DNA from: Hyphomicrobiaceae bacterium
Lineage (GTDB): Bacteria; Pseudomonadota; Alphaproteobacteria; Rhizobiales; Xanthobacteraceae
Direction: 5' to 3'
Assembly: GCA_021324465.1 (NCBI GenBank)
Contig: JAJPJB010000081.1
Span: 1 to 40,997, forward strand
Length of the DNA stretch: 40,997 nt
The notes below the pieces were generated by a model that was not told where the DNA came from, ran no database searches, and saw nothing but the letters and a program-made list of their open reading frames with translations. Numbering within the stretch: position 1 is the first letter of the stretch; the number at the start of each line of letters is the position of its first letter. Position numbers and translations under genes: made by a program. Shown here piece by piece: positions 1 through 40,997 of the stretch.

Positions 1-45
1 AAGCTAAGCTAAGCTAAGCTAAGCTAAGCTAAGCTAAGCTAAGCT
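1..45. repeat. Pentanucleotide tandem repeat, nine copies of AAGCT
   Basis: The first 45 bases are nine perfect copies of AAGCT. They end 13 bases before the stop codon of the leftward thioesterase gene. The repeat begins exactly at base 1, so its true length is unknown. It may be a real simple repeat at which an assembly broke, or an assembly artefact at a contig end. No such repeat occurs elsewhere in the window. Confidence 0.95.
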
Positions 46-58
46 CTTTAGCATCGGG

Positions 59-472
59 TCAACCGATCATCTTCTGCGCCAGCATGCGGATATTCGCTTC
101 GAAATCGGTCGAGCGACGCGCCGTCCGGTCGAGATGCACGGCGGTCAGCTCGCAGCTCGCGGCAGCCTCGCCGCCGTCGACATTGATCATGTCATGGGCG
201 AAGCGGAGCACTCTGTCGCGGACTTCGAGAATACGACTGCGAATCTCGAGGATGTCGCCGGCCAGGAGCTCGCGCTTGTAGCTGATGTTTTGCTGCACCG
301 CTGCCATGCCGCGGCCGCTGGCGTGGAAATAAGACGGGGTCAGCCCGATCTGCGCAAACAAATGCCACGTCGCTTCATCGAATTTCCCGACATACCACAT
401 GACATTCATATGGCCGATATGATCGCAGTGCCATGGGTATACGGTACCGCGATAAGTAAGGATGTCCGCCAT
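59..472 (-). CDS. Acyl-CoA thioesterase, hotdog fold (4HBT / YbgC type)
   Basis: Predicted 137-residue cytoplasmic thioesterase that hydrolyses acyl-CoA thioesters. The N-terminal block PWHCDHIGHMN (residues 13-23) followed by MWYVGKFDEATW is the hallmark of the 4-hydroxybenzoyl-CoA thioesterase/YbgC/FadM group, with the Asp of CDHIGH (residue 17) as the likely catalytic acid. The length is normal for the family. The reading frame is open up to 550, but I chose the ATG at 472 because GGAGGGG lies just upstream and the added 26 residues look non-coding. It stands alone; its 3' end is 13 bases from the AAGCT repeat at the window edge. The substrate cannot be told from sequence, and the nearby pobA and acyl-CoA genes are too distant to argue a link. 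Confidence 0.85.
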   Translation of the reverse strand: MADILTYRGTVYPWHCDHIGHMNVMWYVGKFDEATWHLFAQIGLTPSYFHASGRGMAAVQQNISYKRELLAGDILEIRSRILEVRDRVLRFAHDMINVDGGEAAASCELTAVHLDRTARRSTDFEANIRMLAQKMIG

Positions 473-807
473 CGCCCCTCCGCCTTTATTCGCCAGCCTG
501 GAAGCTGTGATCGCCATACTGATCATGCGCCAAGGTCGATCTGACGGCAAATGAGACGATGCTGTGCGACAGTCGCCGCGCCTTTGTCGCGAACATATGG
601 AACGCGTCGCGATCTGGAAGCCAGCCGAAAGCGCGCCAAGCGTCGTGCCAGCAAGAAACGCCGCGGCAAGGGGGAAATTAGAACTGGGCTTGAGACCGAA
701 TTTTTTCCGTGACCTGGGTCACCTCCTCGCGGCCGCGACGGCTCTACTCTGAACCGGCAGTGCCAGCACGGTTACCAAGGACGGTCCGTCGGAAAGAGGA
801 GGCCCTT
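473..807. other. Intergenic region between thioesterase and small membrane protein
   Basis: 335 bases without a convincing gene, lying between divergently transcribed genes (leftward thioesterase, rightward small protein), so it must hold both promoters. I see one clear element, the inverted repeat at 709-722. The short frames across it lack ribosome-binding sites and family resemblance. Confidence 0.6.
709..722. promoter_or_regulatory. Inverted repeat GTGACC-TG-GGTCAC, possible operator
   Basis: A perfect 6+6 base inverted repeat with a 2-base spacer, preceded by a TTTTTT run at 701-706. It lies about 85 bases upstream of the start of the small membrane protein gene and 237 upstream of the thioesterase start. 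Its symmetry suits a dimeric regulator. No matching regulator gene is next to it, and chance occurrence in GC-rich DNA is possible. Confidence 0.3.
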
Positions 808-1032
808 ATGCCGACAACTTTGACACCAGCGCCACGCTCCAAAGTCGCGATGATCAGCCGGGCCAGGAGAAGCGATGGACTTGACGAGCTTCGGGCGTCG
901 CTCGGAACAATCATTCGGGTGGTTGCGGTCCTCATTGTGCTCACGCTCGGCGCGCTGGTCGAAGTGGCTGCCGAAAGCGCCATGGATCCGCAATATTGGG
1001 TCGGCACGGACGCCCAGTTTGTATCACCATAG
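808..1032 (+). CDS. Small single-pass membrane protein, uncharacterised
   Basis: 74-residue predicted protein of unknown function. Residues 1-30 are basic and polar and residues about 34-52 (IIRVVAVLIVLTLGALVEV) form one hydrophobic segment, followed by a short polar tail containing DPQYWVGTD. The start at 808 is supported by AGAGGAGG seven bases upstream; an upstream in-frame start at 709 has no such site. It converges on the leftward inhibitor-domain gene with 63 bases between stops. I recognise no family. The strong ribosome-binding site is the main reason to believe the gene is real. Confidence 0.55.
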   Translation: MPTTLTPAPRSKVAMISRARRSDGLDELRASLGTIIRVVAVLIVLTLGALVEVAAESAMDPQYWVGTDAQFVSP

Positions 1033-1095
1033 GCAGCGGCGAACCGGCGATCGCTTCGCAAGCCAGCTTCGGTGCGGCCGCAGCTGCGGGCCGCA

Positions 1096-1854
1096 TCATC
1101 GGCGCACCAGCAGGACAGGGTCGGACGATTCCGGCACCCGCTGCCAGGTATTGGCGTCGTTCTCTTCGAACTGCCAGGTCTGACCGTTCGGCGACATCAG
1201 CATCAATTCGCCCTCGTCCATGCGCCAGCCGGTCGGGCCGAATCGCGTCACCATGGCATCGCAGCCCGGCTTGATGCGCAACGCCAGGACGTCGCCGACC
1301 AGCGGATTATTCGCCAAAGTCAGCATGCAAATCGGCTTGCCGGAGCCGCGCGTCATCACCCAGTCGCCGGCGATATCAGCCGCCGAGCGCTCGGGCGCCG
1401 CGGCGGCCGTCTGCAGGATGTAACGGCCTTCCTCCGGCCTGAACCCGTCATACATGCCGTTCTCGACTTCGCTCAGATCGACAATCGAATTGCCAAATGC
1501 GTCGAGCAGGCGAAGGCTGCCATATTTGTCGACCGCCCAGGCGACCATGTTCTTGGTCGATGGAAACAGGGTCGGGCAGTTCTTGTCGATATCGAGCTTG
1601 TAACCGTTTTGCGCCGGATCGGCGCGGAAATTGAAATGGCAAATCTTGTCGTGGTCGGCGTTGGAAAATTCCCAGGCACCGACGATGTTGCGGACGAGAT
1701 TATCGGCCGCGTTCTGCGGCTCGGCGACCTGCTCGGACGCATCGGACGCGCCCGGCGTCGGCCCAGGGGTGTCCTTTTGCCCATCTTGGGCGCGGGCGGT
1801 TGCGGCAAGCAGGCTTGCCGCAATCGCCGCTGTCATGAAAAAGCCGCGCGCCAT
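1096..1854 (-). CDS. Secreted protein with two AprI/Inh inhibitor-like domains
   Basis: Predicted 252-residue periplasmic or outer-membrane-associated protein. Residues 1-22 form a signal peptide ending AATARA. After an acidic Pro-rich linker come two copies of the AprI/Inh beta-barrel fold (family of metalloprotease inhibitors and Brucella Omp19), about residues 57-147 and 161-243. Each starts I[VA]G[AD]W, has a Cys pair 21-22 residues apart (C72/C93 and C176/C198) that could form one disulfide per domain, and a W.xDxxGxLxL segment. I placed the start at the ATG at 1854, behind GAGGCAGG; a GTG at 1869 is the alternative. Known single-domain members inhibit serralysin-type proteases or bind lysozyme. 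Whether this one inhibits anything is inference, and no protease gene is nearby. Confidence 0.8.
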   Translation of the reverse strand: MARGFFMTAAIAASLLAATARAQDGQKDTPGPTPGASDASEQVAEPQNAADNLVRNIVGAWEFSNADHDKICHFNFRADPAQNGYKLDIDKNCPTLFPSTKNMVAWAVDKYGSLRLLDAFGNSIVDLSEVENGMYDGFRPEEGRYILQTAAAAPERSAADIAGDWVMTRGSGKPICMLTLANNPLVGDVLALRIKPGCDAMVTRFGPTGWRMDEGELMLMSPNGQTWQFEENDANTWQRVPESSDPVLLVRR

Positions 1855-1954
1855 GCCGGCCTGCCTCACCAGTGAACTCCGACGCTAGCACGACAGCGTC
1901 GGGCCGTCATGTCGATGCCGGGCACGACAGGCGTGTGACTGCCGGGCGCGCCCT

Positions 1955-2935
1955 TCACGCTTTCCGCCAGGATGTCCAGGGCGTTTCTGCAACCGGCGTC
2001 AGCGGCGGCTTGCCGGCGGCCCAGGCCACGATGTTGTCGACGACAAGCTGATCCATCTTGTCGCGCGTATAGACCGAAGCCGAGCCGACATGGGGAAACA
2101 GCACGACGTTCTCCATGGCCATCAACTCGGCCGGCACATGCGGTTCCTTGGCATAGACGTCGAGGCCCGCGGCCATTATGCGCTTCTGCTGCAGCGCCTT
2201 GATCAGAGCCGGCTCGTCGACCACCGAGCCGCGCGCCATATTGATGAGAATGCCGTTCGGGCCGAGCGCATCCAGCACGTGCGCGTTGATCAGATTGGCG
2301 GTCGCGGCGCCGCCCGGTACGATGACCATCAGCGTATCGACGTCGCGCGCCATATCGAGCAAATTCGGATAATGCCGATAGGGGACTTCGGGGCGCTTGT
2401 TGCGCGCGTGATAGACGACAGGCACGCCGAAAGCGTCGAGCCGCCGCGCGATCGCCTTGCCGATCGCCCCCATGCCGACCATGCCGACGGTCCGATTGCG
2501 CAGCGTCGCCCTGGTCAGGGGGAAGCCTTGCTGGGCCCATTTGCCGGCCCGCACGAAGCGATCCGACTGCGGCAGCTCGCGCACCGTGCAAAGAAGCAGA
2601 CCAAGCGCTGTATCCGCCACTTCTTCGGTCAGCACTTCCGGTGTGTTTGTAACAATGATGCCGCGCGCGCCCGCCGATTTTGCGTCGATATGATCATAGC
2701 CGACCCCGAAGCTCGATATGATCTGCAGCCTGGGGAAGCGCGCCATGAACTTGTCAGAGATCAGTTCTGTGGTGGCGCAGATGGCAATCGCACCGACATC
2801 GGCGTGCTCAGCGTAGAAGGCATCAAGGTCTTTGGCTTCCGCCGCCTTGTGCAGTGTGCAAGCCGCTTCCAGGCCCTTCACGATCAACGGCTTCAAAGGA
2901 CCGATCAGGATGACATCCGGTTTCTGCCTGGGCAT
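1955..2935 (-). CDS. D-2-hydroxyacid dehydrogenase (GyaR/hydroxypyruvate reductase type)
   Basis: 326-residue NAD(P)-dependent D-2-hydroxyacid dehydrogenase that reduces 2-oxoacids such as glyoxylate or hydroxypyruvate, or runs in reverse. The nucleotide-binding motif GMGAIG is at 154-159. The catalytic triad of the family is present: Arg235 in NMARGSVVDE, Glu264 in AKEP and His282 in PHVGSAS. The length is typical. The ATG at 2935 lies 9 bases after the stop of the E2 gene, so it is probably the last gene of the leftward dehydrogenase-complex operon. The context suggests that it supplies or removes a 2-oxoacid handled by the complex; the exact substrate is not determinable. Confidence 0.9.
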   Translation of the reverse strand: MPRQKPDVILIGPLKPLIVKGLEAACTLHKAAEAKDLDAFYAEHADVGAIAICATTELISDKFMARFPRLQIISSFGVGYDHIDAKSAGARGIIVTNTPEVLTEEVADTALGLLLCTVRELPQSDRFVRAGKWAQQGFPLTRATLRNRTVGMVGMGAIGKAIARRLDAFGVPVVYHARNKRPEVPYRHYPNLLDMARDVDTLMVIVPGGAATANLINAHVLDALGPNGILINMARGSVVDEPALIKALQQKRIMAAGLDVYAKEPHVPAELMAMENVVLFPHVGSASVYTRDKMDQLVVDNIVAWAAGKPPLTPVAETPWTSWRKA

Positions 2936-2944
2936 TCCGCGTTC

Positions 2945-4339
2945 TCACACCAGAAGACTCACCGGTGACTCGAGCAGCGTCTTGATCGCCGTCAACAGTT
3001 CGGCGCCGAGCGCGCCGTCGAGCACACGGTGATCGCAAGACAACGTCACGCTCAGCATGCTCGAGAAGGCGACGCCGCCATCTTCTCTCTCGATCGCCTG
3101 CCGGCGCGCGGCGCCGACCGCAAGCATCGTCGCGTGCGGCGGATTAATGATCGCGGTGAACGCGCGCACATTGTGCATGCCCAGATTGGAGATCGCCGAC
3201 GCGCCGCCTCGATATTCCGACGGCTGCAGCCTTTTGTTGCGAGCGCGGGCCGCAAGGTCCTTCATTTCGGCCGAGATCGTACTCAGCGATTTGGTCTCGG
3301 CGCTGCGGATGAGCGGGGTAATCAGGCCTCCCTCCAGCGCCACCGCAACGCCAATGTCAGAATGCCTGAAGCGCAGGATTCTGTCGCCGGCCCAGATCGC
3401 ATTTGCCGCCGGTACGCGCTGCAGCGCCAGCGCCAGCGCGCGGATGACGAAATCATTGAGCGAGAGCCGGAAGGTCGGATTGCCGTCCTTGTCCGTCGGC
3501 GCAGCCGCATTTGCCTCATCGCGCAGCGCAATCAGCCGGTCGATGACGACGTCGGTCATCAGATAGAAATGCGGGACGGCCGCCGCCTGGGTGAGCCGCG
3601 TCGCGATGGTGCGGCGCATGGCATCGAGCGGCACCTCCTCATAGCCGCCCGCCGTGTACAGCGCCCTAATCTCGGCGGCGCTCGGCCCTTCGACAGGTGG
3701 CATCGGGGGACGCTGTGGCCGCGGCGCCTGCTCGACATCGCGGGCGACGATGCGACCGTGCGGACCTGAGCCGCGAATGCGCGACAGGTCGATGCCGGCT
3801 TCGCCGGCAAGGCGCCGCGCCAGCGGTGTCACAAAGATGCCGCCCGGCAGCTGTGCCGGACCGTAATTGCGCTCAGGCGTGCGGACTTCGAAGAACGGGT
3901 CGAGTTTGATCGGAGCGGCCCCAAGCTGAGCTTTGAGCGGATAAGCGCTCGCAGATCCAGTGAAGCTGGTCTTGGGTGCGGCCGCGGGCGTCGTGACGCT
4001 GGCTGCCTCCGCCACGGCGATGGGCGGCTCGGAAAAACTAGCCGGCGCGAGCTTTGCGGCCGAAGGTGAGGGCAAGGCTTCGGCTGGCGCATTTGCTGTG
4101 GCGCCGGTCCCGCCGGCAATGATGCCGACCACCGCGCCGACCGGCGCGACTTCGCCAGCGGCCACGCGAATTTCGCTGAGCACGCCGGCGGTGGTCGACG
4201 GCACTTCCATCGAGACCTTGTCGGTCTCGATCTCGAACAGGTTGTCGCCCGGCTTCACGGCATCGCCGGCGGCTTTGAACCATTTGGTGATCCTGCCCTC
4301 GGCGACCGTCTCGCCGAGCTGCGGCATCAGGATATCCAT
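2945..4339 (-). CDS. Dihydrolipoamide acyltransferase (E2) of a 2-oxoacid/acetoin dehydrogenase complex
   Basis: 464-residue E2 core subunit that transfers acyl groups from its lipoyl arm to CoA. The domain order is a lipoyl domain (1-80, lipoylated Lys41 in ETDKVSMEV), a long Ala/Pro-rich linker, a peripheral-subunit-binding domain (about 169-202, TPLARRLAGEAGIDL...GRIVARDV) and a catalytic acyltransferase domain ending with the active-site HRVLDG (His437). I start at the ATG at 4339, with GGGA nine bases upstream and MDILMPQLGE matching the usual N-terminus; the ATG at 4348 is nearly as good. It follows the lipocalin-like gene by 22 bases. The matching E1 genes lie upstream in the same direction (6359-8358), but no dihydrolipoamide dehydrogenase (E3) is present, so E3 must be shared with another complex. 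Confidence 0.92.
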   Translation of the reverse strand: MDILMPQLGETVAEGRITKWFKAAGDAVKPGDNLFEIETDKVSMEVPSTTAGVLSEIRVAAGEVAPVGAVVGIIAGGTGATANAPAEALPSPSAAKLAPASFSEPPIAVAEAASVTTPAAAPKTSFTGSASAYPLKAQLGAAPIKLDPFFEVRTPERNYGPAQLPGGIFVTPLARRLAGEAGIDLSRIRGSGPHGRIVARDVEQAPRPQRPPMPPVEGPSAAEIRALYTAGGYEEVPLDAMRRTIATRLTQAAAVPHFYLMTDVVIDRLIALRDEANAAAPTDKDGNPTFRLSLNDFVIRALALALQRVPAANAIWAGDRILRFRHSDIGVAVALEGGLITPLIRSAETKSLSTISAEMKDLAARARNKRLQPSEYRGGASAISNLGMHNVRAFTAIINPPHATMLAVGAARRQAIEREDGGVAFSSMLSVTLSCDHRVLDGALGAELLTAIKTLLESPVSLLV

Positions 4340-4361
4340 ATGCACCATTCCCGGTCCCGCC

Positions 4362-4763
4362 TCACGTGATCTTCTCCCAGGTGACTTCCATGGTCGAATT
4401 GGGTGGCCGCAGAACCAGCCGATTGCCGGTAAACTCATAGCGGCGGACCAAGTCGCCATTGTCGCCGGGCTGAATGCTGGCCAGACGATGATGCGTCACG
4501 GTGCCGGCCTTTTCGTCAATCGTGTAGGTGCCGAAATAGGCGATGTAGTCGGTCAGCGCGATCTTGGCCTCCTCAGGCGTCATCACATCGCCGGCGCGCG
4601 TGCGTTTCACGTCAGGGGCAATCTGCACCGCCATCTCGCCGTGCAGGCCGTAATAGATCATGCCCTTGGGGTCGGAGCCGCGATCCCAATTGCCGCCATT
4701 GATGCGCGTGCCGACATAACGCCACGCGCCAATCAGTCTTTTCGCGATCTCGCCTTCACTCAT
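4362..4763 (-). CDS. Lipocalin-like domain protein
   Basis: 133-residue protein matching the lipocalin-like domain family (Lipocalin_5 type): it opens with IAKRLIGAWRYVG, has GxIxYGxxGEMAVQI in the middle, then YFGTYTIDEKAGTVTHHR and a C-terminal LVRRYEFTGNRLVLRPP. No signal peptide is seen, so it is probably cytoplasmic. Members often sit beside catabolic enzymes and may bind a small hydrophobic substrate, but no activity is established. It lies 28 bases after the aldehyde dehydrogenase and 22 before E2, so it is almost certainly co-transcribed. No strong ribosome-binding site precedes the ATG at 4763. Confidence 0.82.
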   Translation of the reverse strand: MSEGEIAKRLIGAWRYVGTRINGGNWDRGSDPKGMIYYGLHGEMAVQIAPDVKRTRAGDVMTPEEAKIALTDYIAYFGTYTIDEKAGTVTHHRLASIQPGDNGDLVRRYEFTGNRLVLRPPNSTMEVTWEKIT

Positions 4764-4791
4764 GACGGGCCGCCGGTTCTTGATTGCCGTC

Positions 4792-6249
4792 TTACCACGT
4801 CACCGAGATGTATTGAGTCTCGGTAAATTCCATCAGCCCTTCATGCGCGCCCTCGCGGCCGAGGCCGGATTGCTTGACGCCGCCGAATGGAGCAGCGGGA
4901 TCTGACACCAGTCCGCGATTGAGCCCGACCATGCCGAATTCGAGCTTCTCCGACACGCGCATGCCGCGGCTCAAATCCTTGGTGTAGAGATAGGCGACCA
5001 GGCCATATTCGGTGTCATTGGCCCGCGTGATCACTTCGTCCTCCGACTTGAACGTCTGGATCGATGCGACCGGGCCGAAAATCTCCTCATTCAGCATTTT
5101 GGAATCGTCTGACACATTGTCGAGCACAGTGGCCGGGTAGAAAAAACCAGGGCCGGTGGGCGCCTTGCCGCCGGTGAGCACCTTGGCGCCTTTTGCCACC
5201 GCGTCCTCGACCAGTTCGATGACCTTGTCGAGCCCGTCTTTGTTGACCAATGGCCCGAGCGCGACACCGTCGTCGAGTCCGTTGCCCATTTTCAAGCCGG
5301 CCATTTTTGCGGCGAGCTTATTGGCAAACTCATCATGCACCTTTTCGTGCACATAGAAGCGATTGGCCGCGGTGCAGGCTTCGCCCATATTGCGCATTTT
5401 GGCGACCATGGCGCCGTCGATTGCCGCATCGATATCGGCGTCGTCGAACACGATGAAGGGCGCATTGCCGCCAAGCTCCATAGCCGGCTTGACCACGCAA
5501 TCGGCAGCTTCGTGCAGAAGCTTGCGGCCGACCTCGGTCGAGCCGGTGAACGAGACGACGCGCACGCGCGGATCGTGCAGCATGGCGCTGACGACCTTTC
5601 CGGAGGAGCGCGAGGGAATGACGTTGACGACGCCGGCCGGCACGCCGGCTTCCTCCAAGATCGGCATCAGCGCCAACATGGTCAGCGGCGTATCGGACGC
5701 CGGCTTGAGCACCACCGGACAGCCGGCGGCCAGCGCCGGGCCGATCTTGCGGGTTGCCATCGCTGCCGGAAAATTCCACGGTGTGACCAGTACGGCGACG
5801 CCTGCCGGCTTGTGATGCACGAAAATGCGCGCGCCGGAGGCCGGCGCGACGGAATTCTGGCCGATATTGCGCACCGCTTCCTCGGCATACCAGCGGAAGA
5901 ATTCGGCGGCATAGGCCACCTCGCCGCGCGAGTCCGGCAACGCCTTGCCGTTTTCGATCGTGATCAGTTTTGCCAGACGCTCGGCGTCGCGCATGATCAA
6001 TTCGAACGACTTGCGCAAAATCTCGCCGCGCTCGCGTGGCTTCTTCGCCGCCCAGGCCGGGAAAGCGGCGCTTGCCGCATCGATCGCCGCTTTGGCGTCT
6101 TCCACGGTCGCGCTGGCGACCGAGGCGACTTTGTTCTCGGTGGCCGGATCGATGACATCGAAGCGGCCGCCGTCGGATGATTTGCACCATTTGCCGCCGA
6201 TCCACAGATCGGTCGGCACATTGGCAAGAAGATTATCGTACATGGCCAT
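4792..6249 (-). CDS. gabD: NAD(P)-dependent succinate-semialdehyde dehydrogenase family enzyme
   Basis: 485-residue aldehyde dehydrogenase closest to the GabD/SSADH group, oxidising an aldehyde to the acid. The cofactor-pocket segment TPWNFPAAMATRKIGPALAAG is at 156-176, the general base Glu258 in ELGGNAPF, and the nucleophile Cys292 in MGEACTAANRF; MGEACTAANR is typical of SSADH. The ATG at 6249 follows a GGGACGG sequence; an ATG two codons in is possible. It lies between E1-beta and the lipocalin/E2 genes, which is unusual for a dehydrogenase complex and suggests that an aldehyde arises in the same pathway (acetoin-type cleavage releases acetaldehyde). The true substrate could therefore differ from succinate semialdehyde; gabD is a family-level name here. 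Confidence 0.85.
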   Translation of the reverse strand: MAMYDNLLANVPTDLWIGGKWCKSSDGGRFDVIDPATENKVASVASATVEDAKAAIDAASAAFPAWAAKKPRERGEILRKSFELIMRDAERLAKLITIENGKALPDSRGEVAYAAEFFRWYAEEAVRNIGQNSVAPASGARIFVHHKPAGVAVLVTPWNFPAAMATRKIGPALAAGCPVVLKPASDTPLTMLALMPILEEAGVPAGVVNVIPSRSSGKVVSAMLHDPRVRVVSFTGSTEVGRKLLHEAADCVVKPAMELGGNAPFIVFDDADIDAAIDGAMVAKMRNMGEACTAANRFYVHEKVHDEFANKLAAKMAGLKMGNGLDDGVALGPLVNKDGLDKVIELVEDAVAKGAKVLTGGKAPTGPGFFYPATVLDNVSDDSKMLNEEIFGPVASIQTFKSEDEVITRANDTEYGLVAYLYTKDLSRGMRVSEKLEFGMVGLNRGLVSDPAAPFGGVKQSGLGREGAHEGLMEFTETQYISVTW

Positions 6250-6325
6250 GGTGTTGTCCGTCCCTTGCGCTTATTCCGCTCATTCCCGCGCGGGCGGGAT
6301 TGCAGCGCCTTGCTGGAAAGAGCCG

Positions 6326-6346
6326 GTCCCCGCTTTTCGCGGGGAC
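6326..6346 (-). terminator. Hairpin between E1-beta and aldehyde dehydrogenase genes
   Basis: Perfect 8-base stem (GTCCCCGC / GCGGGGAC) with a 5-base loop, in the 109-base gap between the E1-beta stop and the aldehyde dehydrogenase start. No proper T-tract follows on the minus strand, so it is more likely an attenuator, an RNA-processing or stability element, or a small dispersed palindrome than a strong terminator. A second short palindrome (CCCGCGCGGG) lies nearby at about 6290-6300. Confidence 0.4.
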
Positions 6347-6358
6347 GAGCGGAAAGAT

Positions 6359-7339
6359 CTAACTTTCCAGCGATCGCCTCACCCGTTCGGCAATGCGATC
6401 GGCGCTCGGCAATGCGAGATCTTCCAAAACATCGGCGGCGGGCAGCGGAATGTGCGGCGTGGTAATGCGCACCGGCGGACCGTCGAGATCGTAGAACGCT
6501 TCGTCGGCGACGATCGAGACGATTTCTGCGCCCCAGCCGCACAGCCGCGGATTCTCCTCGACCGTGAACAGCCGATGCGTGCGCGCGACCGAGCCCAAAA
6601 TGGTCCGCGTGTCGAGCGGCACCAGCGAGCGCACGTCGATCACTTCGCAATCGATGCCGTGTTCGCCCTTGAGCTTTTCAGCGGCCGCGAGCGCGCGGGG
6701 CACCATGAGCGCCAAAGCAAGAATGGTTGCGTCCCGGCCCGGGCGTACAATGCTCGCCGTGCCGAGCTGGTCGACAATCTCGCCGTCGGGCACTTCGCCC
6801 TTGGTCGCATACAGCGACTTGTGTTCCAGGAAGATCACCGGGTCCGGATCGCGCACCGAGGCCGCCAAGAGCCCGATTACGTCGCGCGGCGACGACGGCG
6901 CCACGACTTTCAGGCCGGGAATCATCATGCACCAGTTCTCGACGCTCTGCGAATGCTGGGCCCCGAAACGCGAGCCGGCGCCGTTGCCGGTACGCACGAC
7001 CAGCGGGCATTTCAGCTGACCGTTCGACATGTAACGGCTTTTCGGGAACTCGTTGGCGATGTAGTCGAAGCAGACCGCGAAGAAATCCGAGAACATGATT
7101 TCGGCGATGGGCTTCAGGCCCGTCATGGCGGCGCCCATCGCAGCGCCCATGATCGCTTGCTCGGAAATCGGCGTGTCGCGCACACGCAACGGGCCGAACT
7201 GTTCGTAAAGTCCGACTGTCGCCTTGAACACGCCGCCCGCCTTGGCGACATCTTCGCCCAAAAAGACGACGTCCGGATCGCGCGTCATCTCCTGCGCGAT
7301 GCCGCGGATCACCGCATCGCGATAGGTCAGTTCCGCCAT
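6359..7339 (-). CDS. 2-oxoacid/acetoin dehydrogenase E1 component, beta subunit
   Basis: 326-residue beta subunit of the thiamine-diphosphate E1 heterotetramer. The family features are MAELTYRDAVIRGIAQEM at the start, the FLGEDVAKAGGVFKAT segment with the Glu that contacts thiamine, DTPISEQAIMGAA, and a C-terminal transketolase domain with DVRSLVPLDTRTI. The frame is open to 7408, but the ATG at 7339 has GGAGG eight bases upstream and overlaps the end of the alpha-subunit gene by 13 bases, which fits translational coupling. Acetoin, pyruvate and branched-chain forms are hard to tell apart. The separate alpha/beta genes and the aldehyde dehydrogenase neighbour lean toward an acetoin-like or unknown 2-oxoacid substrate. 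Confidence 0.9.
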   Translation of the reverse strand: MAELTYRDAVIRGIAQEMTRDPDVVFLGEDVAKAGGVFKATVGLYEQFGPLRVRDTPISEQAIMGAAMGAAMTGLKPIAEIMFSDFFAVCFDYIANEFPKSRYMSNGQLKCPLVVRTGNGAGSRFGAQHSQSVENWCMMIPGLKVVAPSSPRDVIGLLAASVRDPDPVIFLEHKSLYATKGEVPDGEIVDQLGTASIVRPGRDATILALALMVPRALAAAEKLKGEHGIDCEVIDVRSLVPLDTRTILGSVARTHRLFTVEENPRLCGWGAEIVSIVADEAFYDLDGPPVRITTPHIPLPAADVLEDLALPSADRIAERVRRSLES

Positions 7340-8358
7340 GCAAAGCCTCCGTCGGCATAAACGTCCGTGGTGAGGATTTCGGCCGGCGGCATCGGCGCGG
7401 CCTTGCACTTCTCCGTCGCCTCGTCGACCTTCCGCTTCGCCTCGGTTTCGATTGCGACGATGACGTCGTCACTGACGCCGAATTGTCTGAGGCGCTCGCG
7501 ATAGATTTTGATCGGGTCGCGCTCCTTCCACCTTTCCAATTCGCCCTCGGGCCGGTATTTGGCCGGGTCGGCACGCGAGTGGCCGCTATGGCGATAGGTC
7601 AGGCACTCGATCAAAGACGGCCCATCGCCGGCGCGCGCCTTATCGTAAGCTTCGCTTGCGGTCCGGTAAACGATATCGGCATCGTTGCCGTCGATCACAA
7701 TGCGCGGCAGGCCGTAAGCAGCGGCGCGATCGGCGGCCGGATTTTTCACCGCGGTGACATCGGCGATTGGCGTATATTCCATGTAGAGATTGTTCTCGCA
7801 GACGAAGATCACGGGCAGTTTCCACACTGCGGCCAAATTCAACGCCTCATGGAAAGCGCCGATATTGGTGGTGCCGTCGCCAAAGAAACAGACCGAGACG
7901 TCCTTCTGACCTTTGTACTGCGCGCGCCAGGCTGCGCCGCAGGCGATCGGCAGATGCGCACCGATAATGGCATAAGAGCCCATGATCCCGTGGTCGGCCG
8001 AGGTCAGATGCATCGAGCCGCCTTTGCCGCGCATCAGACCGTTGTCGCGCTGCATCAATTCGCCAAGCACCTGTTCGATCGGCACGCCGCGCGCGAGCGT
8101 GTGCGCATGACCGCGATAGGTGCAGAACGAAAGATCGCCCGGCTTCATCGCGGCGGCGCAGCCCGCGGCGACCGCTTCCTGGCCGAGCGACAGATGGCTC
8201 GTGCCCTTCACCAGATTCTGCAGGAACAGGTCGAAGGCGCGCTGCTCGGCCTCTCTGATCTCGACCTGCATGCGATACATGCGCAGCCGCGTTTCTTCGC
8301 CGATATCATCGTTCAGCTGAGCATTGGGCGCGAGCGCGCGGTCCTCGAGCTTGGCCAT
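7327..8358 (-). CDS. 2-oxoacid/acetoin dehydrogenase E1 component, alpha subunit
   Basis: 343-residue thiamine-diphosphate-dependent alpha subunit. The thiamine-binding motif runs from GDG (160-162) to NN (189-190) with the usual spacing of about 28 residues. YRGHAHTLARG (81-91) and GKGGSMHLTSADHGIMGSYAIIGAHLPIACGAA (111-143) are diagnostic of the pyruvate/acetoin E1-alpha family, as is TYRHSGHSRADPAKYR. The ATG at 8358 is preceded by AAGGATT. It is the first gene of the leftward set, so the promoter probably lies in the 231-base gap facing the DUF6460 gene. It catalyses decarboxylation or cleavage of the substrate and reductive acylation of E2. Confidence 0.92.
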   Translation of the reverse strand: MAKLEDRALAPNAQLNDDIGEETRLRMYRMQVEIREAEQRAFDLFLQNLVKGTSHLSLGQEAVAAGCAAAMKPGDLSFCTYRGHAHTLARGVPIEQVLGELMQRDNGLMRGKGGSMHLTSADHGIMGSYAIIGAHLPIACGAAWRAQYKGQKDVSVCFFGDGTTNIGAFHEALNLAAVWKLPVIFVCENNLYMEYTPIADVTAVKNPAADRAAAYGLPRIVIDGNDADIVYRTASEAYDKARAGDGPSLIECLTYRHSGHSRADPAKYRPEGELERWKERDPIKIYRERLRQFGVSDDVIVAIETEAKRKVDEATEKCKAAPMPPAEILTTDVYADGGFAWRN

Positions 8359-8589
8359 GAATAATCCTTGGCATTATCCTTGGGCTTGCCCCCTAGACCA
8401 GGGGCGGCCCGCAACTTAGCGCCAGTTGCAAAGGCGAGGCAATGTCATCCGGGCGGCCAACCGGCGCCGGGTTCTGGTCGCTTTCCCGCTCACCGGGGAT
8501 CGGCGGTGGGCGGCATTCCCGAACGGGCGGGCGAAGCTTGCGCGTCGCCGATCAAGTTCCTAATTGAGCCGAGCACGCGGGAGATTCAG

Positions 8590-8922
8590 ATGAGCCAGCA
8601 GTCATTGGAATCACAGAAGGTCGGTCCCCAGGCGGACCGGCAATCAGGGCCGCAGGACTACATTCACCGCTTCTTTGGCGGTCCGCCCCTCGCCGTGATC
8701 GGCCGGTTGGTTCTATTGTCGATCCTGGTCGGCGTCATTCTCGCGGCGCTCGGCCTCGATCCCTGGAATATCATCGAGTCGGTGCAGCGGCTGCTACTGC
8801 GGCTATGGGATATGGGCTTCGACGCCGTGCGCTGGCTCTGGCGTTATTTCCTGCTCGGCGCGGTTATCGTTGTGCCGATCTGGTTCCTCACGCGACTTGC
8901 CAAGGCGCCACGCGGACTTTGA
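8590..8922 (+). CDS. DUF6460 inner-membrane protein
   Basis: 110-residue membrane protein with two predicted transmembrane helices (about 36-56 and 83-102). The block GLDPWNIIESVQRLLLRLWDMGFDAVRWLWRYFLLGAVIVVPIW is the conserved signature of DUF6460, known from Rhizobiales; function unknown. A longer frame runs back to 8368, but the ATG at 8590 has GGGAGA upstream and begins where the family begins. It diverges from the E1-alpha gene and is convergent with the DUF4167 gene. Confidence 0.82.
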   Translation: MSQQSLESQKVGPQADRQSGPQDYIHRFFGGPPLAVIGRLVLLSILVGVILAALGLDPWNIIESVQRLLLRLWDMGFDAVRWLWRYFLLGAVIVVPIWFLTRLAKAPRGL

Positions 8923-8993
8923 TCCGTCCTTCCGGGCGCCGCGCGGAGCCCGTCATCAAGCCGCATGCGGCGCGCCGACGCGGGCGGCAAGCT

Positions 8994-9713
8994 TTATTCG
9001 TCGCGGTGGCCGGGCGGGGTGTCGTTGTCCCCGGACAGGGAGTGATCGACAGCGTGGTCGCGCGGGCCATTGCCGCGATGTCGCCGTCGACGCCGATGCA
9101 GCGGGAAGCGGTCGGGTGAACCGTCATAGCCGTTCTGACCATTGCCGCCTTGGTTCTGCTGCGCCGGAGGCTGATATTGCGGTTGGCCTCCCGTGATGAA
9201 GGACGGCAGCCGGTCGATGTCGCTGTCGTTGACCGGCACATTGTGCTGCGGTCGCTGCTGATAGGACTGCGGCTGCGACTGTTGCGGCTGGAATTGCTGC
9301 GGCTGAGGTTGCTGCTCGCGCGGATAGAACGGTTGCTCGCGCGGCGCGAAAGGCTCGCCTCCCATGCTCGGCTGATCGCTGTCACCCTCGTCATAATCGT
9401 CCTCGGCGGCATTGCCGCGCATTTCGACCGGCTGCTGCTGATAATAGGGCTGCGTCTGGCGAAGCTGTTCCTGCGCCGCCGCGATCAGGCGGAAATAGTG
9501 CTCGGCGTGCTGATAGTAGTTTTCGGCTGCAATCGGATCTCCGGAACTTTGTGCGTCGCGCGCGAGCTGCAGATATTTCTCGGCGATGTGGGACGCCGTG
9601 CCGCGGATTTTTACATCCGGCCCGTTCGACTCGTACATACGCGACAGCGGATTCTGATGATGGCCGCCTTTACGGTTGCGACCGCGCATACGTTTATTCT
9701 GACCGTTTCTCAT
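8994..9713 (-). CDS. DUF4167 domain protein, Gln-rich
   Basis: 239-residue protein of the alphaproteobacterial DUF4167 family. The N-terminus is strongly basic (MRNGQNKRMRGRNRKG), followed by the conserved segment SNGPDVKIRGTASHIAEKYLQLARDAQSSGDPIAAENYYQHAEHYFRLI (29-77). The remainder is low-complexity, with many Gln/Pro repeats (about 85-190) and a basic His/Arg patch near the end. The basic head suggests nucleic-acid or ribosome contact, which is inference. It lies downstream of prfA-prmC, where the family is commonly found in Rhizobiales, but 648 bases separate it from prmC here, so it probably has its own promoter. Confidence 0.88.
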   Translation of the reverse strand: MRNGQNKRMRGRNRKGGHHQNPLSRMYESNGPDVKIRGTASHIAEKYLQLARDAQSSGDPIAAENYYQHAEHYFRLIAAAQEQLRQTQPYYQQQPVEMRGNAAEDDYDEGDSDQPSMGGEPFAPREQPFYPREQQPQPQQFQPQQSQPQSYQQRPQHNVPVNDSDIDRLPSFITGGQPQYQPPAQQNQGGNGQNGYDGSPDRFPLHRRRRRHRGNGPRDHAVDHSLSGDNDTPPGHRDE

Positions 9714-10361
9714 GATTAGCTGTTCCGCAATCCCCTTACTTGCGGCGGCACTGCTGCCGCCGCTTCGTGGTCACCTGATGTCATTCAAAGCGCCATACCG
9801 GCCAGGACTCCAAAAAGACTGGCCGGACAAAGACTGTTTTAAGGTCCTCTCAAGGCCCGCATGATTACGAACCGCTTCCACAAACCCCCTCGTGAACGTC
9901 ACGAACCCTTCAGCAAGTCGCGCACCCCCGATGATAGACTCTTAACTCCACGCGCGACTGTCGCGCAGCCTTGCCGAAAAACAGATAATGGTCACTGCCT
10001 GAACCTTGGCGGTCTGAATCTCGCGATCACGTCTGCCGTCCAATTCGGCCTTCGCTATCCCGCTTCTGCTTGCCAGCTTTCGCTTGACTATCTGGCCTGT
10101 CCGTATGGACCTGTCGTTATGGCCTATATCTATCCGGCCCGCGCTGCCAACCTCTGGAAGCCTATTTTCGGGAGCCAAGCTCTCCGGAGCAACCGCCCTT
10201 GGCGCAACACTCTCCGGGGTCTTGCTCCACCCCTTCACGGCGACGCGGCGCCCTCATTTAGGGCCGATTCCGTGAGTGCAAGCTAGTCGGTTCCGACCAA
10301 CATTCCAAGTGTTTTTTGCCAGACCGGTTCTGCTTTTTTGCCGGGCCCCAATACGCGCGCG
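9714..10361. other. Long intergenic region downstream of prmC
   Basis: 648 bases between the prmC stop and the DUF4167 start, both genes leftward. It contains a 9+9 base hairpin at 9742-9763 (GCGGCGGCA / TGCCGCCGC), which would lie in the DUF4167 5' leader. A 7-base inverted pair GGAGCAA (10186-10192) / TTGCTCC (10222-10228) and T-runs at about 10311-10340 are also present. A 141-codon frame crosses it rightward (9861-10286), but it has no ribosome-binding site and no family resemblance, and I do not call it. No tRNA-like fold is seen. Confidence 0.6.
9742..9763 (-). promoter_or_regulatory. Hairpin in the leader of the DUF4167 gene
   Basis: Perfect 9-base arms GCGGCGGCA and TGCCGCCGC with a 4-base loop, ending 29 bases upstream of the DUF4167 start codon. 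There is no T-tract after it on the minus strand, so termination is unlikely; a translational or stability role is possible. Repetitive GCC/GGC triplets make chance folding easy. Confidence 0.3.
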
Positions 10362-11252
10362 TCATGCGCATTTTTCCGCGACGAGGGCGCGTGGCACGCC
10401 GTTAAGATCGGGACGCGGCGGCTGCAGCGCAAGACCTGCGGCGGCAAATAATCCGGTCACCGGCTCGGCCTGGTTAATCCCAATCTCAACAACCATCGCA
10501 CCGCCGACACCGAGCAATGCAGGTACTGCGGCGGCAATTGCCCGATAAAACTCAAGCCCATCGGCTCCGCCATCGAGCGCGGCGCGGGGATCGAAAAGCC
10601 GCACCTCTGGCGAAAGTGCGGCGATATCAGCCGAGGGGATATAGGGCGGGTTGGAGACGATAAGATCGAACGGTCCGCACAGGGCGGCTGCGAGATCGCA
10701 CGCAACAAAGCGAGCGCGCCGCAGACCGAGTTGTCGGGCGTTGTGACGCGCTACTGCAAGGGCGCGCGGATCACGATCGGTGCCGATACCGAGGGCATTG
10801 TCGAGCTCGCTCAGGAGCGCAAGCACAATGGCGCCCGAGCCGGTGCCAAGATCGGCGATACGCAGCTCGCGCCGACGCGGCCCGTGACGATCAACGGCCG
10901 CAAGCGCCGCCTCCACCACCGTTTCGGTCTCCGGTCGCGGCACCAGAGTCGCGTCATTGATGTGCAGATTGAGGCCCCAAAACTCCTTCATGCCAACGAT
11001 CCGCGCCACCGGCTCGCGCGCCAGCCGGCGCCGTGTCAGCGCGGCAATCGCGTTCGCCTCGGACGCGCTCAAAAGGCGCGTGGCGGAGGCGGCCAAAGCG
11101 GCGTGATCGAGCCCGAGGGCATGACCGACAAGGACCCGCGCATCGAGCTGCGGCGATTCGACCCCTGAGGCGCGAAATTCTTCCGCCCAGGCCCGCCGTG
11201 CCGCATCGATCGTGCGCGCCTGCGAGGTCGCCACGCCAGCGCCGGCCGGCAT
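10362..11252 (-). CDS. prmC: Peptide chain release factor N5-glutamine methyltransferase
   Basis: 296-residue SAM-dependent enzyme that methylates the Gln of the GGQ motif in release factors. An N-terminal helical PrmC domain (about 12-85) is followed by a Rossmann methyltransferase with ADLGTGSGAIVLALL (133-147) and the substrate-Gln-binding NPPYIP (201-206), the signature of the family. The start codon overlaps the prfA stop by one base (TGATG), so translation is coupled to that of its substrate RF1, a common arrangement. Confidence 0.96.
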   Translation of the reverse strand: MPAGAGVATSQARTIDAARRAWAEEFRASGVESPQLDARVLVGHALGLDHAALAASATRLLSASEANAIAALTRRRLAREPVARIVGMKEFWGLNLHINDATLVPRPETETVVEAALAAVDRHGPRRRELRIADLGTGSGAIVLALLSELDNALGIGTDRDPRALAVARHNARQLGLRRARFVACDLAAALCGPFDLIVSNPPYIPSADIAALSPEVRLFDPRAALDGGADGLEFYRAIAAAVPALLGVGGAMVVEIGINQAEPVTGLFAAAGLALQPPRPDLNGVPRALVAEKCA

Positions 11253-12325
11253 CAGGCTTCCTCCGCCGCGAGCTGCGCCGCCTGATGCTCCGCGACGAGC
11301 GCATCGATGATTTCGCCGAGCGCCTCGCCCTCCATGATTTGCGGCAGCTTGTAGAGCGTGAAATTGATACGATGGTCGGTCACGCGGCCCTGCGGGTAAT
11401 TATATGTGCGAATGCGCTCGGAGCGGTCGCCGGTGCCGACCTGGCCGCGGCGCTCGGCGGCGCGCGCGGCTTCTTGTTTCTGGCGCTCGAGATCGTAGAG
11501 CCGGGTGCGCAGCACCGCCATGGCTTTGTAGCGGTTGCGATGCTGCGAACGGTCCTCCTGCATCATGACAACAATGCCGGTGGGAATATGCGTAATGCGA
11601 ACCGCCGATTCGGTCTTGTTGACATGCTGACCGCCGGCGCCGCTCGAGCGCAGCGTGTCGATCTTCAAATCCGCGTCGTCAATCTCCGCATCAATCTCCT
11701 GCGCTTCCGGCAGGACCGCCACCGTCGCCGTCGAGGTGTGGATGCGCCCTGACGCTTCGGTATCGGGCACGCGTTGCACGCGATGCACGCCGGATTCGTA
11801 TTTCAGCTTGGCGAAGGCGCCGCGACCGCGAATTTCGGCGATGATCTCCTTGTAGCCGCCCATCGCGCCTTCGCTTGCGGTCACGATCTCGACCTTCCAG
11901 CCCTGTTGGGCGGCATAGCGCTCGTACATGCGAAACAGGTCGCCGGCGAACAGGGCCGCTTCATCGCCGCCGGTGCCGGCGCGTATCTCGAGGATGACGT
12001 TGCGCTCGTCCATGGCGTCCTTGGGCAGCAGCGCAAGCCGCAATTGCTGCTCGAGCGCCGCGCGGCGCGCCTCGAGATCAGGCCGTTCAGCCTCCGCGAT
12101 CGAGCGCATCTCGGCGTCGGTTGTCGGATCGGCGATCAGGCTGGCAAGGTCGTCGAGCTCGCGTTGCGCGGCGCGATAGGACTTGACCGCTTCGACGACC
12201 GGCGTCAGTTCGGCAAATTCGCGCGATAGTCTTACATAGATTTCCGGCGGCAACACGCCGGAGAGATCGCGTTCCAGCGCCGCATGCCGGGCGACGACCG
12301 CATTGAGTTTTTGATCAGGTAGCAT
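11252..12325 (-). CDS. prfA: Peptide chain release factor 1
   Basis: 357-residue RF1, which ends translation at UAA and UAG. The tripeptide anticodon region reads PDT (187-189, family PxT, as opposed to SPF of RF2) in [18 protein letters not shown]. The catalytic GGQ is at 231-233 in [17 protein letters not shown]. The length is normal and the ATG at 12325 is preceded by GAAGG. Upstream is ptsP (gap of 96 bases); downstream is prmC with a one-base overlap. Confidence 0.97.
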
Positions 12326-12421
12326 CGCCTTCGTTTCGCAAGGAGCCGGTTGGTCGCGCAGCCGGCCGGACGCCTGCCTTTCGGATACGACGTATTTGGC
12401 TCTCAGGTATGACTTATTGGC

Positions 12422-14689
12422 CTATATCTGCAAGCCGCTCGCCGCCGCGAATTTTTCCAGTTGCGTCCGAATCGGAATGCTCTGATTCGGCTTTTCGATC
12501 AGGGGGCGGAGAAAATCGGCGGTGTTGCGGCAGTTGACATCGAGCAACATCGCCTTGACCGGTCCGATCGCCGATGGCGTCAGCGACAGGGAGCGGTAGC
12601 CGATGCCGACCAAAGCCAGCGCGCCGATCGGCTGCGAAGCCATCTCGCCGCACAAAGTGACCGGCTTGCCGTGCTCGCGCGCCTTGTCGACGATCTCCTT
12701 GAGTGCACGCAATACCGGCGCCGAGATCGCATCGAAGCGGTTTGACACCCGCGGATTGCCGCGGTCGATCGCATAGAGGAATTGCACCAGATCGTTGGAG
12801 CCGACCGAGAGGAAATCGACCCGTTCCAACAACTCATCGAGCTGATAGAGCAGCGATGGCACCTCGACCATGCTGCCCACTTCCACTTGATCAGGCAGCT
12901 TGTGGCCGTGGCGGCGCAGATGGGTCAGCTCGCGTTCGACGAGCTCCTTGGCCTGATCGAATTCCTGGACCGTGGAAATCATCGGGAACATGATCTTCAG
13001 CGCGCGACTGCCGGCAGCCCGCAACAGGGCGCGCAGCTGCGTACGCAACAGCCCCGGCCGATCGAGCCCGAGCCGGATCGCACGCCAGCCTAGCGCCGGG
13101 TTCTCCTCCTCCTCATTGCGCATGTAGGGCAGCACCTTGTCGCCGCCGATATCCAAGGTACGGAAGGTCACCGGCTTTTCGCCCGCCGCGTCGAGCACCG
13201 AGCGATAGAGCGCATATTGCTCACTGGTGCGCGGGAAACTTGGCGCCACCATGAATTGCAGCTCGGTGCGGAACAGGCCGATCCCGCCGGCGCCGGTATC
13301 GGTGATATGCGGCAGGTCGACGCTCAGGCCGGCATTGAGCAGGAGCTGTATTTCCTCGCCATCCTTTGTGATGCACGGCCTGTCGCGCAGCGCCTGATAT
13401 TGCTGCTGCCGACGGGCGCGCAGCCGCACGCGCTCGGCATAGGCTGCTTCCATGTCAGGCAGCGGCCGGATGTGCAGATCGCCGGTCGAGCCGTCGACAA
13501 TGATGGCGTCGCCGGGATCGGCAAGGCCAGTCGCATTGTCGATCTCACCCACCGCAGGAATGCCGAGAGCGCGCGCGACAATCGTGACATGCGAATGCGG
13601 CCCGCCCTCCTCCAGGACAAGGCCGCGCAGCCGCTTGCGATCATAGTCGAGCAGCGCCGCCGGACCCATCGAGCGGGCGACCACGATCGCGTTTTCCGGC
13701 AGGCTCTCGCGCGCGGGCGCGTGATCGCGGCCGGTGAGCTGCCGCATCAGCCGGTTGGCCAGGTCGTCGAGATCGTGCAGGCGCTCGCGCAGATACGGAT
13801 CGGTCTGTCGCAGCATGCGCGCGCGCGTATCGGATTGCACGCGCTCGACCGCGGCCTCCGCAGTGAGCCCGGTCATCACCGCCTCTTCGAGCTTGTGCAC
13901 CCAGCCGCGGTCATAGGCGAACATGCGATAGGCTTCGAGCACGTCGCGATGCTCGCCGCCATCGACCACGTCGCCGTGTTCGAGCAGCTGGTCGAGGCTC
14001 GAGCGCAGCGTCTCGACAGCGCTGCGCAGATGCTCAAGTTCCTTTGGCACGTCGTCGGCGATGAAATTGGTGACGACGACGCGCGGCTCGTGCAGCACGA
14101 CATGACCGAGCGCAATGCCTTCGCTGAGCGCCGAGCCCTTGAGATGAACCGAACGTCGCGCCGCAGGCTCGGCGCCGGGCAGCGCCAGCGCCGACAATTC
14201 GCCGGACGCGATCATCTCCGCCAAAACCATGGCGGTGGTCTGCAGCGCCTCGACTTCCTCTTCAGAATAGGTGCGCCGCGCCCGGTTCTGCACGACCAGA
14301 ACGCCAAGCGTATTGCCGGCACGCAAAATCGGCACGCCGAGGAAGGAATGGTAGATCTCTTCGCCGGTCTCCGGCCGGTAGGAGAAGGCCGGATGTGCCT
14401 GCGCGTTCGACAGGTTGATCGGGCTTGCTTGGCTGGCGACGAGGCCGACCAGGCCTTCGTCGGATTTCATGACGGTGCGATGCACCGCATCGCGGTTGAG
14501 GCCTTCCGTGGCGTAGAGTTCTAGCGTGGAGTCGACGCGCAGCACATAGACGGAGCACACCTCCGCCACCATATTCGCAGCGATCAGCACCACAATCTTG
14601 TCAAGGCGTTCCTGCGCGCTGACCGGCTCCGCCATCACTTCGCGAAGTCGGCGCAACAACACGCGCGGACCACCGAGCGCGCCGCGCAT
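12422..14689 (-). CDS. ptsP: Phosphoenolpyruvate-protein phosphotransferase of the nitrogen PTS (EI-Ntr)
   Basis: 755-residue EI-Ntr, which passes phosphate from PEP to NPr in the regulatory nitrogen PTS. An N-terminal GAF domain (about 30-165, the sensor that separates EI-Ntr from sugar EI) is followed by the PEP-utiliser N-terminal and swivelling domains, with the phosphorylated His367 in GGPHSHVTIVAR. The C-terminal PEP-binding barrel has FRTLDIGGDKVLPY, GLFRTE and the catalytic Cys680 in LCGEMA. I start at the ATG at 14689, with GAGGGA upstream, giving MRGALGGPRVLLRRLREVM as in relatives; the longer frame begins with TTG at 14743 and lacks such a site. GAF ligands in some relatives include glutamine; here this is inference. 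Confidence 0.95.
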   Translation of the reverse strand: MRGALGGPRVLLRRLREVMAEPVSAQERLDKIVVLIAANMVAEVCSVYVLRVDSTLELYATEGLNRDAVHRTVMKSDEGLVGLVASQASPINLSNAQAHPAFSYRPETGEEIYHSFLGVPILRAGNTLGVLVVQNRARRTYSEEEVEALQTTAMVLAEMIASGELSALALPGAEPAARRSVHLKGSALSEGIALGHVVLHEPRVVVTNFIADDVPKELEHLRSAVETLRSSLDQLLEHGDVVDGGEHRDVLEAYRMFAYDRGWVHKLEEAVMTGLTAEAAVERVQSDTRARMLRQTDPYLRERLHDLDDLANRLMRQLTGRDHAPARESLPENAIVVARSMGPAALLDYDRKRLRGLVLEEGGPHSHVTIVARALGIPAVGEIDNATGLADPGDAIIVDGSTGDLHIRPLPDMEAAYAERVRLRARRQQQYQALRDRPCITKDGEEIQLLLNAGLSVDLPHITDTGAGGIGLFRTELQFMVAPSFPRTSEQYALYRSVLDAAGEKPVTFRTLDIGGDKVLPYMRNEEEENPALGWRAIRLGLDRPGLLRTQLRALLRAAGSRALKIMFPMISTVQEFDQAKELVERELTHLRRHGHKLPDQVEVGSMVEVPSLLYQLDELLERVDFLSVGSNDLVQFLYAIDRGNPRVSNRFDAISAPVLRALKEIVDKAREHGKPVTLCGEMASQPIGALALVGIGYRSLSLTPSAIGPVKAMLLDVNCRNTADFLRPLIEKPNQSIPIRTQLEKFAAASGLQI

Positions 14690-14879
14690 GGGTCCCTCGG
14701 GCGTGGCTTTGGCCGGAGCGTTGCCGCTCAAGGCCTCAATCAAAGAGGAATTCGCCTGGGTCCCGGCCCGCGGCGATCGTTCCCAAGCCTATATCGAATG
14801 CGCTAGGCAAACCGCAAGCCAGAGCCCCGGTTGCGGCGGGAAATTCCCGTTATCGCCATTGTGCGTTGCAGCGAGCGAC

Positions 14880-14910
14880 GATAAAGCGGCCGCTAAGGTG
14901 CCGCTTTATC
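14880..14910 (-). terminator. Inverted repeat across the lysC stop codon
   Basis: Perfect 11-base arms GATAAAGCGGC (14880-14890) and GCCGCTTTATC (14900-14910) with a 9-base loop. The upstream arm encodes the last lysC codons (Asp-Lys-Ala-Ala) and the stop TAG is in the loop. On the minus strand the distal arm ends in CTTTATC, a weak U-rich end, so a rho-independent terminator or a 3'-end stabiliser for lysC mRNA is plausible. Confidence 0.5.
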
Positions 14911-16152
14911 CAGCCCATAAAGCGAATGGAGCGTGCGGACCGCAAGCTCGGTAAAAGCCGCGTCAATCAGAAGCGAAAACTTTATCTCCGAAGTGGTGAT
15001 GGCGCGGATATTGATGGAGCGCTCCGCCAGCGCACTGAAGGCCTTTGCCGCAACGCCGGCATGGCTGCGCATACCGATGCCAATAACGGAAATCTTCGCG
15101 ACGTCTGTGGCGCCGTCGAGCCGGGCATAGCCGATCGCCGACCGCGCTTTGGCGACGACATCGAGCGAACGCTGGTAGTCTGCCGCGGGCACGGTGAAGG
15201 TCAGGTCCGTGGTTTTGCCATCCGCCGAGACGTTCTGCACGATCATATCGACGTTGATATTGGCTTCAGCGAGCGGGCCAAAAATCGCCGCAGCGACCCC
15301 CGGCTTGTCGAGGACTTCACGGACCGAAATTTGCGCCTCATCTCTGGAGAAGGCGATGCCGGTGACAGTCTGTTGTTCCATGATCTCCCCCTCGTCGCAG
15401 ATCAGGGTTCCAGGCGGGCTATCGTGCGGGTCGATGTCTTGCGGCCGATCGAAGCTCGAACGCACAAAGATGCGCACATTGTGCACCATGCCGAGTTCGA
15501 CCGAACGGACCTGCAGCACTTTGGCGCCGAGCGAGGCAAGTTCCAGCATTTCCTCGAAGGCAACCTTGTCGAGCCGGCGCGCCCGCGGCACGACGCGCGG
15601 GTCGGTCGTGTAGACGCCGTCAACGTCCGTATAGATATCGCAGCGGTCGGCCCGAATTGCGGCCGCGATCGCGACTGCAGACGTATCGGATCCGCCGCGG
15701 CCAAGCGTGGTGAGGCGGCCGGTCTCCTTGTGCAGGCCCTGGAAACCGGCCACGACGGCCACTTCCTTGCGCTCCTTGAAACGGCGAACCAGTTCGGCAC
15801 CATTGATCTCGATAATGCGGGCCGCGCCGTGCGCATTGTCAGTCAGAATCGGAACTTGCCAGCCCTGCCAGGAGCGCGCGTTGATCCCCAACCCTTCGAG
15901 CACGATAGTGAGCAGGCCGGCGGTCACTTGTTCGCCCGAGGCGACGACCGCATCGTATTCGCGCGCATCATGCAAGGCCGCGGCCTCACGGCACCATTCG
16001 ATCAGCTTATTGGTCGTGCCCGCCATCGCGGAGACCACCACCGCGACCTCATGGCCGGCGTCAACCTCGCGCTTGACGTGAAGCGCCACGTTGCGGATGC
16101 GGTCGATATCGGCAACCGACGTGCCGCCAAATTTCATGACGAGCCGAGCCAT
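14893..16152 (-). CDS. lysC: Aspartate kinase
   Basis: 419-residue aspartokinase, the first step of the Lys/Thr/Met and diaminopimelate pathway. It begins MARLVMKFGGTSVAD, with the ATP-site KFGGTS. TTLGRGGSDTSAVAIAAAI and the DVDGVYTTDPR segment are typical, and two C-terminal ACT domains (about 270-419) give feedback control. The frame is open to 16314, but the family N-terminus fixes the ATG at 16152; an ATG at 16176 is possible and neither has a strong ribosome-binding site. It precedes ptsP by about 200 bases, as in many Rhizobiales. An inverted repeat covers its stop codon. Confidence 0.96.
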   Translation of the reverse strand: MARLVMKFGGTSVADIDRIRNVALHVKREVDAGHEVAVVVSAMAGTTNKLIEWCREAAALHDAREYDAVVASGEQVTAGLLTIVLEGLGINARSWQGWQVPILTDNAHGAARIIEINGAELVRRFKERKEVAVVAGFQGLHKETGRLTTLGRGGSDTSAVAIAAAIRADRCDIYTDVDGVYTTDPRVVPRARRLDKVAFEEMLELASLGAKVLQVRSVELGMVHNVRIFVRSSFDRPQDIDPHDSPPGTLICDEGEIMEQQTVTGIAFSRDEAQISVREVLDKPGVAAAIFGPLAEANINVDMIVQNVSADGKTTDLTFTVPAADYQRSLDVVAKARSAIGYARLDGATDVAKISVIGIGMRSHAGVAAKAFSALAERSINIRAITTSEIKFSLLIDAAFTELAVRTLHSLYGLDKAAP

Positions 16153-16620
16153 GGTGTCAGGTATTCGCGCGCTCATGTGAAAGTGCGCCGGCTGCCACAA
16201 ACATCTACCGGCGCGAAAGGGCGCGTATTCATAACGGCGCGGTCCGCCACGGGCAATATAGTCCAATGAATGGCTTCCGCGGCGCTCGTTGCGAGCTGCG
16301 GCGAGCAAGGACAAAGCTACTTGAGCGCATCAGAGCGCGTGAAGCCGGACGGGTGGAATATAAAGATAGACTTGATGTTCCGATCAGTCGTCTTGACTTG
16401 GCCGCCGCGCATGTCTTGGCTGGACTGCCTCGCTTAGACTGGCAGCGGCGCCCATCATTGCGGACCAAAAAGCAACCCAAAGCAGGGCGGGCATGACCAT
16501 TCTCCTCCACGGGGTCGGTCGCTTCTCATCGCCGAACGGACAACGATTTCATTTGCGTCACAGTTCCGGCGATACGCCGCGGCAAGTTCCCGATTTGGGC
16601 AAAAAAATAGGCGTGAGCAT
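16153..16620. other. Intergenic region between lysC and 3-hydroxyacyl-CoA dehydrogenase
   Basis: 468 bases between divergent genes. Short frames run through it on both strands (for example 16266-16496 rightward) without ribosome-binding sites or family resemblance. It should contain the promoters of both flanking genes, but I cannot point to a clear -35/-10 pair. Nothing else is seen. Confidence 0.55.
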
Positions 16621-17568
16621 ATGGAACGAACAGCAAGTGAGCGAACCGGCGAACAAATCGGAATCGTGGGCGGCGGCCTGATGGGCCACGGCATCGCTTA
16701 TTTGCTCGCCGCCGCTGGACACAGTGTGGCGATATATGAGCCGGCAGCGGACATGCGCGTCTCGCTCCGACAACGATTGCAAGCCATCGCCGACCTTCTT
16801 GAGGATGATGCGGCGCTTCTTGACCGTATCTCTTGGCACGATGCACTTGCGCCTGCGGTGCGGGGCGCGACCTTCGTGTTCGAAGCCGCTCCGGAAAAGC
16901 TCCCGCTCAAGCAGCAGATTTTCGCTGAGCTGGAAAAGCTCGTTGCTCCGGATACCGTTCTCGCCAGCAACAGTTCGGCCATTCCTTCAACTGAGATCGG
17001 CCGTCATTTGCAGCATCGCGCGCGCGTGGTCGGCACGCATTTCTGGAATCCGCCGCATCTCGTGCCGTTGGTCGAGGTAGTGCAAAACGAGATGACGAGC
17101 CAGCACGCCGTGCAGCGGACGATGGCGCTGTTGCGCGCGGCCGGCAAGACGCCGGTTCATGTGCGCCGCGATGTGCCCGGCTTTGTCGGAAACCGCTTGC
17201 AGCACGCCATGAAGCGCGAAGCGATCGCGCTGGTCGCCGCCGGCGTTTGCGACGCCGAGACGATTGACACTGTCGTGCGCGAGGGCTTTGGCGCGCGCAC
17301 CGCAGTGCTCGGACCTATGGAGCAGACCGACCTTGTCGGCGTCGATCTCACCCTCGATATCGCCGAAGTACTCTACCGCGACCTTGACGCGACGCCGGGC
17401 CCACATCCTTTCCTGCGCGAAAAAGTCAAAGCCGGGAAGCTCGGGATGAAGACCGGCGAAGGCATGCGCAAATGGACGCCCGAACAGGCCGACGCCGTGC
17501 GCGCGCGGCTGTCGCGGTTTCTCGCGGCGCAAGCCAAAGCGCGAAGAACTGAGCGGACGGAGCGCTGA
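16621..17568 (+). CDS. 3-hydroxyacyl-CoA dehydrogenase family protein
   Basis: 315-residue NAD-dependent dehydrogenase of the 3HCDH family. The Rossmann motif GIVGGGLMGHGIA is at 14-26. SNSSAIP (117-123) and GTHFWNPPH (138-146), with catalytic His140, match the family, and the C-terminal 3HCDH domain starts about residue 180 (RDVPGFVGNRLQHAMKREA). FWNPPH instead of FFNP, and a single C-terminal domain, point to the short-chain/L-gulonate-dehydrogenase (lambda-crystallin-like) branch, so the substrate may be a hydroxy acid and not an acyl-CoA. The ATG at 16621 has no strong ribosome-binding site. The branched-chain-type transporter starts 237 bases downstream on the same strand. Confidence 0.85.
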   Translation: MERTASERTGEQIGIVGGGLMGHGIAYLLAAAGHSVAIYEPAADMRVSLRQRLQAIADLLEDDAALLDRISWHDALAPAVRGATFVFEAAPEKLPLKQQIFAELEKLVAPDTVLASNSSAIPSTEIGRHLQHRARVVGTHFWNPPHLVPLVEVVQNEMTSQHAVQRTMALLRAAGKTPVHVRRDVPGFVGNRLQHAMKREAIALVAAGVCDAETIDTVVREGFGARTAVLGPMEQTDLVGVDLTLDIAEVLYRDLDATPGPHPFLREKVKAGKLGMKTGEGMRKWTPEQADAVRARLSRFLAAQAKARRTERTER

Positions 17569-17701
17569 TTGACCGCTGTGTTGTCGCCGGCCATAAGCCG
17601 TCCCACCGCTTTTTCTTGACCGCGCCGAAAGGCCAGTAGAAGATGTCCGCCGTCTGGCGCGGTCATGCGGCCTCCTGCTCGGCCTCCTGCCTGTGCTGAC
17701 G

Positions 17702-17721
17702 ACGCCCCTCCAGAGGGGCGT
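17702..17721 (+). promoter_or_regulatory. Perfect hairpin upstream of the liv-type operon
   Basis: 8-base arms ACGCCCCT / AGGGGCGT with a 4-base loop, 84 bases before the binding-protein start and 133 after the dehydrogenase stop. No T-run follows, so it is probably not an efficient terminator; it may be an operator or a leader hairpin. Confidence 0.35.
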
Positions 17722-17805
17722 GGAAATGCCCGCGTCAATGCCTGCCGCGAATTCGCCTACCGACCCCGGCAAGAACAAAAATGACCACGACATGGGAGGC
17801 TCGAT

Positions 17806-19059
17806 ATGTCGAAGCTTGCAACTTCGGTACCCCGTCGCACATTTGTTCAGGCGGGTCTAGCGCTAGGCGCCAGCCAAGTCATTGGCGCGCCATTCATCAT
17901 CAAAGCGCGTGGTGAAGAGCCGGTCAAAATCGGCATGGTCAATCCGCTGACCGGCGTCCTGTCGGCTTTGGCGCAAAGCGAGGTCGATGGCGCGAAATAT
18001 GCCGAAGCCGAGATCAACAAGAAGGGTGGTATCCTTGGTCGCCAGGTGCAGCTTCTGGTCGAAGACTCCGCCAACGACGTCGGCACCGGCGTGCAGAAGA
18101 CCCGCAAGCTGATCGATCGCGACCAGGTCGACGTGATCCTGGGCGATGTCAATTCCGGCATTGCCTATGCCATGTCGCAGGTCACCAACGAGAAGAAGGT
18201 GTTCCACGTCGTGCCTGGCGGTCACACCGACCCGATCACCGGCACCAATTGCAAATGGAATGTCTTCCGTGTCTGCAACACGACGACAATGGACGCCAGC
18301 GCCATTACGCCCGAACTGGTGAAGCGGTTTGGCAAAAAGTGGTTCTTCATCACGCCGGATTACGCTTACGGCCACACCCTGCAGGATGCGTTCGTCAAGG
18401 CGCTGACCAAGCTCGGCGGCACCTATGATGGCGATATGCTGCCGATCAACAATACCGACTTTTCAGCAACACTGATCAAGGCCAAGGCCTACAAGCCCAA
18501 CGTGCTGCTCAACAATATGGGCGGGCTCACCCAGATCAATTGCATGAAGCAGTTCACGCAATTCGGCATGCAGAAGGAAATGGCGCTCGGCGGCGCGCTG
18601 TTCGAGCTGGAAAGCATCAAAGGCTGCCCGCCCGATGCGCAGACCGGCTGGTGGACCATGGAATGGTGGTGGAATCAGCCCAATGTGCCGGAGGTGATGA
18701 AATTCGTCGCCGATTATCGCGCTGCCAACAACAATAAGACGCCGTCCGCTCGCGACTGGTTCGGTTATGTATCGGTCCAAACAGTGCGCCTTGCGGCAGA
18801 GAAGGCGAAATCGCTCGAAGGTCCAAAACTGGCCGCAGCACTGGAGGGTCTTGAATTGCCGCCCGATGTCGCGCTGCAGCCCGGCAAGGTGTTCTATCGC
18901 GCCGGCGATCACGAGCTCATGCCGAACATCTTTGTCGGCGAAGTGCATCCGCCTAAAGGCGACGCAAGCGACGTATTCACGACGGCTGAACTGGTTGCCG
19001 GCGAACAGGCGGCGGGTTCGGTCGCCGATACCGGCTGCAACATGGTGCGACCAACCTGA
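17806..19059 (+). CDS. Branched-chain amino acid-type ABC transporter substrate-binding protein
   Basis: 417-residue periplasmic binding protein of the LivJ/LivK-like (Peripla_BP_6) family. The N-terminus SVPRRTFVQAGLALGASQVIGAPFI (7-31) has twin arginines and looks like a Tat signal. The mature part begins EEPVKIGMVNPLTGVLSALAQSEVDGAKYAEAEINKKGGILGR, typical of the family. GGGAGG precedes the ATG at 17806. It is followed after 33 bases by LivH- and LivM-type permeases. Family members bind amino acids, amides, urea or aromatic acids; the ligand cannot be read from sequence. Confidence 0.92.
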   Translation: MSKLATSVPRRTFVQAGLALGASQVIGAPFIIKARGEEPVKIGMVNPLTGVLSALAQSEVDGAKYAEAEINKKGGILGRQVQLLVEDSANDVGTGVQKTRKLIDRDQVDVILGDVNSGIAYAMSQVTNEKKVFHVVPGGHTDPITGTNCKWNVFRVCNTTTMDASAITPELVKRFGKKWFFITPDYAYGHTLQDAFVKALTKLGGTYDGDMLPINNTDFSATLIKAKAYKPNVLLNNMGGLTQINCMKQFTQFGMQKEMALGGALFELESIKGCPPDAQTGWWTMEWWWNQPNVPEVMKFVADYRAANNNKTPSARDWFGYVSVQTVRLAAEKAKSLEGPKLAAALEGLELPPDVALQPGKVFYRAGDHELMPNIFVGEVHPPKGDASDVFTTAELVAGEQAAGSVADTGCNMVRPT

Positions 19060-19092
19060 TCTGCCGCACGAGGTTACGGCACAGAGCGGCAG

Positions 19093-19962
19093 ATGGCGCA
19101 AGTCATACTGTTCAACGTCACCAACGGGCTGATCATCGGCGCGTTTTACGTGCTGATGGCGCTCGGTCTGTCGCTCATTCTTAATCTGAGCAACGTCATC
19201 AATTTCGCGCACGGCAATTTCCTGGCGCTGGGCGGCTATCTCGCCTTCGCGCTGTCGCCCACGCTGGGGTATTGGGGTGCGCTGTTGGTCTCGCCGCTGC
19301 TCACCGCGTTGATTGGCCTGTTGGTCGAGCGGCTGATGGTTCGCCGCATTTATAACCGCGATCCGGTGTATAGCCTGCTGCTCACCTTTGGCCTCGCCTT
19401 TGTGATGCAGGACGCCGCGCGCTACATTTGGGGGCCGAATGGCCTGCCGCTCGGTCTGCCCGACATTTTGGCGCAGCCGATCACGCAAAATCTCTTCTTC
19501 ATCACCTGGTACCGCGTCTTTATGGTGACGATCGTGATCGTCTCCGTGATCGGGTTGTTTGCCTTCCTGCGCTATACGCGCGTGGGCTTGCGCATCCGCG
19601 CCGGCACGTTCGACCTCGAAACGGTCTCGACGCTCGGCATTAATGTCCGCAATCTGCGTACGTTCAATTTTGCCGTCGGCTGCATGCTGGCCGGCCTGAG
19701 CGGCGTGCTCGCCGCCGGGCAGATCGGACTTAATCCCAATATGGGTGACGAACTTCTGATGCCGAGCTTCATCGCCATCATCGTCGGCGGTGTCGGCAGC
19801 TTGGTCGGCACGCTGTTCGGCGGCCTTCTGATCGGCATGGCGGCGGCGCTGACAACGGTCTTCTATCCTGCCGCGAGCGAGGCCGTGATCTACGCCATCA
19901 TGATGGCTGTCCTGTTGCTGCGGCCGCGCGGTCTGGTCGGCGAAGAAGGCATGATGTCATGA
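19093..19962 (+). CDS. livH: Branched-chain amino acid-type ABC transporter permease, LivH family
   Basis: 289-residue inner-membrane permease with about eight hydrophobic helices. Signature segments are GLIIGAFYVLMALGLSLILNLSNVINFAHGNFLALGGY near the N-terminus, RYTRVGLRIRAGTFDLETVSTLGINV (cytoplasmic ATPase-contact loop) and FIAIIVGGVGSLVGTLFGGLLIG near the end. Its stop overlaps the LivM start (ATGA, 4 bases). It forms the translocation channel with LivM. The livH name is family-level and the substrate is unknown. Confidence 0.92.
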   Translation: MAQVILFNVTNGLIIGAFYVLMALGLSLILNLSNVINFAHGNFLALGGYLAFALSPTLGYWGALLVSPLLTALIGLLVERLMVRRIYNRDPVYSLLLTFGLAFVMQDAARYIWGPNGLPLGLPDILAQPITQNLFFITWYRVFMVTIVIVSVIGLFAFLRYTRVGLRIRAGTFDLETVSTLGINVRNLRTFNFAVGCMLAGLSGVLAAGQIGLNPNMGDELLMPSFIAIIVGGVGSLVGTLFGGLLIGMAAALTTVFYPAASEAVIYAIMMAVLLLRPRGLVGEEGMMS

Positions 19963-20957
19963 CTACTGCCCTTGTCGCCGGCAAAGAGACCGGCGCGTCC
20001 GCCGAGCAGTTGGCCGCGGCCCGGCGCGTGCTGATGCTAATCGCCATCTGGGGCGCATTGATCACAGTACCGCTATGGCTGCCGCTCCTCGGCGGCTACA
20101 CCGCATTGGCTGGCCGTGTGCTGGTGTTCGGGCTGGCCGCCATGGGGCTCAACATGCTGTTGGGATTCACCGGCGTGATGAGCTTCGGCCATGCCGCTTA
20201 TTTCGGGCTTGGCGCCTATGGTGCCGGATTGACCCTGCGCTACCTCGTGCATTCGACGCCGCTTGCGATGCTCGCCGGCACACTGCTCGGCGGCCTCGCG
20301 GGCACGCTGTTCGGCCTGCTTATCGTACACCGGCGCGGCGTCTACTTCGCCATGTGTACCATCGCATTCGGCCAACTGTGGTACTATCTCGCCTATAGCT
20401 GGAACAGTTTTACCGGCGGGTTCGACGGCTTGCGCGATTTTCATCGCGAGGCGATCGGATTTGGTCCGCTGCGTCTTGATATCGAGAGCGGCGGTACCAC
20501 GTTCTACTTCTTTCTGCTCGGAGTCTTTGCGGTCGGCGTGGCCCTGATGGGCTTTTTGCTGCGCTCGCCCTTCGGCCGGACGCTGCTCGCAATCCGCGAA
20601 AACGAGCGTCGCGCGCGCTTTCTCGGCATTCCCGTCGAGCAGCATATCTGGCTGTCGTTCTCTATCTCTTGCTTCTTTACTGCGCTCGCGGGCACGCTCT
20701 ATGCGCTCCTCAATAATTTCGCTGATCCGCTGGCGCTGCACTATTCCTTGTCAGGCTATTTTCTCGTGATGACGGTGATCGGCGGCATGCGCACCTTCTG
20801 GGGACCGCTTCTTGGCGCTGCGGTATTCGTCGTCCTGCAAGACTACATTTCCTCGATGACGGTCAATTGGATGTCCTTCATCGGCGTGATCTTCATGGCG
20901 GTCGTGCTGTTCTTCCCGCGCGGCCTTCTCGGCGCCCGCCGCCGCGGCGCAGCCTGA
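19959..20957 (+). CDS. livM: Branched-chain amino acid-type ABC transporter permease, LivM family
   Basis: 332-residue inner-membrane permease, partner of LivH, translationally coupled to it by a 4-base overlap. Typical segments are LNMLLGFTGVMSFGHAAYFGLGAYGAGL (about 62-90), LRSPFGRTLLAIRENERRARFLGIPV (ATPase-contact loop) and GGMRTFWGPLLGAAVFVVLQDYIS. The tail ARRRGAA is short, with no fused LivG domain. No LivG or LivF ATPase gene follows; the next gene is on the opposite strand. Confidence 0.92.
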   Translation: MTTALVAGKETGASAEQLAAARRVLMLIAIWGALITVPLWLPLLGGYTALAGRVLVFGLAAMGLNMLLGFTGVMSFGHAAYFGLGAYGAGLTLRYLVHSTPLAMLAGTLLGGLAGTLFGLLIVHRRGVYFAMCTIAFGQLWYYLAYSWNSFTGGFDGLRDFHREAIGFGPLRLDIESGGTTFYFFLLGVFAVGVALMGFLLRSPFGRTLLAIRENERRARFLGIPVEQHIWLSFSISCFFTALAGTLYALLNNFADPLALHYSLSGYFLVMTVIGGMRTFWGPLLGAAVFVVLQDYISSMTVNWMSFIGVIFMAVVLFFPRGLLGARRRGAA

Positions 20958-20993
20958 TTTGTTCGAGTCGCAATCTTGCAGCCGGTCTTTGGA

Positions 20994-21770
20994 TCAACCG
21001 CGCTCAGGCGCGGCGTGCATGAACGCAATGTCGAGATCGAAGCTGCCTTCGTCGTCAATGTTGAAATAACTCGTCACCGCCTTCGACGTCGCGCGCTGCA
21101 ATGCGCGGATCGCGTCGCATTGAACTTTCGGCGTCCGCATCCGTTCCGTCCAAACCGGAAAATCCATGCGCAGGCGAAAGTGACTTGTCGCGATCGGCGC
21201 GAGGCCGGCACGCGCCAGCGCCGCGATCCATTCGGCGCATGAGTAACTGCGCACATGCGATGGATCGCGCAGGAGCTCCACCGCCTGCAAATAGGTGTCC
21301 AATAACGGCACGCCGGGCGAGATGCTGTCGATGATGACGACCGCGCCGTCGCGCTTAAGGACGCGTGCGACTTCGCGCAGCCCGGCATCGAGATCACGCC
21401 AGTGATGGGCGCTGAAGCGGCTGAACACGTAATCGAAGCGCGCATCCTGGAAGGGCAGGGACTCGGCCACGCCCTGCTGTGTTCGGATATTCGCCAGGCC
21501 GCGCTTTGTTGCGGTCTGCGCAACCACATCAAGCATTTCCGGCGCCAGATCATAGGCGATCACCGCGCCGACATGCGGGGCGACGTGAAAGCTGACATGC
21601 CCCGCGCCGCAGCCGAGATCGAGCACCTGCGCCTGGCTCCGGCGCTCAACCAACCCGGCGAGCGCTTGCAGATCCGCGCCCTGCGCATGCACGGCGCTGC
21701 CGAGATAGGCCGCGGCACGGGCGCCGAATTGTCCGCCGACTAACGCCTCATGTGTCTTGGTCTCAGTCAT
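20994..21770 (-). CDS. Class I SAM-dependent methyltransferase (UbiE/Methyltransf_11 type)
   Basis: 258-residue methyltransferase. The SAM-binding motif I VLDLGCGAGHVSF is at 49-61, the acidic residue of motif II at AYDLAPEMLD and motif IV at FDYVFSRFSAHHWRD. DAGLREVARVLKRDGAVVIID follows the usual order. The frame runs to 21845, but the ATG at 21770, behind AAAGGGCG, matches the family start. It is divergent from the MmyB-type regulator with 97 bases between starts, an arrangement in which the regulator often controls its neighbour. The methyl acceptor is unknown. Confidence 0.88.
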   Translation of the reverse strand: MTETKTHEALVGGQFGARAAAYLGSAVHAQGADLQALAGLVERRSQAQVLDLGCGAGHVSFHVAPHVGAVIAYDLAPEMLDVVAQTATKRGLANIRTQQGVAESLPFQDARFDYVFSRFSAHHWRDLDAGLREVARVLKRDGAVVIIDSISPGVPLLDTYLQAVELLRDPSHVRSYSCAEWIAALARAGLAPIATSHFRLRMDFPVWTERMRTPKVQCDAIRALQRATSKAVTSYFNIDDEGSFDLDIAFMHAAPERG

Positions 21771-21854
21771 CGCCCTTTGCCTCGAAGAGATCAGCTGAAG
21801 CACGACCAAATTAGCGCGACGAACATCCCGGTTTAAGAGAGCCATTTATGCTGG

Positions 21855-21860
21855 TATAAC
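21855..21860 (+). promoter_or_regulatory. Possible -10 box (TATAAC) for a leaderless regulator mRNA
   Basis: TATAAC ends eight bases before the ATG at 21868, so transcription from it would start at or next to the start codon. No Shine-Dalgarno-like sequence precedes this ATG. No good -35 box is seen at the expected place (about 21832-21837, TTTAAG), so the call is tentative. Confidence 0.3.
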
Positions 21861-21867
21861 ATCCACC

Positions 21868-22668
21868 ATGACCACAGTACGGTCTCCGGCGCAACGCCGT
21901 GCCTTTGGCGACTTCGTCCGCGCGCACCGCGAAAGGATGACGCCGGCAGCACTTGGCTTTCCGGCCGGTACACGGCGCAGAACGCCGGGACTTCGGCGCG
22001 AGGAACTCGCGCAACTGTGCGGTCTGAGCACGACATGGTTCACCTGGATCGAGCAGGGCCGTGATGTCTCGGTCTCGGCCAATGCGTTGTCCCGCCTGGC
22101 CGAAGCGTTGCGGCTTGACCGCGCTGAGCGCGCCTATCTTTTCGATCTCGCCGGCAAGCGCGACCCGGAGCAGGACTGTTCCGATGCCGAGACCATCTCC
22201 GCGGCTCTGGCCGTCTGCGTCGATGCGATCACTGCTCCTGCTTATGTTCTGGATCGCCTCTGGAATGCGCGCTGCTGGAACGCGGCTGCCGCGTACCTGT
22301 TCGTCGGCTGGCTCGATACCGGCGGCGAGCGCAATCTATTGCGCTTCACATTTTGTTGTCCGGGCGCGCGTTCGTTGATCTGCGACTGGCCGGTGCGGGC
22401 GCGCCGTCTTGCCGCGGAGTTTCGCGCCGCTTCCGGTGCGCATTTCGATGATCCGAAGCTCCGTGTGCTGATTGCCGAGCTGCAGCAGGAGAGCGAAGAG
22501 TTTGCGCAATATTGGGACCAGCAGGCCGTTTTGGGCCGTGAAGGCGGTGAGCGCACCTTCAATCATCCGGCGGACGGATTTCTCCGTTATGAGCAAATCA
22601 CGTTCAATCTGGCGCGCCAGCCCGACCTCAAGCTGACGATGCTGATCCGACCGTCCGATGCTGCCTAG
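21868..22668 (+). CDS. XRE-family transcriptional regulator with MmyB-like ligand-binding domain
   Basis: 266-residue regulator. The N-terminal helix-turn-helix (about 8-88) contains RTPGLRREELAQLCGLSTTWFTWIEQGRDVSVSANALSRLAEAL, the signature of the MmyB-like group. The C-terminal MmyB ligand-binding domain (about 105-262) has PAYVLDRLWNARCWNAAA and a FNHPADG motif, and is related to PAS folds that bind fatty acids or other hydrophobic ligands. It diverges from the methyltransferase, a likely target. Its ATG lacks a ribosome-binding site and its stop codon lies at the edge of a dispersed repeat. Confidence 0.92.
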   Translation: MTTVRSPAQRRAFGDFVRAHRERMTPAALGFPAGTRRRTPGLRREELAQLCGLSTTWFTWIEQGRDVSVSANALSRLAEALRLDRAERAYLFDLAGKRDPEQDCSDAETISAALAVCVDAITAPAYVLDRLWNARCWNAAAAYLFVGWLDTGGERNLLRFTFCCPGARSLICDWPVRARRLAAEFRAASGAHFDDPKLRVLIAELQQESEEFAQYWDQQAVLGREGGERTFNHPADGFLRYEQITFNLARQPDLKLTMLIRPSDAA

Positions 22669-22767
22669 AGCGCTTTCCGATTCGATGGAATCGGAAAACG
22701 CTCCAGGGGTTTTGTTTTGTCACATTTTCTTACGGAAAACCGGTACCCGCTTTTCCCGGAAAATGCT

Positions 22768-22770
<3 letters not shown>
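22667..22770. repeat. Dispersed palindromic intergenic element (Bradyrhizobium-type)
   Basis: An element of about 100 bases fills the gap between the convergent regulator and pobA genes. It begins AGAGC and ends GCTCTA. Its left half is a near-perfect 16-base hairpin (22668-22683 with 22688-22703, loop GATG, one mismatch). The right half has TTTTGTCACATTTTCTTACGGAAAAC (22715-22740 in two parts) and a GGAAAA/TTTTCC palindrome. A 26-base core recurs at 39529-39554 with three mismatches. From memory, this resembles an element common in Bradyrhizobium-like intergenic regions. Both flanking stop codons (TAG) lie in its ends, and its hairpins may act as a two-way terminator. Confidence 0.75.
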
Positions 22771-23997
<1,227 letters not shown>

Positions 23998-24132
23998 TTA
24001 CCAGTTTTTCACCATGCCGCGGCGAGGGTAAAGAGGCGTAAAGACGCGCTTTCCAAGTGATGCGCAGCAATTCGATCAAATCAGAGACATTTGTTTATCG
24101 GCAGTTCAACGGTTTTGTAGTTCTGTCGCAAA

Positions 24133-24549
24133 ATGCGCGGGGAGAGGCGGCCAAATTCGAGAACGGCAGTGTTGCTTGCAAAGGCGGGCCACGCCAAGGC
24201 GACTCCGCCGCCGCGCAAAGCTCCACAACTTGACGAAGACGGCGTCACATCCAGCCGCGCGGTCGTCATCTTTTCCCTCTTTGTCGCGTTGCTCGCTGCC
24301 GCCGTGCTGGTTGGCGGCCATGCTGCCATGGACCCGCTGCTGCGATCGACCCTGGCGGCCCGCGATGCCGGCGCGGTTGGCGAAGTTGTCGTGACCATGC
24401 GCGACGGAAGGTTCTGCCGTCACCTCTCGTTCGATAATGCGACGGCCGATGTCGTTGAGCGCGCCGTCGAGCCATGCAAAGGTGACATCGCCCGGGGCGG
24501 CATTGCGCCGAGCGCGCCCCGAGGCTTCGCCTGGGGCCACCAACAATAG
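24133..24549 (+). CDS. Hypothetical single-pass membrane protein
   Basis: 138-residue protein with a basic Pro-containing N-terminus, one transmembrane helix (about 42-62, RAVVIFSLFVALLAAAVLVGG) and an exported C-terminal part with VVVTMRDGRFCRHLSFDNATADVVERAVEPCKGDI. That block, with two Cys, resembles hypothetical proteins I have seen in Bradyrhizobium-like genomes; function unknown. The start is uncertain: the ATG at 24133 has no clear ribosome-binding site, and a GTG at 24169 is possible. It diverges from pobA, with 198 bases between starts. Confidence 0.7.
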   Translation: MRGERRPNSRTAVLLAKAGHAKATPPPRKAPQLDEDGVTSSRAVVIFSLFVALLAAAVLVGGHAAMDPLLRSTLAARDAGAVGEVVVTMRDGRFCRHLSFDNATADVVERAVEPCKGDIARGGIAPSAPRGFAWGHQQ

Positions 24550-24848
24550 GCCTTCGTCTAGGAGATTTTCCTGCATGGTGCTGTGCCCGAGATCGGCACT
24601 CCCGATCCGCGCTGCCTTTTATTTGCCGTCAAAATTTTACCGTCAAAAGGCGAATATCGAGGTAAAGGAGGGCGGCGAGTGCGATCAGGCCTTGCGCAGC
24701 TCATAACTTTTTCGCCGGTTCCTATCGACGGCGTGCCTTGTCGCGGCTAGTTTGCGATCCCTCAAAAGCTCGGCGCGTGATCGACTTAAGACTGCTCCGC
24801 GGTTGCGCGTCTTGCAACCCAGCACACAGCATCTGTAGGAACCGGGAC
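24550..24848. other. Intergenic region upstream of the Cys-rich secreted protein
   Basis: About 300 bases without a convincing gene. It contains a 9-base direct repeat CCGTCAAAA at 24626-24634 and 24640-24648, a 14-base period that could put two binding sites on neighbouring faces of the helix. The surrounding sequence is AT-richer than its neighbours, as expected of a promoter region. Confidence 0.5.
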
Positions 24849-25139
24849 ATGCATATGCGGATCGTCCGTTTCATCTGTTTGGCGGCCTTATTCAACGGCT
24901 TGAGCCTTTACGGCATCGACGCTGCGGTCGCACAAGGCACCGATGCCGAGCGCCAGGCTTGCACGTCCGATGCGATGCGGCTGTGCCAGGACGCCATCCC
25001 TGACGTGGCCAAGGTTACCGCCTGCATGAAGGCCAAATACTCGCAGCTGAGCCAGCCCTGCCGCCTTGCCATGGCCAGCGGGCGGAGGGCCGCCGCGCAC
25101 CACAAATACAGACACCGCCGTTGCCATCACTGCGGTTGA
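24849..25139 (+). CDS. Secreted cysteine-rich repeat protein
   Basis: 96-residue protein with a signal peptide (1-28, ending AAVAQ). The mature part has four Cys (C38, C46, C59, C71; spacing 7, 12, 11) in RQACTSDAMRLCQDAIPDVAKVTACMKAKYSQLSQPCR, a pattern of the cysteine-rich repeat family common as small periplasmic proteins of Rhizobiales. The tail is basic and His-rich (HHKYRHRRCHHCG), perhaps metal-binding or an artefact of a frame running past an older end. AGGA precedes the ATG at 24849. Its stop is one base before the next gene's ATG. Confidence 0.75.
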   Translation: MHMRIVRFICLAALFNGLSLYGIDAAVAQGTDAERQACTSDAMRLCQDAIPDVAKVTACMKAKYSQLSQPCRLAMASGRRAAAHHKYRHRRCHHCG

Positions 25140-25140
25140 G

Positions 25141-26082
25141 ATGTCGGCGGCGTCACCAGCAGCGGGGCACCGGGCCGCAGAGCGGCTTTGGCCCGCCATC
25201 CTCGCGGCCGCCATTCTCGTCGTAGTGCTTGCCGAAACGCGGGCGCAGCCGGCGACGAGTGACGAGTCATCGGTAAGCGCAGCCGAAACCGCGCTGAGCG
25301 AGGCGTTGCGCACGGCCGACAGATCGGCCGCACGCAAGCTCCTGTCACTGCAATTCACCTTCACCGACGAGAACGGCAAAACCATTCCGCGCAAGGAATT
25401 TCTCGCCGAACTCAAGAACGTTGCCGCCGCGGGTCCCACGGCTGAGGTGAGGGTCAAGGTCTATGGCCTCGTCGCCGCAGCGACCGGAACGCGCAGGCCG
25501 GCTGCCGGCGGCGAGCCGTTCTTTCTCGATGTTTGGGCCAAACAGAAGGGCTCCTGGCGCGCACTGACGATGCAGGAGGTGGCGCTTGGCACAAGCGACA
25601 GACATCCGGCGAGGTCTGAAACGCCGCCCGATACCGAGGCCAAGCCGGAGGCCAAAACGGACGGCAAGCCTTACGAATGCAAGAACCCCTGCGACGCGAT
25701 TCCCTATCGCGTTCGCTCGCCGGCCGAACAGGAGATCGTCACCGCCTTTCAGGAGATCGCAAGAGCCACTCTGACGCATAATTCCAGCGAATGGGGCAAG
25801 CATGTCGCCGACGAGTTTATGCTGTACCGGTCCGGCTACCCGCCGGTGCCAAAATCGGAGATCGTCACAACTATCGAGCGCGAGAAGAAGTCCAATCTCG
25901 CCGTGACCGTCAGCGAGGTCGCGACCATGCGGCTCGCGGTCTATGGCGATGGTGCAGCGATGATCGCCGACCATGTTTCACCGGACAATCCGCGGCCGCC
26001 CTATCGGGCGGCAAGTGTGTGGACTAGGCGCGGCGGTCAGTGGCTTCTGGCGATCGATGTCGAGACCGAGGTCAAGCAGTGA
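25141..26082 (+). CDS. Exported protein with two NTF2-like (DUF4440/SnoaL-type) domains
   Basis: 313-residue protein. An N-terminal hydrophobic segment (about 18-33, LWPAILAAAILVVVLAETRA) serves as signal or anchor. Two NTF2-like cone folds follow: about 43-155 (SAAETALSEALRTADRSAARKLLSLQFTFTDENG) and about 195-313 (EIVTAFQEIARATLTHNSSEWGKHVADEFMLYRSG...VWTRRGGQWLLAIDVETEV). A Pro/Glu/Lys linker and a short CKNPC motif lie between them. DUF4440-like domains bind small ligands or act as accessory subunits; no catalytic residues can be assigned. I start at the ATG at 25141, directly after the upstream stop; the frame is open to 25066 inside the previous gene. It is convergent with the Bug gene, 8 bases apart. 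Confidence 0.75.
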   Translation: MSAASPAAGHRAAERLWPAILAAAILVVVLAETRAQPATSDESSVSAAETALSEALRTADRSAARKLLSLQFTFTDENGKTIPRKEFLAELKNVAAAGPTAEVRVKVYGLVAAATGTRRPAAGGEPFFLDVWAKQKGSWRALTMQEVALGTSDRHPARSETPPDTEAKPEAKTDGKPYECKNPCDAIPYRVRSPAEQEIVTAFQEIARATLTHNSSEWGKHVADEFMLYRSGYPPVPKSEIVTTIEREKKSNLAVTVSEVATMRLAVYGDGAAMIADHVSPDNPRPPYRAASVWTRRGGQWLLAIDVETEVKQ

Positions 26083-26090
26083 GATTTCCT

Positions 26091-27068
26091 CTAGTCTTGC
26101 GGCAGCTCAACAATACCGAGCTTCTTGGCAAATTGCGCGACCTGATTGCGCTGCTGCTCGGTCGATTTGGCGAATTCATCCGGGCCGCCGACATTGAGCA
26201 GCTGGCCGGTGGCCGCTAAACGGTCCCTGATCGTGTCGTCGGCCACTGCCTTGATGTCGCCTGCGATACGCTGGCGCAATTCGGCCGGCATTCCGGTCGG
26301 GCCGAATAGTCCGACCAGGCCGTCGACTGTCAGCGCCGGCTGGCCGGCCTCGGCCACCGTCGGAACATTCGGGATGCTCGGCGCGCGCACCGTATTGGTC
26401 ACGGCAAGTACGGTGATTTTGCCGCTCTCGAGCTGCGGCCGCACGATCGCGAAAGCCGATTCGTAAAGCTGCACGCGGCCTTCAGCGAGGTCGTTGGCGG
26501 CGTCGACGGGGTTCTTGTAGGCCACCTTGGTCATGCTCAGGTTTTCCTGCTGCAGCCAGCCGGCCAACAAGAAATCGAGCGCGCCGGTCACGCCGGCCCA
26601 GTTGAGCTTGCCAGGCTCCGCGCGGATCAGCGCGACGAACTTGTCGAGCGAACTGACACCGAGACTGGTCGGCACCGAGACCGCAACGAAAGTGTTGGAC
26701 ATGCGCGCGATCGGCACAAGGTCGGTCGGCTTATAGGGCAGATGATCGTGCAGAAAGGGATGCGCGGTAAACGACGATGTTGGAGTCAGAAGCAGCACAT
26801 GATCGTCATGGGCGGCGACAAAAGCATTGATGGCAATAATGCCGTCGCCGCCAGGCCGGTTCTCGACCACGACCGGCTGACCCCAGCGCCGGCTGAGCCG
26901 ATCCGCGAACAGCCTGGCTTCGATGTCGGCGCCGCTCCCGGGGCCGAGCGTGAGGATGAATTTGACCGGGCGCGTCGGCCAATCTGCAGCTGCCGCGAAC
27001 CGGAAGGTAGCCGCAAGCGCAGCCGCAATTCCTGCCACCACAAAGAACCAGCGTGGCTTCCGCCCCAT
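26091..27068 (-). CDS. Tripartite tricarboxylate transporter-type (Bug) substrate-binding protein
   Basis: 325-residue periplasmic binding protein of the Bug/TctC family. The signal peptide ends about residue 27 (RFAAAADWPTRPVK). WPTRPVKFILTLGPGSGADIEARLFADRLSRRWGQPVVVENRPGGDGIIA is the classic Bug N-terminal block, and VPTVAEAG near 242-249 the usual C-domain motif. AAGGGAGG precedes two adjacent ATGs (27071 and 27068); the second has the better spacing. It follows the hydroxyisobutyrate dehydrogenase-like gene by 43 bases and is probably co-transcribed. No TctA/TctB membrane genes are present, as for most Bug proteins, which bind carboxylates, aromatic acids or amides. Its GPGSGADIEA lacks the usual PxGxxDxxAR. 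Confidence 0.9.
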   Translation of the reverse strand: MGRKPRWFFVVAGIAAALAATFRFAAAADWPTRPVKFILTLGPGSGADIEARLFADRLSRRWGQPVVVENRPGGDGIIAINAFVAAHDDHVLLLTPTSSFTAHPFLHDHLPYKPTDLVPIARMSNTFVAVSVPTSLGVSSLDKFVALIRAEPGKLNWAGVTGALDFLLAGWLQQENLSMTKVAYKNPVDAANDLAEGRVQLYESAFAIVRPQLESGKITVLAVTNTVRAPSIPNVPTVAEAGQPALTVDGLVGLFGPTGMPAELRQRIAGDIKAVADDTIRDRLAATGQLLNVGGPDEFAKSTEQQRNQVAQFAKKLGIVELPQD

Positions 27069-27111
27069 CATTTCCTCCCTTATTGGTCGCAACGGCTGCT
27101 GTACCGTCGTC

Positions 27112-28074
27112 TCAGTTCTCCAGGCCTGTTGGAACGTTCTTGTTCTCGCTCTCAAGCTTCATGCCGGCCGCCAGTGCCATAGTCTCGGCCAAAGCGGCAA
27201 AATCCTTGGACAGATATTCTGCGGGATTTTTCTGCAGCATCGCGGCGCCGAAATGGCTCTGCAGCACCTCACGCGTCGCCGCGGTCACCGGCATCGGCAC
27301 GTCCATTTCGCGCGCGAGCTCAAGTCCGAGGTCGAGGTCTTTGCGCAGCAGTTCCGCCGTGAATGTCGTGGCCCAATCGAGGTTGACCAAAGCCGGAGTC
27401 TTGTAGGCGGTGAACATCGAACCCATCACGCTATTGTTGAGAAAAGCGAGAAAGGCATGCCGCGGCACACCCATTTTGTTGGTGAGCAGCGTGATCTCGA
27501 TCAGGTTCTCGATGACGACGCCGAGCATGACATTGTGGGCGATCTTGCAGACGCGCGCGAGCTCGCCTGCACCCACATAGGACACGCCGCGCGGCGCAAA
27601 GATTTCGATCAGCGGCATCGCGATCTTGCAGGCGGCCTCCGGGCCCGAGACGACGGAGGAGAGCTTGCCGGCTTTGATGACTTTGGCATTGCCGCTGACC
27701 GGCGCCGCGACAAAGTCGGCACCAAGCTCCTTAAGCTTGCGACGGATCGCCGCCGATTCTTCCACCGCGATGGTCGAGCAGTCGACGACGACCGGCGGCA
27801 TCTTGCCGCCCTGGCTGCACACGCCGTTCTTGCCGTAGAGCACATCCTGGACGTCCGCGCCCGTGGCAACGATCGAGAACAGCACATCCACAGACTTCAG
27901 GTCGGACAAGTGATCGACCACCTTGCCGCCTATCTTTTCGAGCGGCTCCGCCTTGGCTCTGGTGCGATTCCAGCAAGAGACGTCATGGCCTGCTTTGATG
28001 AGCCGCTCGGCCATCGGGTAGCCCATGCGGCCCATGCCGATCCACCCGATCTTCTGCGCATTCCTGGAGGCCAT
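27112..28074 (-). CDS. NAD(P)-dependent beta-hydroxyacid dehydrogenase (3-hydroxyisobutyrate dehydrogenase family)
   Basis: 320-residue dehydrogenase that oxidises a beta-hydroxyacid to the semialdehyde, or reduces it. The Rossmann motif GWIGMGRMGYPMAERL is near 10-25, the substrate-site APVSGNAKVIKAGKLSSVVSG near 123-143 and the catalytic Lys in AHNVMLG-type KIAHNVMLGVVIENL near 179-193. AAGGAG precedes the ATG at 28074; the longer frame to 28179 lacks support. It is the first gene of a two-gene leftward unit with the Bug protein and is divergent from the ABC permease genes (119-base gap). The exact substrate (3-hydroxyisobutyrate, tartronate, hydroxymethylglutarate) cannot be told. Confidence 0.88.
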   Translation of the reverse strand: MASRNAQKIGWIGMGRMGYPMAERLIKAGHDVSCWNRTRAKAEPLEKIGGKVVDHLSDLKSVDVLFSIVATGADVQDVLYGKNGVCSQGGKMPPVVVDCSTIAVEESAAIRRKLKELGADFVAAPVSGNAKVIKAGKLSSVVSGPEAACKIAMPLIEIFAPRGVSYVGAGELARVCKIAHNVMLGVVIENLIEITLLTNKMGVPRHAFLAFLNNSVMGSMFTAYKTPALVNLDWATTFTAELLRKDLDLGLELAREMDVPMPVTAATREVLQSHFGAAMLQKNPAEYLSKDFAALAETMALAAGMKLESENKNVPTGLEN

Positions 28075-28193
28075 TCTCAGCTCCTTCAGTCCGCCTGCCG
28101 GCAGATGCTCTAGCACAGGCCGCAAACACTGCAACGGCCGTATCGAGATCGCGTCTTGTGCCGCGCGACGGCGCAGCATTATGCTAAAGTGCC

Positions 28194-29048
28194 ATGCAGG
28201 ACCTCGTTGAGCGTCGCCAGCTGAGTCATGTCGCGGTTGCGGCGGGTGAGCAGCGTTCGGCGGCGGGGCGAGCGCATGTGCCGCTGCCTTGGCGGCGCGC
28301 TTGGCAGAATATTTTTCCGTTTATCGTCGTCGGCGGAATTTGGGAGATCGTCGCGCATCTCGGCCTGTTTCCGCGGCGCCTGTTTCCCCCCTTGGAAGCG
28401 GTCGCTCGCGCATTCATTCGCCTGACACTGAGCGGCGTCTTGCCGCATCACGCGCTCGATACCTTGCTCCGCCTCAGCGCCGGATTTGCGCTGGCCGCAA
28501 TCGTCGGTGTCACGATCGGCATCTTGATGGGACGGTCGCGCCGTGCCGAGGATATCTTTCTGCCGGTCATCAGTATCGGCGCACCGATTCCGGGGCTCGC
28601 TTATACGCCGCTCTTTCTGCTGTGGTTCGGGCTCGGCAATGTTGCCTCGGTGCTGCTCGTGGCCTTCGTGTCGGCCTTCCCCATCATCTACAATTCCTGG
28701 ACTGGCGTGAAAGCGGTGAAAGACATCTGGGTGCGTTCTGCGCATGCGATGGGCGCCGACGATCGTCGGCTGTTTCGGCATGTCATTCTGCCTGGCGCGC
28801 TGCCCTATATCTTGACCGGATTGCGCCTGGGCCTGGCGCAGGCCTGGCGCATCCTGGTTGCCGTCGAAATGCTGGCCGCCGTGCCATGGGGCCTCGGCTG
28901 GCTGATTTTCGGCGCCCGCGAATTTCTGGATACCGACGTGATGCTCGCGGGTATCGCAGTAATCGCGCTCATCGGGCTGGGCCTGGAGAAGCTTGTCTTT
29001 GAGCGACTCGAGCAATTCACGGTGGTGCGCTGGGGCATGATGACATGA
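28194..29048 (+). CDS. ABC transporter permease (SsuC/TauC/nitrate type), first copy
   Basis: 284-residue inner-membrane permease of the binding-protein-dependent family. About six helices follow a polar N-terminus of 40 residues. The EAA-type ATPase-contact loop is AHAMGADDRRLFRHVILPGALPYILTGLRLGLAQAWRILVAVEML (about 182-226). The ATG at 28194 has no strong ribosome-binding site; TATGCT at 28180-28185 could be part of a promoter. The stop overlaps the next permease start by 4 bases (ATGA). Substrates of this family include sulfonates, taurine, nitrate, pyrimidine precursors and phthalate. Confidence 0.92.
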   Translation: MQDLVERRQLSHVAVAAGEQRSAAGRAHVPLPWRRAWQNIFPFIVVGGIWEIVAHLGLFPRRLFPPLEAVARAFIRLTLSGVLPHHALDTLLRLSAGFALAAIVGVTIGILMGRSRRAEDIFLPVISIGAPIPGLAYTPLFLLWFGLGNVASVLLVAFVSAFPIIYNSWTGVKAVKDIWVRSAHAMGADDRRLFRHVILPGALPYILTGLRLGLAQAWRILVAVEMLAAVPWGLGWLIFGAREFLDTDVMLAGIAVIALIGLGLEKLVFERLEQFTVVRWGMMT

Positions 29049-29851
29049 CCGCCGCCGCTGATCATGCCGTTTTCCGCCGTTACGCCGCGCTGCGCCGCGG
29101 CATCCTCACGCTGCTCATTCTCGCCGGCGCTTATGAGGCCGTGGCGCGCAGCGGCTACTTCGCGCCGGCGCTGATGCCGACCCTCGGCACGGTGGCGCAG
29201 ACTCTGTTCGAGTCGCTTCGCGACGGCAGCATGATCGCGCATGCCGGGGCGACGCTGTATCGCGTGCTGGTGGGTTTCGCGTTTGCGGTCGCGATCGGCC
29301 TGCCTTTGGGCGTGATGATGGGCCGCTTTCGCCCCGTGGAAAATTTCGTGATGCCGCTGTTGAGCGCGCTAATGCCGATTCCCTCGCTTGCCTGGGTCCC
29401 GGTTTTCATTCTCTGGTTCGGGCTGGGCGACACGGTGGCGATCCTGATCGTGCTCTACGCCGCTTTGTTTCCGATGCTGCTCAATACCTGGTCGGGTGTT
29501 CGCGCCGTCAATCCGCTCTGGCTGCGTGCCGCCGGCGCGATGGGGGCGACCGAACGGGCGCTGTTCTGGAAAGTGATCATTCCCGGCGCATCGCCCTTTA
29601 TCATCGCAGGGTTGCGGCAAGCCTTTCTGCGCGCATGGATCGCGGTCATTGGCGCGGAAATGCTGGCGGCGTCGAATTGGGGGCTGGGCTGGGTGATCTT
29701 CGACGCCAAGGAGTTCTTGAACACCGATATGATGCTCGCGTCCCTTGTCGTTATCGGCCTGATCGGCTTTCTCACCGAGCGCCTGGTGTTCGGCTCGATC
29801 GAGCGCGCCACCATCTATCGCTGGGGCATGGCACGCGCAGCGAAGAGCTAA
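29045..29851 (+). CDS. ABC transporter permease (SsuC/TauC/nitrate type), second copy
   Basis: 268-residue permease, paralogue of the preceding one and coupled to it by a 4-base overlap. It has the same layout with EAA loop AAGAMGATERALFWKVIIPGASPFIIAGLRQAFLRAWIAVIGAEML (about 163-207). The pair would form a heterodimeric channel, whereas classic SsuC and TauC are homodimers encoded by one gene. The matching ATPase lies downstream at 31175, beyond an inverted Bug gene. Confidence 0.92.
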   Translation: MTAAADHAVFRRYAALRRGILTLLILAGAYEAVARSGYFAPALMPTLGTVAQTLFESLRDGSMIAHAGATLYRVLVGFAFAVAIGLPLGVMMGRFRPVENFVMPLLSALMPIPSLAWVPVFILWFGLGDTVAILIVLYAALFPMLLNTWSGVRAVNPLWLRAAGAMGATERALFWKVIIPGASPFIIAGLRQAFLRAWIAVIGAEMLAASNWGLGWVIFDAKEFLNTDMMLASLVVIGLIGFLTERLVFGSIERATIYRWGMARAAKS

Positions 29852-29998
29852 ATTAGCGCTTTGTTGTTTCCTCGGGCGCAACGCAGCACGAAATCAGCGC
29901 TGCAGGCCCGGGATAGTTACGCGCGTCGATCCTGCGAAGGTCCGCAACGGCGGCGTACCGGTTTCATGCCGCGCCGCGTCCGGGACGCGCGCGCGTGG

Positions 29999-31015
29999 TC
30001 ACTCCGACTTGATGTCGGCGGCCTTGATGACATCTTTGTACTTGTCGATCTCGCGCTGCACGAAAGCGGTGAACTGGTCGATCGACAAAGCGGCGATCTG
30101 CGCGCCGTCGTTTTCGAGCCGCGATTTGATGGCGGGCTCGAGCAGGATTTTGTTGATCTGCGTGTTGAGCCGCGCCGCCAGTTCCGGTGCAATGCCGTGC
30201 GGTGCGAAGAAGCCGACCCACAGCGTGAAATCGAAATTTGCAATTCCCGTTGCCTCGGCGACGGTCGGAATTTCAGATGCCGTTGGTGCGCGCTTGGCGG
30301 AGGAGACGGCCAACAGCTTGACCTTGCCGCCCTGCATCAGCGGTAACGCGGCAGGAAATCCAGGAAAGTAAAAATCGACCTGCCCGCCAACCACATCGTT
30401 CAACGCGGGAGCGGCGCCCTTATACGGCACATGCGTCATCCTGTTGTTGAGCTTGAGCTTCAGATATTCGCCGGCGAGATGGCCGGGAGTGCCGACGCCG
30501 GCGGAAGCGAAAGTGACGGGCTGTTGGGTGGTGCGCAGGAATGTGACGAAATCCGCCATGGTCGAATACGGCGCAGCTTCGGGGACGACCAGCGCCAGCG
30601 GCACCAGGCTGGCAAGCGCGAGCGGCTGCAAATCCTTCAGCGGGTTGTAGCCCGCGCCTTTCATGAAATACGGGTTGATGGCGATCTCAGGCGTCTGCGC
30701 GACCGTCATCGTATAGCCGTCGGGTGTGGCATTAGCGACATCGCGGGCGCCCACCGTGCCCCCGGCGCCGGGACGGTTTTCGACGATCACCGATTGCCCG
30801 AGCTCGGTCGAAAGCTGGCTGCCGACGATCCGTGCGACGATGTCTCCAGTACCGCCCGGGGCGAAATTGACGATCAAATGAATGGGACGGCTCGGATAGG
30901 CATCGGGCCAGGCCGGCGGCGCGGCAAGAGCAAGGCCAAGCATCAGCACAGCAGCCGAGATTGCGCGGACGGGGCAGTGGGCCAAAATGGCGCGAAGCGC
31001 GAGCAAGCATTTCAT
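29999..31015 (-). CDS. Tripartite tricarboxylate transporter-type (Bug) substrate-binding protein, inverted within the ABC locus
   Basis: 338-residue Bug protein. The signal peptide covers 1 to about 37 (AVLMLGLALAAPPAWPDA). The motif YPSRPIHLIVNFAPGGTGDIVARIVGSQLSTELGQSVIVENRPGAGGTVGARDVA is a textbook Bug N-terminus including the PGGxxD loop that grips the ligand carboxylate. PYKGAAPALNDVVGGQVDFYF is also typical. The frame extends to 31579 across the ATPase gene on the other strand, but the ATG at 31015 with AAGGGGGA upstream is clearly the start. It sits leftward between two rightward parts of one ABC transporter and shares a 159-base divergent promoter region with the ATPase gene. Confidence 0.92.
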   Translation of the reverse strand: MKCLLALRAILAHCPVRAISAAVLMLGLALAAPPAWPDAYPSRPIHLIVNFAPGGTGDIVARIVGSQLSTELGQSVIVENRPGAGGTVGARDVANATPDGYTMTVAQTPEIAINPYFMKGAGYNPLKDLQPLALASLVPLALVVPEAAPYSTMADFVTFLRTTQQPVTFASAGVGTPGHLAGEYLKLKLNNRMTHVPYKGAAPALNDVVGGQVDFYFPGFPAALPLMQGGKVKLLAVSSAKRAPTASEIPTVAEATGIANFDFTLWVGFFAPHGIAPELAARLNTQINKILLEPAIKSRLENDGAQIAALSIDQFTAFVQREIDKYKDVIKAADIKSE

Positions 31016-31106
31016 GGCCCGTTTCCCCCTTGTTCTGACTGATCGGCATCTGGCACAAAGCCTGCGCGCCGTCAGAAGCGCATAAAGGCATAAATTCCAA
31101 AACCTG

Positions 31107-31150
31107 CCCCGGACCGCAACCGGGGAAAATAAGGGTCTCGGCAAACCGAG
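31107..31150. promoter_or_regulatory. Two inverted repeats in the divergent promoter region
   Basis: CCCCGG-(7)-CCGGGG at 31107-31125 and CTCGG-CAAA-CCGAG at 31137-31150, both between the divergent Bug and ATPase genes. The first could be an operator that controls both genes; the second lies in the leader of the ATPase gene, about 25 bases before its ATG. No regulator gene is adjacent. Confidence 0.35.
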
Positions 31151-31174
31151 CCGGAGAGACGGGCGGAAAGGGCG

Positions 31175-31933
31175 ATGGCCCATATCGAGGCGCGCGACAT
31201 AACGCTTGTTTACGACACGCCGGGGCGCACCGTGCCGGGCCTGCGCGGCGTCAGCTTCGCCATGGAGGCCTCCGAATTTCTGTGCGTGGTCGGGCCGAGC
31301 GGGTGCGGCAAGTCGACGCTCCTCAATATCATTGCGGGCTTCCTGACGCCGACGTCGGGCGAAATTCGCATTGGCGGCGCGCCGGTCAACGGCTCGGGCA
31401 TGGACCGCGGCGTCGTGTTCCAGGACTTTGCCCAGCTGTTTCCCTGGCGCACGGCGCTCGGCAATGTCGCTTTCGGCCTTGAGATGAAGGGCGTACCCAA
31501 GGCCGAGCGTGAGGCCATCGCGCTCGAACAGCTGCGCCTGGTGAAGCTTGAAAATTTTGCAAAGTCCTATCCGCATCATCTATCCGGCGGCATGCAGCAG
31601 CGCGTCGCCATCGCGCGCGCGCTTGCTTACAACCCGGCGGTGCTGTTGATGGACGAGCCGTTCGCTGCGCTCGATGCCCTCACCCGCGACGACATGCAGC
31701 AGTTGCTCGCCGATGTCTGGCGGACGACGCGCAAGACGGTGATCTATGTGACCCACAATGTCGCCGAAGCGGTCTATCTCGCCGATCGCGTCGTGGTCAT
31801 GACCCCCCATCCGGGCACGGTCAAGACCGAACTTGCGATCAAGCTGCCACGGCCGCGTGATCCGCTGAGCGTCGAATTTCTCGGCTATCAAAAAGAGCTG
31901 CTGCATTTGCTGGGTCAGGAGAAACACGCGTGA
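31175..31933 (+). CDS. ABC transporter ATP-binding protein (SsuB/TauB/nitrate type)
   Basis: 252-residue ATPase. Walker A GPSGCGKST is at 40-48, the Q-loop in VVFQDFAQLFPW, the signature LSGGMQQR at 136-143, Walker B VLLMDE at 156-161 and the switch His in THNVAEA. The sequence is typical of the nitrate/sulfonate/taurine subfamily. GGAAAGG precedes the ATG at 31175. It would energise the permease pair at 28194-29851. Its stop overlaps the GTG of the next Bug gene (GTGA). Confidence 0.94.
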   Translation: MAHIEARDITLVYDTPGRTVPGLRGVSFAMEASEFLCVVGPSGCGKSTLLNIIAGFLTPTSGEIRIGGAPVNGSGMDRGVVFQDFAQLFPWRTALGNVAFGLEMKGVPKAEREAIALEQLRLVKLENFAKSYPHHLSGGMQQRVAIARALAYNPAVLLMDEPFAALDALTRDDMQQLLADVWRTTRKTVIYVTHNVAEAVYLADRVVVMTPHPGTVKTELAIKLPRPRDPLSVEFLGYQKELLHLLGQEKHA

Positions 31934-32937
31934 AATTGCCGCTTTTTGCCCCGCGCGGTCGCACCGCCATGCGGCGGTATCTTCTCATCGCATTCGCCGG
32001 CATCCTCGTTTCGGCGGCGCGCGGCGCCTTTGCGGAAGACAATTATCCCACCAAGCCGATCCGCCTCCTGGTGGGCTTCGGCGCCGGCGGGCCGACCGAT
32101 ATCCCGGCGCGGTACGTGGCCGACAAATTGAGCGATGCGCTTGGGCATCGTGTCGTGGTCGAGAACAAGCCGGCGGCGGCCGGGATCATGGCGACCCGCG
32201 ATCTGCTGGCGCAGCCGGCGGACGGCTACACGCTGCTTTTGTGCACCCATTTCGATCCGATCAACGTCGCAATGTATCGCAACGTCGGGTTCAAATTGGA
32301 TCAGCTCGCGCCGATCTCGCTGATAGCCGAATATTATTATGGCTTAGCGCTCGCCAATACGATTCCGGCGGACTCATTTGAAACTTTCGTCAGCTACGCC
32401 AAAGCACATCCCGGCGATGTCACCTATGCGACGATTGGCGCCGGCTCGGCGCAGGAGATCATGGCGCGGCAATTGCAAAAGCTGGCCGGCATCACCATGA
32501 ACCGGATTCCGTTTCGCGGCGGACCGCAAGTGGTGCAGGAGATGATGGCGGGCCGCGTCGATTTCTATGTCTCGCCTACTCTGGCGATTGTGCCGTCCTA
32601 CCGGGCCAAGCAGATCAAAATCCTGGCGACGACCAGTCCGCAACGCCTGGCCAATTTACCAGAAGTGCCGACCGTGCGCGAAAAAGGCATCGATTTTGTA
32701 CGCTTCGGCTGGCTTGGCATCTGCGCGGCATCCGGCACGCCGGCATCGATCATCAAGACGCTGCACGACAAGATTGTGCCGATCGTTGCCCAGCCGGACT
32801 ACCACAGTCTGATCGAAAATGGCGGGCAGATCGCGATCTCGTCGACGCCGCAAGAACTGAGCGCCGTAATCAAGAACACGTCGGATGACGTTGCCGCGAG
32901 CGTTCAAGAATTCGGCATGCAACAGGACCAGGAATAG
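31930..32937 (+). CDS. Bug-type substrate-binding protein encoded within the ABC operon
   Basis: 335-residue Bug-family binding protein. The signal peptide ends about residue 36 (AARGAFAED). YPTKPIRLLVGFGAGGPTDIPARYVADKLSDALGHRVVVENKPAAAGIMA is the Bug block, with the usual PGG replaced by GAGG. The GTG start at 31930 overlaps the ATPase stop by 4 bases, so translation is coupled; an ATG at 31972 is an alternative and would give a shorter signal peptide. A Bug protein coupled to an ABC ATPase is unusual, since Bug proteins belong to tripartite transporters, and the ABC locus has its own binding protein next to it. Confidence 0.88.
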   Translation: MKLPLFAPRGRTAMRRYLLIAFAGILVSAARGAFAEDNYPTKPIRLLVGFGAGGPTDIPARYVADKLSDALGHRVVVENKPAAAGIMATRDLLAQPADGYTLLLCTHFDPINVAMYRNVGFKLDQLAPISLIAEYYYGLALANTIPADSFETFVSYAKAHPGDVTYATIGAGSAQEIMARQLQKLAGITMNRIPFRGGPQVVQEMMAGRVDFYVSPTLAIVPSYRAKQIKILATTSPQRLANLPEVPTVREKGIDFVRFGWLGICAASGTPASIIKTLHDKIVPIVAQPDYHSLIENGGQIAISSTPQELSAVIKNTSDDVAASVQEFGMQQDQE

Positions 32938-32962
32938 AGCTGCGCAAGCGGGAGGATGAGCC

Positions 32963-33955
32963 ATGACGCTGATGACACTTACACGACGGCAGTGCCTCAC
33001 GGCTGCGAGCGCCGGCGTGCTGGCGGCGGGGTTTGGTACGACACGAGAGGCAAGAGCGGCGGAAACCATCCGCCAAGGCTACCAGACCAATATCTGGGGC
33101 ATGCCGACCTATTATTTGATGAAGTCCGGCTATCTCGAGAGGCACGGTCTCGCCGTTGAGCAATATCCGGTGCCGTCCGGCAACCTCACAATGCAGCAAA
33201 TGGTGGCGCGGCAGGTCGATGTCGGGACCTATGCCGCCCAGTCTTTCATCATCGGCAATGCCAAAGGTGGTTTGGTGGCCATCGCGCTGATCGAGCATGT
33301 CGGCAAGACCGCCCGCATTACCGCGCGCAAGGATCTCAATATCACCAAGGTCGAACAGCTGCGCGGGTTAAAGATCGCCAACCAGACCGGTTCGTCGGTC
33401 GGCAATGTCTTCGTCGACGTGATCGCCCCGCAGCACGGGCTTAAGAAGGGCGACTACCAGGAAGTCCGGATGGACGTGAACAATATGGTTGCCGCGCTCG
33501 CTGCCAAGACCGTGGACGCCATGGTCAATGTCGAGCCGTACAATGTTATTGCAGTCGCCGAGGGCATCGGCACCGACTTAATGGACTTTTCGAGTGTCGA
33601 TCCGATGCCGGTCTTCATGGCGGCGACGCCGGATCTCGTCGCGCAAAAGCCGGACGTCGTCGTGGCCTATCTCAAAGCCTGGCTCGACGCCGCCAAGGAT
33701 TTCAAGAACAATCCGAAAAAGGTCGCCGATGTGATCTATTCGTTCTACACCGGCAAGGGATACAACATGTCGCTCGACACGTTCTCGCAGGCGCTGTCGC
33801 GCGTCGAAGTCGATCCCGGCTTTCCGACCGATCTCGTACCCTATATGCAGCAGCAGGCGGAAATTTTGATGCAAAGCAAGCTGATCAATGCCGTTCCGGA
33901 TTGGCGCAAGGCGCTGCGCCCGGACTTCATGGAGCGCGCCCGTAGCGGAGCCTAA
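32963..33955 (+). CDS. ABC transporter substrate-binding protein, NMT1/nitrate-sulfonate type
   Basis: 330-residue periplasmic binding protein of the SsuA/TauA/NMT1 family, the expected partner of the ABC permeases and ATPase here. The N-terminus has a twin-arginine sequence TRRQCLTAASAGVLAAG (7-23), suggesting Tat export. Typical parts are TNIWGMPTYYLMKSGYLERHGLAVE, VARQVDVGTYAAQSF and TVDAMVNVEPYNVIA. GGGAGG precedes the ATG at 32963. Relatives bind nitrate, aliphatic sulfonates, formylaminopyrimidine or aromatic acids. Confidence 0.9.
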   Translation: MTLMTLTRRQCLTAASAGVLAAGFGTTREARAAETIRQGYQTNIWGMPTYYLMKSGYLERHGLAVEQYPVPSGNLTMQQMVARQVDVGTYAAQSFIIGNAKGGLVAIALIEHVGKTARITARKDLNITKVEQLRGLKIANQTGSSVGNVFVDVIAPQHGLKKGDYQEVRMDVNNMVAALAAKTVDAMVNVEPYNVIAVAEGIGTDLMDFSSVDPMPVFMAATPDLVAQKPDVVVAYLKAWLDAAKDFKNNPKKVADVIYSFYTGKGYNMSLDTFSQALSRVEVDPGFPTDLVPYMQQQAEILMQSKLINAVPDWRKALRPDFMERARSGA

Positions 33956-33999
33956 GGCCGATTGTCGAACCAGAGAAGAATTGAACAGGAGAGAGAGGA

Positions 34000-35241
34000 A
34001 TGTCGGTCGCCGAAAACAGCCCGCTGACCAAGGGCTATCAACCGGTAATCTGGAATTTCAAGCTCTTGGCGCACGACATGCTCGCGGGCTTCGGCGGCAT
34101 GGGTGAGGGCATGTCGGTGCAGATCGCCCCCGACGGGCGGCGCATCATCTGGCTTGCGCATGAGAGCGCGCCGAAAAATTTTACCGCGGTCGATGTCAGC
34201 GATCCGCGCAAGCCGAAAGTGGTCTGCCAGACGGATCTGCCGCATGCCAATATGCGATCGAACTCACTGGAGACCTGCGGCAATCTAATGGCCGTTGCCT
34301 ATCAGACCTCCAAAAAGAATTCGCAGCCTGCCGGTTTCGAGCTGTTCGACATTTCCAAGCCGGAGAATCCGAAGTCGATTTCCTTCTTCGACTGCTCCGG
34401 CCCGCATTCGCGCGGCGTGCACCAGCTGTGGTTCTGCGACGGCGAATATGTTCATTGCTCGTCGGGTTCCCGCGATTTCGTGCCGACGCACCCGCTCGAT
34501 GATCAGTTCTATCGCTGTATCGATGTGCGCAATCCGTCGAAGCCGGTCGAGGTCGGCCGGTGGTGGATGCCGGGCACGCGCCAGGGCGACAACGTGATGC
34601 CGCCGTCGCGGCATCCGATCGACAAGGGGTTCCGCGCCCACAATTGCAACGTCTATCCGCAGCGCGGCGACCGCTGCTATCTCGCCTATATTGACGGCGG
34701 CATGTTCGTGCTCGACATTTCCGACAAGGCCAATCCGAAAAAAGTGTCGTCGTGGACCAATTCACCGCCCTATACCGGCTTCATGCACACCATCGTGCCG
34801 CTGTTCGACCGCGGCCTGATGCTGATCACCGACGAGTCGACGGAGAACAACGCCAAGGACTGGCCGAAGCTGATCTGGGTGCTCGACGCCCGCGAGGAAA
34901 CCAATTTGGTGCCGATCGCGACCTGCCCGCTGCCCGATCCGGCTGTCTACGCTCAAGCCGGCCGTTTCGGCGCGCATAATATTCATGAGAACGTTCCGCT
35001 GCCCACGGCGTGGCATTCCGATCAGATCGTGCTCGGCACCTTCTTCAATGGCGGCTTGCGGGCCTACGACATTTCCAATCCGTATCAGCCGAAGGAAGTC
35101 GGCGTGTTCATGCCGCCGGCGCCGCCCGGCGCGCCGACCGGCACGATCCAGATGAACGATGTCTTTGTCGATGAGCGAGGCATCGTTTATGCCGTCGATC
35201 GCCATGTCGGCGGGCTGTACATTCTGGAGATGGATTTCTGA
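34000..35241 (+). CDS. LVIVD-repeat beta-propeller protein with recurring histidines
   Basis: 413-residue protein without signal peptide, built of repeats of about 45-60 residues that each contain a strand like FELFDISKPENPK, MFVLDISDKANPK or LRAYDISNPYQPK, the LVIVD propeller repeat. A His recurs where each repeat re-enters the body: H82 (PHANM), H141 (GVHQLW), H214 (AHNCNV), H263 (MHTIVP), H326 and H329 (AHNIHEN). Such an array could bind a metal on the propeller axis, as the four His do in carotenoid oxygenases; this is inference. AGAGAGGA precedes the ATG at 34000. A metallochaperone GTPase follows after 9 bases. No function is established for close relatives known to me. Confidence 0.78.
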   Translation: MSVAENSPLTKGYQPVIWNFKLLAHDMLAGFGGMGEGMSVQIAPDGRRIIWLAHESAPKNFTAVDVSDPRKPKVVCQTDLPHANMRSNSLETCGNLMAVAYQTSKKNSQPAGFELFDISKPENPKSISFFDCSGPHSRGVHQLWFCDGEYVHCSSGSRDFVPTHPLDDQFYRCIDVRNPSKPVEVGRWWMPGTRQGDNVMPPSRHPIDKGFRAHNCNVYPQRGDRCYLAYIDGGMFVLDISDKANPKKVSSWTNSPPYTGFMHTIVPLFDRGLMLITDESTENNAKDWPKLIWVLDAREETNLVPIATCPLPDPAVYAQAGRFGAHNIHENVPLPTAWHSDQIVLGTFFNGGLRAYDISNPYQPKEVGVFMPPAPPGAPTGTIQMNDVFVDERGIVYAVDRHVGGLYILEMDF

Positions 35242-35250
35242 TCGCGACCG

Positions 35251-36282
35251 ATGCTCGACCTTTTCCCCTCGCGCGAGGCCGGCCCGTTCGGGCGGCGGCT
35301 TAAGCGCGAGCGCGGCGCGCGCATTCCGGTCACCGTGGTCACCGGATTTCTCGGCGCCGGCAAGACGACACTGATCCGCCGGTTCCTGCAATCGCCGGAC
35401 GGCGCCGGCACCGCGGTGATCGTCAACGAGTTCGGCGCGGTCGGTATCGACGATGCGCTCATTCGCGACAGCGCCGAAGAAACCGTTCTCCTTGGCAATG
35501 GCTGCGTCTGCTGCATCACCCGCACCGATTTGCAGCTGGCGCTGCGCCGGCTCGTTTTTGACCGCGAGCGCGGCACGGTTCCGCCATTCGGCAGGGTCAT
35601 CATCGAAACGTCGGGTCTCGCCGATCCAGGGCCGATTCTGCAGACGTTCTCGACCGATCGCGCGCTCGGCGGCGAATTCCATATCGATGTCGTGCTTGCG
35701 GTCGTCGATGCCGTCAATGGCAGAGCCGAGCTGGAGAGCGCCGCCGAGGCGCGCAAACAGGTTATCTTCGCCGATCGGCTGGTGATCTCAAAGGCCGATC
35801 TCGCGACCGAGACGGCGGTCGGCACTTTGACACGCCGCCTGAGGGTGCTCAATCCGCGCGCGGCGATCGACATCGCCGTTGCCGGCGCCCTTGAGCCGAG
35901 CCATATCGTCGAGCCGACCACGAGCGAACGCAGCGGCTTTGTCGCTGAAGCCGAGCACGGTGACGGCATTAAGAGCTTTGTGATCGTACAGGATCAGCCG
36001 GTCGACTGGCAGATATTCTCCCGGGCGATGGAGACGCTGATCGCACTGCGCGGCGCGGATCTCCTGCGCGCCAAAGGCATTCTCAACGTCGCAGGCTGCC
36101 GCGGCCCGGTCGTTGTGCAATATGTGCAGCATCTATCGCATCCGCCGGTCGAGCTGGAACGTTGGCCGGCTTCTGACGATGATCGCGTCAGCCGCCTCGT
36201 GTTCATCACGCGCAATATCGCCGAAGGCGACGTCACGGGGTTGTTTGCGGCGGTTGCCGCGCTTGCCAAGACTCAGAGCTAA
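35251..36282 (+). CDS. CobW/COG0523 family G3E GTPase, putative metallochaperone
   Basis: 343-residue GTPase. The P-loop GFLGAGKT is at 32-39, the metal-binding CxCC motif GNGCVCCI at 83-89 (Cys85, 87, 88), ETSGLADP supplies the G3 region and SKAD the G4 base motif. A C-terminal CobW_C domain starts about residue 235 (IKSFVIVQDQPVDWQIFSRAMETLI). Family members deliver Zn, Co or Fe to client enzymes. Coupling to the LVIVD gene (9-base gap) and the facing amidohydrolase operon suggest a local client. It lacks the His-rich tail of many Zn chaperones. It is convergent with the Rieske gene, 27 bases apart. Confidence 0.92.
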   Translation: MLDLFPSREAGPFGRRLKRERGARIPVTVVTGFLGAGKTTLIRRFLQSPDGAGTAVIVNEFGAVGIDDALIRDSAEETVLLGNGCVCCITRTDLQLALRRLVFDRERGTVPPFGRVIIETSGLADPGPILQTFSTDRALGGEFHIDVVLAVVDAVNGRAELESAAEARKQVIFADRLVISKADLATETAVGTLTRRLRVLNPRAAIDIAVAGALEPSHIVEPTTSERSGFVAEAEHGDGIKSFVIVQDQPVDWQIFSRAMETLIALRGADLLRAKGILNVAGCRGPVVVQYVQHLSHPPVELERWPASDDDRVSRLVFITRNIAEGDVTGLFAAVAALAKTQS

Positions 36283-36312
36283 TTCACGCAAGGCAAGCTA
36301 GCTGTGAAGCTA
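36277..36312. terminator. Possible bidirectional terminator between CobW-type and Rieske genes
   Basis: AGCT..TTCAC (36277-36287) pairs with GTGAAGCT (36304-36311), with a 3-base bulge. An AGCTAGCT palindrome lies within the loop. The structure spans both stop codons of the convergent genes. No T-tract is present, so the call rests on position and symmetry alone. Confidence 0.3.
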
Positions 36313-36678
36313 GTCCGGCACGCTGACGTAGATTTTGCCGTCACGGACGGCGACCGGCACCGGCGTCAGGCGCACCGACGCGTCGCCCGGATGGCAACCG
36401 GTGGCGAGATCGAACTCATAGCCGTGCCAGGGGCAGACGATGTGGCGCTGCTTGCCAAATCGCAGCCCAGCGCTTTTTTTATCCGACGTGATGATCTCTT
36501 CGACCTGATGAAAAATCTTGCCCTGGCAAACCGGGCCGCCGGCGTGCGGACAGATGTTTTCGTAGGCCAGCACCTTGCTGCCAGTGCGGAAGATGCCGAC
36601 TTCGAGATTATCGAGGGCAAAAACGCGGTAATCGCCGTCGGCGATATCGCTCAGCTTCCCGACTGCAACTTCCTGCAT
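36310..36678 (-). CDS. Rieske [2Fe-2S] ferredoxin-like protein with expanded cluster loop
   Basis: 122-residue soluble Rieske protein for electron transfer. The first cluster motif is CPHAGGPVC (Cys43, His45) and the second CPWHGYEFDLATG (Cys82, His85). The gap between them is 36 residues where about 15-17 is usual, because KIFHQVEEIITSDKKSAGLRFGKQRH is inserted. VRLTPVPVAVRDGKIYVSVP is the normal C-terminal strand pair. I start at the ATG at 36678, with AGAAGG nine bases upstream; a GTG at 36708 would overlap the preceding stop (GTGA) and add 10 residues. It is the third gene of a leftward operon. No oxygenase alpha subunit is present. Confidence 0.88.
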   Translation of the reverse strand: MQEVAVGKLSDIADGDYRVFALDNLEVGIFRTGSKVLAYENICPHAGGPVCQGKIFHQVEEIITSDKKSAGLRFGKQRHIVCPWHGYEFDLATGCHPGDASVRLTPVPVAVRDGKIYVSVPD

Positions 36679-36704
36679 AGACATCCACCTTCTGTGCTGC
36701 TCCG

Positions 36705-37076
36705 TCACTCAATTCCAGGCGGGCGATGAAACCAGATCGCCACGTCGAACATGTTGAGATCGGCGGCGCGGATCATTCCGCAGGCGGTCACTACAGTCTC
36801 GGTCGCGGTCACGGCGCCATGCGGGAACGGTGCGAGGTTATGGCCGCGCCGCTCGACTTTTGCGGCATAGAGCTTTACCGCCGCGGAAAGTATCCGCTGC
36901 AGAGCAGCATCAGAAATCGCGTCGGGCTCGCCGCACTTGAGCGCCGCGCGGGCAGCGGCGCAAAAGTCTGTGCCCTGATTGCCAGGCTGGCTGCTCGCGA
37001 TTTGTCGGCGCGACCTCGTGCCGCCTCGCCCAGCGGCGACGGACATGCGCTTGGCCGCTTTGCGAGCCTTTACCAT
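36705..37076 (-). CDS. Conserved hypothetical protein between amidohydrolase and Rieske genes
   Basis: 123-residue protein of unknown function. The N-terminal 40 residues are basic (MVKARKAAKRM...), and the conserved-looking part (about 52-120) is ISDAALQRILSAAVKLYAAKVERRG followed by AVTATETVVTACGMIRAADLNMFDVAIWFHRPP, mostly helical and reminiscent of a small family I have seen beside Rieske and amidohydrolase genes. I start at the ATG at 37076, 17 bases after the amidohydrolase stop; the frame is open further inside that gene. It overlaps or abuts the Rieske gene, so the three genes form one operon. It could be a subunit or scaffold of the enzyme; this is inference. Confidence 0.7.
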   Translation of the reverse strand: MVKARKAAKRMSVAAGRGGTRSRRQIASSQPGNQGTDFCAAARAALKCGEPDAISDAALQRILSAAVKLYAAKVERRGHNLAPFPHGAVTATETVVTACGMIRAADLNMFDVAIWFHRPPGIE

Positions 37077-37093
37077 GCGAGAATTCTTGCCGC

Positions 37094-38416
37094 TCACGCC
37101 GTTACCGCCACGCGACTCGCCGGCTCCCTGCTGCTCTTGATCAGCTTGTGTTTTGGAATTTCCAAGTTGAACAGACGCGCTGCGTTCAATCCCAAAATAT
37201 TGCGCTTTGCTTCCTCGTCCAGGAACGGCAGCGTGGTGATGGAAGACGGCAGATCGAAATCCCAATGCGGCCAGTCCGAAGCAAACAAGAGCTGCGTCTT
37301 CGCTTTAATCGCGTCAAAGGTCGCCTCGGTGAGCTGCATATTCGAGCGCTCCAGCGGCTGGCTGGTGAAATACATGTCGGCGATATATTCGCTCGGCCGG
37401 CGCTTGAGCAGCGGCGCTTCCGACGAGCGCATCATGTACTCGGAATCAAGCCGCTGCATCATGAACGGGACCCAGGCGAGCCCGCTTTCGATCCAAAGCA
37501 CCTTAAGCTTCGGAAAACGTTCGGGAAGGCCGTTGATGATCCAGTTCGTCAGATGAATCATGTTGAAGTAGACGAACGAGATCGAGTGCATGGAGATGAA
37601 ACGGTTGCACTGCTGCATCGACTGGTCGCCCCAGTGGAAGCCGGAATGGAAGGCCAGCGGCTTTCCGGTCGCCTGAATGGCCGAGTAAAGCGGCATATAG
37701 CTGTCGTGATTGACCGCGCGGTAGCGTGTCGACGTGACCGAGTAGCCAATGACGCCCGGCGTATCAGCGTATCGCTCCACCGCTTTGACACTCTCCTCCG
37801 GATGATTGAACGGCAGATACAACATCGCCTTGATACGCCGGTCCTGTGGTAGAATCTCCTCCGTCAGCCATTTGTTGAAAGCGTTGCCGATTGTCACTTC
37901 CATTTCGATCTGCGGGTGCATCCCGAGCACCAGCATTGGCGTCGGAAACACCACCATGTAGTCAATGCCCATGGAATCCATGGCGCGCCGGACGAGTGTC
38001 ACCTGCGCGTGCGTGCGGCCGCCCGGCACCGGCTCGCCAAGCCGCTGCTGATGGGGAATGCGGCCGAACACATCCTGATGCAAAAACCCCGGTGTGGCAT
38101 TGAGCAGGCCCGGCGGCGAGCCGCCACGCTCCTTAAAGGCGCGCGCCATCTGCCGATAGACATCGCTGTCCATGCGATCGACGATTTCCGACCAGAACGC
38201 CGTCTCGGTGACATGAGCATCGACGTCGACGATCAAGTAATCGTGCGCTTTGGCGTCCTTGGCCGCGTGAGCCAGAATGTGGCGCGTGTCGGTGAGATTG
38301 TTGATCTTGGGCAGCACGGCGACGCGCGCGGTGTTCTTGCCATTCTTACTGCCGTTTCTGCCGGCGGCCGGTATTTTATTGCGACCGTTTCCGGTGCGCG
38401 GCACTCTTTTCAACAT
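37094..38416 (-). CDS. Amidohydrolase-2 family metal-dependent hydrolase/decarboxylase
   Basis: 440-residue TIM-barrel enzyme of PF04909 (ACMSD/gamma-resorcylate decarboxylase-like). After a basic, probably disordered N-terminus of about 60 residues comes strand 1, LIVDVDAHVTE (Asp66 and His68 in place of the common HxH). LAFHSGFHWG follows (His257, His261), then LWIESGLAW, and LLFASDWPHWDFD with the strand-8 Asp381. Such members hydrolyse amides/lactones or decarboxylate aromatic or unsaturated acids. GGAGG precedes the ATG at 38416. It leads the operon with the hypothetical and Rieske genes and faces the metallochaperone, a likely source of its metal. The substrate is unknown. Confidence 0.9.
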   Translation of the reverse strand: MLKRVPRTGNGRNKIPAAGRNGSKNGKNTARVAVLPKINNLTDTRHILAHAAKDAKAHDYLIVDVDAHVTETAFWSEIVDRMDSDVYRQMARAFKERGGSPPGLLNATPGFLHQDVFGRIPHQQRLGEPVPGGRTHAQVTLVRRAMDSMGIDYMVVFPTPMLVLGMHPQIEMEVTIGNAFNKWLTEEILPQDRRIKAMLYLPFNHPEESVKAVERYADTPGVIGYSVTSTRYRAVNHDSYMPLYSAIQATGKPLAFHSGFHWGDQSMQQCNRFISMHSISFVYFNMIHLTNWIINGLPERFPKLKVLWIESGLAWVPFMMQRLDSEYMMRSSEAPLLKRRPSEYIADMYFTSQPLERSNMQLTEATFDAIKAKTQLLFASDWPHWDFDLPSSITTLPFLDEEAKRNILGLNAARLFNLEIPKHKLIKSSREPASRVAVTA

Positions 38417-38622
38417 CGGCGTCCTCCACTCGGCAAACATTCTTGGCAGCGGCGGCGGCCAAGGTCTATCGGCCGGCCGCGGCTTTGCGCCAAGCCTAGC
38501 AGCAATTGCGCCGGATGCACGTGAAACTCGCGCTGCCGTTGACCCTTCGTGGAGCCGGGTGCTAGCGTCCGACAGCGATTTTTCCTGCGGTGCAAAGCAG
38601 ATGCAGCCGGTCGCTGTTCGTC

Positions 38623-39480
38623 ATGAAACTCCCGCCATTTGAGTATGCCTGCCCCGCGACAATAGCTGAAGCGGTTGCTCTCTTGGCCGCACATAACGGC
38701 GAAGCCAAGCTTCTCGCCGGCGGCCAGAGCCTGCTGCCGATGCTCGCCTTTCGTGTTGCGGCGCCATCGCTGCTTGTCGATCTGGGAAAGCTCTCTGAGT
38801 TGCGGCAGATCAGAGTCGCGGACGAGGGGGTTACCATCGGTGCGATGGTACGCTGGCGCGACGTTCTCGCGCATGCGCAATTGCACGCGGCGCACCCGCT
38901 CCTGGTCGCCGCCGTCCAGCACGTCGCGCATCATCAGATCCGCAACCGTGGCACGATCGGCGGCAGCCTCGCTCATGCAGACCCGGCAGCGGAACTGCCG
39001 GGCGTCGCGGTAACCTGTGATGCGGATATCACTGTAGTCGGCAGGGCCGGCGAACGCGTGATCGCGGCGCGCGATTTCTTTCGCGGTCCGCTGATGACGG
39101 CGCTGAAGGCGGACGAGATCATCACCGAGGTCCACCTCCCGGCCTGGCCGGCACGGCGGCGTTTTGGCTTTTGCGAGTTCGCCCGCCGGCGGGGCGATTT
39201 TGCGCTTGCGGCGGCGGCGGTGTTTTATGACCCGGATGGCGCCGGCCATGTCCACAATGCCCATATCGGCGCCATTGGCGTCGCCGATGCGCCTTTGCGG
39301 CTCGCGCAAGTCGAACTCGTCATCAACGGTCGCGCGCTGGATGATGCGACGATCGCGAGGGCCGAAGCGGCCGCCTCGGCCGCGGTTGATCCGGCCGATG
39401 ACATTCACGCCAGCGGCGCCTACCGCAAGCACCTGATCGGCGTCATGGTCGAACGCGCGCTGCGCAGTGCTGCGGGGTGA
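38623..39480 (+). CDS. FAD-binding medium subunit of a molybdenum hydroxylase (CoxM/CutM type), orphan
   Basis: 285-residue FAD subunit of the xanthine oxidase/CO dehydrogenase family. The two FAD motifs are AGGQS (32-36, AGGQSLLPML) and TIGGSLAHADPAAELP (111-126). The C-terminal CO_deh_flav_C domain has RRRGDFALAAAAVFY. It passes electrons from the Fe-S subunit to FAD in complete enzymes. The frame is open to 38590, but the ATG at 38623 matches the family start (MKLPPFEYACPAT). Neither the small 2Fe-2S subunit nor the large Mo subunit is next to it: the next gene is on the other strand after a repeat. Confidence 0.9.
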   Translation: MKLPPFEYACPATIAEAVALLAAHNGEAKLLAGGQSLLPMLAFRVAAPSLLVDLGKLSELRQIRVADEGVTIGAMVRWRDVLAHAQLHAAHPLLVAAVQHVAHHQIRNRGTIGGSLAHADPAAELPGVAVTCDADITVVGRAGERVIAARDFFRGPLMTALKADEIITEVHLPAWPARRRFGFCEFARRRGDFALAAAAVFYDPDGAGHVHNAHIGAIGVADAPLRLAQVELVINGRALDDATIARAEAAASAAVDPADDIHASGAYRKHLIGVMVERALRSAAG

Positions 39481-39528
39481 CTTGAACAATACCGATTGAC
39501 GGCTTGCGCCGAGCCTGGAGCTCTTGTG

Positions 39529-39554
39529 TTTTGTCGCATTTTCCTGCGGAAAAC
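39529..39554 (+). repeat. Partial copy of the dispersed intergenic element
   Basis: 26 bases from TTTTGTCGCATT to GCGGAAAAC that match 22715-22740 at 23 of 26 positions, in the same orientation. The flanking hairpin half of the full element is not present. It lies in the 90-base gap between the convergent CoxM-type and binding-protein-like genes, as the full copy also lies between convergent genes. Confidence 0.7.
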
Positions 39555-39570
39555 TCCTGAAAGTTCACAT

Positions 39571-40548
39571 CTAGCCGTAAGTTGGCACGAACAGCTTCTC
39601 GATCGGGATGGGTGCGGCGATCAGGCCCTGCTCGACCATGTAAGTCACGAGCGCTTCGAGCGTCGGACGGTTCGGCTCGACGCCGTACGGCCAGCAATCG
39701 CCGCCGAACAGCGCGTCGATCTCGGCCACATGGTCGGGCAGCCACGGCAGCATGTAGCGCAGCGTCCCGGAGTTCCGCATTTTCTCCCAGGCCCGGTCTT
39801 TAGCGGCACAGAGGGCGTTGTACAGGCTGGTCGCTACAAACGGGTGGCGCTCATAAACATCGTTGCGGATGACGATCAGGTGCATGATCGGAAAGATTCG
39901 GGTGCGGCGGAAATAGTCCTGCTCGCGCGCCCGGAAATCCGGGAACAGCCGCATCACGTCGGGATGCCGGTTGAGCGCGCGCGGCAGGTTCGAGCCGATG
40001 ATCGCCTGAATCTCGCCGGCAGCCAGGAGATCGCTCAGCGACTTGCCGCTCCGGTTCGGCGTGATCTTGGCCGGCCCAAGCAGCGGCATCACGGCAGGAT
40101 TGCCATAGCCGCCGGGCTCATTGACCGCGCCCTGCACCCACTCGATGGTCGACAGATCGATGCCGAGATCGTGCTGCATCAAACCGCGCACGAAGATGGC
40201 GGCGGTCTGGGTGTAGAGCGGCACGCCGATCCGCTTGCCGGGGAGGTCCTTGGGCGAGGCGACGAACTTGCGGTTCACCACGATGAAGCCGTGGCGGAAG
40301 ACGCGCGAGGCGAAGACCGGCAGCGCCACAAATGGGAGTTTCTTTGCGGCGAAGCGGCTGATGAATTCAGACGCCGACATCTCGCAGGCGTCGAATTCGA
40401 GCCGGCTGGACATGCGATCAAAGATTTCCCGTGGATTGTCCATGACCAGGAAGTTGAGATCGATACCGTCGGGTTTGATCTCGCCAGTCTGTAGCGCGAG
40501 CATGCGGTCATAGAGGCCGCAGGCAAAAGTCATCGGCAGAGCGGGCAT
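39571..40548 (-). CDS. 4,5-dihydroxyphthalate decarboxylase-like / NMT1-like protein
   Basis: 325-residue protein of the Pht5-like family, which has a periplasmic-binding-protein fold. LPMTFACGLYDRMLALQTGEIKPDGIDLNFLVMDNPREIFDRM at the start and EFDACEMSASEFISR, FVALPVFASRVFRHGFIVVN follow the pattern of 4,5-dihydroxyphthalate decarboxylases. There is no signal peptide, so a cytoplasmic enzyme or ligand-binding role fits better than ABC uptake. The ATG at 40548 is preceded by AAAGG; a GTG directly before it is possible. Many proteins of this family lack proven decarboxylase activity, so the function is open. It is convergent with the CoxM-type gene. Confidence 0.82.
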   Translation of the reverse strand: MPALPMTFACGLYDRMLALQTGEIKPDGIDLNFLVMDNPREIFDRMSSRLEFDACEMSASEFISRFAAKKLPFVALPVFASRVFRHGFIVVNRKFVASPKDLPGKRIGVPLYTQTAAIFVRGLMQHDLGIDLSTIEWVQGAVNEPGGYGNPAVMPLLGPAKITPNRSGKSLSDLLAAGEIQAIIGSNLPRALNRHPDVMRLFPDFRAREQDYFRRTRIFPIMHLIVIRNDVYERHPFVATSLYNALCAAKDRAWEKMRNSGTLRYMLPWLPDHVAEIDALFGGDCWPYGVEPNRPTLEALVTYMVEQGLIAAPIPIEKLFVPTYG

Positions 40549-40997
40549 CACAGCACCTTTGCAAAGCGTTCGCGGAGTGGCGCCTGCGCACCTATCACGG
40601 CCGCGCTGCCCTCGTCATCTCGCGCGTCGCGAGCGGCGCAATGCTCCCCGCAGAGCGCCTCAAGGCCTCCATGCGTCGTACCTCGCTCGCCGGTCCGCAC
40701 GACAGGCGCAAAAAATTTCAGCCATCGCGTCGTTTTTTCTTGCAATGCATGTTGAGGGCGCCTATGTGCCGCTCGCCCAAATTCGCACGTGCCTGTGGCC
40801 GTGTGTCGATCGGTAGGCATCCGGACAAGAGGCCGGACAGTCGCCTGAGGTTGGCCCTGAAGACTCCGCGACGGAGACTTTGGTTTAGTCGCCTCACTAC
40901 GTGATCGGCAGCCGGAGGCGAAACCGGCGCACCCCGCGCTCAACGGGGGACGCGGCTTAAAGCAACGACGGAGCGGGCTTTTTTGGTCTCGTTGGCT
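40549..40997. other. Gene-poor right edge
   Basis: 449 bases up to the window edge without a convincing gene. A leftward frame of 131 codons (40548-40943) is poor in family resemblance and lacks a ribosome-binding site; it would end with a one-base overlap into the next gene, which is its only support. The 40864-40985 part holds several hairpins and a T-tract and is listed separately. A 7-base direct repeat CCGGACA occurs at 40821-40827 and 40833-40839. Confidence 0.5.
40864..40985 (+). ncRNA. Possible small structured RNA or compound terminator
   Basis: Three perfect 5-base-stem hairpins in a row on the + strand: CTCCG/CGGAG (40864-40876), GCCGG/CCGGC (40911-40928) and CCCCG/CGGGG (40932-40948). 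GAGCGGGC and a run of six T (40979-40984) follow. GAGCGGG (40971-40977) can also pair with CCCGCGCTC (40933-40941), which gives a terminator-like alternative fold. No match to tRNA, 4.5S RNA, tmRNA or RNase P RNA was recognised. It could be the 3' end of a small RNA, or just a terminator for an unknown + strand transcript. Confidence 0.22.

Follow-up and report, generated by a model that had tools for sequence, protein, structure and literature searches.

An import unit with an LVIVD propeller and a probable dinuclear oxygenase unit, apparently joined by rearrangement in a Hyphomicrobiaceae genome

Amidohydrolase-related dinuclear oxygenases (AROs), which have Fe2 or Mn/Fe sites, were recognised as a class only recently, and most of them are annotated as hydrolases. 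MmoB and TmoD are small effector proteins of diiron monooxygenases; they are encoded together with the dinuclear hydroxylase and, in some systems, with a Rieske ferredoxin. In the alpha-aminoisobutyrate monooxygenase of Rhodococcus wratislaviensis (AibH1H2GF) a hydroxylase of the AHS fold shares its operon with a Rieske ferredoxin. The metal ligands of AibH2 are D25, H27, H211, E265, D337 and H340, and the acidic position D342 is a marker of the binuclear site (PMC7782822, PMC12141560). SfbO and the AROs of structures 8SM6-8SM9 are likewise PF04909 proteins encoded with a small Rieske protein, and the available part of the text on them (PMC10811679) does not mention a small partner protein. 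Among the COG0523 metal insertases, the nitrile hydratase activator being an example, a CxCC GTPase lies beside its presumed metalloenzyme client; the term "LVIVD" is absent from the available part of the main text of the COG0523 paper (PMC2770081). A propeller fold is found in the haloalkylphosphorus hydrolase Sb-PTE of Sphingobium sp. TCM1 (5HRM, 5IOJ).

The window, that is the whole stretch of 40,997 nucleotides that was analysed, carries two gene sets which resemble parts of these systems. Module A (27112-36282) specifies a dehydrogenase, an ABC importer, binding proteins, an LVIVD propeller and a COG0523 GTPase, while module B (36310-38440, minus strand) specifies an "amidohydrolase", a small protein and a Rieske protein. 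At a probability of roughly 0.77, we read the region as two independent conserved catabolic units joined, probably by rearrangement in this lineage, module B being a multicomponent dinuclear monooxygenase of the ARO class and module A a unit for import and catabolism. Among the matches listed, neither unit is named in the titles or abstract openings of the literature on LVIVD repeats and on AROs or SfbO.

Module A, its LVIVD propeller and the COG0523 GTPase

The genes named in the original prediction are all present where it placed them, and the 27 bases that it counted between the two units are correct. The coupling of genes on the plus strand also stands, but the unit starts further upstream than proposed, since in relatives the permeases (28194-29851) and the dehydrogenase (27112-28179) join it. 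The latter (27112..28179, minus strand, start uncertain) is a 3-hydroxyisobutyrate-dehydrogenase-like oxidoreductase, its family (Pfam NAD_binding_2 / NAD_binding_11) being taken from an 88% identical relative, and it occurs in 23 of 80 LVIVD loci. ABC permeases 1 (28194..29048, plus strand; 30/80) and 2 (29045..29851, plus strand; 32/80) follow; the order is kept in relatives. The ATPase (31175..31933, plus strand) is TauB/SsuB/NtrCD-like and is present in 46 of the 80 loci, in 42 of these with an identity of at least 75%. An NMT1/SsuA-type ABC substrate-binding protein (32963..33955, plus strand; Pfam NMT1) was found in 43; against SsuA_fam it scores 119.8 bits, which is under the cut-off of 163.5. 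There are two further binding proteins, both of the TctC/Bug type (Pfam TctC). The variable one (29999..31012, minus strand, start uncertain) sits between the permease pair and the ATPase, and similar genes occur in 9/80 loci; the optional one (31930..32937, plus strand; E 9e-52) is present in 7/80. With the LVIVD propeller (34000..35241, plus strand) and the COG0523 (CobW-family) GTPase (35251..36282, plus strand; Pfam cobW and CobW_C), the latter having homologs in 56 of the 80 loci, the importer forms a conserved unit, as had been proposed. Often found downstream in relatives are genes for an IorAB-like molybdenum hydroxylase, a CoA-transferase and Gfo/Idh/MocA dehydrogenases.

The LVIVD protein was studied through an AF2 model (pLDDT 92.3, pTM 0.91), a Foldseek search and its invariant residues. 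The model has 29 strands, consistent with seven blades, and no signal peptide was seen on inspection of the protein by eye. Invariant residues E36, H141, H214, H263, H326 and N386 each form the third residue of one of six strands, and in this model a metal site on the propeller axis is probable. The nearest solved fold is that of the phosphotriesterase Sb-PTE (5hrm; E 1.9e-13, TM 0.66 by query, rmsd 5.8), the next other structure following at E 1e-8, and Sb-PTE is also the top sequence match. The two proteins are 15% identical in the fold alignment, and the LVIVD gene differs in usually lying beside one for a COG0523 GTPase. H263, E279 and H326 align to H389, E407 and H475 of 5IOJ, which we take to be metal ligands, only H326 falling in the best-scoring stretch and H263 and E279 in one that is insignificant by HMMER. 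The axial His/Glu site would probably hold one or two metals and carry out hydrolytic chemistry like that of Sb-PTE.

A metal-dependent oxidase or oxygenase, similar to methanethiol oxidase or to carotenoid oxygenases, is a less likely, though by no means remote, identity for this protein. In carotenoid oxygenases four His occupy equivalent positions in successive blades, and the four invariant His of the LVIVD protein, which do likewise, are reminiscent of these. There is also a weak match (21.2 bits) to MtoX/SBP56 (NCBIfam NF052453), and on a Rhizobium plasmid an LVIVD homolog adjoins a sulfur-acquisition gene of the SfnB family. The MtoX score is, however, far below the cut-off of 650, and Sb-PTE is clearly the best match in fold and the best in sequence too, which favours a hydrolase.

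The GTPase contains the CobW nucleotide-binding and C-terminal domains with the CxCC motif as GNGCVCC, and is presumed to be a metal insertase. It would metallate the LVIVD propeller, so that the client in module A, as distinct from those of the known COG0523 insertases, would be a propeller. The pairing of the two genes did not hold up as a family-wide rule: among 16 loci of distant LVIVD homologs (31-35% identity by tblastn), 14 of them just 2.9-4.2 kb long, a CobW homolog was found in one, on an Erwinia plasmid.

The junction between the modules

The two modules meet at 36283..36309, 27 bases between two stop codons. The other half of module A (IorA, IorB, CoATA, CoATB, Gfo1 and Gfo2) lies on contig C95 of the same genome, where a GMC oxidoreductase gene (X) and a MetE-like gene (Y) precede IorA, with Y between X and IorA. 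The matching junction is at 12837/12868 of this locus (L100). In two congeners (L103, L109) the Rieske gene is abutted by the end of X, in a third (L102) DNA beyond X abuts it, and in congeners L121, L124 and L164 the CobW-IorA neighbourhood is retained. Since the missing half of module A lies on C95 beside X, and X abuts the Rieske gene in two congeners, the sequences are best explained by a rearrangement of the chromosome within this lineage, of which the junction is most likely the product.

Some details fit less well. X is incomplete in both congeners, with 105 residues at a contig start in L103 and an 88-codon remnant in L109. A search of 17 congener loci found Y at neither of the two places, and a match to the X side is absent from six of nine congeneric module B loci, some of them on short contigs. 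The incomplete X and the unaccounted-for Y lower our confidence in a rearrangement somewhat and raise that in an assembly error, by which the wrong contig ends would have been joined and the modules would not be neighbours in the organism. This is a draft genome of 107 contigs, the A/B combination was met in it only, among the loci examined, and Y is an extra gene at the partner junction. An assembly error is nonetheless improbable: the two contigs carry junctions that complement each other, as a single biological event would leave them, and the two junctions have no exact stretch longer than 12 bp in common.

Two further candidates were rejected. The gene at 38590..39480 (plus strand), the lone FAD (CoxM-type) subunit of a molybdenum hydroxylase, was considered as a remnant of the molybdenum hydroxylase of module A; in blastp it matched only itself among the proteins of 22 sources (the window, L009 and L032-L051), and the module A enzyme is IorAB-like with its genes on C95. 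The TGA thought to break IorB on C95 ends IorA just upstream; IorB is open for 764 amino acids and is taken as intact.

The probable oxygenase of module B and its small partner protein

Module B consists of a PF04909 (Amidohydro_2) protein (37094..38440, minus strand), a small protein (36705..37097, minus strand) and a Rieske [2Fe-2S] ferredoxin (36310..36708, minus strand; Pfam Rieske), the presumed electron donor. That these form a conserved unit is confirmed by 19 fetched module B loci, of which 19 have the small protein and 18 an adjoining Rieske gene; in class-wide loci the Rieske gene adjoins an ARO in 20 of 23.

The 37094..38440 product matches PF04909 with an E-value of 7.8e-24 (85.4 bits, cut-off 26.4). 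Its five top PDB matches are all AROs (E 1e-38 to 1e-24), among them 8SM7 (E 1e-38), SfbO (8SM6) and AibH2 (6M1W_B). All six ligands of AibH2 are kept as D74, H76, H265, E318, D389 and H392, of which D74 and H76, both outside the HMMER-aligned stretch, were assigned via the DxH motif; they are invariant in 13/13 aligned relatives, and so is D394, which corresponds to the binuclear-marker Asp. Since the ligands and the marker are kept and a Rieske gene adjoins, the protein is most likely an ARO, predicted from homology and metal ligands, and not the hydrolase that the original prediction had seen. The Pfam label is that of an amidohydrolase, and the weaker PDB matches include ACMSD and 5-carboxyvanillate decarboxylase; a PF04909 hydrolase or decarboxylase with an accidental Rieske neighbour is quite improbable, though, given the ARO matches, the invariant ligands and the frequency of the Rieske adjacency. 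In sequence, 8SM7 is the closest solved relative, but the ARO of the window falls in a different branch, clearly set apart from the 8SM7-like rows.

The genes flanking 37094..38440 are both not PF04909, so no second, mononuclear AHS subunit stands in tandem, and neither an AibF-like nor any other reductase gene was found among the scanned neighbours of the module. Module B thus differs from AibH1H2GF in having a 123-residue protein instead of an adjoining AibH1-like subunit and in having no adjoining AibF-like reductase. In Aminobacter the gene after the Rieske gene is of the FAD aromatic-hydroxylase type. The CoxM-type gene lies beside module B in congeners L102 and L103 as well. Next to it in the window is a "Pht5-like" gene (39571..40551, minus strand), earlier named for 4,5-dihydroxyphthalate decarboxylase; it has no Pfam or NCBIfam match and the name is not confirmed. 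Homologs of this gene occur near module B in L102, L103, L104, L115 and L203. The aromatic or carboxylated substrate once suggested for the whole region is still plausible for module B; for module A it is not.

We envisage that a reductase whose gene lies elsewhere would supply the Rieske ferredoxin with electrons, and that the ferredoxin would in turn reduce the metal site of the TIM barrel, either Fe2 or Mn/Fe. This dinuclear site would activate O2, and a C-H bond would be hydroxylated, the substrate being a small, perhaps carboxylated aromatic compound. The 123-residue protein may bind the oxygenase and shape or gate its metal-binding loop, as has been proposed for AibH1 in AibH1H2.

The small protein comprises 123 amino acids from an ATG at 37076, or 130 from a GTG overlapping the previous stop, with conservation in the C-terminal part of about 80 residues; no match was found in Pfam or NCBIfam. 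It lies beside an ARO homolog in 54 of 56 places, and in the class-wide sample 22 of its 23 copies adjoin an ARO; profile matches of 19/19 and 4/4 are circular, the profile having been built from those sequences. As a universal ARO partner it was rejected: a search of 12 loci from the 8SM7/AibH-like branch, each 3.1-3.9 kb in length, yielded no copy, and part of the sister branch yielded none either. Among 121 AROs, 22 have the Rieske gene only and nine lack both partners. The 8SM7/AibH-like branch, by contrast, usually has a second AHS subunit and accounts for 26 of the 31 tandem rows. On the evidence of sequence and gene order, the small protein is a regular partner of the ARO in one branch. 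A single-sequence AF2 model with three helices (pLDDT 54) was given no evidential weight. MmoB and TmoD are similar in small size and gene company, a likeness of gene context alone, and their hydroxylase has a four-helix fold where the module B oxygenase is a TIM barrel.

We tentatively suggest, at somewhat less than even odds, that the 123-residue protein founds a family of small proteins which act as partners or couplers of dinuclear monooxygenases with a TIM barrel. It would replace the AibH1-type subunit, hold the metal loop in its working shape and define a second ARO architecture (ARO, small protein and Rieske protein). As an independent part of this suggestion, module A would be a so far undescribed pathway in which the GTPase supplies a propeller enzyme with metal.

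Separation of the two modules

In the original prediction module A imported a compound that module B then oxidised. The neighbourhoods gave no locus combining the two. Close homologs of the module B genes were found around LVIVD in 0/80 loci (0/20 in a smaller, first set), as was the small protein when searched by profile; distant PF04909 relatives (24-29% identity) are present in 4/80. Around module B, neither LVIVD nor CobW was found in the 19 loci.

Phylogenetic co-occurrence was assessed in a sample of 101 genomes. Outside the genus, five have both modules, eight module A only, one module B only and 67 neither (p 2.7e-4). Module A co-occurs as strongly with ARO paralogues (p 8e-5), so co-occurrence was dropped as support for a link. 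In one genome (G053) both modules are on the same contig, about 18 kb apart, and in another (G009, locus L132) a Pht5-like gene adjoins module A. A single pathway, which has in its favour the 27-base distance in the window, the co-occurrence and the contig of G053, is very unlikely in view of the separate neighbourhoods, the equal co-occurrence of ARO paralogues, the convergent orientation of the two operons and a junction that looks derived, and was abandoned on the neighbourhoods and the partner junction on C95.

Two independent units are thus the preferred reading, and a rearrangement in a single genome can mimic a new pathway. The LVIVD-COG0523 pair points to a likely client of one group of metal insertases. 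The small partner gene is a sequence tag for one ARO branch in the Alphaproteobacteria and opens a way to test why certain AROs require a second AHS subunit.

Module A and the LVIVD propeller

ORF calling together with Pfam and NCBIfam searches bore out the open reading frames and families of the original prediction. On the + strand, module A (27112–36282) includes, in order, an ABC ATPase, a TctC/Bug protein, an NMT1/SsuA-type substrate-binding protein (SBP), an LVIVD propeller and a COG0523 (CobW) GTPase, with gaps of -4, 25, 44 and 9 bases. Convergent to it on the - strand lies module B (36310–38440), in which an Amidohydro_2 gene overlaps a small ORF that matched no Pfam or NCBIfam family, and this in turn overlaps a Rieske gene; 27 bases separate the stop codons of the two modules.

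The LVIVD protein was searched for in 101 genomes, the window's own and 100 relatives, and matched in 24 (E <= 1e-60). Twenty stretches of 6–20 kb were fetched around the better places. These contained a CobW homologue (18/20), the SBP (13/20), the ATPase (12/20) and both permeases (10/20) in a common gene order; the amidohydrolase, small protein and Rieske genes were found in none. When the LVIVD alignment was run against the GTDB genome collection, 448 places were confirmed; the best 80 were kept, which biases this set to near relatives. Gene counts in these loci (4.1–21.3 kb, median 15.0 kb) were made by tblastn at an identity of at least 45%, short contigs included. Among the best 80 of 448, CobW was present in 56, the ATPase in 46 (42 at >= 75% identity; the remaining four matches, at ~50%, are parts of other importers), the SBP in 43, permease-2 and CoA-transferase A each in 32, permease-1 in 30, CoA-transferase B in 27, the 3-hydroxyisobutyrate-dehydrogenase-like protein (HIBDH) and Gfo1 each in 23, IorA in 21, Gfo2 and IorB each in 18, and the Bug protein of 31930 in 7. 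Close homologues of the three module B proteins occurred in none of the 80; four (L166, L169, L180 and L183) carried distant PF04909 relatives, with 24–29% identity to the window's protein and with neither a Rieske nor a small protein beside them. Gene clustering added MTHFR-like (19), GST (15), M24 peptidase (9) and MetE-like (8) families in the same best 80, the last named through its relative Y, a gene elsewhere in the window's genome; the MTHFR-like and MetE-like genes suggest one-carbon transfer. The literature searched on LVIVD-repeat and CobW/beta-propeller proteins, in the parts available, gave no description of module A as a conserved unit.

Several further arrangements were seen. The MTHFR-like gene lies inside module A, for example at L140 12267–13172, and an HD-domain-like protein (Pfam HD just below cut-off; L128 1666–2526 and relatives, 6 of the best 80 loci) is directly upstream of the ATPase where seen. 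Upstream of LVIVD in L194, L195, L197, L198 and L199 stand gene kinds other than an ABC importer (names assigned by eye): a Bug-like protein in all five, a TctA-like protein of one gene cluster in all except L199, and a CoxL-like Mo hydroxylase in L195, L198 and L199. Plasmid records matching LVIVD numbered 46, including 12 from Rahnella and 10 from Erwinia. On an Erwinia persicina plasmid (L204 6965–8684) the LVIVD homologue is followed by a CobW-like stretch with no listed gene, and on a plasmid of Rhizobium sp. NXC24 (L205 3833–9582) a distant homologue adjoins an ABC importer and an SfnB-family sulfur acquisition gene.

The AF2 model of the LVIVD protein (72 sequences; pLDDT 92.3, pTM 0.91) has as its best PDB fold match the propeller phosphotriesterase Sb-PTE (5HRM, E 1.9e-13), also its top sequence match (E 2.5e-6); the next other fold matches are generic WD40 chains at ~1e-8. 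Residues E36, H141, H214, H263, H326 and N386 are invariant in the 72 rows and each is the third residue of a strand in the model; this placing, with the spacing expected for the first strands of six blades, implies that they should ring the axis. H141, H214, H263, E279 and H326 are kept in eight more distant homologues. H263, E279 and H326 align with 5HRM residues 302, 320 and 388, the H263/E279 stretch having no significant score of its own; with an offset of 87 these correspond to 5IOJ 389, 407 and 475, which we take to be metal ligands. Module A may import a substrate, act on it through a metallated LVIVD protein, and proceed by oxidation and CoA transfer.

Module B and its small partner protein

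By sequence, the closest solved relatives of the "amidohydrolase" are 8SM7 (E 1.1e-38), 8SM6/SfbO, 8SM9, AibH2 of alpha-aminoisobutyrate monooxygenase (6M1W_B, 1.6e-26) and 8SM8, which are amidohydrolase-related dinuclear oxygenases (AROs), 8SM6–8SM9 being those of PMC10811679; the window's protein is most likely an ARO too. The metal ligands of AibH2, according to PMC7782822 and PMC12141560, are D25, H27, H211, E265, D337 and H340, with D342 as the binuclear marker. Their counterparts are D74, H76, H265, E318, D389, H392 and D394, all seven invariant in 13/13 aligned relatives; H211, E265, D337, H340 and D342 were checked against the chain numbering, and D74/H76 were placed by the DxH motif.

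The amidohydrolase matched at 91 places in 30 of the 101 genomes (E <= 1e-60) and the small protein at 56 places in 28 (E <= 1e-4); 54 of the 56 have an amidohydrolase place <500 bp away on the same strand, and 54 of the 91 a small protein within 500 bp. Nineteen B loci (4.2–20 kb) were fetched, in which the small protein adjoins in 19 and the Rieske gene in 18, the remaining one, L116, having a Rieske-like fragment at its contig start; none held LVIVD or CobW at E <= 1e-4. The order amidohydrolase – hypothetical – Rieske recurs in Aminobacter niigataensis, and Rieske – hypothetical – amidohydrolase in Neorhizobium petrolearium, Mesorhizobium sp. L-2-11 and Salipiger profundus. Contig C65 of the window's genome (L101 9303–11527) carries another ARO – small protein – Rieske unit, diverged from the first. 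A CoxM-type FAD subunit gene (window 38590–39480) without adjoining L and S subunits was also noted; such a gene adjoins module B in congeners L102 and L103 too.

A fresh sample of 385 genomes drawn from the class was searched with a 20-row profile of the small protein, yielding 25 places in 17 genomes, two of them in the window's own. All 23 others were fetched: 22 have a same-strand ARO no more than 600 bp away, and 20 have both ARO and Rieske. The orders were Rieske-small-ARO (15), ARO-Rieske-small (4), ARO-small (2), Rieske-small (1) and small-Rieske-ARO (1), the last taken to be a domain-edge artefact. Such constant association despite a variable gene order favours a functional partnership between the small protein and the ARO.

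In a survey of 98 loci, chosen rather than random and with a few places counted twice, the small protein stood beside 52 of 121 AROs, one of these with a tandem ARO too; 38 had a tandem ARO without it, 22 a Rieske only and 9 neither. The second-metal motif is present in one copy and missing from another at 17 of 18 tandem loci, the same contrast as between AibH2 and AibH1. In a rapid ML tree of 115 distinct rows, for which the tool gave a long-branch warning, a split with SH-aLRT 100 separates 83 rows, which include all 53 small-protein rows (the window's among them), from the 32 8SM7/AibH-like rows, which include none. The small-protein label requires 10 changes, versus a shuffled mean of 38, and the window's ARO falls in a supported group of 36 rows, 34 of them small-protein rows. 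The partner being common rather than universal, its distribution implies losses or more than one gain. PMC10401708 reports that a small Rieske protein and AibH2-like genes co-occur at 90%, with otherwise "few co-occurring proteins"; its main text, so far as available, makes no mention of a small ARO partner.

In module B electrons may pass from NAD(P)H through an unlinked reductase and the Rieske protein to the dinuclear site, where O2 would be activated and a small acid hydroxylated, the small protein being a putative structural or gating partner. The aromatic substrate originally proposed has suggestive support from the genes around module B, and this does not extend to module A: the Aminobacter unit is followed by genes for a LigB-type protein, a 4-carboxy-4-hydroxy-2-oxoadipate aldolase and a PobA-type protein, and Pht5-like genes occur near B in 4 of the 19 loci and in Salipiger, versus 1 of the best 80 of 448 LVIVD loci.

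The junction of the two modules

Another contig of the window's genome, C95 (L100 4741–14649), carries X (a GMC oxidoreductase), Y (MetE-like), IorA, IorB, the CoA-transferases CoATA and CoATB, and the Gfo/Idh/MocA genes Gfo1 and Gfo2 on one strand; the set from IorA to Gfo2 is the missing second half of module A. CobW is followed directly by IorA in congeners L121 (G007), L124 (G010) and L164 (G001), and with intervening genes in L120, L123 and L050. The Rieske gene abuts the end of X in L103 (G004; 105 residues of X, at the contig start) and L109 (G007; an 88-codon remnant of X), whereas L102 (G010) lacks X and has DNA from beyond it after Rieske; the other six of nine congeneric B loci gave no match to the X side. 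G007 and G010 thus keep CobW–IorA and have the X side at Rieske, so that B is apart from A there. A rearrangement of CobW/IorA and X/Rieske into CobW/Rieske and X..IorA is the most likely origin of the junction; it needs two breaks and an explanation for Y, a gene absent from all 17 congener loci that were searched. Misassembly could have produced the junction, the genome being a draft, but is improbable, since the window and C95 junctions have no exact stretch >12 bp in common, which speaks against a swap through a repeat.

That A and B form a single metabolic module, as originally proposed, is very improbable: none of the best 80 of 448 LVIVD loci has a close homologue of a B gene, and none of the 19 B loci has LVIVD or CobW. 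In its favour, the two lie ~18 kb apart on one contig in G053, and LVIVD co-occurs with the amidohydrolase orthologue more often than chance predicts in the 81 genomes outside the genus (both 5, LVIVD only 8, amidohydrolase only 1, neither 67; p 2.7e-4). The overlap is not specific, as amidohydrolase paralogues in the same test give p 8e-5, and among the 20 genomes of the genus it does not reach significance (p 0.18); relatedness is ignored in these tests. In G009, module A has upstream of it a Pht5-like gene (L132 4876–5856) with 80% DNA identity to the window's, implying that this gene moves between neighbourhoods. The grouping itself holds, each module being a conserved neighbourhood in relatives, and the interest lies in the small partner protein of module B and in module A as a conserved unit.
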